The notes under the pieces: model-generated
Database searches by the model: none
Seen by the model: only the letters and a program-made list of their open reading frames with translations
Told to the model about the DNA's origin: nothing
Shown: positions 1 through 64,000 of the stretch, piece by piece
How the letters are laid out: every line of letters begins with the position of its first letter
Numbering within the stretch: position 1 is the stretch's first letter
Program-made: the position numbers and the translations under genes
Assembly: GCA_020161845.1 (NCBI GenBank)
Contig: JAIUNK010000012.1
Location: 47,599-111,598 of the forward strand
Length of the DNA: 64,000 nt
From: Actinomycetota bacterium
GTDB taxonomy: Bacteria > Actinomycetota > Actinomycetes > Actinomycetales > Dermatophilaceae
Reading direction: 5' to 3'

Positions 1-619
1 CGCACGCCCGGGCATCGTCATCGGCCGCCGCGGTGCGGAGGCCGACCGGATCCGCAGCGAGCTGGAGAAGCTCACCGGCAAGCAGGTGCAGCTCAACATC
101 CTCGAGGTGAAGAACCCCGAGATGGACGCCCAGCTCGTCGCGCAGGGCATCGCCGAGCAGCTCTCCGCCCGTGTCTCCTTCCGTCGCGCCATGCGCAAGG
201 GCATGCAGTCCTCGCTGCGGGCCGGCGCGAAGGGCATCCGGGTGCAGTGCTCCGGTCGCCTGGGCGGCGCCGAGATGAGCCGCTCCGAGTTCTACCGCGA
301 GGGCCGGGTGCCGCTGCACACGCTGCGCGCGCAGATCGACTACGGCTTCTACGAGGCCAAGACGACGTTCGGCCGGATCGGTGTGAAGGTCTGGATCTAC
401 AAGGGCGACATGACCGCCCGTGAGCTGGCGGCGCAGCAGGCCGCGGCCCCGGGCCGGCCGGCCCGTGGCCCGCGCGGCGAGCGTGGCGACCGGCCCGCTC
501 GCGGCCGCCGTCCCGGTGGCGACCGTGCGCCGCGGACCGAGTCCGCTGATGCGGCTGTCGCGGGTGCCGAGCAGGCCCCGGCCACCGTCGCCGCCGGCAG
601 CGAGGGAGAGCAGTCCTGA
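1..619 (+). CDS. rpsC: 30S ribosomal protein S3 (5' end missing)
   Basis: The gene is cut by the left window edge; the frame is open from base 2. What remains shows the RNA-binding KH segment ([17 protein letters not shown]), the S3 C-terminal domain with [17 protein letters not shown], and an Arg/Gly/Ala-rich tail of about 60 residues that is longer than in E. coli S3. S3 sits at the mRNA entry of the small subunit. Its stop codon overlaps the rplP start (ATGA), so the two are translationally coupled. Identity is certain; only the N-terminus is unseen. Confidence 0.97.
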
Positions 620-1038
620 TGTTGATTCCGCGTCGAGTCAAGCACCGCAAGCAGCACCACCCGGACCGCCACGGCAAGGCCAAGGGCGGCACGACGATCG
701 CGTTCGGCGAGTACGGCATTCAGGCCATGGAGCCGGCGTACGTCACCAACCGGCAGATCGAGTCGGCCCGTATCGCCATGACCCGCTACATCAAGCGTGG
801 CGGAAAGGTCTGGATCAACATCTACCCGGACCGGCCGCTGACCAAGAAGCCGGCGGAAACCCGGATGGGTTCCGGCAAGGGCTCCCCGGAGTGGTGGATC
901 GCCAACATCAAGCCGGGTCGCGTGATGTTCGAATTGTCCGGGGTCTCGGAGGAGACCGCGCGCGAGGCGATGCGCCTGGCGATGCACAAGCTCCCGATGA
1001 AGTGCCGTTTCGTGCGGCGTGAAGGTGGTGACCTCTGA
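619..1038 (+). CDS. rplP: 50S ribosomal protein L16
   Basis: 139 residues, the normal family length, opening with the typical [18 protein letters not shown]16 binds 23S rRNA near the A site and helps organise the peptidyl-transferase centre. The ATG overlaps the rpsC stop by four bases and the TGA overlaps the rpmC start, so this is the coupled S10-operon order rpsC-rplP-rpmC-rpsQ. No anomaly seen. Confidence 0.98.
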
Positions 1039-1265
1039 TGGCGGTCGGTAGCAAGGACCTGGCGCCGGACAAGCTCCGGGAGCTGTCCGAGGACAAGCTC
1101 GTGGACGAGCTGCGCAAGGCCAAGGAGGAACTCTTCAACCTTCGGTTCCAGTCGGCCACCGGGCAGCTGGAAAACCACGGTCGGCTGCGCGCCGTTCGCC
1201 GGGACATCGCCCGGATCTACACGATCATGCGCGAGCGTGAGCTGAACATCGGAGGGGCCCAGTAA
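1038..1265 (+). CDS. rpmC: 50S ribosomal protein L29
   Basis: 75 residues, an all-helical protein with the L29 signature ([22 protein letters not shown], then [13 protein letters not shown]). L29 lies at the polypeptide exit tunnel, where the nascent chain meets trigger factor and SRP. Start and stop each overlap the neighbouring gene by one base, which supports operon coupling. Confidence 0.97.
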
Positions 1266-1540
1266 TGCCGGAGACCACCCAGACGAGTGTGCGCGGGTCG
1301 CGTAAGACCGCGCAGGGTTATGTCGTGTCCGACAAGATGGACAAGACCGTGGTCGTCGAGGTCGAGGACCGCGTCAAGCACGCCCTGTACGGCAAGGTCA
1401 TCCGGCGCACCAGCAAGCTCAAGGCGCACGACGAGGCCAACGAGTGCGGCGTCGGCGACCGGGTGCTGCTCATGGAGACCCGGCCGTTGTCCGCCACCAA
1501 GCGGTGGCGGGTCGTCGAGATCCTCGAGCGCGCCAAGTAA
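1265..1540 (+). CDS. rpsQ: 30S ribosomal protein S17
   Basis: 91 residues with the OB-fold S17 core ([17 protein letters not shown], then [11 protein letters not shown], then [22 protein letters not shown]). It is a primary 16S rRNA binder. It is the last gene of the S10 operon here: 132 bp without a gene follow, containing a GC palindrome at 1628-1642, before the spc operon begins. Confidence 0.97.
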
Positions 1541-1672
1541 AGTCTTCCGCCGCCCACGGCGTACGGCGTCTGCCCCTGCGCCGCCCGGGAGGCGAAACCC
1601 CACCATCCGTTCCGCAAGGCTCGGCCCGCCCCGCGGCGGGGCAGAGAACCGGCGCGACGACAGGAGTGAGAA

Positions 1673-2041
1673 GTGATTCAGCAGGAGTCGCGACTGCGCG
1701 TCGCCGACAACACGGGCGCCAAGGAGATCCTGTGCATCCGGGTGCTCGGCGGCTCCGGTCGGCGGTACGCCGGCGTGGGTGACATCATCGTCGCCACCGT
1801 CAAGGACGCCATCCCCGGGGGCAACGTCAAGAAGGGCGACGTCGTCAAGGCGGTCATCGTCCGGACCAAGAAGGAACGCCGTCGCCCCGACGGGTCGTAC
1901 ATCAAGTTCGACGAGAACGCCGCCGTCATCCTCAAGAACGACGGCGACCCGCGCGGCACCCGCATCTTCGGGCCGGTGGGTCGAGAACTGCGCGAGAAGA
2001 AGTTCATGAAGATCATCTCCCTCGCGCCGGAGGTGTTGTGA
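1673..2041 (+). CDS. rplN: 50S ribosomal protein L14
   Basis: 122 residues, exactly the usual L14 length, starting [18 protein letters not shown]. The GTG start is chosen because AGGAG at 1662-1666 precedes it at good spacing. L14 forms the intersubunit bridge with h14 of 16S rRNA. It is the first gene of the spc operon. Confidence 0.98.
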
Positions 2042-2044
2042 GCC

Positions 2045-2410
2045 ATGGCCAAGATGAAGATCAAGAAGGGTGACCTCGTGCAGGTCATCACCGGTCGCAA
2101 GCAGGACAAGGGCGGCGACCGCGGCAAGCAGGGCAAGGTCATCGAGGTCTACCCCGAGACCGGGCGCGTCCTGGTGGAGGGCGTCAACCGGGTGACCAAG
2201 CACACCAAGGCCGGGCAGAGCTCGCGCGGCTCGCGCACCGGCGGCCTGGTGCACACCGAGGCGCCGATCCACGTGAGCAATGTCGCGATCGTCGACCCCG
2301 AGACCAAGAAGCCCACCCGGATCAAGACTCGCCTGGAGCAGGTGGAGCGTGACGGGCGCATGAAGACGCAGCGGATCCGCGTGTCGGTGCGCTCCGGGAA
2401 GGACCTGTGA
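2045..2410 (+). CDS. rplX: 50S ribosomal protein L24
   Basis: 121 residues with the KOW motif at about residues 5-35 ([18 protein letters not shown]) and the [10 protein letters not shown] segment. L24 is an assembly initiator that binds the 5' end of 23S rRNA. It follows rplN by three bases, and its stop overlaps the rplE ATG. Confidence 0.97.
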
Positions 2411-3009
2411 TGAGCACCGCGACGGACAAGAAGGCGGCCGGCGAGACCGCATCGGAGCAGGCCCCCGCGGCCCGGCTCAAGCTGCGTTATCGCGAGGAGA
2501 TCAAGCCGGCCCTGCTGGCCGAGTTCTCCTATGGCAACGTCATGCAGGTGCCCGGCGTCACCAAGGTGATCGTCAACATGGGTGTCGGCGAGGCGGCCCG
2601 GGACAGCAAGCTCATCGAGGGTGCGGTCCGCGATCTGACGGCGATCACCGGGCAGAAGCCGGTCATCACCAAGGCGCGCAAGTCCATCGCCCAGTTCAAG
2701 CTGCGCGAGGGAATGCCGATCGGGTGCCACGCCACGCTGCGCGGGGAGCGCATGTGGGAGTTCCTCGACCGGCTCGTCTCGGTCGCTCTCCCGCGGATCC
2801 GTGACTTCCGAGGGCTCTCGCCCAAGCAGTTCGACGGGCGCGGCAACTACACCTTCGGCCTCAACGAGCAGTCCATGTTCTACGAGATCGACCAGGACCG
2901 CATCGACCGCGTGCGCGGCATGGACATCACCATCGTCACGACCGCGACGAATGACGACGAGGGCCGCGCCCTGCTGCGCCACCTCGGCTTCCCGTTCAAG
3001 GAGAACTGA
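2410..3009 (+). CDS. rplE: 50S ribosomal protein L5
   Basis: 199 residues. I take the ATG at 2410, which overlaps the rplX TGA by one base; a GTG directly before it at 2407 is in frame but less likely. The first 25 residues are a variable extension. The L5 core follows: [34 protein letters not shown], and [15 protein letters not shown]5 binds 5S rRNA with L18 in the central protuberance. Confidence 0.97.
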
Positions 3010-3011
3010 CC

Positions 3012-3197
3012 GTGGCCAAGACCGCGCTGATCAACAAGGCCAACGCCAAGCCCAAGTTCAAGGTGCGGGGCTACACCCGCTGCCAGAAGTGTGGGCGTCC
3101 CCACTCGGTGTACCGGAAATTCGGCTTGTGCCGGGTCTGCCTTCGCGAGATGGCGCACCGCGGCGAGCTGCCCGGCGTCACCAAGAGCAGCTGGTAA
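3012..3197 (+). CDS. rpsN: 30S ribosomal protein S14, zinc-binding type Z
   Basis: 61 residues, the short zinc form of S14: two Cys pairs (C24/C27 and C40/C43) form a Zn ribbon. The start is GTG. Many actinobacteria carry a second, zinc-free S14 elsewhere that replaces this one under zinc starvation; no such copy lies in this window. A 90-bp gap with a stable hairpin separates it from rpsH. Confidence 0.97.
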
Positions 3198-3237
3198 CCC
3201 CACCGACCTCCATCAACGCTTGGAACACCGTAGGTCG

Positions 3238-3254
3238 CCCCGCACTTCGCGGGG
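3238..3254 (+). promoter_or_regulatory. Hairpin in the rpsN-rpsH gap
   Basis: CCCCGC (3238-3243), loop ACTTC, GCGGGG (3249-3254), 34 bases before the rpsH start. Its role is unknown. S8 is the classical spc-operon repressor, so a regulatory or processing hairpin just before rpsH is plausible, but I see no clear S8-site mimic. Confidence 0.35.
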
Positions 3255-3287
3255 GGAAACCGCGGTGAGAAAGGGCGGAACAGCCCA

Positions 3288-3686
3288 ATGACCATGACCG
3301 ACCCGATCGCGGACATGTTGACCCGGGTGCGCAACGCGAACTCCGCGCACCACGACACCGTGTCCATGCCGTTCTCGAAGCTGAAGTCCAACATCGCGCA
3401 GATCCTCGTCAAAGAGGGCTACATCGCGGCCTGGCACGTCGAGGACGCCGAGGTGGGCAAGACGCTGACCATCGACCTCAAGTACGGCCCCAACCGGGAG
3501 CGCTCCATCGCCGGCGTCCGCCGCGTGAGCAAGCCCGGCCTGCGGGTCTACGCGAAGTCGACCAATCTGCCGAAGGTGCTCGGAGGCCTGGGCGTGGCGA
3601 TCATCTCCACGTCCTCCGGCCTGTTGACCGACCGCCAGGCGGCGGCCAAGGGTGTGGGCGGGGAAGTCCTCGCCTACGTCTGGTGA
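3288..3686 (+). CDS. rpsH: 30S ribosomal protein S8
   Basis: 132 residues with [15 protein letters not shown] at the start and the conserved [19 protein letters not shown] near the C-terminus. S8 binds the central domain of 16S rRNA and in other bacteria represses the spc operon. The first ATG (3288) is used; a second in-frame ATG two codons later (3294) would give the form most homologues show. Confidence 0.97.
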
Positions 3687-3705
3687 GTCGGAAGGAGAAG
3701 AGAAC

Positions 3706-4245
3706 ATGTCCCGAATCGGACGACTTCCGGTCACCATTCCGTCCGGCGTCGATGTGACCATCGAGGGCCAGAGCGTGCACGTCAAGGGCCCTAAGGGGGC
3801 GCTGACCCACGTGGTCCGCGAGCCCATCTCGGTGGCCCGCGGTGAGGACGGCGCGCTCGCGGTGTCCCGCCCGGACGACGAGCGCACCTCGCGGTCCCTG
3901 CACGGCCTGACCCGCACCCTGATCAACAACATGATCATCGGTGTGACCAGCGGCTATGAGAAGAAGATGGAGATCCAGGGCACCGGTTATCGGGTGCTCG
4001 CCCGGGGCTCCAATCTGGAGTTCTCGTTGGGTTACAGCCACACGATCACCGTCGAGCCGCCGGCCGGCATCACCTTCGCGGTCGAGGGCCCGACGCGCTT
4101 CAGCGTCGCCGGCATCGACAAGCAGCTGGTCGGCGAGACGGCCGCGAACATCCGCAAGCTGCGCAAACCCGACCCCTACAAGGGCAAGGGCGTGCGATAC
4201 GCCGGCGAGGTCATCCGGCGCAAGGTCGGAAAGGCTGGTAAGTAA
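3706..4245 (+). CDS. rplF: 50S ribosomal protein L6
   Basis: 179 residues, normal length. The ATG at 3706 is chosen because GAAGGAG at 3691-3697 precedes it and the protein then begins [15 protein letters not shown], the invariant L6 start. Both L6 repeats and the C-terminal [14 protein letters not shown] motif are present. L6 lies beside the GTPase-associated centre. Confidence 0.97.
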
Positions 4246-4248
4246 GAG

Positions 4249-4623
4249 ATGGCGATCATCACCAAGCGCGGCCGCAGCAAGGCCGCCGCGCGCAGCCGCC
4301 GGCACCTGCGTCTTCGCAAGAAGATCCGGGGCACCCAGGCGCAGCCGCGGATGGTCGTGACGCGGTCCTCGCGGCACGTCTTCGTCCAGATCGTCGACGA
4401 CCTGGCCGGGCGCACCCTGGCCAGCGCCTCGACGATGGAGAAGGACCTGCGCGACCTGGACGGCGACAAGACCGCCAAGGCGAAGAGGGTCGGCGAGCTG
4501 CTCGCCGAGCGCGCCAAGGCGGCCGGCATCTCCTCGGTCGTATTCGACCGCGGTGGCAGCAAGTATCACGGCCGTATCGCGGCGATCGCGGACGGTGCCC
4601 GCGAGGGCGGGCTGGTCCTGTGA
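4249..4623 (+). CDS. rplR: 50S ribosomal protein L18
   Basis: 124 residues with the basic N-terminus ([16 protein letters not shown]), [15 protein letters not shown], and the C-terminal [22 protein letters not shown]18 binds 5S rRNA together with L5. It starts three bases after rplF. Confidence 0.97.
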
Positions 4624-4687
4624 TGGCCGCCCCGACCTGCGTGCGCGCCGCGACCGGCGGCACGAACTACGAGAAGAGGATCGACTG

Positions 4688-5341
4688 ATGGCTGGACCCC
4701 AGCGCCGAGGCACTGGCGCCGGTGTCGCCGGTGGCGCGGACCGTGCCGGCGGCGACCGTAACGATCGAGGCGACCGCCGCGGCGGCCGCGACCGCGACAA
4801 CCGTCGCGGCGCGCAGGACGAGGCGCGCAATCAGTACGTCGAGCGGGTCGTGACGATCAACCGAGTCTCCAAGGTCGTCAAGGGTGGTCGCCGGTTCAGC
4901 TTCACCGCGCTGGTCGTGGTGGGCGACGCCGACGGCACCGTGGGCGTCGGCTACGGCAAGGCCAAGGAGGTGCCCGCGGCGATCGCCAAGGGTGTCGAGG
5001 AGGCCAAGAAGGCGTTCTTCAAGGTGCCCCGCATCCAGGGCACCATCCCGCACCCGGTGCAGGGCGAGGCCGCTGCCGGCGTCGTGCTGCTGCGGCCGGC
5101 CGCCCCCGGCACCGGGGTCATCGCCGGTGGTCCGGTGCGCGCCGTGCTGGAGTGCGCCGGCATCTCCGATGTGCTCTCGAAGTCACTGGGCAGCGACAAC
5201 GCGATCAACATCGTGCACGCGACGGTGGCCGCGCTGAAGGGCCTCGAGCGTCCTGAGAGCGTGGCGGCTCGTCGTGGCCTCCCGCTGGAGGACGTCGCCC
5301 CGGCGGCCCTGCTGCGGGCCCGGGCTGGGGCTGGTGCGTGA
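4688..5341 (+). CDS. rpsE: 30S ribosomal protein S5
   Basis: 217 residues. The ATG at 4688 follows GAGAAGAGGA (about 4671-4680). An Arg/Gly/Asp-rich N-terminal extension of about 45 residues is typical of actinobacteria. The double-stranded RNA-binding fold ([21 protein letters not shown]) and the second domain ([13 protein letters not shown]) follow. S5 lies at the mRNA channel and affects fidelity. Its stop overlaps the rpmD start by one base. Confidence 0.97.
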
Positions 5342-5523
5342 TGGCCCGCCTCAAGGTGACCCAGACCCGTTCCGAGATCGGGGGCCTGCGCAACCAGCGG
5401 GAGACGCTGCGCACGCTCGGCCTCAAGCGCATCGGTGACACCGTCATCAAGGAGGACCGCCCGGAGATCCGGGGGATGGTCCGCACGGTCACCCACCTGG
5501 TGACCGTCGAGGAGGTGGACTGA
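5341..5523 (+). CDS. rpmD: 50S ribosomal protein L30
   Basis: 60 residues with the L30 pattern [32 protein letters not shown]. The ATG at 5341 overlaps the rpsE stop; a GTG one codon earlier is in frame. It lies between rpsE and rplO as expected in the spc operon. Confidence 0.96.
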
Positions 5524-5525
5524 CC

Positions 5526-6005
5526 ATGGCGAGCAACGAGACCGCCGAAGAGACCCCGAAGAGCCACACCCTGAAGGTGCACCACCTGCGGCCCGCGCCC
5601 GGCGCCAAGACGGCCAAGACCCGGGTGGGTCGTGGGCAGGGCAGCAAGGGCAAGACGGCCGGTCGTGGCACCAAGGGCACCAAGGCCCGCTACCAGGTGC
5701 CGGAGCGGTTCGAGGGTGGCCAGATGCCGTTGCACATGCGGCTGCCGAAGCTGCGCGGGTTCAAGAACCCGTTCCGCACGGAGTACCAGGTCGTCAACCT
5801 TGACCGGCTCGCCACGCTCTATCCGGACGGCGGCGACGTCACGGCGGCGGATCTGGCGGAGCGGGGCGCGGTACGCCGTGGCCAGCTCGTCAAGATCCTC
5901 GGCGACGGCGAGATCTCGGTTGCGGTGAACGTGACCGCGCACAAGTTCTCCGCCTCGGCCAAGACCAAGATCGAGGCCGCCGGCGGGACGATCACCCAGC
6001 TCTGA
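5526..6005 (+). CDS. rplO: 50S ribosomal protein L15
   Basis: 159 residues with the L15 signature [19 protein letters not shown], the [16 protein letters not shown] segment, and the C-terminal ANKFS-type [19 protein letters not shown]. It is a late 50S assembly protein. A 148-bp gap with a strong hairpin separates it from secY. Confidence 0.97.
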
Positions 6006-6047
6006 GCGAAGGCTCGGATGCGGGCGCTCCCGCCGTACATCTCGACG

Positions 6048-6083
6048 ACACCCCGGGTGCCGGGTCCTCCCGCCCCGGGGTGT
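6048..6083 (+). terminator. Strong hairpin between rplO and secY
   Basis: ACACCCCGG (6048-6056) pairs with CCGGGGTGT (6075-6083) around an 18-base loop, followed by TATCG. It may act as a partial terminator that lowers secY expression relative to the ribosomal genes. There is no U tract, so read-through is expected. Confidence 0.5.
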
Positions 6084-6153
6084 TATCGTCCCCAGAGTCG
6101 ACTATGCACCCCGGCCGAAGTCATCCCGACCGGCGTGCGCTGCAGGAGGATTC

Positions 6154-7464
6154 GTGCTCACCGCCTTCGTCCGCGCGTTCAAGACGCCGGATCTGCGCAA
6201 GAAGCTCCTCTTCACCCTCTTCATCATGGCCATCTTCCGGCTGGGCTCGCACGTGCCGACGCCGGGCGTCAGCTACGTCGCGGTGCGGGACTGCCAGGCG
6301 AACGGTGGCGGGGGGGCCCAACTGCTCGGCCTGGCCGACCTGTTCTCCGGCGGGGCCCTGCTGCAGCTGTCGATCTTCGCGCTCGGGATCATGCCCTACA
6401 TCACGGCGAGCATCATCGTGCAGCTGCTGACCGTGGTGATTCCTCGGTTCGAGACCCTCAAGCAGGAGGGTCAGACGGGCCAGAGCAAGCTCACCCAATA
6501 CACCCGGTATCTGACCATCGGGTTGGCGATCTTGCAGAGCGCGACCTTCGTGACGTTCGCGCAGAACCCGCAGAACCTCTTCGGGGCCGGATGCACCAAC
6601 ATCCTCTCCGACACCAATTGGTGGACGCCGATTCTCATGGTGCTCACCATGACGGCCGGTACCGGCCTGATCATGTGGCTGGGTGAGCTGATCACGGAGA
6701 AGGGCATCGGCAACGGCATGTCGCTGCTGATCTTCACCTCGATCGCCGCCCGGTTCCCCACCTCGCTGTGGTCCATCAAGGAGCGGGACGGCCGCTGGGA
6801 CACCTTCCTGCTGGTCATCCTCATCGGGCTGCTCATCATCGCCGCGGTGGTCTTCGTCGAGCAGTGCCAGCGGCGCATCCCCGTGACCTACGCCAAGCGG
6901 ATGATCGGGCGGCGGGTCTACGGCGGGACCACGACGTACATTCCTCTGAAGGTCAACCAGGCCGGTGTCATCCCGGTCATCTTCGCCAGCTCGCTGCTGG
7001 CCATCCCCGGGCTCATCGTGCAATTCCAGCGGCAGGCCGGTGAGGTGCCGGCGTGGGCGGCCTGGCTCGAGGTCAACATCGTCGCCCAGCGCAGCCCCTG
7101 GCACGTGCTGCTCTACACGCTCCTCATCGTGTTCTTCACGTTCTTCTACGTCTCGATCTCGTTCAACCCCGACGAGGTCGCGGACAACATGAAGCGGTAC
7201 GGCGGCTTCATCCCGGGCTATCGGGCGGGCCGGCCGACCGCGGAATACCTTCGCTATGTGCTGAATCGGATCACGGTGCCCGGCGCGCTCTATCTGGCCC
7301 TGGTGTCGCTGATCCCGATCGTTGCGTTCATCATGCTCAATGCCGATCAGAACTTCCCCTTCGGCGGCACCTCGCTGCTGATCATCGTCGGGGTCGGGCT
7401 GGAGACCGTGAAGCAGATCCAGAGCCAACTGCAGCAGCGGCACTACGAGGGCTTCCTGCGGTAG
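6154..7464 (+). CDS. secY: Protein translocase subunit SecY
   Basis: 436 residues with ten predicted membrane helices; it forms the SecYEG channel in the cytoplasmic membrane. The GTG start is set by AGGAGG at 6144-6149. Family marks are LFTLFIMAIFRLGSHVPTPG at TM1, the plug region after it, ITEKGIGNGMSLLIF, and the cytoplasmic loop with IPLKVNQAGVIPVIFASS. It belongs to the spc operon, ahead of adk and map. Confidence 0.98.
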   Translation: MLTAFVRAFKTPDLRKKLLFTLFIMAIFRLGSHVPTPGVSYVAVRDCQANGGGGAQLLGLADLFSGGALLQLSIFALGIMPYITASIIVQLLTVVIPRFETLKQEGQTGQSKLTQYTRYLTIGLAILQSATFVTFAQNPQNLFGAGCTNILSDTNWWTPILMVLTMTAGTGLIMWLGELITEKGIGNGMSLLIFTSIAARFPTSLWSIKERDGRWDTFLLVILIGLLIIAAVVFVEQCQRRIPVTYAKRMIGRRVYGGTTTYIPLKVNQAGVIPVIFASSLLAIPGLIVQFQRQAGEVPAWAAWLEVNIVAQRSPWHVLLYTLLIVFFTFFYVSISFNPDEVADNMKRYGGFIPGYRAGRPTAEYLRYVLNRITVPGALYLALVSLIPIVAFIMLNADQNFPFGGTSLLIIVGVGLETVKQIQSQLQQRHYEGFLR

Positions 7465-7642
7465 CCGATCGCCGCGCGCCGGGCGAGCCGGTCGCCCGCT
7501 GTTCCGCAGGACGCACCGAAGGCCCCCACGAGGCAGGTCCTCGCGGCTAGGATTCCCGCTGAACACGGTGTACGGCACGGGGCACGCCGGGCCGCTGGCT
7601 CGGGCGACGACGCCCGGGTGTCGACGGAAGGGGACTGCTGCG

Positions 7643-8251
7643 ATGCGACTGTTGATTCTGGGCCCGCCCGGAGCCGGCAAGGGAACCCAGGCGGCGCGGA
7701 TCGCCGAGGCGTTGCGGATCCCGGCGATCTCCACGGGGGACATCTTCCGCAGCAACATCAAGAACCAGACCCCGCTCGGCCGCAAGGTGCAGGCGATCAT
7801 CGAGGCCGGCCATTACGTGCCCGACGAGGTCACCAACGAGATCGTCTTCGACCGGCTGCAGGAGCCGGACGCGGCGAACGGCTACCTGCTCGACGGCTAC
7901 CCCCGCACGGTGGAGCAGACCTGGGCGCTACGGGAGTTCCACTGGTCCCAGGACACCGACCTCGACCACGTCCTGGAACTCAAGGTGCCGGACGAGGAGG
8001 TCGTGCAGCGCCTGCTGAAGCGGGCACAGATCGAGGGCCGCGCCGATGACACCGAGGAGGTCATCCGGGAGCGGATGAAAGTCTATCACAGCGAGACGAC
8101 GCCCATCTCCGACATGGCTCGGGAGCGCGGGCTGCTGCGCGAGATCGACGGCACCGGGTCGATGGACGACGTGTACCAGCGCTGCATGGACGCTCTGGCC
8201 CTGCCGACCCACACCCCCCCGCGCCCGGCGCGGCCGACGGCCTCGGCCTGA
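7643..8251 (+). CDS. adk: Adenylate kinase
   Basis: 202 residues; converts AMP and ATP to two ADP. The P-loop GPPGAGKGT lies at residues 7-15, the AMP site at SSTGDIFR-like AISTGDIFR, and DGYPRT near residue 89. The LID is the short form without the four-Cys zinc knot, as in many actinobacteria. The ATG at 7643 is 14 bases after GAAGGGG. A C-terminal Pro/Thr/Arg tail is extra. It follows secY by 178 bp. Confidence 0.96.
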   Translation: MRLLILGPPGAGKGTQAARIAEALRIPAISTGDIFRSNIKNQTPLGRKVQAIIEAGHYVPDEVTNEIVFDRLQEPDAANGYLLDGYPRTVEQTWALREFHWSQDTDLDHVLELKVPDEEVVQRLLKRAQIEGRADDTEEVIRERMKVYHSETTPISDMARERGLLREIDGTGSMDDVYQRCMDALALPTHTPPRPARPTASA

Positions 8252-8269
8252 GCGTTTCCGGTTTCCCTC

Positions 8270-9115
8270 GTGCTCGGCCGTCGTGACCAGCTGTCCGTCA
8301 AGAACCCCGACGAGATCCGCCGGATGCGGGCGGCCGGGCTCGTGGTGGCGGCGGCCCTCGCGGCGGTCGAGGCGGCTGCGGTGGCCGGTACGACGACCGC
8401 CGCGCTGGACGCCCTGGCCCGGGATGTCATTCGGGAGCACGGCGCGCGGCCGTCCTTTCCGGAGGTGCCGGGCTACCGGCACACGCTGTGCGTCAGCGTC
8501 AACGAGCAGGTGGTGCACGGCATCCCCGGCAGCCGAGCGTTGCGCGACGGCGATCTGGTCTCGGTCGATTGCGGGGCCATTCTCGACGGCTGGCACGGCG
8601 ACGCGGCGATCAGCATTCACGTGGGCGGGCCGGCGGCGGCTCGACGGGAGGACCGGGCCCTGTCCGAGGCCACCCGCGCGGCGCTGTGGGCCGGGCTCGC
8701 GGCGTTCCGGGTGGGGGCGCGGCTCAACGACGTCGGGGGTGCCGTCGAAGACGCCGTCCAGGAGCAGCGCGACCGGCACGGACTCGACTTCGGCATCGTC
8801 GAGGGATACACCGGCCACGGCATCGGGCGGGCCATGCACGAGGAGCCGGACGTCTACAACTATCGGGTCAAGGGCCGCACCGCGACGGTGCGCTCGGGGG
8901 CGACGGTCGCCATCGAGCCCATGGTGACGCTCGGCTCGCCGGAGACCTCGGTGCTCGCCGATGACTGGACGGTGGTGACCGTCGACGGCTCCGCGGCCGC
9001 GCACTGGGAGCACACCGTGGCGGCGACCGACGCCGGCATCTGGGTGCTGACCGCTCTCGACGGGGGAGCGGCGGAGTTGACCGCGCGCGGGGCGCCGTAC
9101 GGGCCCCTGGAGTGA
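8270..9115 (+). CDS. map: Methionine aminopeptidase, type I
   Basis: 281 residues; removes the N-terminal Met from nascent proteins using two metal ions. The metal-ligand motifs are visible: SVDCGAILDGWHGDAAI, then YTGHGIGRAMHEEP, then VAIEPMVT near the C-terminus. The GTG at 8270 gives the common NPDEIRRMRAAGLVV start after a short leader; no clear Shine-Dalgarno is seen, and it lies 18 bp after adk. The order adk-map-infA is conserved. Confidence 0.94.
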   Translation: MLGRRDQLSVKNPDEIRRMRAAGLVVAAALAAVEAAAVAGTTTAALDALARDVIREHGARPSFPEVPGYRHTLCVSVNEQVVHGIPGSRALRDGDLVSVDCGAILDGWHGDAAISIHVGGPAAARREDRALSEATRAALWAGLAAFRVGARLNDVGGAVEDAVQEQRDRHGLDFGIVEGYTGHGIGRAMHEEPDVYNYRVKGRTATVRSGATVAIEPMVTLGSPETSVLADDWTVVTVDGSAAAHWEHTVAATDAGIWVLTALDGGAAELTARGAPYGPLE

Positions 9116-9174
9116 CCCGTCGCGCCGGAGCCGACCTGCGCCGGAGCGGATTTCGCGTTCCTGGGCGGCTGCAC

Positions 9175-9180
9175 TAGACT
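9175..9180 (+). promoter_or_regulatory. Candidate -10 of the infA/alpha-operon promoter
   Basis: TAGACT with TTCGCG 17 bases upstream (9152-9157) as a weak -35. It would give a leader of about 210 bases before infA, long enough for regulation. The assignment rests on motif match only. Confidence 0.4.
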
Positions 9181-9397
9181 GATGAGTCGGTTCACTCGTC
9201 GCTTCGGCGTGCCCGATGCTCGTCCCGACCTCGTCATCTGCCCTTGCTGGGTGCGGTGCCCGGGGTCGCGTCGCGTTCGGGCCCGCTCGGCAGCGGGAAT
9301 GGACCTGCCGGGGTCAGCCCCGAAAGGACAGCCGGGCCTGGCCCGGACGCATGCCCGTCGACCTGCCGGCCGACGGCTGAAACGAATTGCGGAGGAC

Positions 9398-9619
9398 ATG
9401 GCCAAGAAGGACGGTGTCATCGAGATCGAGGGCACGATCGTCGAGGCTCTCCCGAATGCGATGTTCCGGGTGGAACTGAGCAACGGGCACAAGGTGCTGG
9501 CGCACATCTCGGGCAAGATGCGGCAGCACTACATCCGGATCCTCCCCGAGGACCGGGTGGTTGTGGAGTTGAGCCCCTACGACCTGTCCCGCGGGCGCAT
9601 CGTCTTCCGCTACCGCTGA
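9398..9619 (+). CDS. infA: Translation initiation factor IF-1
   Basis: 73 residues, the universal length, starting [20 protein letters not shown]. It is a single S1-type OB fold that occupies the A site during initiation. The ATG at 9398 follows GGAGG (9391-9395) closely. Highly conserved throughout ([19 protein letters not shown]). Confidence 0.98.
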
Positions 9620-9769
9620 GCGGCCCACCCGAGCCGAGCAGCACCCCGTACGGCGTGATCGGTGGCCACACCGACCCCGACGTACCGCACCACTCCCGCT
9701 CCGAACCCGCCCTCCGGGCGGCCACCACGGTGGCCCGGCCGAGGGGCCAGATCCGAAGACGAAGGCAGG

Positions 9770-9883
9770 ATGAAGGTTCAGCCGAGCGTCAAGAAGATCT
9801 GCGACAAGTGCAAGGTGATCCGCCGTAACGGCCGGGTCATGGTGATCTGCGAGAACCTGCGCCACAAGCAGCGCCAGGGCTGA
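9770..9883 (+). CDS. rpmJ: 50S ribosomal protein L36, zinc-binding
   Basis: 37 residues, [19 protein letters not shown] and so on. The zinc ligands C11, C14, C27 and H32 are all kept (C+ form). The ATG at 9770 overlaps the end of GGCAGGATG, so the Shine-Dalgarno AGGA is very close. It lies between infA and rpsM as usual. Confidence 0.96.
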
Positions 9884-10074
9884 GCTAGCGCTCGGCAACC
9901 CGCAACCACCCGCACGACGTCGCCTGATCTTCACCGCTGACGCGATATGCAGCAAGCAACACCCGGCCCCGGGCACCGCCCGGACGTCACCCCCGGCACG
10001 GAGGCCGGGGACCAGCCGACGAGCTGGGACGGTGTTGCTCCAGACCTCCGCCATGATCAGGAGAACAATTCCGT

Positions 10075-10452
10075 ATGGCACGACTTGTCGGAGTCGACCT
10101 GCCGCGCGAGAAGCGCGTGGAGATCGCTCTTACGTACATCTACGGCATGGGTCGGACCCGCGCCAAGCAGGCCGTCGAGGCGGCGGGGGTCGACCCGTCG
10201 ACTCGCGTCAAGGAACTCACCGAGAGCGACCTCGTCAAGCTCCGCGACTTCATCGAGGAGAACTTCAAGGTCGAGGGTGACCTGCGCCGCGAGGTTCAGG
10301 CCGACATTCGCCGCAAGGTGGAGATCGGCAGCTATCAGGGCCTGCGACACCGGCGTGGCCTGCCCGTCCGCGGGCAGCGCACGAAGACCAACGCGCGCAC
10401 CCGCAAGGGTCCCAAGCGCACTGTGGCCGGCAAGAAGAAGGCCGGTAAGTAG
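10075..10452 (+). CDS. rpsM: 30S ribosomal protein S13
   Basis: 125 residues: [24 protein letters not shown] start, helix-two-turn-helix RNA-binding core, and the basic C-terminal [19 protein letters not shown] tail. S13 contacts the P-site tRNA and the 50S subunit. AGGAG lies at 10059-10063. Confidence 0.97.
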
Positions 10453-10543
10453 GCCCGGGGGCGCCTGCCCCCGCGCCAGGCCTTCGCCTCGAAGACCGAC
10501 CACGACAGCTGCATCGCCGAAGACGTAGGAGAGAACTCGAACC

Positions 10544-10951
10544 ATGCCTCCCAAGAGCCGAATGGCCGCGGGCGCCAAGAAGGTGCGCCGCAAGGAGAAG
10601 AAGAACGTCGCCCACGGGCACGCCCACATCAAGAGCACGTTCAACAACACGATCGTCTCGATCACCGACCCGACCGGCGCGGTCATCAGCTGGGCGTCCG
10701 CCGGCCAGGTGGGTTTCAAGGGGTCGCGCAAGTCCACCCCGTTCGCGGCGCAGATGGCGGCCGAGGCCGCCGCCCGTCGCGCGATGGAGCACGGGATGCG
10801 CAAGGTCGACGTGTTCGTCAAGGGTCCGGGCTCCGGCCGCGAGACCGCTATCCGTTCCCTGACCGCTACCGGCCTGGAGGTCGGCGCCATCAGCGACGTC
10901 ACGCCGACGCCGCACAACGGTGTCCGTCCGCCCAAGCGTCGCCGCGTCTGA
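10544..10951 (+). CDS. rpsK: 30S ribosomal protein S11
   Basis: 135 residues with the conserved [21 protein letters not shown] and [21 protein letters not shown] segments. S11 lies on the platform at the mRNA exit. AGGAGAG at 10528-10534 precedes the ATG. Confidence 0.97.
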
Positions 10952-10983
10952 GCGCCCGTAGCGAGTAAGGAGACCACGAGACC

Positions 10984-11592
10984 ATGGCCCGTTACACCGG
11001 CCCCATCACCAAGAAGTCGCGTCGCCTCAAGGTCGACCTCGTCGGCGGCGACAAGAACTTCGAGAACCGTCCCTTCCCGCCCGGCCAGCACGGTCGGGGC
11101 CGGATCCAGGAGAAGGAATACCTCCACCAGCTGCAGGAGAAGCAGAAGGCCCGCTTCACCTACGGCGTGATGGAGAAGCAGTTCCGCGGCTACTACGAGG
11201 AAGCGGTCCGCCGCTCCGGCAAGACCGGCGCGAACCTGCTGCAGATCCTGGAGTCGCGCCTCGACAACGTCGTCTACCGGGCCGGCATCGCCCGGACCCG
11301 CCGCGCCGCCCGGCAGTTGGTGACCCACGGTCACTTCCTGGTCAACGGCGTGCGCGTCGACGTCCCGAGCTACCGGGTGAGCCAGTACGACATCATCGAC
11401 ATCCGTCCCAAGAGCCGTGAGGCGTTCCCGTTCGAGCTGGCTCGCCAGACGTTCGGCGACCGGCCCATCCCGGCGTGGATGAAGGTCGTGCCGGGCACGC
11501 TGCAGATCCTGATCCACCAGCTGCCGGTTCGCGAGCAGATCGACACAGTGCTCACCGAGCAGCTGATCGTCGAGCTCTACTCCAAGAACTGA
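10984..11592 (+). CDS. rpsD: 30S ribosomal protein S4
   Basis: 202 residues, the zinc-free form. The S4 RNA-binding fold is seen at RLDNVVYRAGIARTRRAARQLVTHGH (about residues 92-117), and the C-terminal end is VELYSKN. In other bacteria S4 nucleates 30S assembly and represses the alpha operon. It is followed by a 10-bp perfect hairpin before rpoA. Confidence 0.97.
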   Translation: MARYTGPITKKSRRLKVDLVGGDKNFENRPFPPGQHGRGRIQEKEYLHQLQEKQKARFTYGVMEKQFRGYYEEAVRRSGKTGANLLQILESRLDNVVYRAGIARTRRAARQLVTHGHFLVNGVRVDVPSYRVSQYDIIDIRPKSREAFPFELARQTFGDRPIPAWMKVVPGTLQILIHQLPVREQIDTVLTEQLIVELYSKN

Positions 11593-11598
11593 CCGATC

Positions 11599-11623
11599 GG
11601 CGGGGGGCCTGGTGCCCCCCGCC
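11599..11623 (+). terminator. Hairpin between rpsD and rpoA
   Basis: GGCGGGGGGC (11599-11608) pairs perfectly with GCCCCCCGCC (11614-11623) around a 5-base loop. It starts seven bases after the rpsD stop. Placed between a ribosomal gene and the RNA polymerase gene, it could tune rpoA by attenuation or mRNA processing. Confidence 0.5.
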
Positions 11624-11733
11624 GTCTGGTCCGCCTCGTGGACCGATGCGAGGCGGACCGCCGGCACCGCGATCTGCTGCCGGCACCACTTGCGGGCCTC
11701 ATATAGCGGTCGCCCGCGGGAAGGAAGAAACCA

Positions 11734-12750
11734 GTGCTCATCGCACAGCGACCCCTCCTGTCCGAGGAGGTCATCTCCGATGCTCGGTCCCGGTTCGTCA
11801 TCGAGCCGCTCGAGCCCGGATTCGGGTACACACTCGGCAACTCCCTGCGTCGGACGCTGCTCTCCAGCATTCCCGGTGCCGCCGTCACGAGCATTCGCAT
11901 CGACGGCGTGCTGCACGAGTTCACGACGATTCCCGGGGTCAAGGAAGACGTCACCGAGCTCATCCTCAACATCAAGGGCCTGGTCGTCTCCAGCGAGCAC
12001 GACGAGCCGGTCGTGATGTACCTGCGCAAGCAGGGTCCCGGCATCGTCACCGCGGCCGACATCGCCCCCCCGGCCGGGGTCGAGGTGCACAATCCCGACC
12101 TGCACGTCGCCACGCTCAACGACAACTCCAAGATCGAGATGGAGCTGACGGTCGAGCGCGGCCGTGGCTACGTCTCGGCGCAGCAGAACAAGTCCGGGGA
12201 CCAGGAGATCGGCCGGATTCCGGTCGACTCGATCTACTCCCCGGTGCTGGCCGTCACCTACCGGGTCGAGGCCACCCGAGTCGAGCAGCGCACCGACTTC
12301 GACAAGCTGATCGTCGACGTCGAGACGAAGAACTCGATGGCGCCGCGCGATGCCCTCGCCTCGGCGGGCAAGACGCTGGTCGAGCTGTTCGGCCTGGCCC
12401 GCGAGCTGAACATCGAGGCCGAGGGCATCGACATGGGGCCCTCGCCCACGGACGCGGCGCTGGCTGCGGACCTCGCCCTGCCGATCGAGGACCTGGACCT
12501 GACGGTCCGCTCCTACAACTGCCTCAAGCGCGAGGGCATCCACACGGTCGGCGAGCTCGTCGGCCGCAGCGAGGCCGACCTGCTCGACATCCGCAACTTC
12601 GGCGCGAAGTCGATCGACGAGGTCAAGGCCAAGCTGGTCGGCATGGGTCTGGCCCTCAAGGACAGCCCGCCCGGATTCGACCCGGCGGCGATCGTCGACC
12701 GCTACGACGAGGACGACGACTCGGCCTTCGCCGAGGACGAGCAGTACTGA
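11734..12750 (+). CDS. rpoA: RNA polymerase alpha subunit
   Basis: 338 residues. The N-terminal assembly domain spans about 1-230 ([23 protein letters not shown]), and the C-terminal domain for UP-element and activator contact is at about 248-305 ([33 protein letters not shown]). An acidic tail ends the protein. The GTG at 11734 follows GGAAGGAAG. The order rpsD-rpoA-rplQ is standard. Confidence 0.98.
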
Positions 12751-12824
12751 CCGATTCGACCGGGAGTGCGTCCGGCCCGTGAGCGGGTCGGCGCGGATCG
12801 GTCAGCAGACCCACAGGAGAACTC

Positions 12825-13547
12825 ATGCCTACCCCCACGAAGGGCCCCCGCCTGGGCGGCGGTCCGGCGCACGAACGGCTGATCCTGGCGAATCTCGCCA
12901 CGGCGCTGTTCGAGCACGACAAGATCACGACGACCGAGGCCAAGGCGAAGCGGCTGCGTCCGCTGGCCGAGCGCCTCATCACCTTCGCCAAGCGGGGTGA
13001 CCTGCATGCCCGGCGCCGAGTCCTCACGGTCGTCCGGGACAAGGGTGTCGTGCATCGCTTGTTCACCGAGATCGCGCCGGACATGGCGCAGCGTCCGGGC
13101 GGTTACACCCGCATCACGAAGATCGGCGCCCGCAAGGGCGACAACGCGCCGATGGCCGTGATCGAGCTGGTCCGGGAGGTGTACTCGCCGAAGCAGGCCA
13201 CGGTGAAGGAGGCTGAGGCGGCCACCAAGCGGGCCGCCAAGAAGGCCGCCGCGCCGGCCGAGGCTCCCGCCGAGGCGGCTGAGGCTCCTGCGGTGTCGGC
13301 CGAGGAGGCTGCCACGCCGGCCGATGGCGGCTACGGGCCCGACTCGGCGCCCGTGCCGGCCGACGGTTCGGTGCCCGAGGGCTTCCCGGTCAAGGGCAAC
13401 AAGGACTCGATGAAGTTCCACACCCCCGAGTCGCCGTACTACGAGCGGACCGTCGCGGAGGTCTACTTCAAGGACGCCGAGGCGGCCGAGAAGGCGGGCT
13501 TCGCCGGCGTCTCCGGCGACGAGGGTGCCGAGTCCGACGAATCCTGA
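12825..13547 (+). CDS. rplQ: 50S ribosomal protein L17 with long C-terminal extension
   Basis: 240 residues against about 120 for the core protein. Residues 1-120 are ordinary L17 ([25 protein letters not shown]). They are followed by an Ala/Glu/Pro/Lys linker and then a compact segment of about 40 residues with [20 protein letters not shown] and [17 protein letters not shown] believe related segments occur at the ends of other actinobacterial proteins (sunset-like), but that is from memory. The role of the extra domain is unknown. Confidence 0.95.
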
Positions 13548-13571
13548 TCGGCTCCCTCTTTCACGACGCAA

Positions 13572-13605
13572 CGGGTCCGGCTCCCCACGGTGGGGGTCGG
13601 ACCCG
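13572..13605 (+). terminator. Terminator of the alpha operon
   Basis: CGGGTCCG (13572-13579) pairs with CGGACCCG (13598-13605), with a second inner stem CCCC/GGGG. It lies 25 bases after the rplQ stop. It is a GC-only hairpin without a T run, as is usual in actinobacteria. Confidence 0.6.
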
Positions 13606-13626
13606 CTGTCGTGTCCGGCCTTGCGG

Positions 13627-13741
13627 CGACTGCCGCCCCCTTTGCACGACTGCCGCCCTCTTTGCACGACTGCCGCCCCCATTCATCAAGGGCGGCAGTG
13701 CGGGTAGTGGGGCGGCAGTGCAGGTCATGGGGCGGCAGTGC
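13627..13741. repeat. Three direct plus three inverted 10-bp units at 20-bp spacing
   Basis: ACTGCCGCCC occurs at 13629, 13649 and 13669, and its complement GGGCGGCAGT at 13690, 13710 and 13730. Every step is exactly 20 bp on each side, with the centre of symmetry near 13684. The 10-bp stems are separated by 10-base unpaired segments, so the whole region can fold into one long interrupted hairpin. It lies between the alpha-operon terminator and truA. Function unknown. Confidence 0.85.
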
Positions 13742-13759
13742 GGGGGACCAGGGCGGGGT

Positions 13760-13765
13760 TAGGGT
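13760..13765 (+). promoter_or_regulatory. -10 element of truA (leaderless)
   Basis: TAGGGT followed by exactly six bases and then the GTG start of truA, which places the transcription start on or next to the start codon. Confidence 0.5.
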
Positions 13766-13771
13766 GAGTCC

Positions 13772-14662
13772 GTGACGAGCGTCGAGTCCGAGAGCGCGGC
13801 GGGCGACGGCGTACGGCTTCGGCTCGACTTCGGCTACGACGGCACCGACTTCTCCGGATGGGCCGCCCAGCCCGGTCGGCGTACCGTCGAGGGTGAGCTC
13901 ACGGCCGCACTGGCGACGATCCTGCGGTACGACGCCGTACGGCTCACCGTGGCTGGACGCACCGACGCCGGGGTGCATGCCCGGGCGGCCGTGGCGCACG
14001 TGGACGTGCCGCGCACGGCGTACGAGAGCTTGCCGGGCCGGTCGACGCGTGAGCCGGGAGCGGCGGCGGTGACGCGGCTGCGGGGGGTGCTGCCGGGGGA
14101 CATCGTGGTACGTCGGGTGGCGCCGGCACCGGACGGTTTCGATGCGCGCTTTTCGGCGTCCTACCGGCGCTATTCCTACCGGCTCACCGACCGCCTCTGG
14201 GAGCTCGACCCGTTGCGGCGGCGCGAGGTCGTGACCCACCCGCGTCCGCTGTGCGTCGAGGCGATGACTGTCGAGGCGGCGTCGCTGACCGGCCTGCACG
14301 ACTTTGCTGCCTTTTGCAAGCGCCGTGCGGGGGCCACGACCGTGCGGACGCTGCAGCTCTATTCGTGGCAGCGCGACGCCGACGGCATCCTCGTGGCGAC
14401 CGTGATCGCCGACGCGTTCTGCCATTCGATGGTGCGTTCCCTGGTGGGTGCGGTTCTGCCGGTGGGGGAGGGGCGTCGCGATCCGGGGTGGGCCCGACGC
14501 GTTCTGGTGGCCGGCAAGCGTGACTCCGGCGTCGTCGTGATGCCCCCGCACGGCCTGTGTCTCGAGGAGGTCGGGTACCCGCCGGATGCCGAGCTGGCGC
14601 GTCGGGCCGCCGCCGCCCGACGCGTGCGAACGCTCCCGGAGCGGACGCGGGACCCCGGCTAG
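13772..14662 (+). CDS. truA: tRNA pseudouridine(38-40) synthase TruA
   Basis: 296 residues; makes pseudouridine 38-40 in the tRNA anticodon stem. The catalytic Asp is D65 in AGRTDAGVHA, and FGYDGTDFSGWAAQPG and FAAFCKRRAG are family marks. The GTG start at 13772 has no Shine-Dalgarno but a TAGGGT element six bases upstream, so it is probably leaderless. truA after rplQ is the normal actinobacterial order. Confidence 0.96.
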   Translation: MTSVESESAAGDGVRLRLDFGYDGTDFSGWAAQPGRRTVEGELTAALATILRYDAVRLTVAGRTDAGVHARAAVAHVDVPRTAYESLPGRSTREPGAAAVTRLRGVLPGDIVVRRVAPAPDGFDARFSASYRRYSYRLTDRLWELDPLRRREVVTHPRPLCVEAMTVEAASLTGLHDFAAFCKRRAGATTVRTLQLYSWQRDADGILVATVIADAFCHSMVRSLVGAVLPVGEGRRDPGWARRVLVAGKRDSGVVVMPPHGLCLEEVGYPPDAELARRAAAARRVRTLPERTRDPG

Positions 14663-14760
14663 CAGCGGCTCTCAGCAGCTCGCGGTGGCTCGCGTCGGCT
14701 CACGGGTGAGCTGCCCGGCGTTCGCCGCGTCGCCGACGCCCGTGGGTTGTCGGTGCGAGG

Positions 14761-14767
14761 TACTAAT
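14761..14767 (+). promoter_or_regulatory. Candidate -10 of the amylopullulanase gene
   Basis: TACTAAT, an AT-rich patch in GC-rich surroundings 91 bases before the chosen start. No convincing -35 is seen at normal spacing, so this is tentative. Confidence 0.35.
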
Positions 14768-14857
14768 CTCCCCCCGAAACGCTCTACCGGGTGGTCGGCC
14801 GCACCGCGCAGCGCCCGTCCCAGAGCTGGAACCGCCTCACGCCGAAGGAGACCCGCC

Positions 14858-17800
14858 ATGCTGCCTGCCGCTGGCGCTGCTGACACCAAGGTCGTCACGC
14901 TCGTCGGCACGCTGCAGTCGGCGCTGGGGTGTGCCTCGGACTGGGTGCCGGACTGCCCGGCCACGCGGCTCGTGTCGACCGGCGGCGCGACGTACCAGGC
15001 GAGGTTCGACCTGCCCGCCGGGAGCTACGACTACAAGGTGACCATCGGCGGGAGTTGGGCCGAGAACTACGGCGCCGGTGGCGCCCAGGACGGGCCCAAT
15101 CTCGGGCTGCGGCTGCTGGGCCCGGCTACGGTCGTGGTCAGCTACGACGACGCCACGCATCGGATCGAGGTGGCCCCGCTGACCCTGGCCGGGCCGGCCG
15201 GCCCCCAGGACGCCGAGCTGGCCCGGGACAGCCTGCGCAATCCGCTCACCCGGGAGCGGTTCTACTTCCTGATGGTCGACCGGTTCGCCAACGGCGACCC
15301 CGCCAATGACAGCGGGGGCCTGACCGGCGACCGGTTGAGCACCGGCTTCGACCCCACCGACAAGGGCTTCTTCCACGGCGGCGACCTGCGCGGCGTCATC
15401 GAGAAGCTGGACTACCTGCAGGCGCTGGGCACGACCGCGATCTGGCTGACGCCCTCGTTCACCAACCGCCCCGTGCAGGGGTCCGGCGACGACATCTCGG
15501 CGGGCTATCACGGCTACTGGACCACCGACTTCACCCGGATCGACCCACACCTGGGCACGAACGAGGACCTGGCGGCGCTGGTGGCCGCGGCCCACGCGAA
15601 GGGGATGAAGGTCTTCCTCGACATCATCACCAATCACACCGCGGACGTCCTGGACCATGCGGGCGACCGCTACGGCTATGTGCCCAAGTCGGACCGGCCC
15701 TACCGGGCCGCCGACGGTACGCCGTTCGACGACGCCGACTACGCGTCCTCGGCCACCTTTCCCGACCTCGACCCGGCGACCAGCTTTCCCTACGTGCCGA
15801 CCTGGCGGACCGCGGCCGACGCGACGGTCAAGGTGCCGGCGTGGCTCAACGATCCGACGATGTACCACCACCGGGGCAACTCGACGTGGACCGGGGAGTC
15901 GGTGACCTACGGCGACTTCGTCGGCCTCGACGACCTGTTCACCGAGCGGCCCGAGGTCGTCGAGGGGATGATCGAGATCTACGCGGCCTGGGCCAGGACC
16001 GGCATCGACGGGTTCCGCATCGACACGATGAAGCACGTCAACCTGGCCTTCTGGCAGCGCTTCTCGCCGGCGGTGCTCGCCGCCGCCCGCGCCGCGGGGA
16101 ATAGCGAGTTCTTCATGTTCGGGGAGGTTTACGACGGCGATCCCCGCGTCACATCCCGCTACACCACGACGGGCAGGGTGCAGGCCACCCTCGACTTCGG
16201 GTTCCAGGGGGCCGCGCTGGCCTTCGCCCAAGGCGCGCCGACCACCCGGTTGGCCGCCTTCTTCGCCACCGACGACTGGTACACCGACACCGACTCCAAC
16301 GCCTACGGGCTGCCCACGTTCCTGGGCAACCACGACCTGGGCCGGGTGGGGATGCTGCTGGCCCAGGCCGGTTTCATCGGCCAAGAGCTCGCCGCCCGCC
16401 ATCGCCTGGCGCACGCGCTGATGTACCTGACCCGGGGCCAACCCGTCGTCTACTACGGCGACGAACAGGGCTTCGCCGGGGCCGGCGGCGACAAGGACGC
16501 CCGGCAGGACATGTTCGCCACCCAGGTGGCCCAGTTCGCCGCGGAGACGCTGGTCGGCGGCGGCACGATGGGCACGGGCGAGCACTTCGGCACCGATGGT
16601 CCCCTCTTTGAGCACATCGCCGGGCTGGCACGGCTCCGCGCCGCGCACCCGGCCCTCGCCGACGGCGCCCAGGTGCCTCGCTTCGCCGCGAATTCGGCCG
16701 GCTGTTATGCGTTCTCACGGGTGCTGGCCGCCGACGGCATCGAATACCTGGTGATCGCCAACAACGCGACGACCGCGGCGCCCGCCGCCTTCGCGACGTA
16801 CGGCCCCGAGATGACGTTCCACCCGATCTACGGCACCGACCGGCCGCTGACCGCCGACCGCGAGGCCCGCGTCCACCTCACGGTGCCGCCGCTGTCGGTG
16901 CAGGTCTTCCGGGCCGAGCGGGCCATCCCGGACCCGATCGGACCGCTGGTGGTGCACCTGATCAGCCCGGGCCGCGGCGCCGTGGTCGGCGGTCGCGCGG
17001 AGATCGCCGCCAGCGTGCCGGGGAATGTGTTCGCGCAGGTCTCGTTCGCGATGCGCCCGGTCGGGACCATCGACTGGACTCATCTCGGCACCGACGACCA
17101 CCCGCCGTACCGCATCTGCCACGACGTCACCGGGGTGTCGGCGGGCACGATGCTGGAATACCGAGCGGTCGCCAAGGACCGGCGCGGCGCCGTGGCAGCG
17201 ACGTCCGGCTTCGCGATCGTGGGTCCGCCCGGAATGCCGGACACCGCGCTGGCCCCGCCGCCGACCGGGGCGCAGGGTCCGGTCATCACCGCCCCCGGCA
17301 GCTTCCAGGGCGCGCTCGGCTGCGGCGCTGACTGGGATCCGGCGTGCCTGCGGCCGTGGCTGCAGGACCCCCAGGGGACCGGCCGCTACACCTGGACCAC
17401 GACGGCGATCCCGGCGGGCCGTTACGAGGTCAAGGTCGCGCACGGGTTGAGTTGGGCCGAGAACTACGGCGCCGGCGGTCTCAAGGACGGGCCCAACCAG
17501 GCCTTCACCGTGCCGAGCGACGGACTGGCCGTGACCTTCGACTACCTGCTGGCCACCCACGAGCTCACCGTCCACGTCGTCCCACCCGGCCCGGATCCCG
17601 AGCTGACCAGGGCGCGGGCGATCTGGGTGGAGCCGGACCTGATCGCCTGGCCGCCCGACGCCGTACCGGCCGGTGCCGATCCGACCCGGCTGCACTGGCA
17701 GCTGTACGGCGCCCCGCAGGGCGGCCTCGTGCGCGACGACCAGGCGCTGACCGGGCCGGCCACGACGGCGTACGAGCTGGCCTGTCAGCGCACCGGCCTG

Positions 17801-20299
17801 CCCGCGGAGGTCACCGCGGCGCACCCGGAGCTGACCGGCTACCTCGCGCTTCGGCTGGCGCCGAGCCAGGCCGGGCGGGAGGCGGTCGAGGCGCTGCTGC
17901 AGGGCCAGCTGGCGATCGCGCTGTACGACGAGTGGGGCCGACTGCGGCAGGTCAGCGGTGTGCAGATCGCTGCGGTCCTCGACGCGCTGTATGCGGAGAC
18001 GGCGACGACGACGTCGTACGGCGTGAGCTGGGCGCCCGGCAGCGCGGCGCCGACCTTCCGGCTGTGGGCGCCGACCGCGCGCTCGGTGACCCTGCTGACC
18101 TGGCCGGCCGGCAGCCCGGGCGATGCCCCGGTCGAGACGGCCCGACGCACGGCGATGACCCGGGAGGTCGACGGGTCGTGGACCGCTCGCGGCGAGGCGG
18201 GCGAGGCGGGGTCGCGCTATCTCTACGAGGTGACGGTCTACGCGCCGAGCACCGGGCGCGTCGAGGTCAACCGGGTCACCGACCCCTATTCGGTGGCGCT
18301 GACGCTCGATTCCACGCGGTCGGTGCTCGTCGACCTGACCGACCCGCGCTGGGCTCCGGACCAGTGGCGCACCACCGCCGCCCCGCGGCTGGCGCGCAGC
18401 GTCGACCAGGCCATCTATGAGCTGCACATCCGGGATTTCTCCATCGACGACGCCGCGGTCCCGCCGGAGCACCGCGGCTCCTATCTGGCGTTCGCCGACG
18501 AGGGGGCCGGCCGGGTCCATCTGCGTGGGCTCGCGGCCGCGGGGCTGACCACGATCCACCTGCTGCCCAGCTTCGACATCGCCACCATCCCGGAGGACCC
18601 GGCGAATCAGAGGCGGCCGGCGGGTGATCTGGTAGCGCTGCCCCCGGACAGCGCGCAGCAACAGCAGCTCGTGCTGGCGGTGGCGGCCACGGACGGCTTC
18701 AACTGGGGCTACGACCCGTTGCACTACCTGGCGCCGGAGGGGTCCTATGCCGCGAGCGCCGCCGCGGCCGACGGGGGCGAGCGGATCGCCCAGTTCCGCA
18801 CGATGGTCGGCGCGCTGCACGCCGACGGACTGCGCGTGGTGCTCGATCAGGTCTTCAATCACACCACCGCGCACGGCCAGTCCCCGCTGTCGGTGCTCGA
18901 TCGGATCGTCCCCGGCTACTATCACCGGCTCGACGCGGACGGCGTCGTGACGAACTCGACCTGCTGCAGCAACACCGCGACCGAGCACGCGATGATGCGC
19001 AAGCTGATGGTCGATGCGGTGCTGCACTGGGCGCGGCACTACCGGGTCGACGGCTTCCGCTTCGACCTGATGGGGCACCATTCGGTGGCGGACATGGCCG
19101 CGGTGCGTGCCGCCCTCGACACTTTGACCCTGTCCGCGGACGGCGTCGACGGGCGCGCGATCACCCTCTACGGCGAGGGCTGGAACTTCGGTGAGGTCGC
19201 CGACAACGCACGGTTCGTCCAGGCCCGGCAGGGTCAACTCGGCGGCACCGACATCGGGACCTTCAGCGATCGGCTGCGCGACGCCGTGCGAGGCGGCGGG
19301 CCGTTTGACGCCGACCCGCGCATCCAGGGCCTGGGCACCGGGCTGTCGACCGACCCCAACGGTGCGGCCGTCAACGGCGACGCGGCTGCCCAGGCCGCGG
19401 CGCTCGCGCACAGCACGGACCTGCTCCAGCTGGGCCTGGCCGGCAACCTGCGGACGTTCTCGTTCGTCAGCCAGGCCACGGGCACGCCGGTGACCGGGGC
19501 GCAGATCGATTACAACGGCCAACCCGCCGGATACGCCGACCAGCCGGGCGAGGTCGTCAACTACGTCGACGCCCACGACAACGAGACGTTGTTCGATGCC
19601 CTCGCCCTCAAGCTGCCGCGGGCCACCACCATGGCGGAGCGGGTCCGGATGAACACCCTCGCCCTGGCCTGCGCGACGTTGGCCCAGGGGGTCGCGTTCT
19701 GGCACGCCGGCGCCGACCTGCTGCGTAGCAAGAGCCTGGACCGCAACAGCTACGACTCCGGCGACTGGTTCAACCCGCTCGACTTCACCGGCCAGATCAA
19801 CGGATTCGGTCGCGGCCTGCCGGCGGAGCCGGACAACGGCGCTCGGTGGCCGTATATGCAACCGCTGCTTGCTGACCCCACTCTCAAGCCGTCCCCGGAC
19901 GACATCGCGGCGGCGACGGCGCAGGCGCAGGACCTGCTGCGACTGCGCGCCTCGACGCCGCTGTTCCGGCTCGGCCGAGCGGACGCCATCGCGGCCAAGG
20001 TGACCTTCCCCGCCTCGGGGACCGAGGCGGCCGTGCCCGGCGTCGTGGTCATGCGCCTCGACGACACCGTGGGGGAAGCCGTGGACGAGACGTTCCGGCA
20101 GGTCGTCGTGGTCTTCAATGCGACACCTGGGCAGGTGCGGCAGCGGGTGCCCGGCCTGGTCGGGGCCGATCTGCAGCTCTCGCCGGTGCACGCCGACGGC
20201 GCCGATGACGTCGTGTGCACCGCGTCGTGGGATGCCGCCGCCGGGGTGGCGACGGTGCCGGCTCGCACCGTGGCCGTGTTCGTCGAGCCGCGGCGGTGA
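14858..20299 (+). CDS. Two-module alpha-amylase/pullulanase (amylopullulanase)
   Basis: 1813 residues, predicted to cleave alpha-1,4 and alpha-1,6 bonds in starch, pullulan or glycogen. Order: X25-like domain (about 10-105); GH13 barrel with all four regions (D255, nucleophile D389, acid/base E423, D493 in NHD); linker; a second X25-like domain (about 808-905); pullulanase N-terminal domains; and a second GH13 barrel with the pullulanase mark NWGYDP, D1330, nucleophile D1403, E1440 and D1574. Both sites look intact. The ATG at 14858 has GAAGGAG upstream. Neither this start nor an earlier GTG at 14747 gives a signal peptide, so the site of action is uncertain. It interrupts the usual truA-rplM order. 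Confidence 0.93.
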   Translation: MLPAAGAADTKVVTLVGTLQSALGCASDWVPDCPATRLVSTGGATYQARFDLPAGSYDYKVTIGGSWAENYGAGGAQDGPNLGLRLLGPATVVVSYDDATHRIEVAPLTLAGPAGPQDAELARDSLRNPLTRERFYFLMVDRFANGDPANDSGGLTGDRLSTGFDPTDKGFFHGGDLRGVIEKLDYLQALGTTAIWLTPSFTNRPVQGSGDDISAGYHGYWTTDFTRIDPHLGTNEDLAALVAAAHAKGMKVFLDIITNHTADVLDHAGDRYGYVPKSDRPYRAADGTPFDDADYASSATFPDLDPATSFPYVPTWRTAADATVKVPAWLNDPTMYHHRGNSTWTGESVTYGDFVGLDDLFTERPEVVEGMIEIYAAWARTGIDGFRIDTMKHVNLAFWQRFSPAVLAAARAAGNSEFFMFGEVYDGDPRVTSRYTTTGRVQATLDFGFQGAALAFAQGAPTTRLAAFFATDDWYTDTDSNAYGLPTFLGNHDLGRVGMLLAQAGFIGQELAARHRLAHALMYLTRGQPVVYYGDEQGFAGAGGDKDARQDMFATQVAQFAAETLVGGGTMGTGEHFGTDGPLFEHIAGLARLRAAHPALADGAQVPRFAANSAGCYAFSRVLAADGIEYLVIANNATTAAPAAFATYGPEMTFHPIYGTDRPLTADREARVHLTVPPLSVQVFRAERAIPDPIGPLVVHLISPGRGAVVGGRAEIAASVPGNVFAQVSFAMRPVGTIDWTHLGTDDHPPYRICHDVTGVSAGTMLEYRAVAKDRRGAVAATSGFAIVGPPGMPDTALAPPPTGAQGPVITAPGSFQGALGCGADWDPACLRPWLQDPQGTGRYTWTTTAIPAGRYEVKVAHGLSWAENYGAGGLKDGPNQAFTVPSDGLAVTFDYLLATHELTVHVVPPGPDPELTRARAIWVEPDLIAWPPDAVPAGADPTRLHWQLYGAPQGGLVRDDQALTGPATTAYELACQRTGLPAEVTAAHPELTGYLALRLAPSQAGREAVEALLQGQLAIALYDEWGRLRQVSGVQIAAVLDALYAETATTTSYGVSWAPGSAAPTFRLWAPTARSVTLLTWPAGSPGDAPVETARRTAMTREVDGSWTARGEAGEAGSRYLYEVTVYAPSTGRVEVNRVTDPYSVALTLDSTRSVLVDLTDPRWAPDQWRTTAAPRLARSVDQAIYELHIRDFSIDDAAVPPEHRGSYLAFADEGAGRVHLRGLAAAGLTTIHLLPSFDIATIPEDPANQRRPAGDLVALPPDSAQQQQLVLAVAATDGFNWGYDPLHYLAPEGSYAASAAAADGGERIAQFRTMVGALHADGLRVVLDQVFNHTTAHGQSPLSVLDRIVPGYYHRLDADGVVTNSTCCSNTATEHAMMRKLMVDAVLHWARHYRVDGFRFDLMGHHSVADMAAVRAALDTLTLSADGVDGRAITLYGEGWNFGEVADNARFVQARQGQLGGTDIGTFSDRLRDAVRGGGPFDADPRIQGLGTGLSTDPNGAAVNGDAAAQAAALAHSTDLLQLGLAGNLRTFSFVSQATGTPVTGAQIDYNGQPAGYADQPGEVVNYVDAHDNETLFDALALKLPRATTMAERVRMNTLALACATLAQGVAFWHAGADLLRSKSLDRNSYDSGDWFNPLDFTGQINGFGRGLPAEPDNGARWPYMQPLLADPTLKPSPDDIAAATAQAQDLLRLRASTPLFRLGRADAIAAKVTFPASGTEAAVPGVVVMRLDDTVGEAVDETFRQVVVVFNATPGQVRQRVPGLVGADLQLSPVHADGADDVVCTASWDAAAGVATVPARTVAVFVEPRR

Positions 20300-20401
20300 C
20301 TCTCAGGCAGCGGTGCGCAATGTGCGCCGCCTCGCGATAATGCGCAAACGGCTGTTGCAGCGCTCTGGGAAAGTGCTCGTCGATCCTGCATACTCACCTC
20401 A

Positions 20402-20413
20402 GGACGATCGTCC
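20402..20413. promoter_or_regulatory. Perfect 12-bp palindrome downstream of the amylopullulanase
   Basis: GGACGATCGTCC is self-complementary and sits in the 284-bp gap between two convergent genes. It could be an operator relic or a chance palindrome; no gene start is near. Confidence 0.3.
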
Positions 20414-20446
20414 AGTGCCGCGTTCGCGCTGCGGGGGCGACGGCGG

Positions 20447-20465
20447 CCGGGCCGCTGCGGCCCGG
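20447..20465. terminator. Bidirectional terminator hairpin
   Basis: CCGGGCCG (20447-20454) pairs with CGGCCCGG (20458-20465) around CTG. It lies between the convergent amylopullulanase and ArsR-like genes and may serve both. Confidence 0.55.
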
Positions 20466-20583
20466 TGCGGGCCGCACGCGACCTGGCGGTCTCCTGGGTG
20501 TCGCCCGGTTGGACAGGGGGAGGCGCGGTCACCGTGCCTTCACCGACCGGGCGCACCCGGGGGAGCCGGGCGCTCGGTCCAGG

Positions 20584-21195
20584 TCAGCCGCCACCGGACG
20601 TCCCTCGACCGGGGGCGTCGAGCGGGAACGCGCAGGTGTAGAAGGTCACCCGCTTGGCCTGCGGATTGCCCGCCCCGACCCGGCGATACCGCGCCAGCAC
20701 CTCATCGACGTCCGCGCGCAAGGCGGCCAATTGCTCGTCCGTGACGAGAACCAGCCGGTCGTCGAGGCCGCTGGCGTCCTGCCAGGTGGGCGACCACTGC
20801 CCGGCCCGACCGATCCAGTCCTGGGCCTTGCCGGCGAAGTGCTGCACGTAGTCCCGGGCCAGCCAGTCCGCCGCCGCCTCGGCGTCCTCGTCGTCGGCAA
20901 CGACCTCCCGGTCGGCGGTGCGCGCCTCCCAGACCCGGCGGCGGCCCCGGCCCTGACCCGTATCGCCGACGAGGCCCACCTCCTCCAGACGACGCAGGTG
21001 GTAGCTGGTCGCGCCGGTGTTCGTCGCGAGGCTCGCGGCGAGCTCGGTGGCGGTCGCGGGGCCGAGCGAGCGCAGCTCGGCGAGCAGGCGGGCACGCAGC
21101 GGGTGGGCGAGCGTGCGCAGGGCAGCGGCATCGACCGGGTACGCCGGCAGCGGCGCGGCCTCGTCCGCCGTCGGGTCTCCAGATCGGGCTACCAT
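20584..21195 (-). CDS. ArsR-like winged-helix transcriptional regulator
   Basis: 203 residues. The N-terminal third is a winged helix of the ArsR/HTH_20 type (LRTLAHPLRARLLAELRSLG, ATNTGATSYHLRRLEEVGLV). The remaining 120 residues are helical and acidic, ending in a strand-rich stretch, and match no ligand domain I can name. The ATG at 21195 is taken; an in-frame ATG at 21225 is possible. An inverted repeat overlaps the start. No target gene is obvious: neighbours are the amylopullulanase (convergent) and rplM (divergent). Confidence 0.8.
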   Translation of the reverse strand: MVARSGDPTADEAAPLPAYPVDAAALRTLAHPLRARLLAELRSLGPATATELAASLATNTGATSYHLRRLEEVGLVGDTGQGRGRRRVWEARTADREVVADDEDAEAAADWLARDYVQHFAGKAQDWIGRAGQWSPTWQDASGLDDRLVLVTDEQLAALRADVDEVLARYRRVGAGNPQAKRVTFYTCAFPLDAPGRGTSGGG

Positions 21196-21212
21196 GCACA
21201 GAAGTTTTGCAT
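21194..21212. promoter_or_regulatory. Inverted repeat over the start of the ArsR-like gene
   Basis: ATGCA (21194-21198), nine bases, TGCAT (21208-21212). It covers the start codon and the likely -10 (TATGCA on the minus strand), a good position for autorepression. Confidence 0.4.
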
Positions 21213-21286
21213 AGAACCGATGCACGATTCCTGGGGAACGCAGTCATCGTGAGCGTCGCCGCTGGTCAACGACCTGATAGCGGGAT

Positions 21287-21316
21287 TTGAGGGGGCCGGC
21301 GCCCGCCCGGTACAGT
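21287..21316 (+). promoter_or_regulatory. Promoter of rplM-rpsI
   Basis: TTGAGG (21287-21292), an 18-base spacer, TACAGT (21311-21316). This is the best vegetative promoter match in the ribosomal part of the window. It gives a leader of about 115 bases before rplM. Confidence 0.6.
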
Positions 21317-21436
21317 AGGTACTCGTTGTGCCGACGGCCGGTGAATGGCCGCGTGGGTGGGCCGAATCGGTTCCCGGGCACGGCAGCTCCGCAGCGGAGC
21401 ACCCGCAAGCATCACGAGAGAAAGCAAGGCTGATCC

Positions 21437-21880
21437 GTGCGTACCTACACCCCGAAGCCGGGCGAGATCGAGCGTAAGTGGCACGTCATCGACGCCACCG
21501 ACGTCGTGCTCGGCCGCCTCGCCTCGCAGGCCGCCGTCCTGCTGCGCGGCAAGCACAAGCCGACGTTCGCCCCGCACGTCGACACCGGTGACTTCGTCAT
21601 CATCATCAACGCCGACAAGGTGGCCCTGACCGGCAGCAAGCTGCAGCAGAAGAAGGCCTACCACCACTCCGGCTACCCGGGCGGACTGCGCTCCACCTCC
21701 TACACCGAGCTGATGGCCAAGTCGCCGCAGCGCGCGGTGGAGAAGGCCATCCGCGGCATGCTCCCCAAGAACTCCCTCGCGCGCCAGCAGCTGAGCAAGC
21801 TCAAGGTGTATGCCGGCGCCGAGCACCCTCACCAGGCCCAGAAGCCGGTGCCCTTCGAGATCTCGCAGGTCGCTCAGTAG
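21437..21880 (+). CDS. rplM: 50S ribosomal protein L13
   Basis: 147 residues with the L13 marks [38 protein letters not shown], and [18 protein letters not shown]. It is an early 50S assembly protein. The GTG at 21437 is preceded by GCAAGGC. It forms an operon with rpsI, 46 bp downstream. Confidence 0.97.
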
Positions 21881-21926
21881 TCGGCCCCGCCGACCCTGAG
21901 CCGACGGATAGCACACGAGGAGAACC

Positions 21927-22421
21927 GTGTCCGACATCACCACCGAACTCGAGCTCGACGAGCCCGCCCTGTCCGAATACACCACCGAGACCGACACCCG
22001 CGCCGCCGAGCCGGCGCGTCGCCCGTCGGCCTCCTCGCCCGGTGCCGCCACCGGACGCCGCAAGCAGGCCATCGCCCGGGTGCGCATCGTGCCCGGCACC
22101 GGCGAGTGGAAGATCAACGGCCGCACGCTGGAGGACTACTTCCCCAACAAGGTCCACCAGCAGATCGTCAACGAGCCGCTGAAGATCCTGGAACTGGACG
22201 GCGCCTACGACGTGCTCGTCCGCGTGCATGGGGGCGGCCCCTCCGGCCAGGCCGGTGCGGTCCGGCTCGGCGTGGCCCGCAGCCTCAACGGGGTCGACCC
22301 CGAGCTGAACCGGCCCGCGCTGAAGAAGGCCGGCTACCTGACCCGTGACGCTCGCGTCCCGGAGCGCAAGAAGGCCGGTCTGAAGAAGGCGCGCAAGGCG
22401 CCGCAGTACTCCAAGCGCTGA
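21927..22421 (+). CDS. rpsI: 30S ribosomal protein S9
   Basis: 164 residues. An N-terminal extension of about 40 residues (acidic, then Ser/Ala/Arg) precedes the S9 core, which starts at [20 protein letters not shown]. The C-terminal APQYSKR contacts P-site tRNA. AGGAG lies at 21918-21922. The last codons and the stop lie inside the first unit of a 44-bp triple repeat, so the repeat contributes coding sequence. Confidence 0.97.
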
Positions 22422-22543
22422 TCTCGCTGCGCGAGATTATCAGCGCTCGGCTCCACAAGCGCTGATCTCGCTGCGCGAGATTATCAGCGCTCGGCTCCAC
22501 AAGCGCTGATCTCGCTGCGCGAGATTATCAGCGCTAGGCTCCA
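22412..22543. repeat. Three tandem 44-bp repeats, each a nested hairpin, over the rpsI stop
   Basis: Units start at 22412, 22456 and 22500 and are nearly identical; the third has one change near its end. Each unit folds as AGCGCTGA, then TCTCGC-TGC-GCGAGA, then a short bulge and TCAGCGCT. The rpsI stop TGA (22419-22421) is inside unit one. There are no spacers, so it is not a CRISPR. A role in 3'-end stability or termination of rplM-rpsI is likely but inferred. Confidence 0.9.
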
Positions 22544-22821
22544 CCAGCGCCGATTGGCTGCTTGCTGGAGCACGCACCCCCCCGCAGGGCCCCGGACGAT
22601 CACCGGGGCCCTGCGGCGTGTCGGGGTGCCGGCACATGCTCCCGCTGCGCGTCCGGGTGTGACGCGGTCGGCGTCCGGGCGCCGTCCGCACCCGCCGTAC
22701 ACTGGTGGGCGGCGCGGCTATCGCGAGAGGCGAGGGCCGCGGCGCCGTGTCGGGGGGACCACGACGTACGGCGTACCGGGGCAGCGTCGGCCGCCCGGGC
22801 AGCACGAGAACGGAGACACGC
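22544..22821 (+). other. Gap upstream of glmM
   Basis: Apart from the hairpin at 22583-22615 this stretch holds the glmM leader: a possible -10 TACACT at 22698-22703 without a good -35, and one copy of the recurrent word GTACGGCGT at 22766-22774. No gene is seen. Confidence 0.5.
22583..22615 (+). terminator. Terminator of rplM-rpsI
   Basis: A 13-bp perfect stem, CGCAGGGCCCCGG (22583-22595) with CCGGGGCCCTGCG (22603-22615), 7-base loop. It lies 40 bp beyond the triple repeat. No T tract. Confidence 0.7.
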
Positions 22822-24174
22822 ATGGCACCGCGCCTGTTCGGAACCGACGGCGTTCGGGGGCTGGCCAACAAGGATTTGACCGCCGACCTGGCCTTGAACC
22901 TGTCGGTGGCAGCCGCGCGGGCGTTGGGTGACAAGGGCGCGTACGGCGGGCACCGGGCGGTGGCCGTCGTGGGGCGCGACACCCGGGCCTCGGGGGAGTT
23001 CCTCGGTTCCGCGGTCTGCGCGGGTTTCGCGTCGGCGGGCGTCGATGTGCTGGATGCCGGCGTGTTGCCCACCCCGGCGATCGCCTACCTGACCGCGCGC
23101 ATGCGCGCCGAGATGGGCGCCGTGCTCTCCGCCTCGCACAACGCCATGCCGGACAACGGGATCAAGTTCCTGGGCCGCGGCGGGCACAAGCTCTCCGACG
23201 CCACCGAGGACGAGATCACCGAGCACATGGGTGCGCCCTGGACCGAGCGGCCGCAGGGTTCGGCCGTGGGCCGGATTCGCCCGTTCCCGCAGGGGCGCGA
23301 GTTCTACCTGCACCACCTGCGCGAATGCGTGCCCACCCGACTCGACGGTCTGCATGTCGTCGTCGACGCCGCGCACGGCGCCGCCAGCAACGTCGGCCCC
23401 GCCGCCTTCGAACGGGCCGGCGCGACCGTCGATGTGATCGGCGGTTCGCCGGACGGCCTCAACATCAACGACGGCTACGGCTCGACGCACCTCGACAAGC
23501 TGTCCGAGGCCGTCGTGGCCCGCGGCGCCGACCTGGGCTTCGCCTGGGACGGTGACGCCGACCGCTGCCTGGCGGTCGACGCCGACGGTCGGATCGTCGA
23601 TGGCGACCAGATCATGGCCATCCTCGCCGTTGGCCTCAAGGCGACCGGCCGGCTCAAGAACGACACCCTGGTGCTGACCGTGATGAGCAATCTCGGCCTG
23701 CTCCAGGCGATGAAGCGCGAGGGGATCCGCACCACGCAGACCGGCGTGGGGGACCGCTACGTGCTGGAGGAGATGCGGGCCAAGGGGTTCAACCTCGGCG
23801 GCGAGCAGTCCGGGCACGTCATCATGCTCGACCACGCCACCACCGGCGACGGCGTCCTGACCGCCCTCAACGTCGCGGCCCGCGTCGTGGAAAGCGGCCG
23901 CAGCCTCTCCGAGCTGGCCAAGGTGATGACCCGGTTGCCGCAGGTGCTCCTCAACGTCAAGGGCGTCGACAAGGACCGGGTCGATTCCGATGGCGACGTC
24001 CAAGCCGCGGTGGCCGAGGCCCAACAGGAGTTCGGCGCGACCGGGCGGGTGCTGCTGCGTAAGTCCGGAACCGAGCCGCTGGTGCGCGTCATGGTCGAGG
24101 CGGACACCCAGGAGCGGGCCCAGGCCGCCGCCGAGCGCCTCGCCGCCGTCGTCAAAGCGCGCCTGGCCCTGTAG
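22822..24174 (+). CDS. glmM: Phosphoglucosamine mutase
   Basis: 450 residues; interconverts glucosamine-6-P and glucosamine-1-P for peptidoglycan. The active phosphoserine is S105 in SASHN, the Mg site is DGDADR, and the sugar-phosphate site near the C-terminus is [12 protein letters not shown]. The ATG at 22822 follows CGGAG and gives the standard [13 protein letters not shown] start. It follows rpsI as usual. Its stop codon lies within one arm of a 14-bp perfect hairpin. Confidence 0.97.
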
Positions 24175-24202
24175 GGCCGAGCGGGCCTGGCCCTACAGGG
24201 CC
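24165..24202. terminator. Hairpin that includes the glmM stop codon
   Basis: GGCCCTGTAGGGCC (24165-24178) and GGCCCTACAGGGCC (24189-24202) are perfect complements with a 10-base loop. The TAG stop is in the left arm. It separates the convergent glmM and carbonic anhydrase genes and can act in both directions. Confidence 0.65.
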
Positions 24203-24251
24203 GAGCCCTGGGTGCCCCAAGAGGGCCAGGGCCCGGCTCCTCAGCGGCCGA

Positions 24252-24886
24252 CTACTCCCCGATGTCGCCGATCGCCTCGACCAGCGTCGCCCGGCCGTGC
24301 GCCAGCGCGTAGGTCAGCCCGACGATCGCGCACCGGCCCTCCCGCACGCCCTTGGCGATGAGTTGGGAGCGCTGGTGGATCAGTTGCATGGTCTGGCGCA
24401 CGTGTTCGGCCTCGACCTCATCCGGTGACGTGGCTCCGGCCCGGCGCGCCGAGATCACGCTCGGCGTCACGCGCTCGACGATGTCGCGGATGTAGCCCTC
24501 CGGCATCGAGGCGTCCCGGTAGTGCTGGATCGCGGCCTTGACGGCCCCGCACGAGTCGTGCCCGAGCACGACGATCAGCGGCACGCCGAGCACCTCGGTG
24601 GCGAACTCCAGCGACCCCAGCACGCCGTCGCCGACGATGTGGCCGGCCGTGCGGACCACGAACAGGTCACCGAGGCCCTGGTCGAAGATCACCTCGGCGG
24701 CGACCCGGGAGTCCCCGCACCCGAAGAACGTCGCGAACGGCTTCTGCCCGCCGGCCAGCTCGCCGCGGCGGGCCGCGTCCTGGTTGGGGTGGCTCACCGC
24801 CCCGGAGACGAACCGCTCGTTCCCCTCCAGCAGGGCCCGCCACGCCTCGGCGGGATTGCTGGGCTGGGTCCCGCCGCCGGCCACGG

Positions 24887-24890
<4 letters not shown>
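24252..24890 (-). CDS. Beta-class carbonic anhydrase
   Basis: 212 residues; interconverts CO2 and bicarbonate with one zinc. The zinc ligands and catalytic pair are visible: C58-x-D60-x-R62, H111 and C114 ([10 protein letters not shown]). No signal peptide, so cytosolic. Its ATG overlaps the fumarase stop by four bases, so the two are one operon. Bicarbonate for anaplerotic carboxylation feeding the same dicarboxylic acid pool is a reasonable but unproven link. Confidence 0.94.
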
Positions 24891-26644
<1,754 letters not shown>

Positions 26645-26723
26645 GTCGCATCCCTTCTGATCCGCTCGGGCAGCTGGTTCGTGGCCAGCCTAGTCGCGCG
26701 GCAGGCGCCGCAGCCGGGCGCGA

Positions 26724-27740
26724 TCAGGGCGGTCCCACCGACCCGCGGGGCACGGGCGGGCAGGGCAGCGCGGTGGCCGCGGGCAGGTCGGCGGCCGTCC
26801 CCGCCAGGAGTGCCGCTGCGGCGGCCCGGCCCATGTCATACAGCGGCAGCCGGATGGTGCTCAGTGGGGGAGTGAGCAACTCGATGCCGGGATCGGTGTC
26901 GTCGTAGCCGACCACGGAGACGTCGTCGGGGATCCGACGGCCGAGGTGGCCGGCCGCGAGATAGGCGCCGAGCGCCATCCGGTCGTTGCCACACACCAGG
27001 GCCGTGGGGGGGTCGGGTTGGTCGAGGAGTTCCCTCGCCAAGGCATAGCCCGAGTCGAGGTAGTAGTTCCCGTAGTGGACCCGCAGCCGCGCGTCGGGAA
27101 ATCCCGCCACCGCGTCCTGCGCCCCGGCCAGCCGGTCCCGCGTCGCCAGGACCCCCGCCCGCCCGAGGAGCAGGCCGATGTCGCGATGCCCGGCGGCGAG
27201 CACCGTCGCCACGGCGGCGGCACCGCCGCCGCGATCGTCGGGGACGAACGCGGGCAGTCGCCCGGTGGCGTCGAGCCCGTTGACGACGAGGGCGGGTACG
27301 TCGTAGGCGGCGGGCGGAAGGTCGATGGTGCGGGTCCCGCTGCACAGCACGAGCACCCCGGTCACCTGATGGGAGACCAGCGTCTCGAGGCAGGTCGCCA
27401 GGATCTCGGTGGCCCGCCCGGAGAACATGGTCAGCAGGACGTGTTGGCCGGCGGCCGCGGCGTCGTACGCCCCCGCCAGGATCTGGCCGACCGGTGACTC
27501 CACCGCCGATTCGTCGACCACGACCCCGAGCGTGCCGGAACTGCCGCGGCGCAGGACCCGGGCGGCTCGGTTGGGCCGGTACCCCAGGTCGGCGACGGCC
27601 TGCAGCACCCGGGCCCGGGTGGCCTGGCTGATGCTCTGGTCGGAGTCCGGGTTGAGGACGAAGGAGACCGTCGCGGCGGAGACCCCCGCCAGGCGGCCCA
27701 CGTCCGCCATGGTGGGGCGGCGAGACGGCCGGGGGGTCAT
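26724..27740 (-). CDS. LacI-family transcriptional regulator
   Basis: 338 residues: HTH at about 11-32 (TMADVGRLAGVSAATVSFVLN) with the hinge after RPNRAARVLRRG, then a periplasmic-binding-protein-like sugar domain to about residue 325 ending in PLYDMGRAAAAALLAG. It is divergent from the LpqY-SugABC-like importer and very probably represses it. A -10 (TAGGGT) lies six bases before the ATG, inside an 18-bp perfect palindrome, which points to leaderless, autoregulated expression. Confidence 0.92.
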   Translation of the reverse strand: MTPRPSRRPTMADVGRLAGVSAATVSFVLNPDSDQSISQATRARVLQAVADLGYRPNRAARVLRRGSSGTLGVVVDESAVESPVGQILAGAYDAAAAGQHVLLTMFSGRATEILATCLETLVSHQVTGVLVLCSGTRTIDLPPAAYDVPALVVNGLDATGRLPAFVPDDRGGGAAAVATVLAAGHRDIGLLLGRAGVLATRDRLAGAQDAVAGFPDARLRVHYGNYYLDSGYALARELLDQPDPPTALVCGNDRMALGAYLAAGHLGRRIPDDVSVVGYDDTDPGIELLTPPLSTIRLPLYDMGRAAAAALLAGTAADLPAATALPCPPVPRGSVGPP

Positions 27741-27742
27741 CG

Positions 27743-27760
27743 GACGACCCTAGGGTCGTC
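27743..27760. promoter_or_regulatory. 18-bp perfect palindrome over the lacI-type promoter
   Basis: GACGACCCTAGGGTCGTC is fully self-complementary, begins three bases before the regulator's ATG and contains its -10. It is the most likely autoregulatory operator. Confidence 0.6.
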
Positions 27761-27806
27761 GGGACACGCGATGTCAAGCGGATCGACGCGCCGCTCCCGG
27801 ACGATT

Positions 27807-27838
27807 GTCTTGACAAGACGTACTCGGCTCGGCAGAGT
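27807..27838 (+). promoter_or_regulatory. Promoter and operator of the sugar importer
   Basis: TTGACA (27810-27815) with CAGAGT 17 bases downstream (27833-27838). The -35 lies inside the odd palindrome GTCTTG-A-CAAGAC (27807-27819). A regulator bound there would block RNA polymerase. Confidence 0.55.
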
Positions 27839-27849
27839 AAGCATGCTTA
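27838..27849. promoter_or_regulatory. Palindrome TAAGCATGCTTA
   Basis: A perfect 12-bp palindrome at about the transcription start of the importer operon, a classic place for a repressor site. It differs in sequence from the other two palindromes in this gap, so two regulators may act here. Confidence 0.5.
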
Positions 27850-28134
27850 ATCGTAATAGTTCGGCCGTGCCGGGGCCTGACCAGGCTCTTTTCTTGTCGA
27901 CGGGCCCATTTCCGGTACCCCTGAAAGCCCCTGTCGACCGGATGTCCACGCGCCTCGCGGCGTCGATGCCCAATCGTGACGGTGTCGCTGGCGGGCGCGG
28001 TCCGAGCGCCAATGGCAGGGTTGCCCCAAGGTTCGCCGACCCCACCGGGCGGGCCTGGTGTGCCGCAACGTCTCTCGCACCGAACATGCGAGTTCGGCGA
28101 CGGGCCCGGCACCGGACGAGACAAAGGAGTCGTG
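27850..28134 (+). other. Long leader of the sugar importer mRNA
   Basis: About 285 bases lie between the promoter and the lipoprotein start. I see no conserved riboswitch and no small gene with convincing codon use. AAAGGAG at 28123-28129 is the ribosome binding site. Confidence 0.4.
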
Positions 28135-29442
28135 GTGCGGAATCGAAGGATGACACAACGGGCGGCGGCGATAGCCGCCTGCGCGCTGACCGCCGTCACG
28201 GCGCTCAGCGCGTGTGGCTCTAGCGGGCCCGACAATCAGCTCACCTGGTTCATCAACCCCGACGGCGGTGGCGCCGACCCGAAGGGTGGTGGGCAGGCCC
28301 AGTTGGCGGCGCAATGCACGGCCGCGAGCAACGGGGACTATGCGATCAAGGTCGAGATCCTGCCCAACAGCGCCAGCGACCAACGCCAGCAGGTTCTTCG
28401 GCGGTTGGCTGCCGCTGACTCCTCGATGGACCTGATGAGCCTTGACCCGGTCTTCGTCGCGGAGTTCGCCGAGCCGGGCTATTTGGCCCCGGTGCCGGCG
28501 CAATACGAGCAGACCTTCGTCGCGGACGCCGTCAACCCGATCGTGGAGTCCTCGCGCTGGAAGGACAAGCTGGTCGGGGCGCCGATGTGGGCGAACACGC
28601 AGTTGCTGTGGTATCGCAAGTCGGTGGCCCAGGCGGCCGGTCTCGACATGACCAAGCCCGTCACCTGGGACCAGATCATCGCGGCCGCGCAGTCCCAGAA
28701 GAAGCTCATCGGGGTGCAGGCCCGGCTCTACGAGGGCTACATGGTGTGGATCAACGCCCTCATCGAGGGGGCCGGCGGGCATGTGATCACCGCCAACCCG
28801 GACAACGCCAAGACGATGGAACTCGGGCTGAGCAGCGAGGCCGGGCGCCAGGCGGCGACCGTGATCAAGAAGGTGGCGGACACCGGGGTCGGCGGGCCGG
28901 CCGTGGGGTCGACGAACGAGACGACCTCGCTGGACTTCTTCCTCGCCGAGGACACCTCGGGATTCATGCTGAACTGGCCGTATGTCTGGGCCGCCACCGC
29001 GAAGGCCAACCCCGGGATGGTCTCGGACATCGGCTACACCCGCTATCCGCAGACCGTGGCCGGCGAGGATTCCAAGCCGCCGCTCGGCGGGATCGTGCTC
29101 GGCGTCAACGCCGCGAGCACCAAGAAGGACAAGGCCTGGAAGGCGCTGCAGTGCCTGACCAGCGCGGAATCGCAGAAGACGTACATGCTCGGCACCGGCA
29201 ACCCGGCCGCCCGCAAGAGCGTGTACGACGACGCGAAGGTCAAGGAGATGTTCCCGATGGCGGACCTGATCCGCACCTCGCTCGATGACGGCGCCCCCCG
29301 GCCGCTGACGCAGTACTACGGCGACGTCTCGACGGCGATCCAGAAGACCTATAGCCCGCCGAACAGCGTCGACCCCGGTTCGACGGGGCGTGCGGCCGAG
29401 GAACTCATCAAGGCCGTCCTGAAGGGAGAGGCGCTGCTATGA
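28135..29442 (+). CDS. Sugar ABC transporter substrate-binding lipoprotein, LpqY-like
   Basis: 435 residues. The GTG at 28135 gives five bases after AAAGGAG; GTG 28132 and ATG 28150 are alternatives. A lipoprotein signal peptide ends in the lipobox LSAC. The mature part is a family-1 solute-binding protein. The stretch around LRRLAAADSSMDLMSLDPVF resembles mycobacterial LpqY, the trehalose-binding protein. It heads the operon with two permeases and an ATPase. Trehalose or a related alpha-glucoside is the inferred ligand. Confidence 0.88.
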   Translation: MRNRRMTQRAAAIAACALTAVTALSACGSSGPDNQLTWFINPDGGGADPKGGGQAQLAAQCTAASNGDYAIKVEILPNSASDQRQQVLRRLAAADSSMDLMSLDPVFVAEFAEPGYLAPVPAQYEQTFVADAVNPIVESSRWKDKLVGAPMWANTQLLWYRKSVAQAAGLDMTKPVTWDQIIAAAQSQKKLIGVQARLYEGYMVWINALIEGAGGHVITANPDNAKTMELGLSSEAGRQAATVIKKVADTGVGGPAVGSTNETTSLDFFLAEDTSGFMLNWPYVWAATAKANPGMVSDIGYTRYPQTVAGEDSKPPLGGIVLGVNAASTKKDKAWKALQCLTSAESQKTYMLGTGNPAARKSVYDDAKVKEMFPMADLIRTSLDDGAPRPLTQYYGDVSTAIQKTYSPPNSVDPGSTGRAAEELIKAVLKGEALL

Positions 29443-30401
29443 GCACTGCAGTGGACAAGACCACGGCCGGTTCTGCCCCGGCGGGTCGTCGCGCCAAGAA
29501 GGCGATGTCGGACCGGGCGCGCGGGGAGCAGGTGCTCGGCTGGAAGCTGGCCGGCCCGGCCTTCGTCATCATGCTCGCCGTCACGGCGTACCCGATCCTG
29601 CAGGCGACGTGGACGTCGTTCTTCAAGTACCGCCTCACCGACCCGGAGAACCGGGAGTTCGTCTTCCTCAACAACTACGTCACGGCGCTGAAGGACGCGG
29701 TGTTCTGGCAGGCGATCTGGGTGACGGTGCTCATCACGATCATCACCGTGGTCGTCGAGCTGGTCTTCGGCTTCATCATCGCGATGGTCATGCACCGGGT
29801 CGTGATCCCCCGCAAGACGCTGCGCACCGTCGTGCTGATCCCCTATTCGATCATCACCGTGGTGTCGGCGTTCTCGTGGTTCTACGGGTTCAGCGTGACC
29901 ACCGGTTATGCCAACCATTGGCTCAACTTCTTCACGTTCGGGGCGTTCCCGGCGGATTACAACTGGTTCGGGGGGTTCTGGCCCTCCATCGCCATCATCT
30001 GCCTGTCGGAGATCTGGAAGACGACCCCGTTCATGTCGCTGCTCCTGCTGTCCGGTCTGGCTCAGGTCGACTCGGTGATGGAGGAGGCCGCCAAGGTGGA
30101 CGGTGCGACCTTCCGGCAGATTCTGTTCCGGGTGATCCTGCCGAACATGAAGCCGGCCATCATGGTCGCCCTGCTGTTCCGCACGCTGGATGCGTTCCGC
30201 ATCTTCGACAACATCTTCATCATGACCGGCGGCGCGAACGGCACCAGCTCGTTCTCGCTGTTGGCTTACAACCAGACGATCAGCAGGGTGGAGGTCGGCA
30301 TGGGCTCTGCCCTGTCGGTGCTGCTCTTCCTGTGCGTCGTCGCGATCGCGTTCCTCTTCATCAAGGGGTTCAAGGTCGATCTCGCCGAGGGAAGGGGCTG
30401 A
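29439..30401 (+). CDS. sugA: Sugar ABC transporter permease, SugA/MalF type
   Basis: 320 residues with six membrane helices after a basic N-terminal tail. The EAA loop that docks to the ATPase is EEAAKVDGATFRQILFRVIL. The segment LLFRTLDAFRIFDNIFIMTG is strikingly like mycobacterial SugA. It starts four bases inside the lipoprotein gene (ATGA overlap). The substrate specificity is inferred, not shown. Confidence 0.9.
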   Translation: MSTAVDKTTAGSAPAGRRAKKAMSDRARGEQVLGWKLAGPAFVIMLAVTAYPILQATWTSFFKYRLTDPENREFVFLNNYVTALKDAVFWQAIWVTVLITIITVVVELVFGFIIAMVMHRVVIPRKTLRTVVLIPYSIITVVSAFSWFYGFSVTTGYANHWLNFFTFGAFPADYNWFGGFWPSIAIICLSEIWKTTPFMSLLLLSGLAQVDSVMEEAAKVDGATFRQILFRVILPNMKPAIMVALLFRTLDAFRIFDNIFIMTGGANGTSSFSLLAYNQTISRVEVGMGSALSVLLFLCVVAIAFLFIKGFKVDLAEGRG

Positions 30402-30405
30402 CCCG

Positions 30406-31269
30406 ATGGACAGCAACGTCTCCAAGAAGACCAAGTGGGGGCTCTTCGCGCTCTCGATCGTGATCATGATCTGGACGTTGGTTCCGCTGCTGTGGACCTT
30501 CGCCCTGTCCTTCAAGAAGTCGGCTGACCTGGCCGACAACAACGCCAATCTCTTCGGGAACTTCTGGCCGAAGAACCCGACCATGGAGAACTACGACCTG
30601 ATCTTCAACGGCGGGGCGAAGGACCTGTTCCTGCCGGCGCTGCGCAACTCGCTCATCGTGTGCCTGGTCGCGACGTTGATCTCCGTGATTCTGGCCATGT
30701 TCTGCGCCTACGCGATCAGCCGATTGGAGTTCAACGGCAAGCGCCTGATCCTGTCGACGGCGCTGGCGGTGTCGTTCTTCCCGGTCATCTCGATGGTCAC
30801 GCCGCTGTATGACCTGTGGCGTCGGATCGGGCTCTTCGACACTATTCCCGGCCTGATCCTGCCCTACCTGTCGCTGACGCTGCCGCTGGCGATCTGGACC
30901 ATGACCGCGTTCTTCCGGCAGATCCCCTGGGAGATGGAGCAGGCCGCACAGGTCGACGGTGCGACCAGCTGGGAAGCCTTCCGCAAGGTGATCGTGCCGC
31001 TGGCGGCGCCGGGCGTGTTCACGACGGCGATCATCACGTTCTTCACGGCGTGGAACGACTTCGTGTTCGCGATCTCGCTGACGTCCTCGGAGCGGGCCCG
31101 CACGGTGCCCGCCGCGCTGGCGTTCTTCACCGGGGCCTCGCAGTTCGAGCAGCCCACCGGGGCGATCATGGCGGCCTCGGTGGTCGTCACGATCCCCGTC
31201 GTGATCCTCGTGCTGCTGTTCCAGCAGCGCATCGTCGCCGGCCTCACCTCGGGTGCGGTCAAGGGCTAA
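30406..31269 (+). CDS. sugB: Sugar ABC transporter permease, SugB/MalG type
   Basis: 287 residues, six membrane helices, EAA loop EQAAQVDGATSWEAFRKVIV. The end FFTGASQFEQPTGAIMAASV and the QQRIVAGLTSGAVKG tail are typical of the MalG/SugB group. It follows sugA by four bases. Confidence 0.9.
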   Translation: MDSNVSKKTKWGLFALSIVIMIWTLVPLLWTFALSFKKSADLADNNANLFGNFWPKNPTMENYDLIFNGGAKDLFLPALRNSLIVCLVATLISVILAMFCAYAISRLEFNGKRLILSTALAVSFFPVISMVTPLYDLWRRIGLFDTIPGLILPYLSLTLPLAIWTMTAFFRQIPWEMEQAAQVDGATSWEAFRKVIVPLAAPGVFTTAIITFFTAWNDFVFAISLTSSERARTVPAALAFFTGASQFEQPTGAIMAASVVVTIPVVILVLLFQQRIVAGLTSGAVKG

Positions 31270-31315
31270 GAATTCCACGACGCTCTCGGCATACAGACCT
31301 AGGAGAATTCGAACC

Positions 31316-32587
31316 ATGTCGTCAATCGATCTGAAGAACATCGTCAAGAAATACGGTGACGGCTTCCCGGCCGTGAACGACGTCAGCCTGGACATCAAGG
31401 ACGGCGAGTTCATGATCCTCGTCGGCCCCTCCGGCTGCGGAAAGTCGACCCTGCTGCGCATGATCGTCGGTCTGGAGGACATCACCTCCGGCGACCTGGT
31501 CATCAACGGCAAGCGGGTCAACGACCTCGCCCCGCGGGATCGCAACCTGGCCATGGTGTTCCAGAACTACGCGCTCTACCCGCACCTGACCGTCTTCGAG
31601 AACATCGCCTTCCCGCTGCGCCTCAACAAGGGCGGCCTCGAGGAGGGCCAGATCCGCGAGAAGGTCAACAAGGCGGCCGCGATGCTTGAGCTCAAGGAAC
31701 ACCTCGAGCGCAAGCCGGGCAACCTCTCCGGCGGTCAGCGCCAGCGGGTGGCGATGGGCCGCGCGATCGTTCGTGACGCGGACGCGTTCCTGTTCGACGA
31801 GCCGCTGTCGAACCTGGATGCCAAGCTGCGCGGTCAGATGCGCACCGAGATCGCCCGGATGCAGCGCACGATGGGCATCACCACGGTCTATGTCACCCAC
31901 GACCAGACCGAGGCCATGACGCTCGGGGACCGGGTCGCGGTGCTCAAGAAGGGGATCCTGCAGCAGTGCGCGAGCCCCCGCGAGCTCTATGAGCAGCCGG
32001 TCAACCTGTTCGTCGCGGGGTTCATCGGGTCTCCGCCGATGAACTTCCTGCCGGCCCGGGTCGAGGGCAACAGGTTGAAGCTGCCGTTCGTCGACGTACC
32101 GCTGGCGGGTGCGTTGGCCGAGAAGGTGCGCGGCAAGGAGTTGGTCATCGTCGGTATTCGTCCCGAGCACTTCAAGGACGCGACCCTCGGCGACGCCCAC
32201 GCCGAGAACGCCGTGCGCTTCAGCGTGCCGGTCGATGTCACCGAATGGCTGGGCAACGAGCAATACGCCTACATCCCCTACGAGGCCGACCCCGGGGTTC
32301 AGGCCAAGCTGGAGGAGCTGGACCGCGAGCTGGACGGTGAGGGGATGCGGACCCAGATGGTCGTCAATCTCGACAGCCGCAGCCGGGTCCGCGAGGGCGA
32401 CGACGCAGAACTGGTCTTCGACCCCGCGTTGATGCACGTCTTCGACCCCGAGTCGGGCGCCTGCCTGACCCGCGACGAGGACAAGGCGCGCCAGATCGCC
32501 GAGGAGAACGAGGCGGACCGCAAGCGCGCGCTGGAGCGGGCCAAGGCCCGCGAGGCGGCGGCGAGCAAGCAGCCGCAGGACGCCTAG
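31316..32587 (+). CDS. sugC: Sugar ABC transporter ATPase, SugC/UgpC/MsmX type
   Basis: 423 residues. The nucleotide-binding domain shows Walker A GPSGCGKST, signature LSGGQRQRVAMGRA, Walker B AFLFDEPLSNLDAKLR and the switch His in VTHDQ. TOBE/regulatory domains follow from about residue 240. A charged Glu/Arg/Ala tail of about 40 residues is extra. The ATG at 31316 follows AGGAGA; 46 bp separate it from sugB. A 14-bp terminator follows. Confidence 0.94.
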   Translation: MSSIDLKNIVKKYGDGFPAVNDVSLDIKDGEFMILVGPSGCGKSTLLRMIVGLEDITSGDLVINGKRVNDLAPRDRNLAMVFQNYALYPHLTVFENIAFPLRLNKGGLEEGQIREKVNKAAAMLELKEHLERKPGNLSGGQRQRVAMGRAIVRDADAFLFDEPLSNLDAKLRGQMRTEIARMQRTMGITTVYVTHDQTEAMTLGDRVAVLKKGILQQCASPRELYEQPVNLFVAGFIGSPPMNFLPARVEGNRLKLPFVDVPLAGALAEKVRGKELVIVGIRPEHFKDATLGDAHAENAVRFSVPVDVTEWLGNEQYAYIPYEADPGVQAKLEELDRELDGEGMRTQMVVNLDSRSRVREGDDAELVFDPALMHVFDPESGACLTRDEDKARQIAEENEADRKRALERAKAREAAASKQPQDA

Positions 32588-32599
32588 TCCGTACGCCGA

Positions 32600-32637
32600 G
32601 ACGGGGCGGCCGGGTCACCACGACCGGCCGCCCCGTC
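32600..32637 (+). terminator. Terminator of the sugar importer operon
   Basis: A 14-bp perfect stem (32600-32613 with 32624-32637) and a 10-base loop, 12 bases after the sugC stop. Confidence 0.75.
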
Positions 32638-32653
32638 GTCATGCCTGGCCGCC

Positions 32654-32659
32654 TACGAT
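32654..32659 (+). promoter_or_regulatory. -10 element of the DUF4245 gene (leaderless)
   Basis: TACGAT, seven bases before the GTG start; no Shine-Dalgarno is seen. Confidence 0.5.
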
Positions 32660-32666
32660 AGGCCGG

Positions 32667-33353
32667 GTGACCAGCACCGACCAGCCCACGGGCGGCTCGC
32701 CCACCCCCGCGGCGTCGACCGCCCGGACCAGCACGCACGGCCGGGGAAACTGGCGCAGCCTGATCATCTCGATGGTGATCATGACGGTCGTGGTGTTCGC
32801 GTTCGTCGCGCTGATGCCGCGCCCGGCGCAGCGGGAGCGGGCCACGGTGGACGTCGCTCGGGTGGCTTCGCAGCTGGCCGTCGAGCGCGGCTGGCCGCTC
32901 GCGACCGTGCGCACGGGGGACGACTGGCACCCCACCTCGGTGGCCCTGACGGCCGACGACAAGGGAGTGCCGACCTGGCAGGTCGGCTATCACCACCGGC
33001 CGGGCGACGACCGGTACGTCGTGCTGGCCCAGACCCGGCCCGGCGATGGGGTGGGCGCCGAGCAGGTCGCCGCGTGGGTGGGTCGGCAGAGCCGCTCCGG
33101 CCGCGAGGAGGGCACCGTCTCTGTGGCCGGGACGACATGGACACGGCGTACGGCGTCGGTCGGCGACACGACACCACGCGCCCACCGGAGCCTGATCGCC
33201 CAGGGCCCGGGCGCGCCCGGTGGACTGGTCACGGTGCTGTCGGGCGAGGTCGACAACGCCGACCTGGAGTGGTTCGCCGCAGCCTTGTCGCTGCAGCCGG
33301 TCTCTGCCGCGACGCCGAGTGCGCCGACCGGTCAGCCCTCGCCCACGTCCTGA
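32667..33353 (+). CDS. DUF4245 family membrane-anchored protein
   Basis: 228 residues: a polar N-terminus, one membrane helix at about 30-50 (LIISMVIMTVVVFAFVALM), and an extracellular domain with WYV-like short strands (GWPLATVRTGDDWHPTS). Function unknown. In actinobacteria this family commonly lies beside exonuclease VII and ispH, as here. The last 22 bases overlap the 3' end of xseB on the other strand. Confidence 0.85.
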   Translation: MTSTDQPTGGSPTPAASTARTSTHGRGNWRSLIISMVIMTVVVFAFVALMPRPAQRERATVDVARVASQLAVERGWPLATVRTGDDWHPTSVALTADDKGVPTWQVGYHHRPGDDRYVVLAQTRPGDGVGAEQVAAWVGRQSRSGREEGTVSVAGTTWTRRTASVGDTTPRAHRSLIAQGPGAPGGLVTVLSGEVDNADLEWFAAALSLQPVSAATPSAPTGQPSPTS

Positions 33354-33640
33354 GGGTTCTCCGCGGCGCCGTTCGTGTCGGGGTGCTCAGCGCCCTCGGC
33401 ATTCTCGCGACGCAGCCGCCGCTCCGCGCCGTCCAGCCACGCGGCGCAGTGGTCGGCGAGCGCCTCGCCGCGCTCCCACAGACGCATGCTCTCCTCCAGC
33501 CCGGACTGACCCCCTTCGAGCCGACCGACGATCCCGACCAGCTCGTCGCGGGCGGCCTCGTAGGGCAGATCCGCGATGTCGGCATTCCGAGCGTCGCCCT
33601 GGGTGTCGGCCGGGGGGACGGGCTGCTTCGCAGGGGTCAC
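33332..33640 (-). CDS. xseB: Exodeoxyribonuclease VII small subunit
   Basis: 102 residues; the small helical subunit that binds XseA. The core is LPYEAARDELVGIVGRLEGGQ-SGLEESMRLWERGEAL, the family signature. The GTG at 33640 is favoured because TAGGGT lies six bases upstream; a GTG at 33646 would add two residues. It is normally the partner gene directly after xseA, but here a toxin-antitoxin pair on the other strand lies between them, so it has its own promoter. Confidence 0.93.
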   Translation of the reverse strand: MTPAKQPVPPADTQGDARNADIADLPYEAARDELVGIVGRLEGGQSGLEESMRLWERGEALADHCAAWLDGAERRLRRENAEGAEHPDTNGAAENPQDVGEG

Positions 33641-33646
33641 GGGCAC

Positions 33647-33652
33647 ACCCTA
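33647..33652 (-). promoter_or_regulatory. -10 element of xseB (leaderless)
   Basis: TAGGGT on the minus strand, six bases before GTG 33640. Confidence 0.45.
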
Positions 33653-33735
33653 CGTGCCGACGCCGACGCCGACGTCGCGTGGAGCCCGCGAGTCGGGGGC
33701 GCTGCGCGGCCCGCAACAATCGCGCCGCAGGCCCG

Positions 33736-33741
33736 TACGAT
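33736..33741 (+). promoter_or_regulatory. -10 element of mntA-hepT (leaderless)
   Basis: TACGAT, six bases before the ATG of mntA. Confidence 0.45.
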
Positions 33742-33747
33742 CGAGGC

Positions 33748-34158
33748 ATGCTGATCGAACCCGCAGCCACCGCGGCTGCCCTGCGCGCCGCCGCAGGGTC
33801 CGGCGCGCTGCGATCAGCTCTCGCAGGACTCGACGTCGAGCTGGTGGTGCTCTTCGGCAGCGCGCTCGATGGTGCTGCGCCGCGGGATGTGGACGTTGCG
33901 GTGGGCTTCCAGCCCGGCGTCAGTGGCGATCCGCTCGCCGTCCTGGACGCGGTCGCCGCCGTGGCTCCGGGGGATCACATCGACCTGCTCGACCTCGACC
34001 GGGCCGGACCGGTGGCGCGGGTCGAGTCCCTGACCAAGGGCGTCGTGCTGCTGGAGACGACGCCGGGTGCCTTCGCTCGCCGCCAGATGTTCGCCATGGG
34101 TGAGTACGTCGAGACCGCGTATCTTCGCGAGGCACTGTTGCGGGATCTGGCGTCGTGA
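33748..34158 (+). CDS. mntA: MntA-type nucleotidyltransferase antitoxin
   Basis: 136 residues of the minimal nucleotidyltransferase fold: G37-S38 and D47-x-D49 form the GSx8DxD active site (most MntA proteins have ten residues in the gap), with a further Asp at DHIDLLDLD. In known HepT-MntA pairs MntA adds AMP units to a Tyr of the HEPN toxin and so silences it. The stop overlaps the hepT start (GTGA). Confidence 0.87.
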   Translation: MLIEPAATAAALRAAAGSGALRSALAGLDVELVVLFGSALDGAAPRDVDVAVGFQPGVSGDPLAVLDAVAAVAPGDHIDLLDLDRAGPVARVESLTKGVVLLETTPGAFARRQMFAMGEYVETAYLREALLRDLAS

Positions 34159-34595
34159 CCGTGAACCGCGCCGTGGTCACCGCTCGCTTGGCCACGATGC
34201 ATGATCTCCTGGGCTACCTGCGATCCCGGGTCGACGTCTCCGATCACGAGCTCAGAGCGGACCTCGAGCGTCGCCTAGCCGTGGAGCGAGCGCTGTGCCA
34301 GCTGGTGGATCAGGCCGTCGACATCAACGCCCATCTGGCCGTGCGCGTCGTGGGTCGCTCGCCACAAACCCAGCGGGAATCGTTCGAGCTGGCCATGCGG
34401 GCCGGCTTCCTGCCCGCGTCCCTGGCGACGGCCCTGGCGCCGTCGGTGGGCCTGCGCAATCTGCTGGTGCACGAATACGCCGAGATCGACCTGGCTCGCG
34501 TCGCCGGCAGCATCGCGGTCGCTGTCCGCGACTATTCCGCCTATGTCGCCGAGGTCAGTCGCGCGCTCGCCCAGGCAGCGACCGACTCCCCGTGA
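34155..34595 (+). CDS. hepT: HepT-type HEPN ribonuclease toxin (DUF86)
   Basis: 146 residues, all helical. The Rx4HxY motif of HepT is perfect: R101-NLLV-H106-E-Y108, where R and H form the RNase site and the Tyr is the modification target. Codon overlap with mntA makes them one coupled operon. The pair lies on the plus strand between xseB and xseA, which are both on the minus strand. Confidence 0.88.
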   Translation: MTVNRAVVTARLATMHDLLGYLRSRVDVSDHELRADLERRLAVERALCQLVDQAVDINAHLAVRVVGRSPQTQRESFELAMRAGFLPASLATALAPSVGLRNLLVHEYAEIDLARVAGSIAVAVRDYSAYVAEVSRALAQAATDSP

Positions 34596-34626
34596 CGGAC
34601 GCCCGTGGGGCGCGAGCCGGCCTCGG

Positions 34627-35877
34627 TCAGCCCACCACCCGGGCGCCGAAGTCGCCGTCGGCCACCCGCACCCGCAGCAGCTCACCGGCCTCGATCTGAT
34701 CGCGCCCCGTGACGAGCCGGCCGTCGGCGTGCTCCACGACCGCGTAGCCGCGCTGCAGCGTGCTGAGCGGCGACAACGCCCGGACCCGGGCGCGCAGGTG
34801 GCCCACCTCGTCCGCCGCGCGCCGCGTGCGAGCCAGCAGGCTGCGGTCCGCGCGGGCCTGCAGCGCCTCCAGATACGCCCGATGCGGCGCCAGCATCGCG
34901 GCGGGGTCGTGCAGCACCGGCCGGGACCGGAGCATCTCCAAGCGCCGGCGCTGCTCGGCGATGCGCCCGGCCACGGCGCGCCCCACCCGCAGCCGGGCCT
35001 CGGTCAGCCCGGCGCGCTCCGCCGCGACGTCCGGGACGATGCGTTTCGCCGCGTCGGTCGGGGTCGAGGCGCGGACATCGGCCACGAAGTCGAGCAGCGG
35101 GGTGTCCACCTCGTGACCGATCGCGCTGACGACCGGCGTACGGGCCGCGGCCACCGCCCGCACCATCGCCTCGTTGCTGAACGGCAGCAGGTCCTCGAAC
35201 GAGCCGCCGCCGCGCGCGATCACGACGACCTCGACGTGGGCCAGCGCATCGAGTTCGGCGAGCGCGGCGGTCACGGCCAGCACCGCGTCGGAGCCCTGCA
35301 CCGGCACCTCGCGGATCTCGAAGCGCACCGCCGGCCAGCGTCGCCGGGCGTTGTCCACGACGTCGCGCTGCGCGGCGCTGCCGCGCCCGCAGATCAGGCC
35401 CACCGTGTGTGGCAAAAACGGCAGCCGCCGCTTGCGGTCCGGGTCGAAGACCCCCTCGCTGGCCAGCACCCGCTTGAGGTGTTCGACGCGGGCGAGCAGC
35501 TCGCCCTCGCCGACGGGGCGGATCTGGCGCCCCTCCAGCTGCAGTGTGCCGCGCTTGGGCCAGTACGTCGGCTTGGCCTGCACCACCACGCGTTGGCCGC
35601 TGCGCAGCGGGATCGGCATGGCGTCGAGGGCGTACGCCGAGATGGTGACCGTCAAGGACATGTCGACGTCGGCGTCGCGCAGGGTCAGGAAGCACAACGT
35701 GCCCGAGCGCCGGGACAGCTCGACGACCTGGCCCTCGACCCACAGCTGGGACATCTTGTCGACGTAGTCGGCGATCTTCATGGACAGCAGGCGAACCGGC
35801 CAGGGTCGCTCCGCCGTCGTCTGCGCCGCCCGCTCGGGCAGCGGCTCGACGGCTTCGGCGGCTTCGGCGGGGGGCAC
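34627..35877 (-). CDS. xseA: Exodeoxyribonuclease VII large subunit
   Basis: 416 residues: N-terminal OB fold (VEGQVVELSRRSGTLCFLTLRD), then the nuclease domain with VGLICGRGSAAQRDV, VIARGGGSFEDLLPFSNE and SAIGHEVDTPLLDFVAD. It degrades single-stranded DNA to oligonucleotides. The GTG at 35877 has TAGCCT six bases upstream. It is divergent from ispH across only 41 bp. Confidence 0.95.
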   Translation of the reverse strand: MPPAEAAEAVEPLPERAAQTTAERPWPVRLLSMKIADYVDKMSQLWVEGQVVELSRRSGTLCFLTLRDADVDMSLTVTISAYALDAMPIPLRSGQRVVVQAKPTYWPKRGTLQLEGRQIRPVGEGELLARVEHLKRVLASEGVFDPDRKRRLPFLPHTVGLICGRGSAAQRDVVDNARRRWPAVRFEIREVPVQGSDAVLAVTAALAELDALAHVEVVVIARGGGSFEDLLPFSNEAMVRAVAAARTPVVSAIGHEVDTPLLDFVADVRASTPTDAAKRIVPDVAAERAGLTEARLRVGRAVAGRIAEQRRRLEMLRSRPVLHDPAAMLAPHRAYLEALQARADRSLLARTRRAADEVGHLRARVRALSPLSTLQRGYAVVEHADGRLVTGRDQIEAGELLRVRVADGDFGARVVG

Positions 35878-35883
35878 TCGCCC

Positions 35884-35912
35884 AGGCTACGGCCAGCGGG
35901 CTTTCGTAGGAT
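35884..35912. promoter_or_regulatory. Divergent xseA/ispH promoter pair
   Basis: Minus strand TAGCCT (35884-35889) for xseA and plus strand TAGGAT (35907-35912) for ispH, each exactly six bases from its GTG start. The -35 region of each promoter must overlie the coding start of the other gene, so the two may compete. Confidence 0.5.
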
Positions 35913-35918
35913 GGACGC

Positions 35919-36920
35919 GTGACCGATACGAAGCGTGTCCTGCTGGCGGCCCCGCGGGGCTATTGCGCCGGCGTCGACCGGGCGGTCGTCACCGTCGAGA
36001 AGGCGCTGGAGCTCTATGGAGCGCCGGTCTATGTCCGCAAGGAGATCGTGCACAACAAGCACGTCGTGCAGACGCTCGCGCGGCGCGGCGCCATCTTCGT
36101 CGAGGAGACCGACGAGGTGCCGGAGGGCGCGACGGTCGTCTTCTCCGCCCACGGCGTCTCCCCGGCGGTGCACGAGGAGGCGCAGGCCCGCTCGCTGACC
36201 ACGATCGACGCGACCTGCCCGCTGGTGACGAAGGTGCACCGGGAGGCGCGCCGGTTCGCGGACGGCGACTACGACATCCTGCTCATCGGGCACGAGGGCC
36301 ACGAGGAGGTGATCGGCACCTCCGGTGAGGCGCCCGAGCACATCACGATCGTGGACGGCCCGGAGCATGTCGACCAGGTAAGCGTGCGCGACCCGGCCAA
36401 GGTCGTCTGGCTCTCCCAGACCACGCTGAGCGTCGATGAGACCATGGAGACCGTCCGGCGGCTGCGGGAGCGCTTCCCCCAGCTGCTCGACCCGCCCAGC
36501 GACGACATCTGTTATGCCACCCAGAACCGGCAGCAGGCCGTCAAGATCATGGCCCAGGACTGCGACCTGATGATCGTGGTCGGCTCGCGCAATTCCTCCA
36601 ACTCGGTGCGCCTCGTCGAAGTGGCCCTCGAACACGGGGCCCGCGCCGGGCATCTGGTGGACGAGGCCGTCGAGCTGCGCGACGAGTGGTTCGCGGGGGT
36701 GGGCACCATCGGGGTCACCTCGGGGGCGTCGGTGCCGGAGATCCTCGTGCGCGAGGTGCTCGCGGACCTGGCCGGGCGCGGCTACGTCGATGTCCAGCCG
36801 GTCGTCGCCGCGCAGGAGTCGGTGCTCTTCGCGCTGCCGAACGAATTGCGCCGCGACCTCAAGGCGCGGGGTGTCTCGCTGGAGATCACGCCTAGTGACA
36901 TCGGTGGGCACCTGCGCTGA
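35919..36920 (+). CDS. ispH: 4-hydroxy-3-methylbut-2-enyl diphosphate reductase
   Basis: 333 residues; last step of the MEP isoprenoid pathway, giving IPP and DMAPP. Cluster ligands lie at C16 ([12 protein letters not shown]), in [11 protein letters not shown] and in [13 protein letters not shown]. The substrate motif is [13 protein letters not shown]. The start is GTG, probably leaderless. It ends in a convergent arrangement with the hydrolase gene. Confidence 0.97.
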
Positions 36921-36930
36921 GAGCGCGGCT

Positions 36931-36969
36931 GGGGAGTACGTCGGGCGCGTGTGGCACCCGACGTACCCC
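36931..36969. terminator. Bidirectional terminator between ispH and the hydrolase
   Basis: GTACGTCGGG (36936-36945) pairs with CCCGACGTAC (36957-36966), flanked by GGGG and CCC that can extend the stem. It fills the 59-bp gap between two convergent genes. Confidence 0.65.
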
Positions 36970-36979
36970 TTCGGCGCCC

Positions 36980-38041
36980 CTACCGGTGGGCGCCGAACCA
37001 GTCGGTGTACACGGCGGGGTGTTCACCGATGGTGTTGTAGGCGTCGAAGCGACGGTTGGTGCCCTCGATCCAGTGCAGCGTCTTGTCGGCGGCGGGCAGC
37101 GCGTCGTAGATCGACTGGACGTCCTCGGGTCGGGTCACCCGATCATCGCGGACCTGGGCGACCATCGTCGGCGTGCCGATGGCGGCGGCGGACTCCAGCG
37201 GCGACTGCTCCGCGAGGTTGAAGCCGGTGCGCTCGCGCAGTAGCCATTCGAAGCGGCCGTAGCCCGCCGGGATCCGATAGGTCTTGACGTATTCCTCGAT
37301 GACGTAGTGGCCCGACAGCGGCTGCAGCAGGATCTGGGAGGCGATGTTCTCGAAGTCCTCCGGGTGCTTGGCCATCGCGATGCAGGTGGCGTTGGCGCCG
37401 AGGCAGGCGCTGAACAGGTGGGTGGTCATCGCGGCCGTGTCGCCACGGAACTTGGCGTAGCGGACGGAGCCGACCACGTCGCGATATTCGAGCAGGCCCA
37501 TGCCGACGATTCCGCCGTTCGCGGCGCCGGACAGCCCGTGATTGCGCAGGTCATAGGTGAGGATGTTGTATCCCGCGTCGTGCAGGGCCTTGTACCAGGG
37601 CATCAGGTTGACCTCGAAGCCGCCCACCGAGTTGAACTCGGGCAGGTGGCCCGGGTAGCCATAGCGGTTGCCCGGCAGGAAGTGGTTCTGGATGACCAGC
37701 TGGTCGGAGTCCGCGGGGATGAACCAGCCCTCCAGCGGCACCCCGTCCAACGAGGTGAAGAAGACGTCCTCGTAGTCCAGACCGACCTCGTTCGGCCGGC
37801 GCAGCACCGGTGCCCGCAGCCCGTTGGAGACCCCGTGCATCCACACGTCGAGGAAGCCGTCCAGCACCTTGACGCCGTCCATCACGTCGGCGTCGTCCTC
37901 GGTGCCGCCCCACACCGAGCCGGCCATCTCCCGGGCGGCGGCCGCCACCCCGTGGGCTTGGCCGATGACCCCGCCCGCCACGTCCTGGGCCTGCTTGCGC
38001 AGGCTCTCCGCCGCTCCGCTGATCCTGTCGTTGACGTTCAT
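36980..38041 (-). CDS. Alpha/beta-hydrolase-fold protein with non-canonical active site
   Basis: 353 residues. A helical, Ala-rich N-terminal region of about 60 residues precedes an alpha/beta-hydrolase fold: LVIQNHFLPGNRYGYPGHLP, NILTYDLRNHGLSG, and the nucleophile elbow at HLFSACLGANAT, where Cys replaces Ser. The place of the catalytic His reads GTNRRFDAYN. Asp is present in QVRDDRVTRPED. It may be inactive or use Cys chemistry. The ATG at 38041 has GGAG eight bases upstream; GTG 38050 is also possible. Confidence 0.75.
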   Translation of the reverse strand: MNVNDRISGAAESLRKQAQDVAGGVIGQAHGVAAAAREMAGSVWGGTEDDADVMDGVKVLDGFLDVWMHGVSNGLRAPVLRRPNEVGLDYEDVFFTSLDGVPLEGWFIPADSDQLVIQNHFLPGNRYGYPGHLPEFNSVGGFEVNLMPWYKALHDAGYNILTYDLRNHGLSGAANGGIVGMGLLEYRDVVGSVRYAKFRGDTAAMTTHLFSACLGANATCIAMAKHPEDFENIASQILLQPLSGHYVIEEYVKTYRIPAGYGRFEWLLRERTGFNLAEQSPLESAAAIGTPTMVAQVRDDRVTRPEDVQSIYDALPAADKTLHWIEGTNRRFDAYNTIGEHPAVYTDWFGAHR

Positions 38042-38098
38042 GGCGTTCACTCCGGGTTCGGGGGGTACGCCGGGCAGGTCCCGGTCGTCTCCTGCCCA

Positions 38099-38128
38099 AG
38101 CCTACCCGGCTGAGCGACCGTTCGGTCG
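38099..38128 (-). promoter_or_regulatory. Promoter and inverted-repeat operator of the hydrolase
   Basis: Minus strand -10 TAGGCT (38099-38104) with CGACCG-TT-CGGTCG (38115-38128) in the -35 region. The repeat resembles TetR-type operators; no TetR gene is in the window. Confidence 0.35.
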
Positions 38129-38155
38129 GTTAATCGGTGGCGGAGCGCCCGCCGG

Positions 38156-39394
38156 TCAGCCCGCCGGCCTCCTCGGGGTCTCGGCGCGCCGGAGCCCCCT
38201 GACCTGCGGCGACAACAGCGCCAGCAGCGCGATCGCGGCGTACGCCAGGCCACCGACCACGGCGACCCGGCCCGCGTCGTACCGCGTCGCGAGCCAGCCA
38301 AACGCGACGGTGCCGATGGGGATCGCGACGTACGAACCCAGGCTGTCGTACGCCGCGACCCGCGAGAGCAGCTGCTGCGGGATGTGCTCCTGCAGGGCGG
38401 TGTCCCAGGCGACGGTGAAGACCGCGACCGCGAGACCGCTGACGAAGAAGGTGGCGGCCAGGGGGAGTACGGCGGGGGCGACGCCGAGCAACACCATCGG
38501 CGGGGCCATCAGGACGATGGCGAGTTGCCCGATCAGCAGCGGTCGCTCCAGGCGGAGCCGGACCAGCAGCAGGGTCATGACGACGCCACCCGCGGCGTCG
38601 GCGGCCAGCGCGAAGCCCCAGCCGGCCTCCCCCAGTCCGGGGGTCCGCAGCGCCACGAGGGGGCCGATGACGCTGACCACGCCCATCCCGATGGCGTTGA
38701 GGGCGCCGAACGTCAGCACGATGACCCAGACCCACTGCCGCGCAACGAACTCCGACCATCCCTCGCGCAGCTCGACGACGAAGCCCTCCCGCGCCCGCGC
38801 CGTCTCCCGCGGCAGCCTGATCATCGCGAGCGCGGCGACCGCGACGGCATACGTGCTCGCGTCCACGGCCAGCGCCCAGCCCGGGCCCACGCTCACCACG
38901 AGCGCGCCGCCCAGCGCCGGCCCGAGCACCCGCAGCGTCCCTCGGGCGAACGAGAGCAGCGCGTTGGCCTCCTGCAGATCGGCGCGGTCGACGACGAGCG
39001 GGACGATGCCGGCCATCGCGGGCATCGCGAACGCCCCCGCGGCGCCGTTGACGGCCTCGATCACGGCGAGGGTCGGCACGCTCACCTGCCCACGGATGAC
39101 CAGAACGGCGGCGATCCCCTGGGTGAGGGCGGTGACCACGTGCGCGGTCTGCAGGACCGCGATCCGGGGCAGCCGGTCGGCGATCACCCCGCCGAACATC
39201 AAGCACGCGACGGTCGCGCTCGTGTGCACGCCCAGCACGAGGGCCAGCGAGGACGCCTGACCGTCGATGTGCAGCACGGCGAAGGCCAGCGCGATCGGCG
39301 CCATCGAGGAGCCGAAGGTGGCGACCAGGCGGGCGGCGAAGTACCAGGTGAACCGCCGGTCCCGCAGCGGCGCGGGCAGACCCGCCGTCCTCAC
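38156..39394 (-). CDS. MFS transporter, MFS_3/enterobactin-exporter type
   Basis: 412 residues with about twelve membrane helices. LVATFGSSMAPIALAFAV opens TM1, and GGVIADRLPRIAVLQ is the MFS motif A loop. The group includes drug and siderophore exporters. The GTG start at 39394 overlaps the stop of the upstream glycosyltransferase (GTGA), so it is the last gene of a four-gene operon. A role in exporting something made by the glycan locus is possible but unproven. Confidence 0.88.
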   Translation of the reverse strand: MRTAGLPAPLRDRRFTWYFAARLVATFGSSMAPIALAFAVLHIDGQASSLALVLGVHTSATVACLMFGGVIADRLPRIAVLQTAHVVTALTQGIAAVLVIRGQVSVPTLAVIEAVNGAAGAFAMPAMAGIVPLVVDRADLQEANALLSFARGTLRVLGPALGGALVVSVGPGWALAVDASTYAVAVAALAMIRLPRETARAREGFVVELREGWSEFVARQWVWVIVLTFGALNAIGMGVVSVIGPLVALRTPGLGEAGWGFALAADAAGGVVMTLLLVRLRLERPLLIGQLAIVLMAPPMVLLGVAPAVLPLAATFFVSGLAVAVFTVAWDTALQEHIPQQLLSRVAAYDSLGSYVAIPIGTVAFGWLATRYDAGRVAVVGGLAYAAIALLALLSPQVRGLRRAETPRRPAG

Positions 39395-40617
39395 CGGGGC
39401 TCGGGTTCGCCGTGAGGCGCGGGTTCGCCGGGAGGCGCGGGTTCGCCGGGAGGCGCGGGTTCGCCGTGAGGCGCGGGCCGTCCGGCTGTGCCCCGCCAGC
39501 GCGCCACGGCCGTCTCGTACAGCTCGATCAGCCGCGCGGCGATGACGGCGGGGGAGTGGTGCCGTACGGCGTAGTCGCGGATCGTCTCTCGATCCCAGTC
39601 GCGCCCCAGGGCCTGCGCCAGGCCGTCCGCCAGCTCCTGCGCCGAGAACCCGGTCAGCACGCCGGTCGCCGCGGTGACGAAGCCGTCCGGGCCACCCGAA
39701 CGGGTGCTCACCACGGGCACCCCCGCGGCCATCGCCTCGATGAGGACCACCCCGAACGTCTCCTCCCGCGAGGCGAGCGCGAACGCCGCGGCGCTGGCCA
39801 GCAGCTCGGCGATGGCGCGCTGCTCCAGTCCGCCGGTGAAGGTGACCCGGTCGGCGATCCCGAGCGCCTGGGCGCGAGCCTGCAGGGCCGCCCGCTCCGG
39901 GCCGGTGCCGACCACCGTCAGGGTCAGCTCCGGCCGGCCGGCGGCGGCCAGGCACGCGACCGCCTCCAGCAGCACGTCCACGCGTTTGCGTTCGATCAGG
40001 TTGCCGACCGTGACGAGGTGACCCGGTCGAGGCGCCGGGTGCACGCCCGCGAAGGTGCCGGTGTCGACGAGATTGGGCACGTAGACCGCGTCGCGGCCGG
40101 TCAGCTCCCGGATCCGGCGGGCCAGCGCGGGGCTGACGGCGATCAGGACGTCGGCGGCGGCATACGCGATCGAGATGCCGCGCAGCATCCGCCGCGGCGG
40201 GTTCGGGGCCATCAGGCCCGAGGTGTGCTCGGTGACCACGAGCGGATAGCCGTGCGCGGGCTTGGCGAGCGCGGCCGCGGCCGACCATCCCACGAAGTGA
40301 CTGTGCACCACGTCGGGGTGGCCGTGCGCGCGGACACAGGCCCGGTAGAGCAACCCCCACAGCCCACGAACGAGTCGGTAGCCGCCGCGATATTGCAGCC
40401 GCCCGAGCGGCAGGCTCAGCTCCACCACGTGCACCCCGTCGAGGTCCATCCGGCGGATGCCCCACGGCCGGCGGTGGTGCAGGAACCGGATGTCGAGGGC
40501 CCCGTAGACGACCTCGTGGCCGGCCGCGGCCAAGGCACGGGCCTGCTGGTATTCGAAGATGCCCAGCAGCGGCTGGCCGGGACCGGGCAGCCCCCGGCCC
40601 AGGACGAGGATCTTCAC
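39391..40617 (-). CDS. Glycosyltransferase family 4
   Basis: 408 residues, GT-B fold. N-terminal MKILVLGRGLPGPGQPLLG and DVVHSHFVGWSAA, then the C-terminal donor domain with TVGNLIERKRVDVLLEAV and the E-x7-E motif (SREETFGVVLIEAMAAGVP). It transfers a sugar from a nucleotide-sugar in the cytosol. The last 35 residues are a low-complexity tail of Gly-Glu-Pro-Ala-Pro-Pro type repeats, outside the fold. Confidence 0.9.
   Translation of the reverse strand: MKILVLGRGLPGPGQPLLGIFEYQQARALAAAGHEVVYGALDIRFLHHRRPWGIRRMDLDGVHVVELSLPLGRLQYRGGYRLVRGLWGLLYRACVRAHGHPDVVHSHFVGWSAAAALAKPAHGYPLVVTEHTSGLMAPNPPRRMLRGISIAYAAADVLIAVSPALARRIRELTGRDAVYVPNLVDTGTFAGVHPAPRPGHLVTVGNLIERKRVDVLLEAVACLAAAGRPELTLTVVGTGPERAALQARAQALGIADRVTFTGGLEQRAIAELLASAAAFALASREETFGVVLIEAMAAGVPVVSTRSGGPDGFVTAATGVLTGFSAQELADGLAQALGRDWDRETIRDYAVRHHSPAVIAARLIELYETAVARWRGTAGRPAPHGEPAPPGEPAPPGEPAPHGEPEPR
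39403..39474. repeat. Four 18-bp tandem repeats in the GT4 C-terminus
   Basis: Units at 39403, 39421, 39439 and 39457 encode six-residue repeats (GEPAPP or GEPAPH). The run is next to the GT4/MFS junction and may vary in copy number. Confidence 0.85.
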
Positions 40618-40630
40618 GACCGCGGTGACG

Positions 40631-41524
40631 TCAGCGACCTTGGCGCCCGGACAGCAGCCGGTAGAACCGGCGGCGCAGCGCCCACAGGCGTGGGTCGGCC
40701 ATGCCCGCGAAACCGAGCCGGTCGATCAGCGGCAGGCCCGGCGTGCGCAAGATCCCCAGCACGTCGCCGCGGCGCCGGTGCTGCTCGGCGGCATAGCGGG
40801 CCTGCAGGGTCGCCCGATCGGCCTCGGGCAGCGCGAACCGGTCCTGCTCCAACAGCAGCCGCCAGGCCTCGTGCCGCGGCGCGATCGAGGCGGTCATCCG
40901 CTCGAAGTCGCGATGCCGAGGGTTGGAGTTGCCCCCGTGGATGCGGTATTCCCAGATCGGGGTCGGGTTCTTGATGTGCCGCCGGGACAGCGCGGGGCCT
41001 GCGCACCCGAGCCAGATGTCCTCGCTCGGCAGGTCCTCCGGGATCGGGAAGACGATCTGCGCCAGCTCCCGGGTGAAGGTCAGCGAGCCGCCGGAGGCGC
41101 TGGTGGCGTCGCCGCGCGGCAGCACCATCCCGTCGAAGGCCGGGTCGTCGGAGAAGGACCGCAGCTTGTAGGTGGCCATCCCGAGCTCGCCCGGGCGGCA
41201 GGTGGCCAGGTCGGCGGCGCGGGTCGCCAGGGCGCCGGGGGCCAGCCGGTCGTCGCCGGACAAGATGGTGACGACCTCGCCGGTCGCTGCGGCGTACGCG
41301 CGGTTGAACGCCGCCGCCTTGCCCAGCTTGCTGCCGTGCGCGATGAGGCGCAGCCGCGGATCCCGCGCCGCGGCCGCCTGGATCTTGGCGACGGTGGCAT
41401 CGGTCGAGCCATCGTCGACGAAGCAGATCTCCCAGTCCTGATGGTCCTGGGCCTGGACGGACTCGATCATCTCCTCGATGTGCAACTCCTCGTTGAACAC
41501 CGGAGACAGGATCGAGATCTTCAT
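40631..41524 (-). CDS. Glycosyltransferase family 2
   Basis: 297 residues, GT-A fold. MKISILSPVFNEELHIEEMI, then CFVDDGSTDAT (nucleotide site) and LSGDDRLAPGA with the DxD-type metal motif. It lacks membrane helices, so acts in the cytosol on a lipid-linked acceptor. Its ATG overlaps the stop of the polymerase gene (ATGA). Confidence 0.9.
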   Translation of the reverse strand: MKISILSPVFNEELHIEEMIESVQAQDHQDWEICFVDDGSTDATVAKIQAAAARDPRLRLIAHGSKLGKAAAFNRAYAAATGEVVTILSGDDRLAPGALATRAADLATCRPGELGMATYKLRSFSDDPAFDGMVLPRGDATSASGGSLTFTRELAQIVFPIPEDLPSEDIWLGCAGPALSRRHIKNPTPIWEYRIHGGNSNPRHRDFERMTASIAPRHEAWRLLLEQDRFALPEADRATLQARYAAEQHRRRGDVLGILRTPGLPLIDRLGFAGMADPRLWALRRRFYRLLSGRQGR

Positions 41525-43062
41525 CGGCGGCTCACCCTCTCGGGGCTGACGGGGGCCCCGGTGGCGCGCAGGGCCGCGAGCGTGTCCGTGTAATTCCAGG
41601 CGAGGGCCGCGGCGTACGCGAGCATCAACCAGAACACCGGGGTGCCGATCGAGGAACTCGAAATCAGGCTCATGACCAGCACCGACAGCAGCATACCGAG
41701 ACACTCGTAGACGATCGGGTCGGGCCAGTAGCGGCGCAACTCCCGCGGCCGCAGCACCGCTGCCGCCGCCGCGAGGGGAATGGCGAGGACCAGGAGCAGG
41801 AACGGTACGCCGTAGTTGACGGCCAGCTCCAGAAAGGTGTTGTGCAGCGGGAGGATCCGACGCTCGCGCGTGCTCTTGCCGGGCTGATAGTCCGGGTCTG
41901 CGGCGAGCCGCTCGGTGGCGGCGCCCGCGCCCGCGCCCTGCAGCGGCCGCTGCTCCACCTGGCGCAATCCGGACAGGCTCAGGTCCCGGCGCAACGAGTC
42001 GGCCGCGGCCAGGTCGGCCGCCGCCTCCTCCGGGGTCATCCCCTCGTGGTTGTACTTCGAGGGCCGCTGGGCGACGTCGGTCGGCTGCGCGGTCGGCTGG
42101 GCGCGCACGGCGTCGGCGGGCAGCGGCTCCAACGCCAGGACCGTTCCGGCGATCAGGGCCAGGGCCACCGGGACCACGACGTACCGGCGCGGCGGCAGGC
42201 AGAACACCGCCGCCAGCAGGCACAGGATCGCCACGACCAGGATCCCCGAGCGGGAATTCGTCAGCAGGGACAGATAGCCGGCGACCACGATGCCCGCCAG
42301 CAGGGCCGCGATGCGCCACCAGCTGCCGCGGGTGAACCGGCCGTTGACGCGATCGGGTGGGGGCCCGTCGTATTGCACGGCCTCGATCGGCGCCCGCGCC
42401 ACCCGGCGGGCCCGGACTTCGCGGATGAGCTGCGCGCCCATCACCGCGACGACGGCGTTGACGACATTGCTCAGGCCGTTGGGATTGGTGTCGAGCCCGG
42501 CCACCGTGTAGGCGTCGAAGGCCCAGTACTCGACCGCGCCGGTCAGCTCGCCCAGATGCCGCCAGGAGACGATCTCCCAGGCCACGACCAGCACGGTGAC
42601 GACGAACGTGAGCACCCACCCCCAGCGCAGGTAGCGCAGGCTGCGGTGACTACCCCTGGTCAGGATCAGGGTCACCCAGGCGCCCAGCAGGGCGGACGTG
42701 CCGGCCAGGACCTCCCGTTGGCCGGCGGCCCGGTCCGACGTCCACAGCAGGCTCACCGGGGCCCAGACGATCCAGACCGCGACAAGGACGGTGAACAGCG
42801 CGGGGAAGAGACGTCGGCGCAGCTGGGTCAGGAACAGGGGCACCGCGACGACCAGCCCGAGCACGAACAGGATCCGGTAGAAGTACGGGAATCCCGGTGA
42901 CCCCGGCCGGATCGACGCGAACGGCCCCGCGAACGCCAGCAGGGGCACCGCGACGAGGGCCTTCTGCGCGGCCGGGTAGCCGCGGGCGACGATTTGGTCG
43001 AGGCGCCCCGGCCCTCGGTCTGGCCCCGCATCGGGTGCGGCGGGTCGGGCGGCAGTGTTCAT
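41521..43062 (-). CDS. O-antigen ligase/Wzy-like polymerase
   Basis: 513 residues with about ten to twelve membrane helices and a large extracellular loop at about 330-410, carrying RILPLHNTFLELAVNYGVPFLLLV, the Wzy_C (PF04932) signature with the conserved His. It polymerises or ligates lipid-linked repeat units outside the membrane. It is the first gene of the minus-strand glycan operon. The N-terminal Ala/Pro/Asp-rich stretch is cytosolic. Confidence 0.85.
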   Translation of the reverse strand: MNTAARPAAPDAGPDRGPGRLDQIVARGYPAAQKALVAVPLLAFAGPFASIRPGSPGFPYFYRILFVLGLVVAVPLFLTQLRRRLFPALFTVLVAVWIVWAPVSLLWTSDRAAGQREVLAGTSALLGAWVTLILTRGSHRSLRYLRWGWVLTFVVTVLVVAWEIVSWRHLGELTGAVEYWAFDAYTVAGLDTNPNGLSNVVNAVVAVMGAQLIREVRARRVARAPIEAVQYDGPPPDRVNGRFTRGSWWRIAALLAGIVVAGYLSLLTNSRSGILVVAILCLLAAVFCLPPRRYVVVPVALALIAGTVLALEPLPADAVRAQPTAQPTDVAQRPSKYNHEGMTPEEAAADLAAADSLRRDLSLSGLRQVEQRPLQGAGAGAATERLAADPDYQPGKSTRERRILPLHNTFLELAVNYGVPFLLLVLAIPLAAAAAVLRPRELRRYWPDPIVYECLGMLLSVLVMSLISSSSIGTPVFWLMLAYAAALAWNYTDTLAALRATGAPVSPERVSRR

Positions 43063-43181
43063 GCGGGGAACCCTCCGGTCGATGGCAGCGACGACCGTCG
43101 TTGGTCGGAAGGGGGCCCACGCGACCCCCGGGCTTCGGCGCGGCGAGCGGAACTGCCGGTACGCCGCGACAAGGCGCCGAA

Positions 43182-43192
43182 GGTAGCCTACC
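43182..43192. promoter_or_regulatory. Divergent promoter element of the glycan locus
   Basis: GGTAGCCTACC is an inverted repeat that presents a -10 on both strands (TAGCCT plus, TAGGCT minus). It sits between the two divergent glycan operons. Confidence 0.4.
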
Positions 43193-43244
43193 CAGCGGGC
43201 CCCGCAGTGATGCGGTGGCCATGCCGAGGCGCAGGAGGATTGTC

Positions 43245-44474
43245 GTGAGCCGGGATTCGCACATCCCGTTCGCCATGCCGGACATCGGCGAGGAGGAGAT
43301 CCAGGCCGTCGTCGAGGCGATGCGCTCGGGCTGGCTCACGACCGGTCCGGCGGCGGCGGCGTTCGAGCGGGAGTTCGCCGACTATCTCGGTGGCGGGGTC
43401 ACGGCGATCGCCGTCAACTCCGCCACGGCCGGCTTGCATCTGGCCCTCGACGCCTGTGGCATCGGGCCAGGCGACGAGGTGATCGTGCCGGACTGGACCT
43501 TCACCGCCACCGCCGAGGTGGTGCGCTATCTCGGCGCCGATCCGGTGATCGTCGACGTCGACCCGGCCACGTTGTGCCTGGACTATGCCGCCGCCGAGAA
43601 GGCGGTCACCGCCCGCACCAAGGCCGTCATGCCGGTACATCTGGCCGGCCTGGCCGTCGACTGGCTCGCCACGGCGGAGTTCGCCCGCCGCCACCGCCTG
43701 GCCGTGGTGGAGGATGCGGCGCACTCGCTCCCGACGTACTCCCGCGGTCGCCTGGTCGGCGACGTGGGCGACGTGGGCGACGACCTTGGCGACGTGGGCG
43801 ACGTGGGCGACGACCTGGGCGACGGCGGCGCGCGCCGACCGCATGCCGTCGTGTTCAGCTTCTACGCGACCAAGACCATGACCACCGGCGAGGGCGGGAT
43901 GGTCGTGGTCGCGGACGAGGCGATGGCCCAGCGGATCCGCACGATGCGGCTGCACGGCATCAGCCGGGACGTCTTCGACCGCTACCGCAGCACGGCGCCG
44001 AGCTGGTTCTACGAGGTGGTTGAGGCGGGCTACAAGTACAACCTCACCGACCCGGCCGCCGCGATGGGCCGGGTGCAGTTGCGGCGGCAGCCGCGAATGT
44101 TCGCGACGCGGCAGGCCCTCGCGCGGCGCTACCGGGCGGCGTTCGCGGACCTGCCGGTGGACCTGCCGGATGAGCCGACCGTGCCGGACAGCACGCACGC
44201 CTGGCACCTGTTCATCCTGCGGCTGCGTCCCGAGGCGCCGGTGAGTCGGGACGAGTTCATCGCGGCGATGGCGCAGGCCGGCGTGGGGTGCAGCGTGCAC
44301 TTCATCCCGCTGCACCGGCAGCCGTATTGGCGGGATCGGTATGGGTTGACCCCGGAGCAGTTCCCGGTGGCCGAGCGCGAGTTCGGCCGGGTCGTCAGCC
44401 TGCCGATCTTCTCCTCGATGACCGACGAGCAGGCCGACCGGGTGGTTGCGGCGGTGCGAGGAGTGCTCGGATGA
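43245..44474 (+). CDS. DegT/DnrJ/EryC1 sugar aminotransferase
   Basis: 409 residues, PLP enzyme that makes an amino sugar from a keto sugar-nucleotide. The PLP lysine is in FSFYATKTMTTGEGGM; GWLTTGPAAAAFE and AVNSATAGLHLAL are family marks. The GTG at 43245 has AGGAGG (43233-43238) upstream. At about residues 173-193 there is an insertion of repeated Gly-Asp-Val / Gly-Asp-Asp-Leu units encoded by a tandem repeat. The stop overlaps the next gene (ATGA). Confidence 0.93.
   Translation: MSRDSHIPFAMPDIGEEEIQAVVEAMRSGWLTTGPAAAAFEREFADYLGGGVTAIAVNSATAGLHLALDACGIGPGDEVIVPDWTFTATAEVVRYLGADPVIVDVDPATLCLDYAAAEKAVTARTKAVMPVHLAGLAVDWLATAEFARRHRLAVVEDAAHSLPTYSRGRLVGDVGDVGDDLGDVGDVGDDLGDGGARRPHAVVFSFYATKTMTTGEGGMVVVADEAMAQRIRTMRLHGISRDVFDRYRSTAPSWFYEVVEAGYKYNLTDPAAAMGRVQLRRQPRMFATRQALARRYRAAFADLPVDLPDEPTVPDSTHAWHLFILRLRPEAPVSRDEFIAAMAQAGVGCSVHFIPLHRQPYWRDRYGLTPEQFPVAEREFGRVVSLPIFSSMTDEQADRVVAAVRGVLG
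43761..43820. repeat. Two 30-bp tandem repeats inside the aminotransferase
   Basis: Units at 43761 and 43791 differ by one base and are themselves built of GACGTGGGC steps. They keep the frame and add an acidic loop. Confidence 0.85.
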
Positions 44475-45118
44475 GCGTGGCCGCAGGCACCCGCCGTACG
44501 TCGCGGGCCGGCGCCCTGCTCGACGCTCCGGCGACCAAGCGGACCTTCGACGCGCTGGTCGCGGCGGTCGGGCTGGTGGCGACATCGCCGCTCCTGGCGG
44601 CCATCGCGGTGGCCGTGGCCGCGGAGGGCCCCGGCGGGGTGCTGTTCCGGCAGGAGCGGGTCGGCCTGGGCGGGCGGACCTTCCGGATCCACAAGTTCCG
44701 CACGATGGCCGCGGTGCACGACGGTTCGCTGATCTCGGCCACCGGCGACGCCCGGGTGACCCGGGTCGGACGGGTGTTGCGGGCCAGCAAACTGGACGAG
44801 CTGCCCCAGCTGGTGGACGTGCTGGTGGGGGACATGTCGTTGGTGGGGCCGCGGCCCGAGGTGCCCGTCTATGTGGCGCAATGGCCCGCCGACCTGCGCC
44901 CGGTCATCCTGTCGGTGCGCCCTGGCATCACCGACCCGGGCAGCATCGCGTTCCGGCACGAGGCCGACGAGCTGGCGATTGCGACGGACCCCGAGCGGCA
45001 CTATGTCACCTCGATCCTGCCGCGCAAGGCGGCGCTCTATGCGGCGTACGTGCGGGACCGCAGCTTCGTCGGCGACCTGCGGATCCTCGCCGACACGGTC
45101 CGCGCGGTGCTCGCGTGA
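44471..45118 (+). CDS. Polyprenol phosphate sugar phosphotransferase (PglC/WcaJ type)
   Basis: 215 residues, the small monotopic form with one N-terminal membrane segment (VAAVGLVATSPLLAAIAVAV). Conserved KFRTM, KLDELPQLVDVLVGDMSLVGPRPE and RPGITDPGSI motifs. It starts glycan assembly by moving a sugar phosphate onto undecaprenyl phosphate. Its position after an aminotransferase suggests an amino sugar as first residue. Confidence 0.93.
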   Translation: MSVAAGTRRTSRAGALLDAPATKRTFDALVAAVGLVATSPLLAAIAVAVAAEGPGGVLFRQERVGLGGRTFRIHKFRTMAAVHDGSLISATGDARVTRVGRVLRASKLDELPQLVDVLVGDMSLVGPRPEVPVYVAQWPADLRPVILSVRPGITDPGSIAFRHEADELAIATDPERHYVTSILPRKAALYAAYVRDRSFVGDLRILADTVRAVLA

Positions 45119-45134
45119 TCGGTGTGTTGCCGTC

Positions 45135-46604
45135 GTGAGCGCTCCTCCGCCGGGTCTGCCCGGGCCGGATCCGGGGCGGTTGAGCCGGTTCATGGCGCTG
45201 GGCCGGCTCGGCAAGGGCGGGGCCGGCCGGCACGTCGCGACCCTGGGCGCCGGGACCGGGGTGGTGATGGCCCTGCAGCTGGGGGCCCAGATTCCGCTGG
45301 GGCACCTGTACAACGAGGACGAGATGGGCCTGTTCCGCAATCTCGTCGCGTTCGCGACCATCGCCGCGATGGCCGTCACGCTGCGGCTCGAGCTGGCCAT
45401 CCCGCTGGCCGACCGCGACGAGGAGGGCGACGACCTGGCGCGGTTGACCCTGGCGCTGGGCACGGTGCTGGCGCTGGCCCTCGTCCCGGTGGCCGTGGTG
45501 CTGGCCTACGGGCCGCGGCCGGTGCCGCCCGAGTATCGGCTGAGCGTGCTCATCGCGCCGTTCCTGCTGTGGGCGAGCGCCGGATTCAACGTCCTGCGCA
45601 GTCACCTGTCGCGCCGGCAGCAGTTTCGCGAGGTGAGCAACTCGAACGTCACCGGCACCGTGGCGACGGTGGGGGTGCAGTTGGCCCTGGGCGCCGCCCG
45701 GCAGACCGGCACGGGGCTGGGGATCGGGTACGGCGTGGGCCGGCTGCTGTCGACCGGGATCATGCTGCGGGCCTGCGGGCTGGCCTGGCGCCGCCGGCCG
45801 CGCTGGGGGCTGGTGCGGCGGTGGGCCCAGTTTCCCCGGTGGATCCTGGTGCCGGCGGTGCTCAACGCCGTCACGGTCGGGGCCGTCACCCCGCTCATCA
45901 CGGTGTTCTACGACCAGGGCTTCGCGGGACAGTTCGGCTTCTCCCAGATGCTGCTCGCGGCGCCCGTCGCCCTGCTGGGGCAGGCCGTGGCCAGCGTCTT
46001 CTACGTGCGGTTCGCCGCGATGCACCGCCAGGAGCAGGACGCCTCTCGGCATATGGTGCGGCTGGCCGGGGTCCTGCTGAGCATCGCGCTGGCGATCTTC
46101 GTGCCGATCACCCTGCTGGGCCGCGAGGTGTTCGTGCTGATCTGGGCGCAGAAGTGGGAGACGGCGGGTCTGATCACGGGGATCCTGGCGCCGTATCTGA
46201 TGATCCAGTTCGTCTCCTCGCCGCTGTCGGGCTATGCCACGGTCAAGAACGAGGTGCGTCGGCTCTTCCTGCTGGCCTGGATCGAGGCCGGGCTGCGGAT
46301 CCCGGCGCTGGGTCTCGGGGTGCTGGTCGGGGACCGGATGTGGGGGATCCAGGCGTATTCGCTGGCCGGTCTGCTGATCTGTCTCTACTGGACGATCTGG
46401 GTGATGCGGCTGTCGGGGGCGGCCCGACGGACCGCCTGGCGGGTCGTCACGGGGCCGCTGGTGGCGATCCTGCTCGCGTGGGGGTTCGCCCAGCTCGGGC
46501 GGGATCAGCTGGGGGAGACGGCGTACGTGGTCGTCGCCGTCGCCCTGTCGGTGGCGGCGATGGGATTCGGTGGACAGGGTGTGCTGCGGGCGTTGCGGTC
46601 CTGA
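45135..46604 (+). CDS. Polysaccharide flippase (Wzx-type)
   Basis: 489 residues, about twelve to fourteen membrane helices, MOP/polysaccharide-synthesis superfamily. LYNEDEMGLFRNLVAFATIAA and a Met/Gln-rich loop (MHRQEQDASRHMVRLAGVLL) are typical. It flips lipid-linked repeat units to the outside for the Wzy-like enzyme. GTG 45135 is the only start in frame after the last stop; its Shine-Dalgarno is weak. Confidence 0.87.
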   Translation: MSAPPPGLPGPDPGRLSRFMALGRLGKGGAGRHVATLGAGTGVVMALQLGAQIPLGHLYNEDEMGLFRNLVAFATIAAMAVTLRLELAIPLADRDEEGDDLARLTLALGTVLALALVPVAVVLAYGPRPVPPEYRLSVLIAPFLLWASAGFNVLRSHLSRRQQFREVSNSNVTGTVATVGVQLALGAARQTGTGLGIGYGVGRLLSTGIMLRACGLAWRRRPRWGLVRRWAQFPRWILVPAVLNAVTVGAVTPLITVFYDQGFAGQFGFSQMLLAAPVALLGQAVASVFYVRFAAMHRQEQDASRHMVRLAGVLLSIALAIFVPITLLGREVFVLIWAQKWETAGLITGILAPYLMIQFVSSPLSGYATVKNEVRRLFLLAWIEAGLRIPALGLGVLVGDRMWGIQAYSLAGLLICLYWTIWVMRLSGAARRTAWRVVTGPLVAILLAWGFAQLGRDQLGETAYVVVAVALSVAAMGFGGQGVLRALRS

Positions 46605-46652
46605 ACAATGAACGAGCGTCCAGATAAGGCGCGGACCGACATGGAGGCAGCG

Positions 46653-47918
46653 GTGAAGATCTGGGTCGTCACGGGCGATTATCCGAGCCCCGAATTCCCG
46701 GGGCACGGGCTTTTCGTCCGGGACCAGGTGGAGGCGCTGCGCGCCGGCGGCCATGTCGTACACGTGCTGCACGCGATGCCCCCGTCGCTGCGGCCGCTGG
46801 CCAACGAGGCCCGGCCGCGGGTGCGCGCGCTGGCGGCACGGCTGCCGGGGCGTCGCCAGGACGACCACGATCTGGCCGCCGCCGTGCCGCCGGTCGTCGT
46901 GGCGGGACCGGATGCGCCGGAGGCCGCTCGGCCCACGGGTCCGCTCGGTCGTGCTCGGGCCCTGGTCGAGGCGACCGCGCGCGGCGCCGTGGGGACCGCT
47001 CGGGTGCTGCACGACCAGGTCGGCAACACCGTCGCCGTGTCCAAGCTGTTGGCGGACATGATCCGGCTGGCGGGCGATGACGGCACCCCCGACGTGGTGC
47101 ACGCCCACAACGTCTTCCCGGCCGGCATCGCCGCGGGTCAGTGGGCGGTCGGCCGCGGGATCCCGTACGTCGTGACCGAGCACATCTCGGCGTATCTGCG
47201 CCATCAGTACTCCGCGGTGGAGCTGGCCGCCGCGATCCGGGTGCTCGACCGGGCGTCCGCCGTGATCGCGGTGAGCGCCGCCCAGGCGGAGGCGTTGCCG
47301 ATCCCGACCGACCGGGTGACGGTGGTGCCGAACATCGTGCCGATCGCCGACTTCCGGCTCCGGGACGCCCAGGCGCGCACGTCCGGTGCGGTGCTCTCGG
47401 TCGGCTGGCTGACCCCGAACAAGCGCATGGATCTCGTGCTGCGGGCCTATGCCGAGCTGCCCGACGATCTGCGCACCTGGCATCCGTTGCGGATCGTCGG
47501 GGCCGGCCCGGAGCGGGACCGCCTGGTCGAGCTGGCCAAGACCCTGCATCTCGACCCGGCCGTCGTGGTGGGCCGGCTGCCGCGCGAGGGGGTCGTGCAG
47601 GAGATGGCCGCAGCGGCGCTGGTGGTGTCGGCGAGCGGCGTGGAGACGTTCGGGGTGAGCCTCATCGAGGCGCTGGCGGCCGGGGTGCCGTTCGTGGCCA
47701 CCGACTCCGGGGGGCCGCGCGACATCGCCGGTCCCGATCTCGGGGACATCGTGGAATCGGACGATCCGTTGATCCTGGCCGAGGCCATGACGGTGAAGCT
47801 GCGCACGCCCGCCACCGTCGCCTCCGATGAGAAGCGTCGGGCTGTGGCCGAGGACCGCTACGGTCCGGCGGCGGTGGCTGGGCACCTCGAGCGGGTCTAC
47901 CGCGATCTGATGGCCTGA
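46653..47918 (+). CDS. Glycosyltransferase family 4
   Basis: 421 residues. GTG 46653 is chosen for GGAGG at 46643-46647 and the resulting MKIWVVTGDYPSPEFPGHG start; ATG 46608 and ATG 46641 are in frame upstream. The GT-B fold shows VVHAHNVFPAGIAAG, SVGWLTPNKRMDLVLRAY and GVETFGVSLIEALAAGVP. Last gene of the plus-strand glycan operon. Its 3' end overlaps the rmuC 3' end by 22 bases on opposite strands. Confidence 0.9.
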   Translation: MKIWVVTGDYPSPEFPGHGLFVRDQVEALRAGGHVVHVLHAMPPSLRPLANEARPRVRALAARLPGRRQDDHDLAAAVPPVVVAGPDAPEAARPTGPLGRARALVEATARGAVGTARVLHDQVGNTVAVSKLLADMIRLAGDDGTPDVVHAHNVFPAGIAAGQWAVGRGIPYVVTEHISAYLRHQYSAVELAAAIRVLDRASAVIAVSAAQAEALPIPTDRVTVVPNIVPIADFRLRDAQARTSGAVLSVGWLTPNKRMDLVLRAYAELPDDLRTWHPLRIVGAGPERDRLVELAKTLHLDPAVVVGRLPREGVVQEMAAAALVVSASGVETFGVSLIEALAAGVPFVATDSGGPRDIAGPDLGDIVESDDPLILAEAMTVKLRTPATVASDEKRRAVAEDRYGPAAVAGHLERVYRDLMA

Positions 47919-49126
47919 TCCACCCGGCTCGCGAGGTCCCGCTCGGTCTCCTCGGGCGGACTCGTCAGCTCCTGCTCCACGGCGGCGATGAGTTCGGCGG
48001 CCGTCAACGGCCTTGGTGTCACCTGCACGCCGGGCGTCGGAGTGGCCGGCTCGTCCGCCAGGCCAAGGTCGTGCATGCGACGGGCGGTGACGAGCACGCG
48101 TCCCTCGAGCGCGCCGACCAGGGCGTTGTAGCCCTCCACCGAGCGACGCAGGGACCCGCCCATCGTGGTCAGGTGCTTGCCCACGCTGCCCAGCCGCTCG
48201 TAGAGCTCTTCCCCCAGGCGCAACAGTTCTCGGGCGTTGCTGGCTACCGCATCCTGCCGCCAGGCGAAGGCCACACTGCGTAACACCGCAAGCAGGGTGG
48301 CCGGGCTGGCCAGCACGACTTTGCGGGCCTGAGCCGCGTCGTAGAGGCCCGGATCCGCGGACAGCGCCGCCGCGAGCATCGCATCGGTCGGCACAAAGCA
48401 GACCACCATCTCGGGCGTGGTGGTGAACGCCGACCAATAGCGCTTGGCGGCCAGCGCGTCGACGTGCCGGCGCAGCGACCGGGCGTGCTCGGTGAGCAAC
48501 TCCCGTCGCCGGTCCTCGGCGACCCCGTCGGCCTGCGCGGCGAGGAAGGCGGCCAACGGCGCCTTGGCGTCCACGACGAGCAACCGCTCACCGGGCAGGC
48601 GCACCACGACGTCCGGGCGCACCGCGGCCTCGTGCGGGGCGATGGCGCTGACCTGTTCCTCGAAGTCGCAGTGCGGCAGCATGCCCGCGTGTTCGCAGAC
48701 CCGGCGCAACTGCGCCTCGCCCCAGGCGCCGCGCACCGCCGAGGCGTTGAGCGCCCCGGTGAGTCCTGCTGTCTGGCGACGCAAGGCCCCCGTCTGGGCC
48801 GTCACCTCGGCCAGCCGCTCCGCCAGCTGGCCGAAGTGCTCCAATCGGTCCCGCTCCAGCACCCCCACCTGGCGTTCGACACGGGTCATCGCCTCGCGCA
48901 GCGGGCCGAGCGCGGCAGCCGTCGCCGAATCCTCCGCCCCGAGGGCGCGCAGGTCGGCCAGGCTCTCGGCGTACTCCTGCTCCCGCTCCCGCAGCAGGTC
49001 GCGCTCCGTGCGCAGCGCCGCCACCCGTGCGGCGCATCGGCCGGCCGCGGTCAGCCACCCACCCGCGGCGCCCAGCAGGGCCGCGAACAGCAACGATGTG
49101 ACCAGGACCGTCGGGGAAACCGTCAT
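47897..49126 (-). CDS. rmuC: DNA recombination protein RmuC
   Basis: 409 residues: an N-terminal membrane segment, a coiled coil rich in Arg/Glu to about residue 120, then the RmuC nuclease-like core with GAWGEAQLRRVCEHAGML and the PD-(D/E)xK-type RPDVVVRLPGERLLVVDAKAP. It limits inversions at short repeats in E. coli. A -10 CACAGT lies six bases before the ATG. Confidence 0.92.
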   Translation of the reverse strand: MTVSPTVLVTSLLFAALLGAAGGWLTAAGRCAARVAALRTERDLLREREQEYAESLADLRALGAEDSATAAALGPLREAMTRVERQVGVLERDRLEHFGQLAERLAEVTAQTGALRRQTAGLTGALNASAVRGAWGEAQLRRVCEHAGMLPHCDFEEQVSAIAPHEAAVRPDVVVRLPGERLLVVDAKAPLAAFLAAQADGVAEDRRRELLTEHARSLRRHVDALAAKRYWSAFTTTPEMVVCFVPTDAMLAAALSADPGLYDAAQARKVVLASPATLLAVLRSVAFAWRQDAVASNARELLRLGEELYERLGSVGKHLTTMGGSLRRSVEGYNALVGALEGRVLVTARRMHDLGLADEPATPTPGVQVTPRPLTAAELIAAVEQELTSPPEETERDLASRVDQAIRSR

Positions 49127-49213
49127 GGGCCCACTGTGGCAGGGACCTCCGACAACGCTCGGGAGGCACCGGGAGGCCTCGGGAGGGCGCGGTGGCCGGT
49201 CCCGACGCGCCGG

Positions 49214-49219
49214 TAGACT
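49214..49219 (+). promoter_or_regulatory. -10 element of ychF
   Basis: TAGACT, eight bases before the GTG start, so the mRNA is leaderless or nearly so. Confidence 0.5.
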
Positions 49220-49227
49220 GCCCCCTC

Positions 49228-50307
<1,080 letters not shown>

Positions 50308-50398
50308 AGCCGCTGTTCGGGGCGGTTCGGCGTGTTTTGCCCACTGCGTCGGGAGTTCCGTCTCGACGTGTGGTCGCTGACTTGGCGAGCGTCGGCCG

Positions 50399-50427
50399 TT
50401 GAAGGTGGTCGCCCAACGGGGTAAGGT
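50399..50427 (+). promoter_or_regulatory. Promoter of the Abi-family gene
   Basis: TTGAAG (50399-50404), 17-base spacer, TAAGGT (50422-50427). It argues against the upstream TTG start, which would lie in the -35. Confidence 0.6.
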
Positions 50428-50497
50428 TGGATCCACTAAGACCGGTTCCGCCTACTTCGGTAGGTCCAGGGCCGGTCCTCATCTTTTCTGGGGTTTG

Positions 50498-51424
50498 GTG
50501 CGTGTGGGCGGGCAGCTGAAGGCCTACAGGACGTACGCGGAGCAGGTGGCGCTTCTTGGCGAGCGTGGGATGCTCATCGACGACGAGGCTTCTGCCGCTG
50601 CTGTCTTGGCACGGGTGAACTACTACCGGCTCAGCGGCTACTGGTACCCCTTCCGCGTGCTGCGTGACGGGGGGCGCGCTGACGCGTTCTATCCCGGCAC
50701 CAGGTTCGACGACGTTGTCGCTCTCTATGAGTTCGACGCACGGCTGCGAGCCGCGACGTTTGAGGCCCTGATGCCTATCGAGCTCGCGGTCCGAACACTT
50801 CTTGGGCACGAACTCGGGAGAGTCGATCCACAGGCGCACCTGGACCCGAGTCTCTTGGGCGCGGTGGCGCGGAAGGGGTGGGATCACGCGAAGTGGATGA
50901 AGCGCTACAAGGCGGTGCTCGAACGTTCACGTGAGGACTTCGTCGCACACCATCAGCAGAAGTACGGCGGGCAGATGCCCGTGTGGGTGGCCGTGGAATT
51001 GCTCGACTGGGGAAGCCTCAGCCGGCTGTATGACTTCTCTCCGCGCCCTGTGCAGGAGGCGGTCGCCGGTGCGTGCTCGCTCCGGGCGCCGCAGCTCGGC
51101 AGCTGGCTAAAGGTGCTCAACGTCGCGCGCAATACCTGTGCGCACCACGGACGCTACTTCAACCGAGTGCACGCCCTCACGCCGAAGCTACCGCGGGCAG
51201 GTGTGCATCGAGATCTCGATGCTGTTGATGCCGACTGGACTCGCACCTTCGGGCAGCTGACCTTGATCCAATTCCTCCTCGATCGCCTCGGCGTAGGCTC
51301 GGCTGAGCTGCTCCCCGAAGTTGTCGCGACCTTCCCCGAGATTCGTCTTCTCCCCCTCTCGCACATGGGGGTGCCCGTCGGTTGGCGGGACAGCAGCCCG
51401 ATCTGGCGCGGTCGGTGTGTGTGA
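50498..51424 (+). CDS. Abi-like (AbiD/F, Abi_2) HEPN protein
   Basis: 308 residues of the Abi_2 family, linked to abortive infection by phage. N-terminal YRTYAEQVALLGERGMLIDD and VNYYRLSGYWYPFR, then the HEPN RNase motif R211-N-T-C-A-H216-H in NVARNTCAHHGRYFNR. GTG 50498 is favoured by GGGG four bases before and by the promoter position; GTG 50504 is possible. Codon use is visibly less GC-biased than the flanks, suggesting transfer. No phage-defence partner is adjacent except HigBA. Confidence 0.85.
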   Translation: MRVGGQLKAYRTYAEQVALLGERGMLIDDEASAAAVLARVNYYRLSGYWYPFRVLRDGGRADAFYPGTRFDDVVALYEFDARLRAATFEALMPIELAVRTLLGHELGRVDPQAHLDPSLLGAVARKGWDHAKWMKRYKAVLERSREDFVAHHQQKYGGQMPVWVAVELLDWGSLSRLYDFSPRPVQEAVAGACSLRAPQLGSWLKVLNVARNTCAHHGRYFNRVHALTPKLPRAGVHRDLDAVDADWTRTFGQLTLIQFLLDRLGVGSAELLPEVVATFPEIRLLPLSHMGVPVGWRDSSPIWRGRCV

Positions 51425-51486
51425 TGCACGTGCCCGTGTTGTTGGTGCGGGTGCCGCGACGATGGCGACGTCGTCGGGCCCAGGGG

Positions 51487-51519
51487 TAACGCCTAGCGTT
51501 ATTGACGCGCCGCGTTATC
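51487..51519. promoter_or_regulatory. HigBA operator candidate
   Basis: TAACGC-CTA-GCGTTA (51487-51501) is a perfect inverted repeat; the half GCGTTAT recurs 16 bases on at 51512. It lies 20 to 50 bases before higB, overlapping a TTGACG that could be a -35. Confidence 0.5.
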
Positions 51520-51536
51520 TCTGACATCCTTGACTC

Positions 51537-51818
51537 GTGATCAGGTCCTTCGCTGACCGCGACACGGAACGGGTGTGGTTGCGTGAGGCGGTCCCGCGAC
51601 TTGACCAGCGGATCCACCGGGCTGCCAACCGCAAGTTGCACATGCTCGACGCCGCGCGCACGTTGGCCGCACTCAAGGTGCCTCCGGGGAATCGGCTGGA
51701 GGCGTTGAAGGGCGACCGAAAAGGTCGTCACAGCATCCGGGTCAACGACCAGTGCAGGATCACCTTTCATTGGACAGATGGTGGTCCGGAAGACGTGCTC
51801 ATTGAGGACTACCACTGA
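51537..51818 (+). CDS. higB: HigB-type (RelE superfamily) mRNA interferase toxin
   Basis: 93 residues. The fold is RelE/HigB: FADRDTERVWLREAV, LEALKGDRKGRHSIRVNDQCRITFHW, ending DVLIEDYH. The C-terminal Tyr-His with upstream Arg/Lys residues fits an mRNA-cleaving active site. Toxin before antitoxin is the HigBA order. It lies seven bases before higA. Confidence 0.92.
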   Translation: MIRSFADRDTERVWLREAVPRLDQRIHRAANRKLHMLDAARTLAALKVPPGNRLEALKGDRKGRHSIRVNDQCRITFHWTDGGPEDVLIEDYH

Positions 51819-51824
51819 GGAGGC

Positions 51825-52127
51825 ATGATGACTGACAAGCTCTATCCGCCGATCCATCCCGGCGAGATCCTCATGGAGGACTTCATCGAGGCCTTCGGCA
51901 TCACCCAGCACAGGCTGTCCGTCGCGATTGGCGTTCCGCCGCGTCGGATCAACGAGATCGTGCACGGCAAGCGCGGCATCACCGCCGACACGGCTCTGCG
52001 CCTCGGCAGATACTTCGGCATTGACCCGCAGTTCTGGCTCAATCTCCAGTCGCGCTATGAGATCGAGTTGACCCACGACCGGGCCGCTGACGAGATCGAT
52101 GCCATCAAGCCGCTAGAGGTAGCGTGA
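51825..52127 (+). CDS. higA: HigA-type antitoxin, XRE family
   Basis: 100 residues. HigA signature PPIHPGEILMEDFIEAFGITQ, HTH at LSVAIGVPPRRINEIVHGKRGI and the QFWLNLQSRYEIE segment. It binds HigB and represses the operon through an upstream palindrome. AGGAGG precedes the ATG. Confidence 0.94.
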   Translation: MMTDKLYPPIHPGEILMEDFIEAFGITQHRLSVAIGVPPRRINEIVHGKRGITADTALRLGRYFGIDPQFWLNLQSRYEIELTHDRAADEIDAIKPLEVA

Positions 52128-52209
52128 CTGGTCGGCTGGTGATGATTCCGGTCTTCAGGGCTCTTGTCCAGCGGTGATCTACGCGCTGGTCACCTCCTGA
52201 GGACGGCAC

Positions 52210-52215
52210 CACAAT
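52210..52215 (+). promoter_or_regulatory. Candidate -10 of the antiporter gene (leaderless)
   Basis: CACAAT six bases before GTG 52222; weaker than the other -10 elements. Confidence 0.35.
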
Positions 52216-52221
52216 GGCCCC

Positions 52222-54078
52222 GTGGAAACCGCCGCACTCCTCGTGGCCCTCACGGCCGTCGTCCTGGCCGGGGTAGCCCTGGCCGACCGGGTGCGGGCAC
52301 CGGCGCCGCTGCTGCTCATCGCGGTCGGGATCGCCGGGTCGTACCTGCCGGCGGTGCCCACGATCCACCTCGAACCGGAGGTGGTGCTGCTCGGCCTGCT
52401 GCCGCCGCTGCTCTACTCCGCGGCCATCCAGACCTCGCTCATCGACTTCGCCGCGCATCGGCGGCCGATCCTGCTGCTGTCGATCGGCCTGGTCGTGGCC
52501 ACCACGATCACCGTCGGTGCGGTGGTGCAGTGGCTGCTGCCCGGGTTGGGCTGGGCAGGGGCGCTCGCGATCGGCGCGGTGGTGGCCCCGCCCGACGCCG
52601 TCGCGGCCTCGGCCATCGCGCGCCGGATCGGCCTGGCCCGCCCGATCGTCACGGTGCTGGAGGGCGAATCGCTGCTCAACGACGCCACCGCGCTGGTGGC
52701 GTTGCGCTCGGCGATCGTCGGCATGGCCGCCGCCGTGTCCGCCCCCGCGATCGGGCTCGACTTCGTTCGGGCGGCCGGTGGCGGCGCGCTGAGCGGCTTC
52801 GTCGTCTTCCTGATCGTCGGTCGGCTGCGGCGCCGGATCACCGACCCGCTGCTGGACACCTCGGTCTCGTTCGTCACGCCGTACGCCGCGTACCTCCTGG
52901 CCGAGGGGACCGGGCTGCACGCCTCGGGCGTCATCGCCGTCGTCGTGGCCGGGCTCCTGCTCGGGCACAAGGCCCCGATCATCCAGACCGCCCAGTCCCG
53001 GATCACCGAGCGGACCACCTGGGGCACGATCGCCTTCCTGCTGGAGAACGCCGTCTTCCTGCTCATCGGGCTGCAAGCGAAGTGGATCTTCACCGACGTG
53101 GCGCGCTCACCGCTGTCCCCGGGCCGGATCGCGCTCGTCTGCGCCGCCACCCTGGCGGTCGTCATCCTCACCCGCCTGGCCTGGACGTTCACCGCGCGTT
53201 CCTCGCTGTTGCTCACCCGGGCCCGGTCCCAAGCGTTCCCGTGGAGCTACTCGTTCCTGATCGGCTGGGCCGGAATGCGCGGTGTGGTCACGTTGGCGGC
53301 CGCGTTCGTCATCCCCGCCGCAACCCCGCACCGGGAGGTCCTGCTGCTCATCGCCTTCACGGTCGTCGCAGGAACCCTGTTCCTGCAGGGTCTGACGCTG
53401 CCGGTGTTCCTGCGCCGCCTCGACGTACCGGCCCCCGATCCCGCCGCCGACGCCCTGGCCCGCGCCATGCTCCTGGAGGAGGCGAGCAGGGCCGGACTGG
53501 CCCGGCTCGCGGCGATGGAGGCGGACCCCCACGGCGTCGCCGACCTCATCCGCCGCCGGATCGAGGAGCGCAACTTCGCCGCCTGGGAGCGGCTCTCGAC
53601 GGCGGGCGACGAGGCGCCGTCGCGGCTCTACGCCCGCACCCGGCTCGCCATGCTCGAAGCCGAACGGGAGCGGGTGCTGCAGGTACGTCGTAGCGGGGCG
53701 GCGCCCTCCGAGGTGGTCGGCGAGGTCCTCACCATGCTGGATGTGGAGGAGTCGATCATCATGGGCAGCATGCTGACCCACGAGCAGGATGGCCCGGCGG
53801 GGGAGCACGTCGTCGGCGGTCAGGAATGCCCGGACCTGGCCGAGCACCCGGCCGAGCCGGCCGGCTCCACCGAACCCGTCTGCCGCGAATGCGTGGCCGC
53901 CGATGAGCCGTGGGTGGCGCTGCGTCGCTGCCTGACCTGCGGCAATGTCGGCTGCTGCGATTCCTCCGCGGAGCGGCACGCGACGGCGCACTTCCACGCG
54001 ACCGGCCACCCGGTGATGCAGTCGGCCCAGCCGGGGGAGGTCTGGCGCTGGTGCTACGTGCACCAACGCACCGGCTGA
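52222..54078 (+). CDS. CPA1 Na+/H+ antiporter with C-terminal UBP zinc finger
   Basis: 618 residues. Residues 1-415 are a CPA1 antiporter with about twelve helices; the ion site shows VVAPPDAVAASAIARR and LEGESLLNDATALV, and GMRGVVTLAAAF is conserved. A cytosolic helical region (about 420-520) follows. Residues 553-618 form a UBP-type zinc finger: C554, C557, C570, C573, C578, H586, H596, C611, H614. In eukaryotes this finger binds ubiquitin tails; in bacteria its role is unknown. It converges on the flavoprotein gene 17 bases downstream. Confidence 0.93.
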   Translation: METAALLVALTAVVLAGVALADRVRAPAPLLLIAVGIAGSYLPAVPTIHLEPEVVLLGLLPPLLYSAAIQTSLIDFAAHRRPILLLSIGLVVATTITVGAVVQWLLPGLGWAGALAIGAVVAPPDAVAASAIARRIGLARPIVTVLEGESLLNDATALVALRSAIVGMAAAVSAPAIGLDFVRAAGGGALSGFVVFLIVGRLRRRITDPLLDTSVSFVTPYAAYLLAEGTGLHASGVIAVVVAGLLLGHKAPIIQTAQSRITERTTWGTIAFLLENAVFLLIGLQAKWIFTDVARSPLSPGRIALVCAATLAVVILTRLAWTFTARSSLLLTRARSQAFPWSYSFLIGWAGMRGVVTLAAAFVIPAATPHREVLLLIAFTVVAGTLFLQGLTLPVFLRRLDVPAPDPAADALARAMLLEEASRAGLARLAAMEADPHGVADLIRRRIEERNFAAWERLSTAGDEAPSRLYARTRLAMLEAERERVLQVRRSGAAPSEVVGEVLTMLDVEESIIMGSMLTHEQDGPAGEHVVGGQECPDLAEHPAEPAGSTEPVCRECVAADEPWVALRRCLTCGNVGCCDSSAERHATAHFHATGHPVMQSAQPGEVWRWCYVHQRTG

Positions 54079-54095
54079 GCCCCGTCCGCCGCGAC

Positions 54096-55787
54096 CTAGC
54101 GTGCGGACCCGTGTTCGCGCAGGAGGTCCAGGTGCGCGTGCACCAAGGGGATGACCGAGGCGCCCTCGCCGCTGGCCGACGCCACCCGTTTCATCGACCC
54201 GGCCCTGACGTCGCCGGCGGCGAACACCCCGGCCAGGCTGGTCTCCAGGCTGGCCGGCGGACGCCCGTCGACCCACCGCTCGATCGGTACGTCGCGACCC
54301 GTCAGCACGAACCCCTCGGGGTCGCGCGCCACGCTCTCCGGCAGCCAGTCGCAGGCCGGGTCGGCCCCGAGCAGGAGGAACAGCCCGTCGGCCGGCACGA
54401 CCCTGCCGACCGTCGATCCCGCGTCCGCCAGCTCCAGCCATTCCAGGCGGGGGTCCCCGCCGCCGCCCACCACCTCTGTGGCGGCCAGCACCCGGATGGC
54501 CGGGGTCGCCTCGATCTCCCGGATGAGGTAGGCGGACATCGTCGCGGTCAGGGACTCCCGACGCACGACGATCGTCACCGAGGCGGCGAACCGGGCGAGG
54601 TGCACCGCCGCCTGACCCGCGGAGTTGCCGCCGCCGACCACGAACACGTGGCGGCCCGTGCTCTCCCGGGCGACCGCGGTGGCGGCCCCGTAGTAGACGC
54701 CGTTGCCCACCAGCTCCTCGATCCCGGGCACGGCCAGGCGCCGGTAGGCGACGCCGGTGGCCAGGACCACGGTCCGCCCGCAGATGCGCACGTCCCCGAC
54801 GAGCACGTGGTGATGGGGCGACTCCTGCGGCGGCGCCGGGGCCAGCCCGTCGACGGGCCGACCGGTGTAGAACCGCGCGCCGAACCGGGCCGCCTGCACC
54901 CGCGCCCGTTGGGTGAGCCGCATCCCCGAGATGCCGCGCGGGAACCCCAGGTAGTTGCGGATCATCGAGCTGGAGCCGGCCTGCCCGCCGATCGCGCCGG
55001 ACTCGACGACGACGGTCGACAGGCCCTCGGAGGCGGCGTACACGGCGGCGGCCAGCCCGGCGGGGCCGGCCCCGACGATGAGCACGTCCGCCACCTGACC
55101 GGCCGGGATCTCGTCGTATCCGCCGTACATCGCCTCCGCCGCCGCGGCCGCCGTCGCCGCAGGGAGGATCGCGCCGGTGAACGTGCGCAGGATCGGTAGC
55201 CGGGCCCCAGGGCCGGCGGCATCGATGATCTCCTGACCCTCCGGGGAGCCGGCGGGGTGGAAGGAGGCCGGCATGCCCACCCGGTCCATCCAGTCGCGCA
55301 GGCCGGCCTCGACCGGGGTGTACCGGTCGTAGACGACCGCCGCGCTGGACACGACGGGGCCGCCGACCGACCAGCCCCACTCCGAGAGCAGTTCGATCAC
55401 GGCCGTGTGGAACTCCTCGTCCCGCGGGCCGCGGGGGATGTCCAGGAAGGTGTCGAAGTCGCTTTCCAGCGAGCGGCGGCGCAGCTCGTCGCGGCGGGCG
55501 GCGTATTCCGCGCCGGGGGCCACCAGGGCGACGCGGCGCGCCGTCGGGCAGTCGGCGTGCAGCCGGCGGAGCAGGTCCATGCCGCAGCCGTCCCCCAGCA
55601 CCAGCTCCGCGGCGATCATGGCCAGGGGCCGGGCCGCCGTGCGCAGGGCGAGGACTCGCTCGCGGGCCTGTTCGCCGGTGGTGGCGATCACGATCTCGTA
55701 GTCCCGGTCGTACCGGGATCGGAACTCCGCCTCCACGCTCCCGCGGGATTTCTCGGTCACCAGCAGGAGGGCGGGGCGTTCGCTCAT
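54096..55787 (-). CDS. Pseudo-receiver fused to thioredoxin-reductase-like flavoprotein
   Basis: 563 residues. Residues 1-140 have a response-regulator receiver pattern, but the phosphate-accepting Asp is E61 and the acidic pocket is T11-E12, so it cannot be phosphorylated normally. From about 233 the fold is thioredoxin reductase: FAD site GAGPAG (239-244), NADPH site GGGNSAG (385-391) and ATG motif [10 protein letters not shown]. The redox CxxC that should lie near 367 is absent (YYGAAT). It therefore needs another electron acceptor. TACCCT lies six bases before the ATG (leaderless). Convergent with the antiporter. Confidence 0.88.
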
Positions 55788-55793
55788 GGCCGA

Positions 55794-55799
55794 AGGGTA
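55794..55799 (-). promoter_or_regulatory. -10 element of the flavoprotein gene (leaderless)
   Basis: TACCCT on the minus strand, six bases before the ATG at 55787. Confidence 0.5.
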
Positions 55800-55963
55800 G
55801 ACGGGTTATTCGGGGGCCGCTCCAACGGCCGCGGCGGTCCGGCGCACGGTGCGAAACTGTCCTTTCGGTCGGTTCCTGCGTGCCGGACGTGACGTCGGGC
55901 CGGGCAGGGAGCAGACTGCGGGCAGCGCGTCGCCGCGGCCGGGGCCGGATCGGTCCGGGAACT

Positions 55964-55993
55964 GTTGGGGGACAAGGCGGTACGACGTACGCT
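55964..55993 (+). promoter_or_regulatory. Promoter of the FG-GAP gene
   Basis: TTGGGG (55964-55969), 18-base spacer, TACGCT (55988-55993); about 25 bases of leader with GGGAGG as ribosome site. Confidence 0.4.
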
Positions 55994-56024
55994 GGCAGAC
56001 CTCGTCGCATCCCCGGGAGGACCC

Positions 56025-57461
56025 GTGAACAAGCCCGCCGCGAAGCCCCTGCGCCTGCTCGCCGCGACAGCGGTCACCGCGCTCGCGGCGTACGGGGTGG
56101 TGCTGCCCCCCGCCACAGCCGTCGATGCCCCGCCGACCCCGCGGCCCCGCGCGACCGCCCAGCCGGCGCCGCCCCCCGCGAGCGGGACAACGGGTCGGGC
56201 CACCCCCGCGTGGGGCCTGAACCCGGCGCCCGGGCAGGACTGCCCCGCGGGATCGACGCGTACCACCACTCTCGCCAGCAGCACCTTCGACGGGGGCACG
56301 GGCGCGCCGTTCACCGTGACCGGCGCCTTCACGAGCGAGGGCGGGGCGCAGTTCGTCCGGCAGGCCGGCGGTGGCGCCCCGGTCGCCGATCTCATCGCCT
56401 CGCCGGACCTCGCGCCGACGGGCCCCTGGCGGGTCTACGTGAAGATGGACGTGCGCGGTGACTTCGCGGCCCAGGACCTGGTGGTGACCCCGCGGTACGG
56501 CGGGACCGCCTGGGCCGTCGCCTCGGCCGCGCAGGCCCAGGTCTCCGCGAGTACCTGGCGGACCGTGCATCTCGATCTCACGGACGGCGCCAATGAGCGC
56601 ACCCTCGGCGACCCGTTCAACGTGGTGATCGCGCGCGACGCCGGCACCGGGACCGTCGACATCGACAACCTCTCGGTGTACGCCTGCACGCCGCCGCTCA
56701 TGGGCGAGCCGGGCGACTTCAACGGCGACGGGTTCGCCGATGCGAAGTTCATCATGCGCAACGGCGATCTGCTGATGTCCGGCGGCACCCCGACCCGGTC
56801 GGCCACGTTGTGGAAGGCCGGCAACGGCTGGCAGTCGATGACCTGGATCGGTTCGGTGGGCGACACCAACGGCGACGGTTACACCGACCTGATGGCGCGG
56901 ACCGCCGGTGGGGACATGCTCGTCTACTTCGGCGACGGGGTGCGCAGCTTCGGCCGCTCGCAACGGGTCGGCTGGGGGTGGCAGGGGATGACCGCGATCC
57001 TGCCGGTCGGCGACGTGGACGGGGACGGCATGCAGGATGTCATCGCCCGTGACCCGGCCGGCAACATGCGGTTTTACACCTACCGCTCGGACGGCACGAT
57101 GACCGGCGGCCGCGTGGTCGGCACGGTCTGGAACGTCTTCCGGCACATCGTGGCGATCCGCAGTACGGCGGTGCCGGGCACCCCCACCCGCCTCTACGGC
57201 ATCCTGGCCAATGGGGACATGCTCTCCTACACCGTGACCAAGACCGGCGACATGTATGGCACCGGCACCAAGGTCGGCAACGGCTGGTTCTTCCCCCGGG
57301 TGGGCAGCGTCGGCGACTTCGACGGTGACGGTCTGGACGACGTCCTGGCGGTGACCGCGACCGGATCGGCATACATCTACCCCACCAACGGCCCCGGCGC
57401 CTGGAAGGGGATCAAGACGTTGCAGGAGACCATCTGGAACGCCGCGTTGGTCGTCGGCTGA
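56025..57461 (+). CDS. Secreted FG-GAP/VCBS repeat protein
   Basis: 478 residues. The GTG at 56025 follows GGGAGG and yields a Sec signal peptide (LRLLAATAVTALAAYGVVLPPATA). A Pro/Ala-rich linker follows, then a beta-sandwich of about 150 residues (binding-type, RVYVKMDVRGDF), then a beta-propeller with calcium loops GDFNGDGFADA, GDTNGDGYTDL, GDVDGDGMQDV and GDFDGDGLDDV. No catalytic motif is visible. Extracellular binding is likely; ligand unknown. It belongs to no operon. Confidence 0.85.
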   Translation: MNKPAAKPLRLLAATAVTALAAYGVVLPPATAVDAPPTPRPRATAQPAPPPASGTTGRATPAWGLNPAPGQDCPAGSTRTTTLASSTFDGGTGAPFTVTGAFTSEGGAQFVRQAGGGAPVADLIASPDLAPTGPWRVYVKMDVRGDFAAQDLVVTPRYGGTAWAVASAAQAQVSASTWRTVHLDLTDGANERTLGDPFNVVIARDAGTGTVDIDNLSVYACTPPLMGEPGDFNGDGFADAKFIMRNGDLLMSGGTPTRSATLWKAGNGWQSMTWIGSVGDTNGDGYTDLMARTAGGDMLVYFGDGVRSFGRSQRVGWGWQGMTAILPVGDVDGDGMQDVIARDPAGNMRFYTYRSDGTMTGGRVVGTVWNVFRHIVAIRSTAVPGTPTRLYGILANGDMLSYTVTKTGDMYGTGTKVGNGWFFPRVGSVGDFDGDGLDDVLAVTATGSAYIYPTNGPGAWKGIKTLQETIWNAALVVG

Positions 57462-57482
57462 CCGATCCTTGAGGCTGTCGGC

Positions 57483-57923
57483 ATGGCGAGTGCGCAGGTC
57501 CCCGGCTGGGACGAGTATTTCCTCGGCATCGCCACCGCCGTCGCCGCGCGGGCCAAGTGCACCCGGCGTCGGGTCGGGGCGGTGCTGGTCATCGAGCGAC
57601 GCATCATCGCCACCGGATACAACGGGGCGGCGCCGGGGGAGCCGGACTGCCTGGACGGTGCCTGTCCGCGGGGCCGGCTCGGGTACGACGTGGTCGCCGA
57701 GCTGGGTGACTATGACCGGCCCGGCACCGACGGCTTCTGCATCGCGATCCACGCCGAGGTGAACGCCCTGCTCTTCGCGACCCGGGACACCAAGGGCGCC
57801 ACGGCGTACATCACCGATCCACCCTGTCCCGGCTGCCGCAAGGCGTTGGCGGCCGCGGGGATCGTCCGCGCGGTCTGGCCGGGCGGGGAGCACGACCGGG
57901 CCGGTCTGACCCGGTGGACCTGA
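57483..57923 (+). CDS. dCMP deaminase-like zinc deaminase
   Basis: 146 residues of the cytidine/deoxycytidylate deaminase family. Zinc site H90-A-E92 and PC115-PGC118. The insert DCLDGACPRGR is typical of the dCMP/ComEB branch. It would supply dUMP for thymidylate synthesis; a substrate other than dCMP cannot be excluded. It is 22 bases after the FG-GAP gene. Confidence 0.85.
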   Translation: MASAQVPGWDEYFLGIATAVAARAKCTRRRVGAVLVIERRIIATGYNGAAPGEPDCLDGACPRGRLGYDVVAELGDYDRPGTDGFCIAIHAEVNALLFATRDTKGATAYITDPPCPGCRKALAAAGIVRAVWPGGEHDRAGLTRWT

Positions 57924-58021
57924 CCGACTTCGCGCGCCCGGCTTGGCGCGCTGACCTGGGATTTCAGGTGAACCTCCCGGTAGGGGACCTTCGGCACGCC
58001 CCGCGGCGCAAACGGCGCGCC

Positions 58022-58027
58022 TAGAGT
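58022..58027 (+). promoter_or_regulatory. -10 of the Nfn-rubrerythrin gene
   Basis: TAGAGT with no clear -35; gives a leader of about 85 bases that holds two inverted repeats. Confidence 0.4.
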
Positions 58028-58032
58028 GTGGC

Positions 58033-58053
58033 CCAACACACAGACAGTGTTGG
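58033..58053. promoter_or_regulatory. Inverted repeat 1 in the Nfn leader
   Basis: CCAACAC (58033-58039), seven bases, GTGTTGG (58047-58053), directly after the transcription start. It may be a repressor site or an mRNA hairpin. Confidence 0.5.
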
Positions 58054-58065
58054 TCGTGCTCGCGA

Positions 58066-58082
58066 GGGAACGGACCGTTCCC
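58066..58082. promoter_or_regulatory. Inverted repeat 2 in the Nfn leader
   Basis: GGGAACGG-A-CCGTTCCC, a perfect 17-bp odd palindrome, 36 bases before the start codon. Confidence 0.5.
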
Positions 58083-58117
58083 GGGGCAGAGCTGAGGGAC
58101 GAAAGAGGTCCAGATCC

Positions 58118-61100
58118 GTGTACACGATCGTCGATCGCCAGCAATTCTCGGACACCACCTTCCTGTGGGACGTCGACGCGCCCGACGTGGCCGCGTCGGC
58201 TCAGCCGGGGCACTTCGTGATGCTGCGGCTGCACGAGGGTTCGGAACGCATCCCGCTCACGGTCGCCGACTACGACCGGGACAAGGGCACGATCACCCTG
58301 GTCATCCAGGCGCTGGGCAAGACCACCCAGGAGATGCGCGACCGCTACAAGCCCGGCGACCACTTCGCCGACTTCGTCGGTCCGCTCGGGCTGCCGCAGC
58401 ACGTCGAGAAGGTCGGGCACGTCGTCCTGGTCGGTGGCGGCCTCGGGGTGGCCCCCGTCTATCCGCAGCTGCGGGCCTTCAAGGAGGCCGGCAACCGCAC
58501 CACGGGCATCATCGGCTTCCGCAACCAGGACCTGGTGTTCTGGGAGGACCGCTTCAAGGAGTACTGCGACGACCTGATCGTCTGCACCGACGACGGCAGC
58601 TACGGCCGCCCCGGCTTCGTGACCGACGCGCTCGCCGACGTCATCGAGCGCGAGAAGCCCGACCTGGTCGTCGCGATCGGTCCGATGCCGATGATGCGCG
58701 CCTGCGTCGAGACGACCCGGCCGTCCGGGACGCGGACGATGGTCTCGCTGAACTCGATCATGGTCGACGGCACGGGGATGTGCGGATCGTGCCGCGTCAC
58801 CGTGGATGGCAAGGTCAGGTTCGCCTGCGTCGACGGCCCCGACTTCGACGGCCACCAGGTGGACTTCGGCGAGCTGATGACCCGACAGGCCCGCTTCAAG
58901 GGTCTGGAGGCCGAGGCGAACGAGTCCTACGGTCACATCTGCAACCTGGAGCAGGAACTCTTCGTCGAGGGCAAGCGGGGCTATCGCACGGCCATGCAGG
59001 TGGTCCCCCACCAGACGGAGATGCCGGAGGCCGACGCCAAGATCCGCGCCACGAACTTCCAGGAGGTCAACCTCGGCTACGGCATGGCGGAGGCCTTCGC
59101 CGAAGCGGAGCGGTGCATCCAGTGCAAGAAGCCCAAGTGCATCGCCGGCTGCCCGGTGAGCATCGACATCCCCCGGTTCATCCGGCACGTGCTGGTGCGC
59201 GACCTCGACGGGGCGCTGGGCGTCATCAACGAGTCCAACCTGTTCCCCTCGATCTGCGGCCGCGTCTGCCCGCAGGAGAACCAGTGCGAGAGCCAGTGCA
59301 TCGTGCGCAACGAGAAGCGCGGCCGCGAGGCCGTGGGGATCGGCCGGCTGGAGCGCTTCGTCGGTGACAACGCGGTCCCGCGCCGCAACACCCCGCCGCA
59401 GGTCACCCGCACCCTGGGCAAGGTCGGCATCATCGGTTCCGGCCCGTCGGGCCTGGCGGCCGCGGCGGACCTGGCCAAGGCCGGCTGCGAGGTGACGGTC
59501 TTCGAGGCGCTGCACGTCGTGGGCGGCGTGCTGCAATACGGCATCCCGAGCTTCCGCCTGCCGCGCAACATCATCGACCGCGAGGTCTCCGGCCTGCGCG
59601 ACCTCGGCGTGCAGTTCGACACCAACAAGGTCGTCGGCAAGACGTTCACGATCGACCAGCTGATGAAGGATCGGGGCTTCGACTCGGTCTACATCGCGAC
59701 CGGCGCCGGCGCGCCGAGCTTCCTCGGCATCCCGGGCGAGCACGCCGGGCAGGTGCTCTCGGCGAACGAGTTCCTCACCCGCATCAACCTGATGGGCGGC
59801 AACAAGTTCCCCTACTTGGACACCCCCGTGGCCAAGTCGCAGTCGGTCATCGTCATCGGCGCCGGCAACACCGCGATGGACTGCCTGCGGGTGGCCAAGC
59901 GCGTCGGCGTCCCGAAGGTCACCTGCGTCTACCGCCGTTCCGAGGCGGAGGCCCCGGCCCGCATCGAGGAACTGCGGCACGCCAAGGAAGAGGGCATCGA
60001 GTTCCGCTTCCTGCACGCCCCCGTGGAGATCCGGCTGGACGAGGCCGGCAATGTCACCGCGATGAAGACCGAGGTCTGCGAGCTCGGCGAGCCGGACGAG
60101 CGGGGCCGGCGCAAGCCCGTCGGCACCGGCGTCTTCGAGGACATCGCGTGCGACACGGTCATCTACGCGCTCGGCACCAATGCCAACCCGATCATCGGGC
60201 AATCGGCGCCCGACCTGTCCCTGAACAAGTGGGGCTACATCGTGGCCGAGCCCGAGACCCAGGCCACCAACCTGCCCGGCGTCTTCGCCGGCGGCGACAT
60301 CGTCACCGGCGGCGCGACCGTCATCCTGGCGATGGGCGCCGGTCGGCGGGCCGCCAAGGCGATCGGTGCCTATCTCGCCTCGGGCGACGGCAACGACGCC
60401 CGGACCTGGCCGATCACCGCCGAGATGGCCGACGAGTTCGTCTCCCCCGTCCTGGTTGGGTCGGTCGACTCCGCGCCCGCACCAGCCGGCGAATCGCTGT
60501 CCGAGGTATCCGCGGCCACGCTCGGCGCCGAGGTGCCCGCACCGCAGGACGAGGCCCCCTCTCCTGCTGCCACCGCCCCCGGCGACGCGCCGGCACCCAC
60601 CCCGGTCGAGGAGGCCGCCATGGAGTCCCACCTGCTGTGCCCGAAGTGCCAACAGCCCCTTGACGGCGACGAGTCCTACATCTGCTGCGCTGGGCAGACT
60701 CTGACGTGGCGCTGCGACAGCTGCGGCAAGGTCTCCGAGGGCTTCGCGTTCCCCTACGGACAGTGCCCGATGTGCCAGGGCACGCTGGTCCGCGACGCGG
60801 GCGCCGGCCCGATCGACGAGGACAACGAGAAGGCCATGGAGGCCATCCGGACCGCCTTCGAAATCGAGCTCGGCGGCGGCGCCTACTACCGCAAGGCCGC
60901 GGAGGAGGCGAACGAGCCGGTCCTGAAGGACCTGTTCAGCCGGATGTCCGAGATGGAGGACGAGCACCTGGAGACGCTGCAGCGGCGTTACCACGCCGAG
61001 GTGCCCGCGCCGTCGCCCGACTTCGAGACCACCCGGGCCGCGATCTACGCCGGGCTGGACCACCACCCGGAGGACCCGGCGAACCTGCTCCGCGTGGCCA

Positions 61101-61273
61101 TCGGCTTCGAGAAGAGGGCCGTCGACTTCTTCAGCAAGCACATGGAGGAGTGCCCCGAGGGTTCCGTCGAGCGCGAGCTCTACGAGGAGCTGGCGGCCGA
61201 AGAGCGGGAGCACGTGGCCCTGCTGACCACCGAATTGGAACGGTTCCAGTCGGGCAAGGCCGGGATCCTCTAG
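58118..61273 (+). CDS. Nfn-type ferredoxin:NAD(P) oxidoreductase fused to rubredoxin-like and rubrerythrin domains
   Basis: 1051 residues. Residues 1-285 match NfnA/SudB (FAD/NAD fold; [2Fe-2S] ligands C222, C225, C237 in GTGMCGSCRV and FACVDGPDF). About 300-780 match NfnB/SudA/GltD: two [4Fe-4S] sets (C333, C336, C341, C345; C380, C384, C390, C394), FAD site near 437, NAD(P) site near 577. A Pro/Ala/Glu linker (about 790-835) leads to a zinc ribbon (C841/C844, C866/C869, C883/C886) and a four-helix ferritin-like domain (about 897-1045) with two ExxH irons. GTG 58118 has GAAAGAGG upstream. Inferred role: flavin bifurcation or NAD(P)H-driven peroxide reduction. Confidence 0.92.
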   Translation: MYTIVDRQQFSDTTFLWDVDAPDVAASAQPGHFVMLRLHEGSERIPLTVADYDRDKGTITLVIQALGKTTQEMRDRYKPGDHFADFVGPLGLPQHVEKVGHVVLVGGGLGVAPVYPQLRAFKEAGNRTTGIIGFRNQDLVFWEDRFKEYCDDLIVCTDDGSYGRPGFVTDALADVIEREKPDLVVAIGPMPMMRACVETTRPSGTRTMVSLNSIMVDGTGMCGSCRVTVDGKVRFACVDGPDFDGHQVDFGELMTRQARFKGLEAEANESYGHICNLEQELFVEGKRGYRTAMQVVPHQTEMPEADAKIRATNFQEVNLGYGMAEAFAEAERCIQCKKPKCIAGCPVSIDIPRFIRHVLVRDLDGALGVINESNLFPSICGRVCPQENQCESQCIVRNEKRGREAVGIGRLERFVGDNAVPRRNTPPQVTRTLGKVGIIGSGPSGLAAAADLAKAGCEVTVFEALHVVGGVLQYGIPSFRLPRNIIDREVSGLRDLGVQFDTNKVVGKTFTIDQLMKDRGFDSVYIATGAGAPSFLGIPGEHAGQVLSANEFLTRINLMGGNKFPYLDTPVAKSQSVIVIGAGNTAMDCLRVAKRVGVPKVTCVYRRSEAEAPARIEELRHAKEEGIEFRFLHAPVEIRLDEAGNVTAMKTEVCELGEPDERGRRKPVGTGVFEDIACDTVIYALGTNANPIIGQSAPDLSLNKWGYIVAEPETQATNLPGVFAGGDIVTGGATVILAMGAGRRAAKAIGAYLASGDGNDARTWPITAEMADEFVSPVLVGSVDSAPAPAGESLSEVSAATLGAEVPAPQDEAPSPAATAPGDAPAPTPVEEAAMESHLLCPKCQQPLDGDESYICCAGQTLTWRCDSCGKVSEGFAFPYGQCPMCQGTLVRDAGAGPIDEDNEKAMEAIRTAFEIELGGGAYYRKAAEEANEPVLKDLFSRMSEMEDEHLETLQRRYHAEVPAPSPDFETTRAAIYAGLDHHPEDPANLLRVAIGFEKRAVDFFSKHMEECPEGSVERELYEELAAEEREHVALLTTELERFQSGKAGIL

Positions 61274-61340
61274 GCCCACCAGCGCAACCTGGCGCGCGAG
61301 CGACCCTGGGCCGGCGCCCCCCGGTCGCTCGCCCGCCCGC

Positions 61341-61372
61341 GGTGCCCCCACCCCCCTCCGGGTGGGGGCACC
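61341..61372 (+). terminator. Terminator of the Nfn fusion gene
   Basis: GGTGCCCCCAC (61341-61351) pairs with GTGGGGGCACC (61362-61372) around a 10-base loop, 68 bases after the stop. Convergent with the amidotransferase gene, so it may serve both. Confidence 0.7.
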
Positions 61373-61447
61373 GGTGCGTTCCGGGGCGACGTACCGGCGT
61401 CGGGCTTCCGGTCCAGCACGACGGGCGCGGACGGCCCGCGAGGCGGA

Positions 61448-62251
61448 TCAGCGGTGGTGGATGCGGCCGACCGACGGGGTGTTGGGCGGCGGGGGCAGCG
61501 GGACGACGCTGCGACCGCCCGGGCCCAGGCCGGGCCGCCGCGTGGCGGCGAAGAAGAGCTTCGCCACGGGCCGCCAGATCCGCTCCAACTCGTCCTGGCG
61601 AGTCTCCAGCAGCGCGACGATGTCATCGTTGCCAGGGCCCCCAGCGGCGGCAGGTGGAGCGGGATCGCGACCCCAGCCCGCCACGATGGCGGCGTCCACC
61701 TCGGGGTGCCCCTGGATCCCCCAGGCGTGCTCGGCGAACCGCAGGATCTGCACCTGCCCCTGGGCGTCCCGGGCCAGCACGGTCGCCCCACCGGGCACGG
61801 TCGTGACCACGTCGCTGTTCCAGTGCACGACGGCGGCGTTCGCCGGCAGCGCCGCCATGATCGGGTCGTGACCGGCCAGCGCGAGTGGCCGGACCGGAAA
61901 AATCCCCCGAGAGGGTCCCTCGGGGTTGGCGCCGACCCGGCCGCCCAGGGCGACGGCGGCGAGCTGGTGCCCCAGGCACAGCCCGAGGAACGGGATGCTC
62001 TGGATCACCGACTGGATGACCAGAGACTTCGCGGCGGACAGCCACGGATGCCGAGCGTCGTCGTAGGCGCCCATCTCCCCACCGAGAAGAATCAGGCCAC
62101 TGTGCTCGCTCAGGGAGGGCGGCAGCGGGGCGCCGCGGTGGCAGGCCCGGACGTCCAGGACGACGTTGCACTGGTGGGCCCACGGCAGCAGATGTCCCGG
62201 CGGACACCCGCCCTCGTGTTGGACCACGAGGATGGGTCGGGCGCGGGGCAT
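61448..62251 (-). CDS. Class I glutamine amidotransferase (GuaA-like domain protein)
   Basis: 267 residues. Catalytic triad visible: C92 in FLGLCLGHQLAA, and H182 and E184 in GIQGHPEVD. It belongs to the stand-alone GATase1/YfeJ-like group, whose amino acceptor is often unknown. The C-terminal Pro/Arg-rich tail is extra. TAGGGT lies six bases before the ATG (leaderless). Confidence 0.88.
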   Translation of the reverse strand: MPRARPILVVQHEGGCPPGHLLPWAHQCNVVLDVRACHRGAPLPPSLSEHSGLILLGGEMGAYDDARHPWLSAAKSLVIQSVIQSIPFLGLCLGHQLAAVALGGRVGANPEGPSRGIFPVRPLALAGHDPIMAALPANAAVVHWNSDVVTTVPGGATVLARDAQGQVQILRFAEHAWGIQGHPEVDAAIVAGWGRDPAPPAAAGGPGNDDIVALLETRQDELERIWRPVAKLFFAATRRPGLGPGGRSVVPLPPPPNTPSVGRIHHR

Positions 62252-62319
62252 ACAGGCACCCTAAGGACGCCACCGGGGCGAGGGGGCCGAGCGTGGTTCG
62301 CGCCGGACCGGCCAAGATT

Positions 62320-62336
62320 CAATGTCGTCGACATTG
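62320..62336. promoter_or_regulatory. Odd palindrome CAATGTCG-T-CGACATTG
   Basis: Perfect 17-bp dyad, about 70 bases upstream of the amidotransferase start; AT-rich for this genome and so likely a protein site. Confidence 0.45.
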
Positions 62337-62557
62337 TTAACGGCGTTGCGCCGTCCTGCCGCGACAGGCCACGTCAGAGCGGCGATAGGGGCGCGTCCGG
62401 GGCCGGCCGGGAGGGTGCGGCGGGGGCCTAACGGCGGTCGTTGCGCAAGCCCGGGGGATGCCTGCGAGGCCCGCCTGCGCGAGTTGCACCGACCGTCCAG
62501 TCTTTGCCCCGCAAAAACCTTGCGAACTGTGCCCAAGGGTCGATAGGGACTGCGGAA

Positions 62558-62595
62558 CGTGGCGGGCGGCGGAGGAGGGGCCGCCGCCCGCCACG
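62558..62595. terminator. 15-bp hairpin downstream of oppF
   Basis: CGTGGCGGGCGGCGG (62558-62572) and its perfect complement (62581-62595), 8-base loop. It lies 81 bases beyond the oppF stop. Confidence 0.6.
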
Positions 62596-62626
62596 GACCA
62601 TCGCCCGCCACTGGGCGGTGGCACAC

Positions 62627-62660
62627 GGGCCCAGGTCGCTGCGCGACGGTGGGCCCTTTT
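62627..62660. terminator. Hairpin just beyond the oppF stop
   Basis: GGGCCCA (62627-62633) and TGGGCCC (62650-62656), with an inner stem. TTTT follows on the plus strand only, yet the position fits termination of the minus-strand opp operon. Confidence 0.45.
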
Positions 62661-62675
62661 CGCGTCGGGGCGCGT

Positions 62676-63851
62676 TCAGCCGATCTCGCCGACCGACGCT
62701 GGGCCCAGCAGGAGGTCGCCACCGGGATCGTCCACGACCAGCGTCGGATCGGTCGACACGGCCGCGACCCCGTGCGGGCGCAGCGCCCCAGCCGCGATCT
62801 GTTCGGCGTAATGGCAGGCCACTCGGTGCCCTGGTGCCACTGCCTCGATCGAAAGCGCGCGCAGCTCCGGTCGTTCGGTGTGGCAGCGCTCCGGCTGCCG
62901 CCATGGGCAGCGCGTATGGAACCGGCACCCGGTCGGCGGGTTCGCCGGGCTGGGCAGGTCGCCGGTGAGCAGGATGCGCTCGCGGCGGTCCTCCACCAGC
63001 GGGTCGGGCACCGGCACGGCCGACATCAGCGCGCGGGTGTACGGGTGCAGGGGCGCCGCGTAGAGGTCGTCGGCGTCGGCCTCCTCCACGAGCGCGCCGA
63101 GGTACATGACGCCGACCGTGTCGCTGATGTGGCGCACCACGGCCAGGTCGTGGGCCACCACCAGATAGGTGAGCCCGAACTCCTGCTGCAGATCCTCCAG
63201 CAGGTTGATGACCTGCGCTTGCACCGACACGTCCAGGGCACTGACCGGTTCGTCGGCGACGACCAGTTTGGGGTCGACGGCCAACGCCCGGGCGATGCCG
63301 ATGCGCTGCCGTTGCCCACCGGAAAACTCGTGCGGGTACTTCTTCAGCGCCGCCGGCGGTAGACCCACCGCGCCCAGCAACTCCCGCAAGCGCTTGCCCG
63401 CCGACGCCGCGTCCTTGCCGAGGCCGTGGGCGCGCATGCCCTCCACGAGCAGCGATTCGACGCTTTGCCGCGGATCGAGGCTGGACAGGGGGTCCTGGAA
63501 GACCATTTGCATGTCTTTGCGCCGGCTGCGCAACGCCTCGCCCTTCAAGGACGCCACGTCCACCCCGTCGAAAAACACCTGCCCGTCGGTCAGCGGCTCC
63601 AGCCGAAGCAGCGCCCGCCCGAAGGTGGATTTGCCGCACCCCGACTCGCCCACCAGGCCATAGGTCTCGCCGCGGTGGATCGTCATGTCCATTCCGTCCA
63701 CGGCGTACACATAGCCCACCGTCCGATCGAGGATCACCCCCCGCTTGATCGGGAAGTGCACCTTGAGGCCGCGGACGTCGACGAGAACGTCGCCCCCGCC
63801 AGGAGGGTCGCCGGCGGCGGGGGCAGCCGGGGCCGGTACGGCGGTGCTCAC
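62676..63851 (-). CDS. oppF: Oligopeptide/dipeptide ABC transporter ATPase, OppF type
   Basis: 391 residues. Walker [10 protein letters not shown], the Q-loop [13 protein letters not shown] typical of OppF/DppF, signature [15 protein letters not shown], Walker [16 protein letters not shown], switch AHDLAVV. The C-terminal oligopeptide domain has a four-Cys cluster type ([16 protein letters not shown]). I take GTG 63851 (MSTAVPAP...); a GTG at 63911 would add 20 residues. Energises peptide import with the partner ATPase upstream. Confidence 0.92.
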
Positions 63852-63915
63852 TGGTCCACCATTCTCGTGTCGGCGTTCTCCGATGGAGCGCTGATGCACC
63901 CCGGGTGCCACCAGG

Positions 63916-64000
63916 TCACTGCCCTGCTCGCTTGACGCCGAGGACGTCCAGCATGAGATCTGCAGGATCTGGTGGTGGCCCGGGACGTGTGGACCGTCGA
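63916..64000 (-). CDS. C-terminus of an upstream gene, probably the OppD-type ATPase
   Basis: Only the last 28 codons are in the window (ending [16 protein letters not shown], stop at 63916-63918). The frame has the GC-rich third positions of a real gene. Its product cannot be proven from this piece; position before oppF makes the partner ATPase OppD/DppD the best guess. Confidence 0.5.

Follow-up and report, generated by a model that had tools for sequence, protein, structure and literature searches.

A fused NfnA-NfnB protein with a rubrerythrin-like di-iron module: a candidate bifurcating transhydrogenase with its own peroxide or oxygen reductase

What does a di-iron domain do at the end of an Nfn protein, and does it work together with the flavin and iron-sulphur modules to which it is joined? 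The locus that raises this question lies in the window, by which we mean the whole stretch of 64,000 nucleotides of actinomycete DNA analysed here. According to published surveys, Nfn is found nearly exclusively in anaerobes (PMC6085437), with one aerobe named as a carrier (PMC6405883). The features of the gene are collected in Table 1.

The gene is intact over 1051 codons on the forward strand (58118-61273), with a GTG start and no internal stop, and it holds NfnA, NfnB, the Cys region and the di-iron domain in one frame, just as the initial annotation had read it. The sequence AGAGG sits 9 bases 5′ of the GTG at 58118, whilst an alternative in-frame GTG at 58028 would give a protein longer by 30 aa. 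A scan for promoters and terminators gave no result. Two separate products were considered and judged unlikely, given the frame without an internal stop and the finding of all three parts in a single frame in 47/93 loci. Contamination or a chimaeric assembly is unlikely, as relatives in Propionibacterium and Propioniciclava stand at 80-81% identity and the GC content of the gene (0.693) is close to that of the window (0.705). The contamination estimate of the assembly is 4.4. A plasmid search with the C-terminal module as query returned 0 matches.

Table 1. Positions of the gene and its parts within the window.
Feature	Position	Strand	Details
Whole gene, NfnA-NfnB-linker-Cys domain-di-iron domain	58118..61273	+	stop included; 1051 aa
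NfnA module, residues 1-290, FAD/NAD domain	58118..58987	+	ERIPLT 43-48; Asp/3Cys [2Fe-2S] motif 217-238
NfnB module, residues about 296-760	59003..60397	+	two [4Fe-4S] motifs; FAD + NADPH Rossmann folds; Arg480
Pro/Ala-rich linker, residues about 761-834	60398..60619	+	overlaps pLDDT <50 stretch 782-838
Cys-rich domain, residues 841-886	60638..60775	+	CPKC, CC, then rubredoxin-like WRCDSC...CPMC
Di-iron four-helix bundle, residues 899-1051	60812..61270	+	E917, E947, H950, E998, E1029, H1032

The initial annotation knew of no description of this three-part enzyme, but the architecture is already named in databases. NCBIfam NF009413 (PRK12775), a putative trifunctional ferritin domain-containing protein, has the same three-part layout at full length, and residues 1-1051 of the window protein align with positions 1-1006 of its profile at 1753.6 bits. 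This score is below the curated cut-off of 1895, which was passed by 3/9 relatives scanned (Anaeromyxobacter L110, Myxococcales L107 and Telmatospirillum L119), the other 6/9 falling below it. The family name contains 2-polyprenylphenol hydroxylase and neither Nfn nor rubrerythrin. A functional study of the architecture was not found in the literature searched. New here are the split module gene as an Nfn subunit, the PFOR neighbourhood, the module branch and the co-occurrence with oxidases, all set out below.

The nearest solved chains are those of Nfn, namely Thermotoga 4ylf (E 2.9e-138) and Pyrococcus 5jca and 5vj7, and Pfam places DHODB_Fe-S_bind at residues 212-249, Fer4_20 at 310-420 and Pyr_redox_2 at 435-741. 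Conservation was scored on alignment A2, drawn from 53 fused sequences (52 loci and the window) by omitting L056, L058, L062, L117 and L135; the ligand and motif counts over its 48 rows therefore refer to the window protein and 47 full-length relatives. The [2Fe-2S] ligands Asp217, Cys222, Cys225 and Cys237 are present in 48/48, as are the eight ligands of the two [4Fe-4S] clusters (Cys333, 336, 341, 345, 380, 384, 390 and 394), so that the full cluster sets first noticed in the single sequence extend to all the aligned relatives. Both ERxPxT at the NfnA flavin (residues 43-48) and the [4Fe-4S] motif RCx2Cx4Cx3CPV (residues 332-347) occur in 48/48, and the exact [2Fe-2S] pattern DGTGMCGxCRx10CV (residues 217-238) in 46/48. 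One [4Fe-4S] motif exceeds the published pattern in length in 48/48: in GRVCPQExQCx3Cx13Gx2ER the x13 spacing is found in 0/48 and a spacing of x10-16 in 48/48, with all ligands retained. Moreover, Arg480 is invariant (48/48) and aligns with Arg187 of Thermotoga NfnB, which we take to be the residue at N5 of the bifurcating FAD. On this basis the window protein would bifurcate electrons between NADPH, NAD+ and ferredoxin.

The cofactor ligands, ERxPxT, the Asp-ligated [2Fe-2S] motif and the arginine of the bifurcating FAD are thus shared with Thermotoga maritima NfnAB (4ylf/4yry) and Pyrococcus furiosus NfnI (5jca). However, these are two-subunit enzymes of anaerobes without a di-iron part, whereas the window protein is one chain with a di-iron domain. 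The published Nfn patterns A-D, in the portion of the survey that bears on them, name no di-iron module (PMC6405883). Between the Nfn part and the Cys region, residues 754-840 make up 87 residues in the window protein and 15-106 across the 48 aligned proteins. In the predicted model of the full chain (pTM 0.50) the linker is disordered; no confident docking of the parts was found, and no cluster facing the di-iron site was discernible.

To ask how the module is arranged elsewhere, we turned to its relatives. A search with the C-terminal module found 227, of which the best 80 were retrieved; as relatives were found via the module itself, nfnAB kin of the same branch that lack it could be missed. 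We classed 93 loci, and 92 remained after setting aside L077, whose contig starts at the module gene and so lacks nfnB. The module is fused in 52/92 and a separate gene after nfnAB in 40/92 (including L124, scored as split, which has N near the nfnB end). This split form is found in Betaproteobacteria and some Alphaproteobacteria. In 32/40 split loci the ATG of the module gene overlaps the nfnAB stop as ATGA, counted only where its TGA was that stop, and because of this overlap the separate module appears to behave as an Nfn subunit. Since the module is also an overlapping partner gene of nfnAB, the parts would work together. A gene for pyruvate:ferredoxin oxidoreductase (PFOR) lies downstream in 26/33 split loci, the set being gene-called loci whose downstream flank is 3.8 kb or longer, L077 included (L087 and L112 have enough flank and stand outside it, with a locus <9 kb or not called). 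Among these 26, a DHOD-like gene accompanies PFOR in 25 and ferredoxin in 19. No PFOR was found downstream of fused loci (0/31), and the window is itself fused.

In a tree of NfnA, built without hits <200 residues and without the duplicate loci L038-L049, a single branch separates the module-bearing proteins from the rest (81 vs 37). The module-bearing side spans Actinomycetota, Myxococcota, Pseudomonadota, Acidobacteriota and Binatota. A match to haem-copper oxidase (COX1, PF00115) was found in 55/56 module-bearing genomes (42/42, from 42 of 80 named-genome loci, and 13/14, from 17 further genomes), against 9/80 plain-Nfn genomes of Actinomycetota, the phylum of the window, these being the first 80 of 139 in list order. 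The comparison is suggestive only, because the lineages differ and PF00115 presumably also covers nitric oxide reductases. The link fails inside genus g134, as three members without a module match also carry COX1. PFOR is present in 52/55 carriers vs 15/58 relatives of the window, the window being counted. The presence of a haem-copper oxidase in most carriers tested fits a defence against oxygen or peroxide, and because most relatives checked sit in oxidase-encoding bacteria, the data suggest that the added module may let Nfn chemistry run in the presence of oxygen.

The Cys region consists of three CxxC pairs and one adjacent CC, and its eight cysteines (841, 844, 856, 857, 866, 869, 883 and 886) are invariant in 48/48. 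The initial annotation had counted the three pairs correctly but missed the adjacent CC, and its naming of the region as a zinc ribbon is probably half wrong. Its second half can be aligned to the rubredoxin portion of Desulfovibrio rubrerythrin (1b71/1ryt, E 0.007-0.008); HypA chains also match the module profile, at E 0.018-0.019, and the rubrerythrin rubredoxin model PF21349 matches 7/44 modules. The resemblance is closer to a rubredoxin site of rubrerythrin type with a second cysteine cluster, and the Cys sites could bind zinc.

In the di-iron domain Glu917, Glu947xxHis950, Glu998 and Glu1029xxHis1032 are invariant in 48/48; the loss of ligands that had been allowed for at the outset is not seen, and the set is complete. 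The helices of a ferritin-like bundle (Glu, ExxH, Glu, ExxH) appear in the predicted model. Pfam Rubrerythrin matches residues 908-960 of the window protein and 44/44 modules scanned (alignment A3, 44 rows), the module profile matches Pyrococcus 2fzf at E 7.6e-10, and the closest sequence kin are of COG1633/rubrerythrin type. With classical and reverse rubrerythrins and COG1633-type proteins (2fzf, 2oh3) the module shares the apparent rubredoxin-like site and the ExxH helices; in reverse rubrerythrin the rubredoxin-like site is N-terminal to the bundle, the order found in the module. It differs from them in its further CxxC...CC site, in being part of Nfn and in residue 1001, three beyond the third-helix Glu, which is Ala in 48/48. 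We take this to be the position of Glu97, the extra Glu of classical rubrerythrin. Because Ala1001 replaces that residue, the site is of 4Glu/2His type and may prefer O2 or serve as a ferroxidase.

Such a site could also belong to a di-iron oxygenase, in which NfnA and NfnB would act as NAD(P)H reductase in the style of soluble di-iron monooxygenases and a small substrate would be hydroxylated. Oxygenases commonly pair a 4Glu/2His site with a reductase that carries FAD and [2Fe-2S], and weak COQ7 matches occur in 6/44 modules; the hydroxylase in the NCBI name probably refers to the NfnA-like part. We regard this reading as unlikely, since the module has a rubredoxin-like domain and its top matches are of rubrerythrin type, the conserved neighbours include no recognised substrate-pathway gene, and the partners in most split loci are PFOR, the DHOD-like gene and ferredoxin. 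It is quite improbable that the module instead stores, oxidises or releases iron in the manner of ferritin or EncFtn, with Nfn electrons reducing Fe(III) for Fe-S assembly. The 4Glu/2His set resembles that of bacterioferritin; weak matches to Ferritin_2 (41/44), EncFtn-like (11/44) and Ferritin (9/44) were seen, and Foldseek listed many ferritins and Dps. However, none of the Foldseek matches reached E <=1e-3, the nearest sequence kin lie elsewhere, and a cage seems unlikely for a domain that ends a large enzyme. The very variable, low-confidence linker and the existence of the module as a separate gene would suit an oxygen or peroxide sensor that gates Nfn or an adjacent PFOR without meaningful turnover, but an invariant rubredoxin-like electron site would be superfluous in a pure sensor and the di-iron ligand set is complete, so that this too is an improbable reading. 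Least credible is that O2 or peroxide is the high-potential acceptor of bifurcation, the di-iron site taking one electron of each NADPH pair and the other reducing ferredoxin, by which an oxygen-exposed cell would gain low-potential ferredoxin from oxidant reduction: the bifurcation elements are retained and PFOR, ferredoxin and DHOD-like genes stand in many split operons, but the model gives no sign of the module on the high-potential branch and the NAD-binding NfnA part is kept.

Taken together, we consider with moderate confidence that the protein is an Nfn-type, flavin-based bifurcating transhydrogenase that carries a rubrerythrin-like reductase of peroxide or oxygen fed by NAD(P)H; this reductase would protect Fe-S enzymes. 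We infer the bifurcation, the identity of the metals, the direction and route of the electrons, the substrate and the protective role as follows. NADPH, NADH or reduced ferredoxin would feed electrons into the flavin and Fe-S chain of Nfn, and these electrons would pass through a rubredoxin-like Fe(Cys)4 site to the di-iron site, where H2O2, and perhaps O2, would be reduced to water. The hosts would be bacteria that use PFOR and ferredoxin chemistry yet are exposed to oxygen, and the module would shield their oxygen-sensitive Fe-S enzymes. A close functional precedent is CperHydR, a chimaera of [FeFe] hydrogenase and rubrerythrin which couples H2 oxidation to H2O2 reduction via the fused rubrerythrin (PMC11926857). 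Like the window protein it joins a low-potential redox enzyme to rubredoxin and di-iron domains, and its H2O2 reduction has been demonstrated; unlike it, as described there, CperHydR draws its electrons from H2 rather than an NAD(P)H/ferredoxin flavin chain and has no bifurcating module (PMC11926857). If our reading is true, this family shows how an oxygen-sensitive bifurcating enzyme became adapted to oxygen-exposed life, and would allow bifurcation and the removal of oxidants to be assayed side by side on a single protein.

The gene consists of a single 1051-codon frame with a GTG start and no internal stops. Comparison with Pfam and solved structures gave the domain order NfnA-type flavin/[2Fe-2S], NfnB-type double [4Fe-4S]/flavin and Rubrerythrin, with a Pro/Ala linker and eight cysteines ahead of the last, bearing out the initial annotation of one unbroken polypeptide of NfnA, NfnB, linker, cysteine part and rubrerythrin-type part. 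Stand-alone module proteins at split loci begin shortly before the cysteine motif, so NfnB and the C-terminal module (eight cysteines plus di-iron domain) were probably joined at the linker. That annotation also knew of no description of the three-part architecture. However, a domain-family search found it already catalogued as NCBIfam NF009413 (PRK12775), 'putative trifunctional 2-polyprenylphenol hydroxylase/glutamate synthase subunit beta/ferritin domain-containing protein', whose profile aligns end to end with the window protein (1753.6 bits, below the cut-off of 1895). Three of nine relatives scanned (L110, L107 and L119) reached this cut-off and six missed it. Our literature search, with subscription journals mostly outside its reach, found no functional study of the three-part protein. 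Word searches of the accessible text of an Nfn review (PMC6405883) and an Nfn survey (PMC6085437) returned neither 'ferritin' nor 'rubrerythrin', and the available passages of a rubrerythrin survey (PMC5114695) mention no fusion to Nfn.

The [2Fe-2S] and [4Fe-4S] ligands, the eight module cysteines and the six di-iron ligands are invariant in all 48 aligned full-length proteins, in line with the full [2Fe-2S] and [4Fe-4S] cysteine sets first read from the sequence. Arg480, aligned with Thermotoga Arg187, is likewise invariant (48/48); one [4Fe-4S] motif departs from its published spacing in 48/48. Alanine (48/48) occupies the position of the extra Glu of classical rubrerythrin, a residue to which a functional role is ascribed. 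The earlier reading of the cysteine part as a zinc ribbon probably survives only in part: judging from sequence similarity, zinc may occupy these sites, because HypA chains match the module profile (E 0.018), but the WxCxxC...CPxC stretch of the profile can be aligned with the rubredoxin region of the solved Desulfovibrio rubrerythrin (E about 0.007). Pyrococcus 2fzf matched the profile at E 7.6e-10. A model of the module alone was fair (pLDDT 81.5, pTM 0.79), and its best Foldseek matches were mostly ferritin-like, with none at E 1e-3 or better. The full-chain prediction proposed earlier (pTM 0.50) neither positioned the module relative to the flavin domains nor gave the facing of the di-iron site. 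The window's genome also holds a separate rubrerythrin-type match in a 325-codon frame, and the window what we presume to be a 563-aa thioredoxin-reductase-like protein with an apparent receiver domain in front.

Coordinates of the protein parts and of further features
Feature	Location	Remark
Three-part gene	window 58118-61273 (+)	
Pro/Ala linker	residues about 761-834	pLDDT < 50 at 782-838, full-chain model; between NfnB part and Rubrerythrin match
Eight cysteines	residues 841 to 886	between NfnB part and Rubrerythrin match
Rubrerythrin match	residues 908-960	Pfam
Presumed thioredoxin-reductase-like protein	window 54096-55787 (-)	
Separate rubrerythrin-type match	G000:C68:97718-97885	window's own genome
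PFOR + GltD-like flavoprotein pairing	G000:C63:78554-83688	window's own genome
Matching PFOR-GltD-like places	G001, G002, G003, G008, G017, G022, G023, G024, G034, G045, G057	
Second NfnA/NfnB pair	L092:14972-17299	Rubrivivax
Second NfnA/NfnB pair	L122:11693-14021	Rubrivivax

Among 396 genomes of the window's phylum, 19 contained module matches. Two were strong, the window's genome and G145 (E 4.5e-51); the other 17 ranged from E 7e-12 to 9e-4, the best being short stand-alone frames. Matches at E 1e-10 or better occurred in 13 of 100 relatives of G145, spread over two genera, and among the matches listed for the window's 58 relatives only its own genome gave one spanning the whole protein. 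A scan of named genomes reduced 341 pattern stretches to 227 relatives, the best 80 of which were kept. The closest of these 80, over the whole protein, were a Propionibacterium bin (81% identity) and Propioniciclava tarda (80%), followed by Burkholderiales, Rhodospirillales, Anaeromyxobacter, Myxococcales, Rubrivivax, Telmatospirillum and others. These nearest relatives suggest that the window probably derives from Propionibacteriaceae and that the gene is probably sporadic there. When window 45001-64000 was compared with these two loci, the three-part gene was the only called gene with a counterpart. Phylogenetic analysis of 94 modules grouped the three Propionibacteriaceae sequences (SH-aLRT 100) and kept them separate from the clade of the other actinobacterial family, f45.

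The Nfn parts and the module are coupled, either in one frame or with the module in a separate gene downstream of nfnAB: 52 of 92 classed loci are fused and 40 split, and the 94-module tree requires three changes between these states (L124 counted). In 32 of the 40 split loci the stop of nfnAB and the ATG of the module share an ATGA; a start codon lies 10-18 bases past the stop in L065, L067, L085, L131 and L139 and 103-112 bases past it in L069 and L093, and L124 has assembly N near the end of nfnB. When 118 NfnA sequences were placed in a quick tree, one branch (SH-aLRT 81) separated the 81 module-bearing ones from the 37 without, which fits a single gain, although the tree is unrooted and its carriers were gathered by module search. 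In two Rubrivivax loci a further NfnA/NfnB pair, 55-57% identical, sits roughly 5 kb away from the module gene; neither locus yielded a second module.

Of the 33 split loci whose flank was long enough, 26 have a PFOR-like gene (about 1200 residues) directly after the module gene, accompanied by a dihydroorotate-dehydrogenase-like gene in 25 and a small ferredoxin gene in 19 of the 26 (for example PFOR TIGR02176, 1720 bits, and PRK07565, 462 bits, in L086; YfhL ferredoxin, 112 bits, in L100). The other seven (L065, L067, L085, L104, L106, L124 and L139) have different neighbours: directly after the module gene come a FAD protein resembling FixC in L065 and L067 (Rhodospirillales) and genes resembling those for cytochrome c maturation in L104 and L106. 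PFOR lay downstream of the fused gene in 0/31 fused loci with enough flank. Genome-wide, PFOR was encoded at E 1e-100 or better in 52 of 55 carriers tested (51 above the curated cut-off) and not found in G454 (75% complete), G544 and G572. The window's genome has two PFOR genes, and 15 of 58 genomes among its relatives, itself included, have PFOR. Twelve of these 15 have a flavoprotein match of GltD type beside one PFOR gene, at 38-42% to NfnB and in open frames of 564-624 codons (886 in G057), which makes a second PFOR-flavoprotein pairing.

COX1 (PF00115) was matched in all 42 carrier genomes tested and in 13 of 14 further carriers (the window's genome and 13 of f45), being absent from the matches of G451 (92% complete). 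Subtracting two carriers from the 141 phylum genomes with NfnA at E 1e-45 left 139 plain-NfnA genomes, and 9 of the 80 tested had COX1. Three points speak against reading the link between module and oxidase strictly: three members of G145's genus (g134) have COX1 and no module match, carriers and plain-NfnA genomes belong to differing lineages, and the PF00115 family includes nitric oxide reductases as well.

CperHydR, in which H2 is the donor, demonstrates that a fusion of this kind can function (PMC11926857). The boldest reading, that the oxidant itself serves as the high-potential acceptor of bifurcation, strikes us as quite improbable. Because Nfn is paired with a rubredoxin-like and di-iron unit, and most of the bacteria concerned have retained PFOR and a haem-copper oxidase, the protein is best explained as a transhydrogenase able to pass electrons to peroxide or oxygen, with route, substrate and metals that we infer. 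Nfn would hand electrons to the oxidant through the rubredoxin-like and di-iron unit, and this reduction would occur close to oxygen-sensitive Fe-S enzymes.
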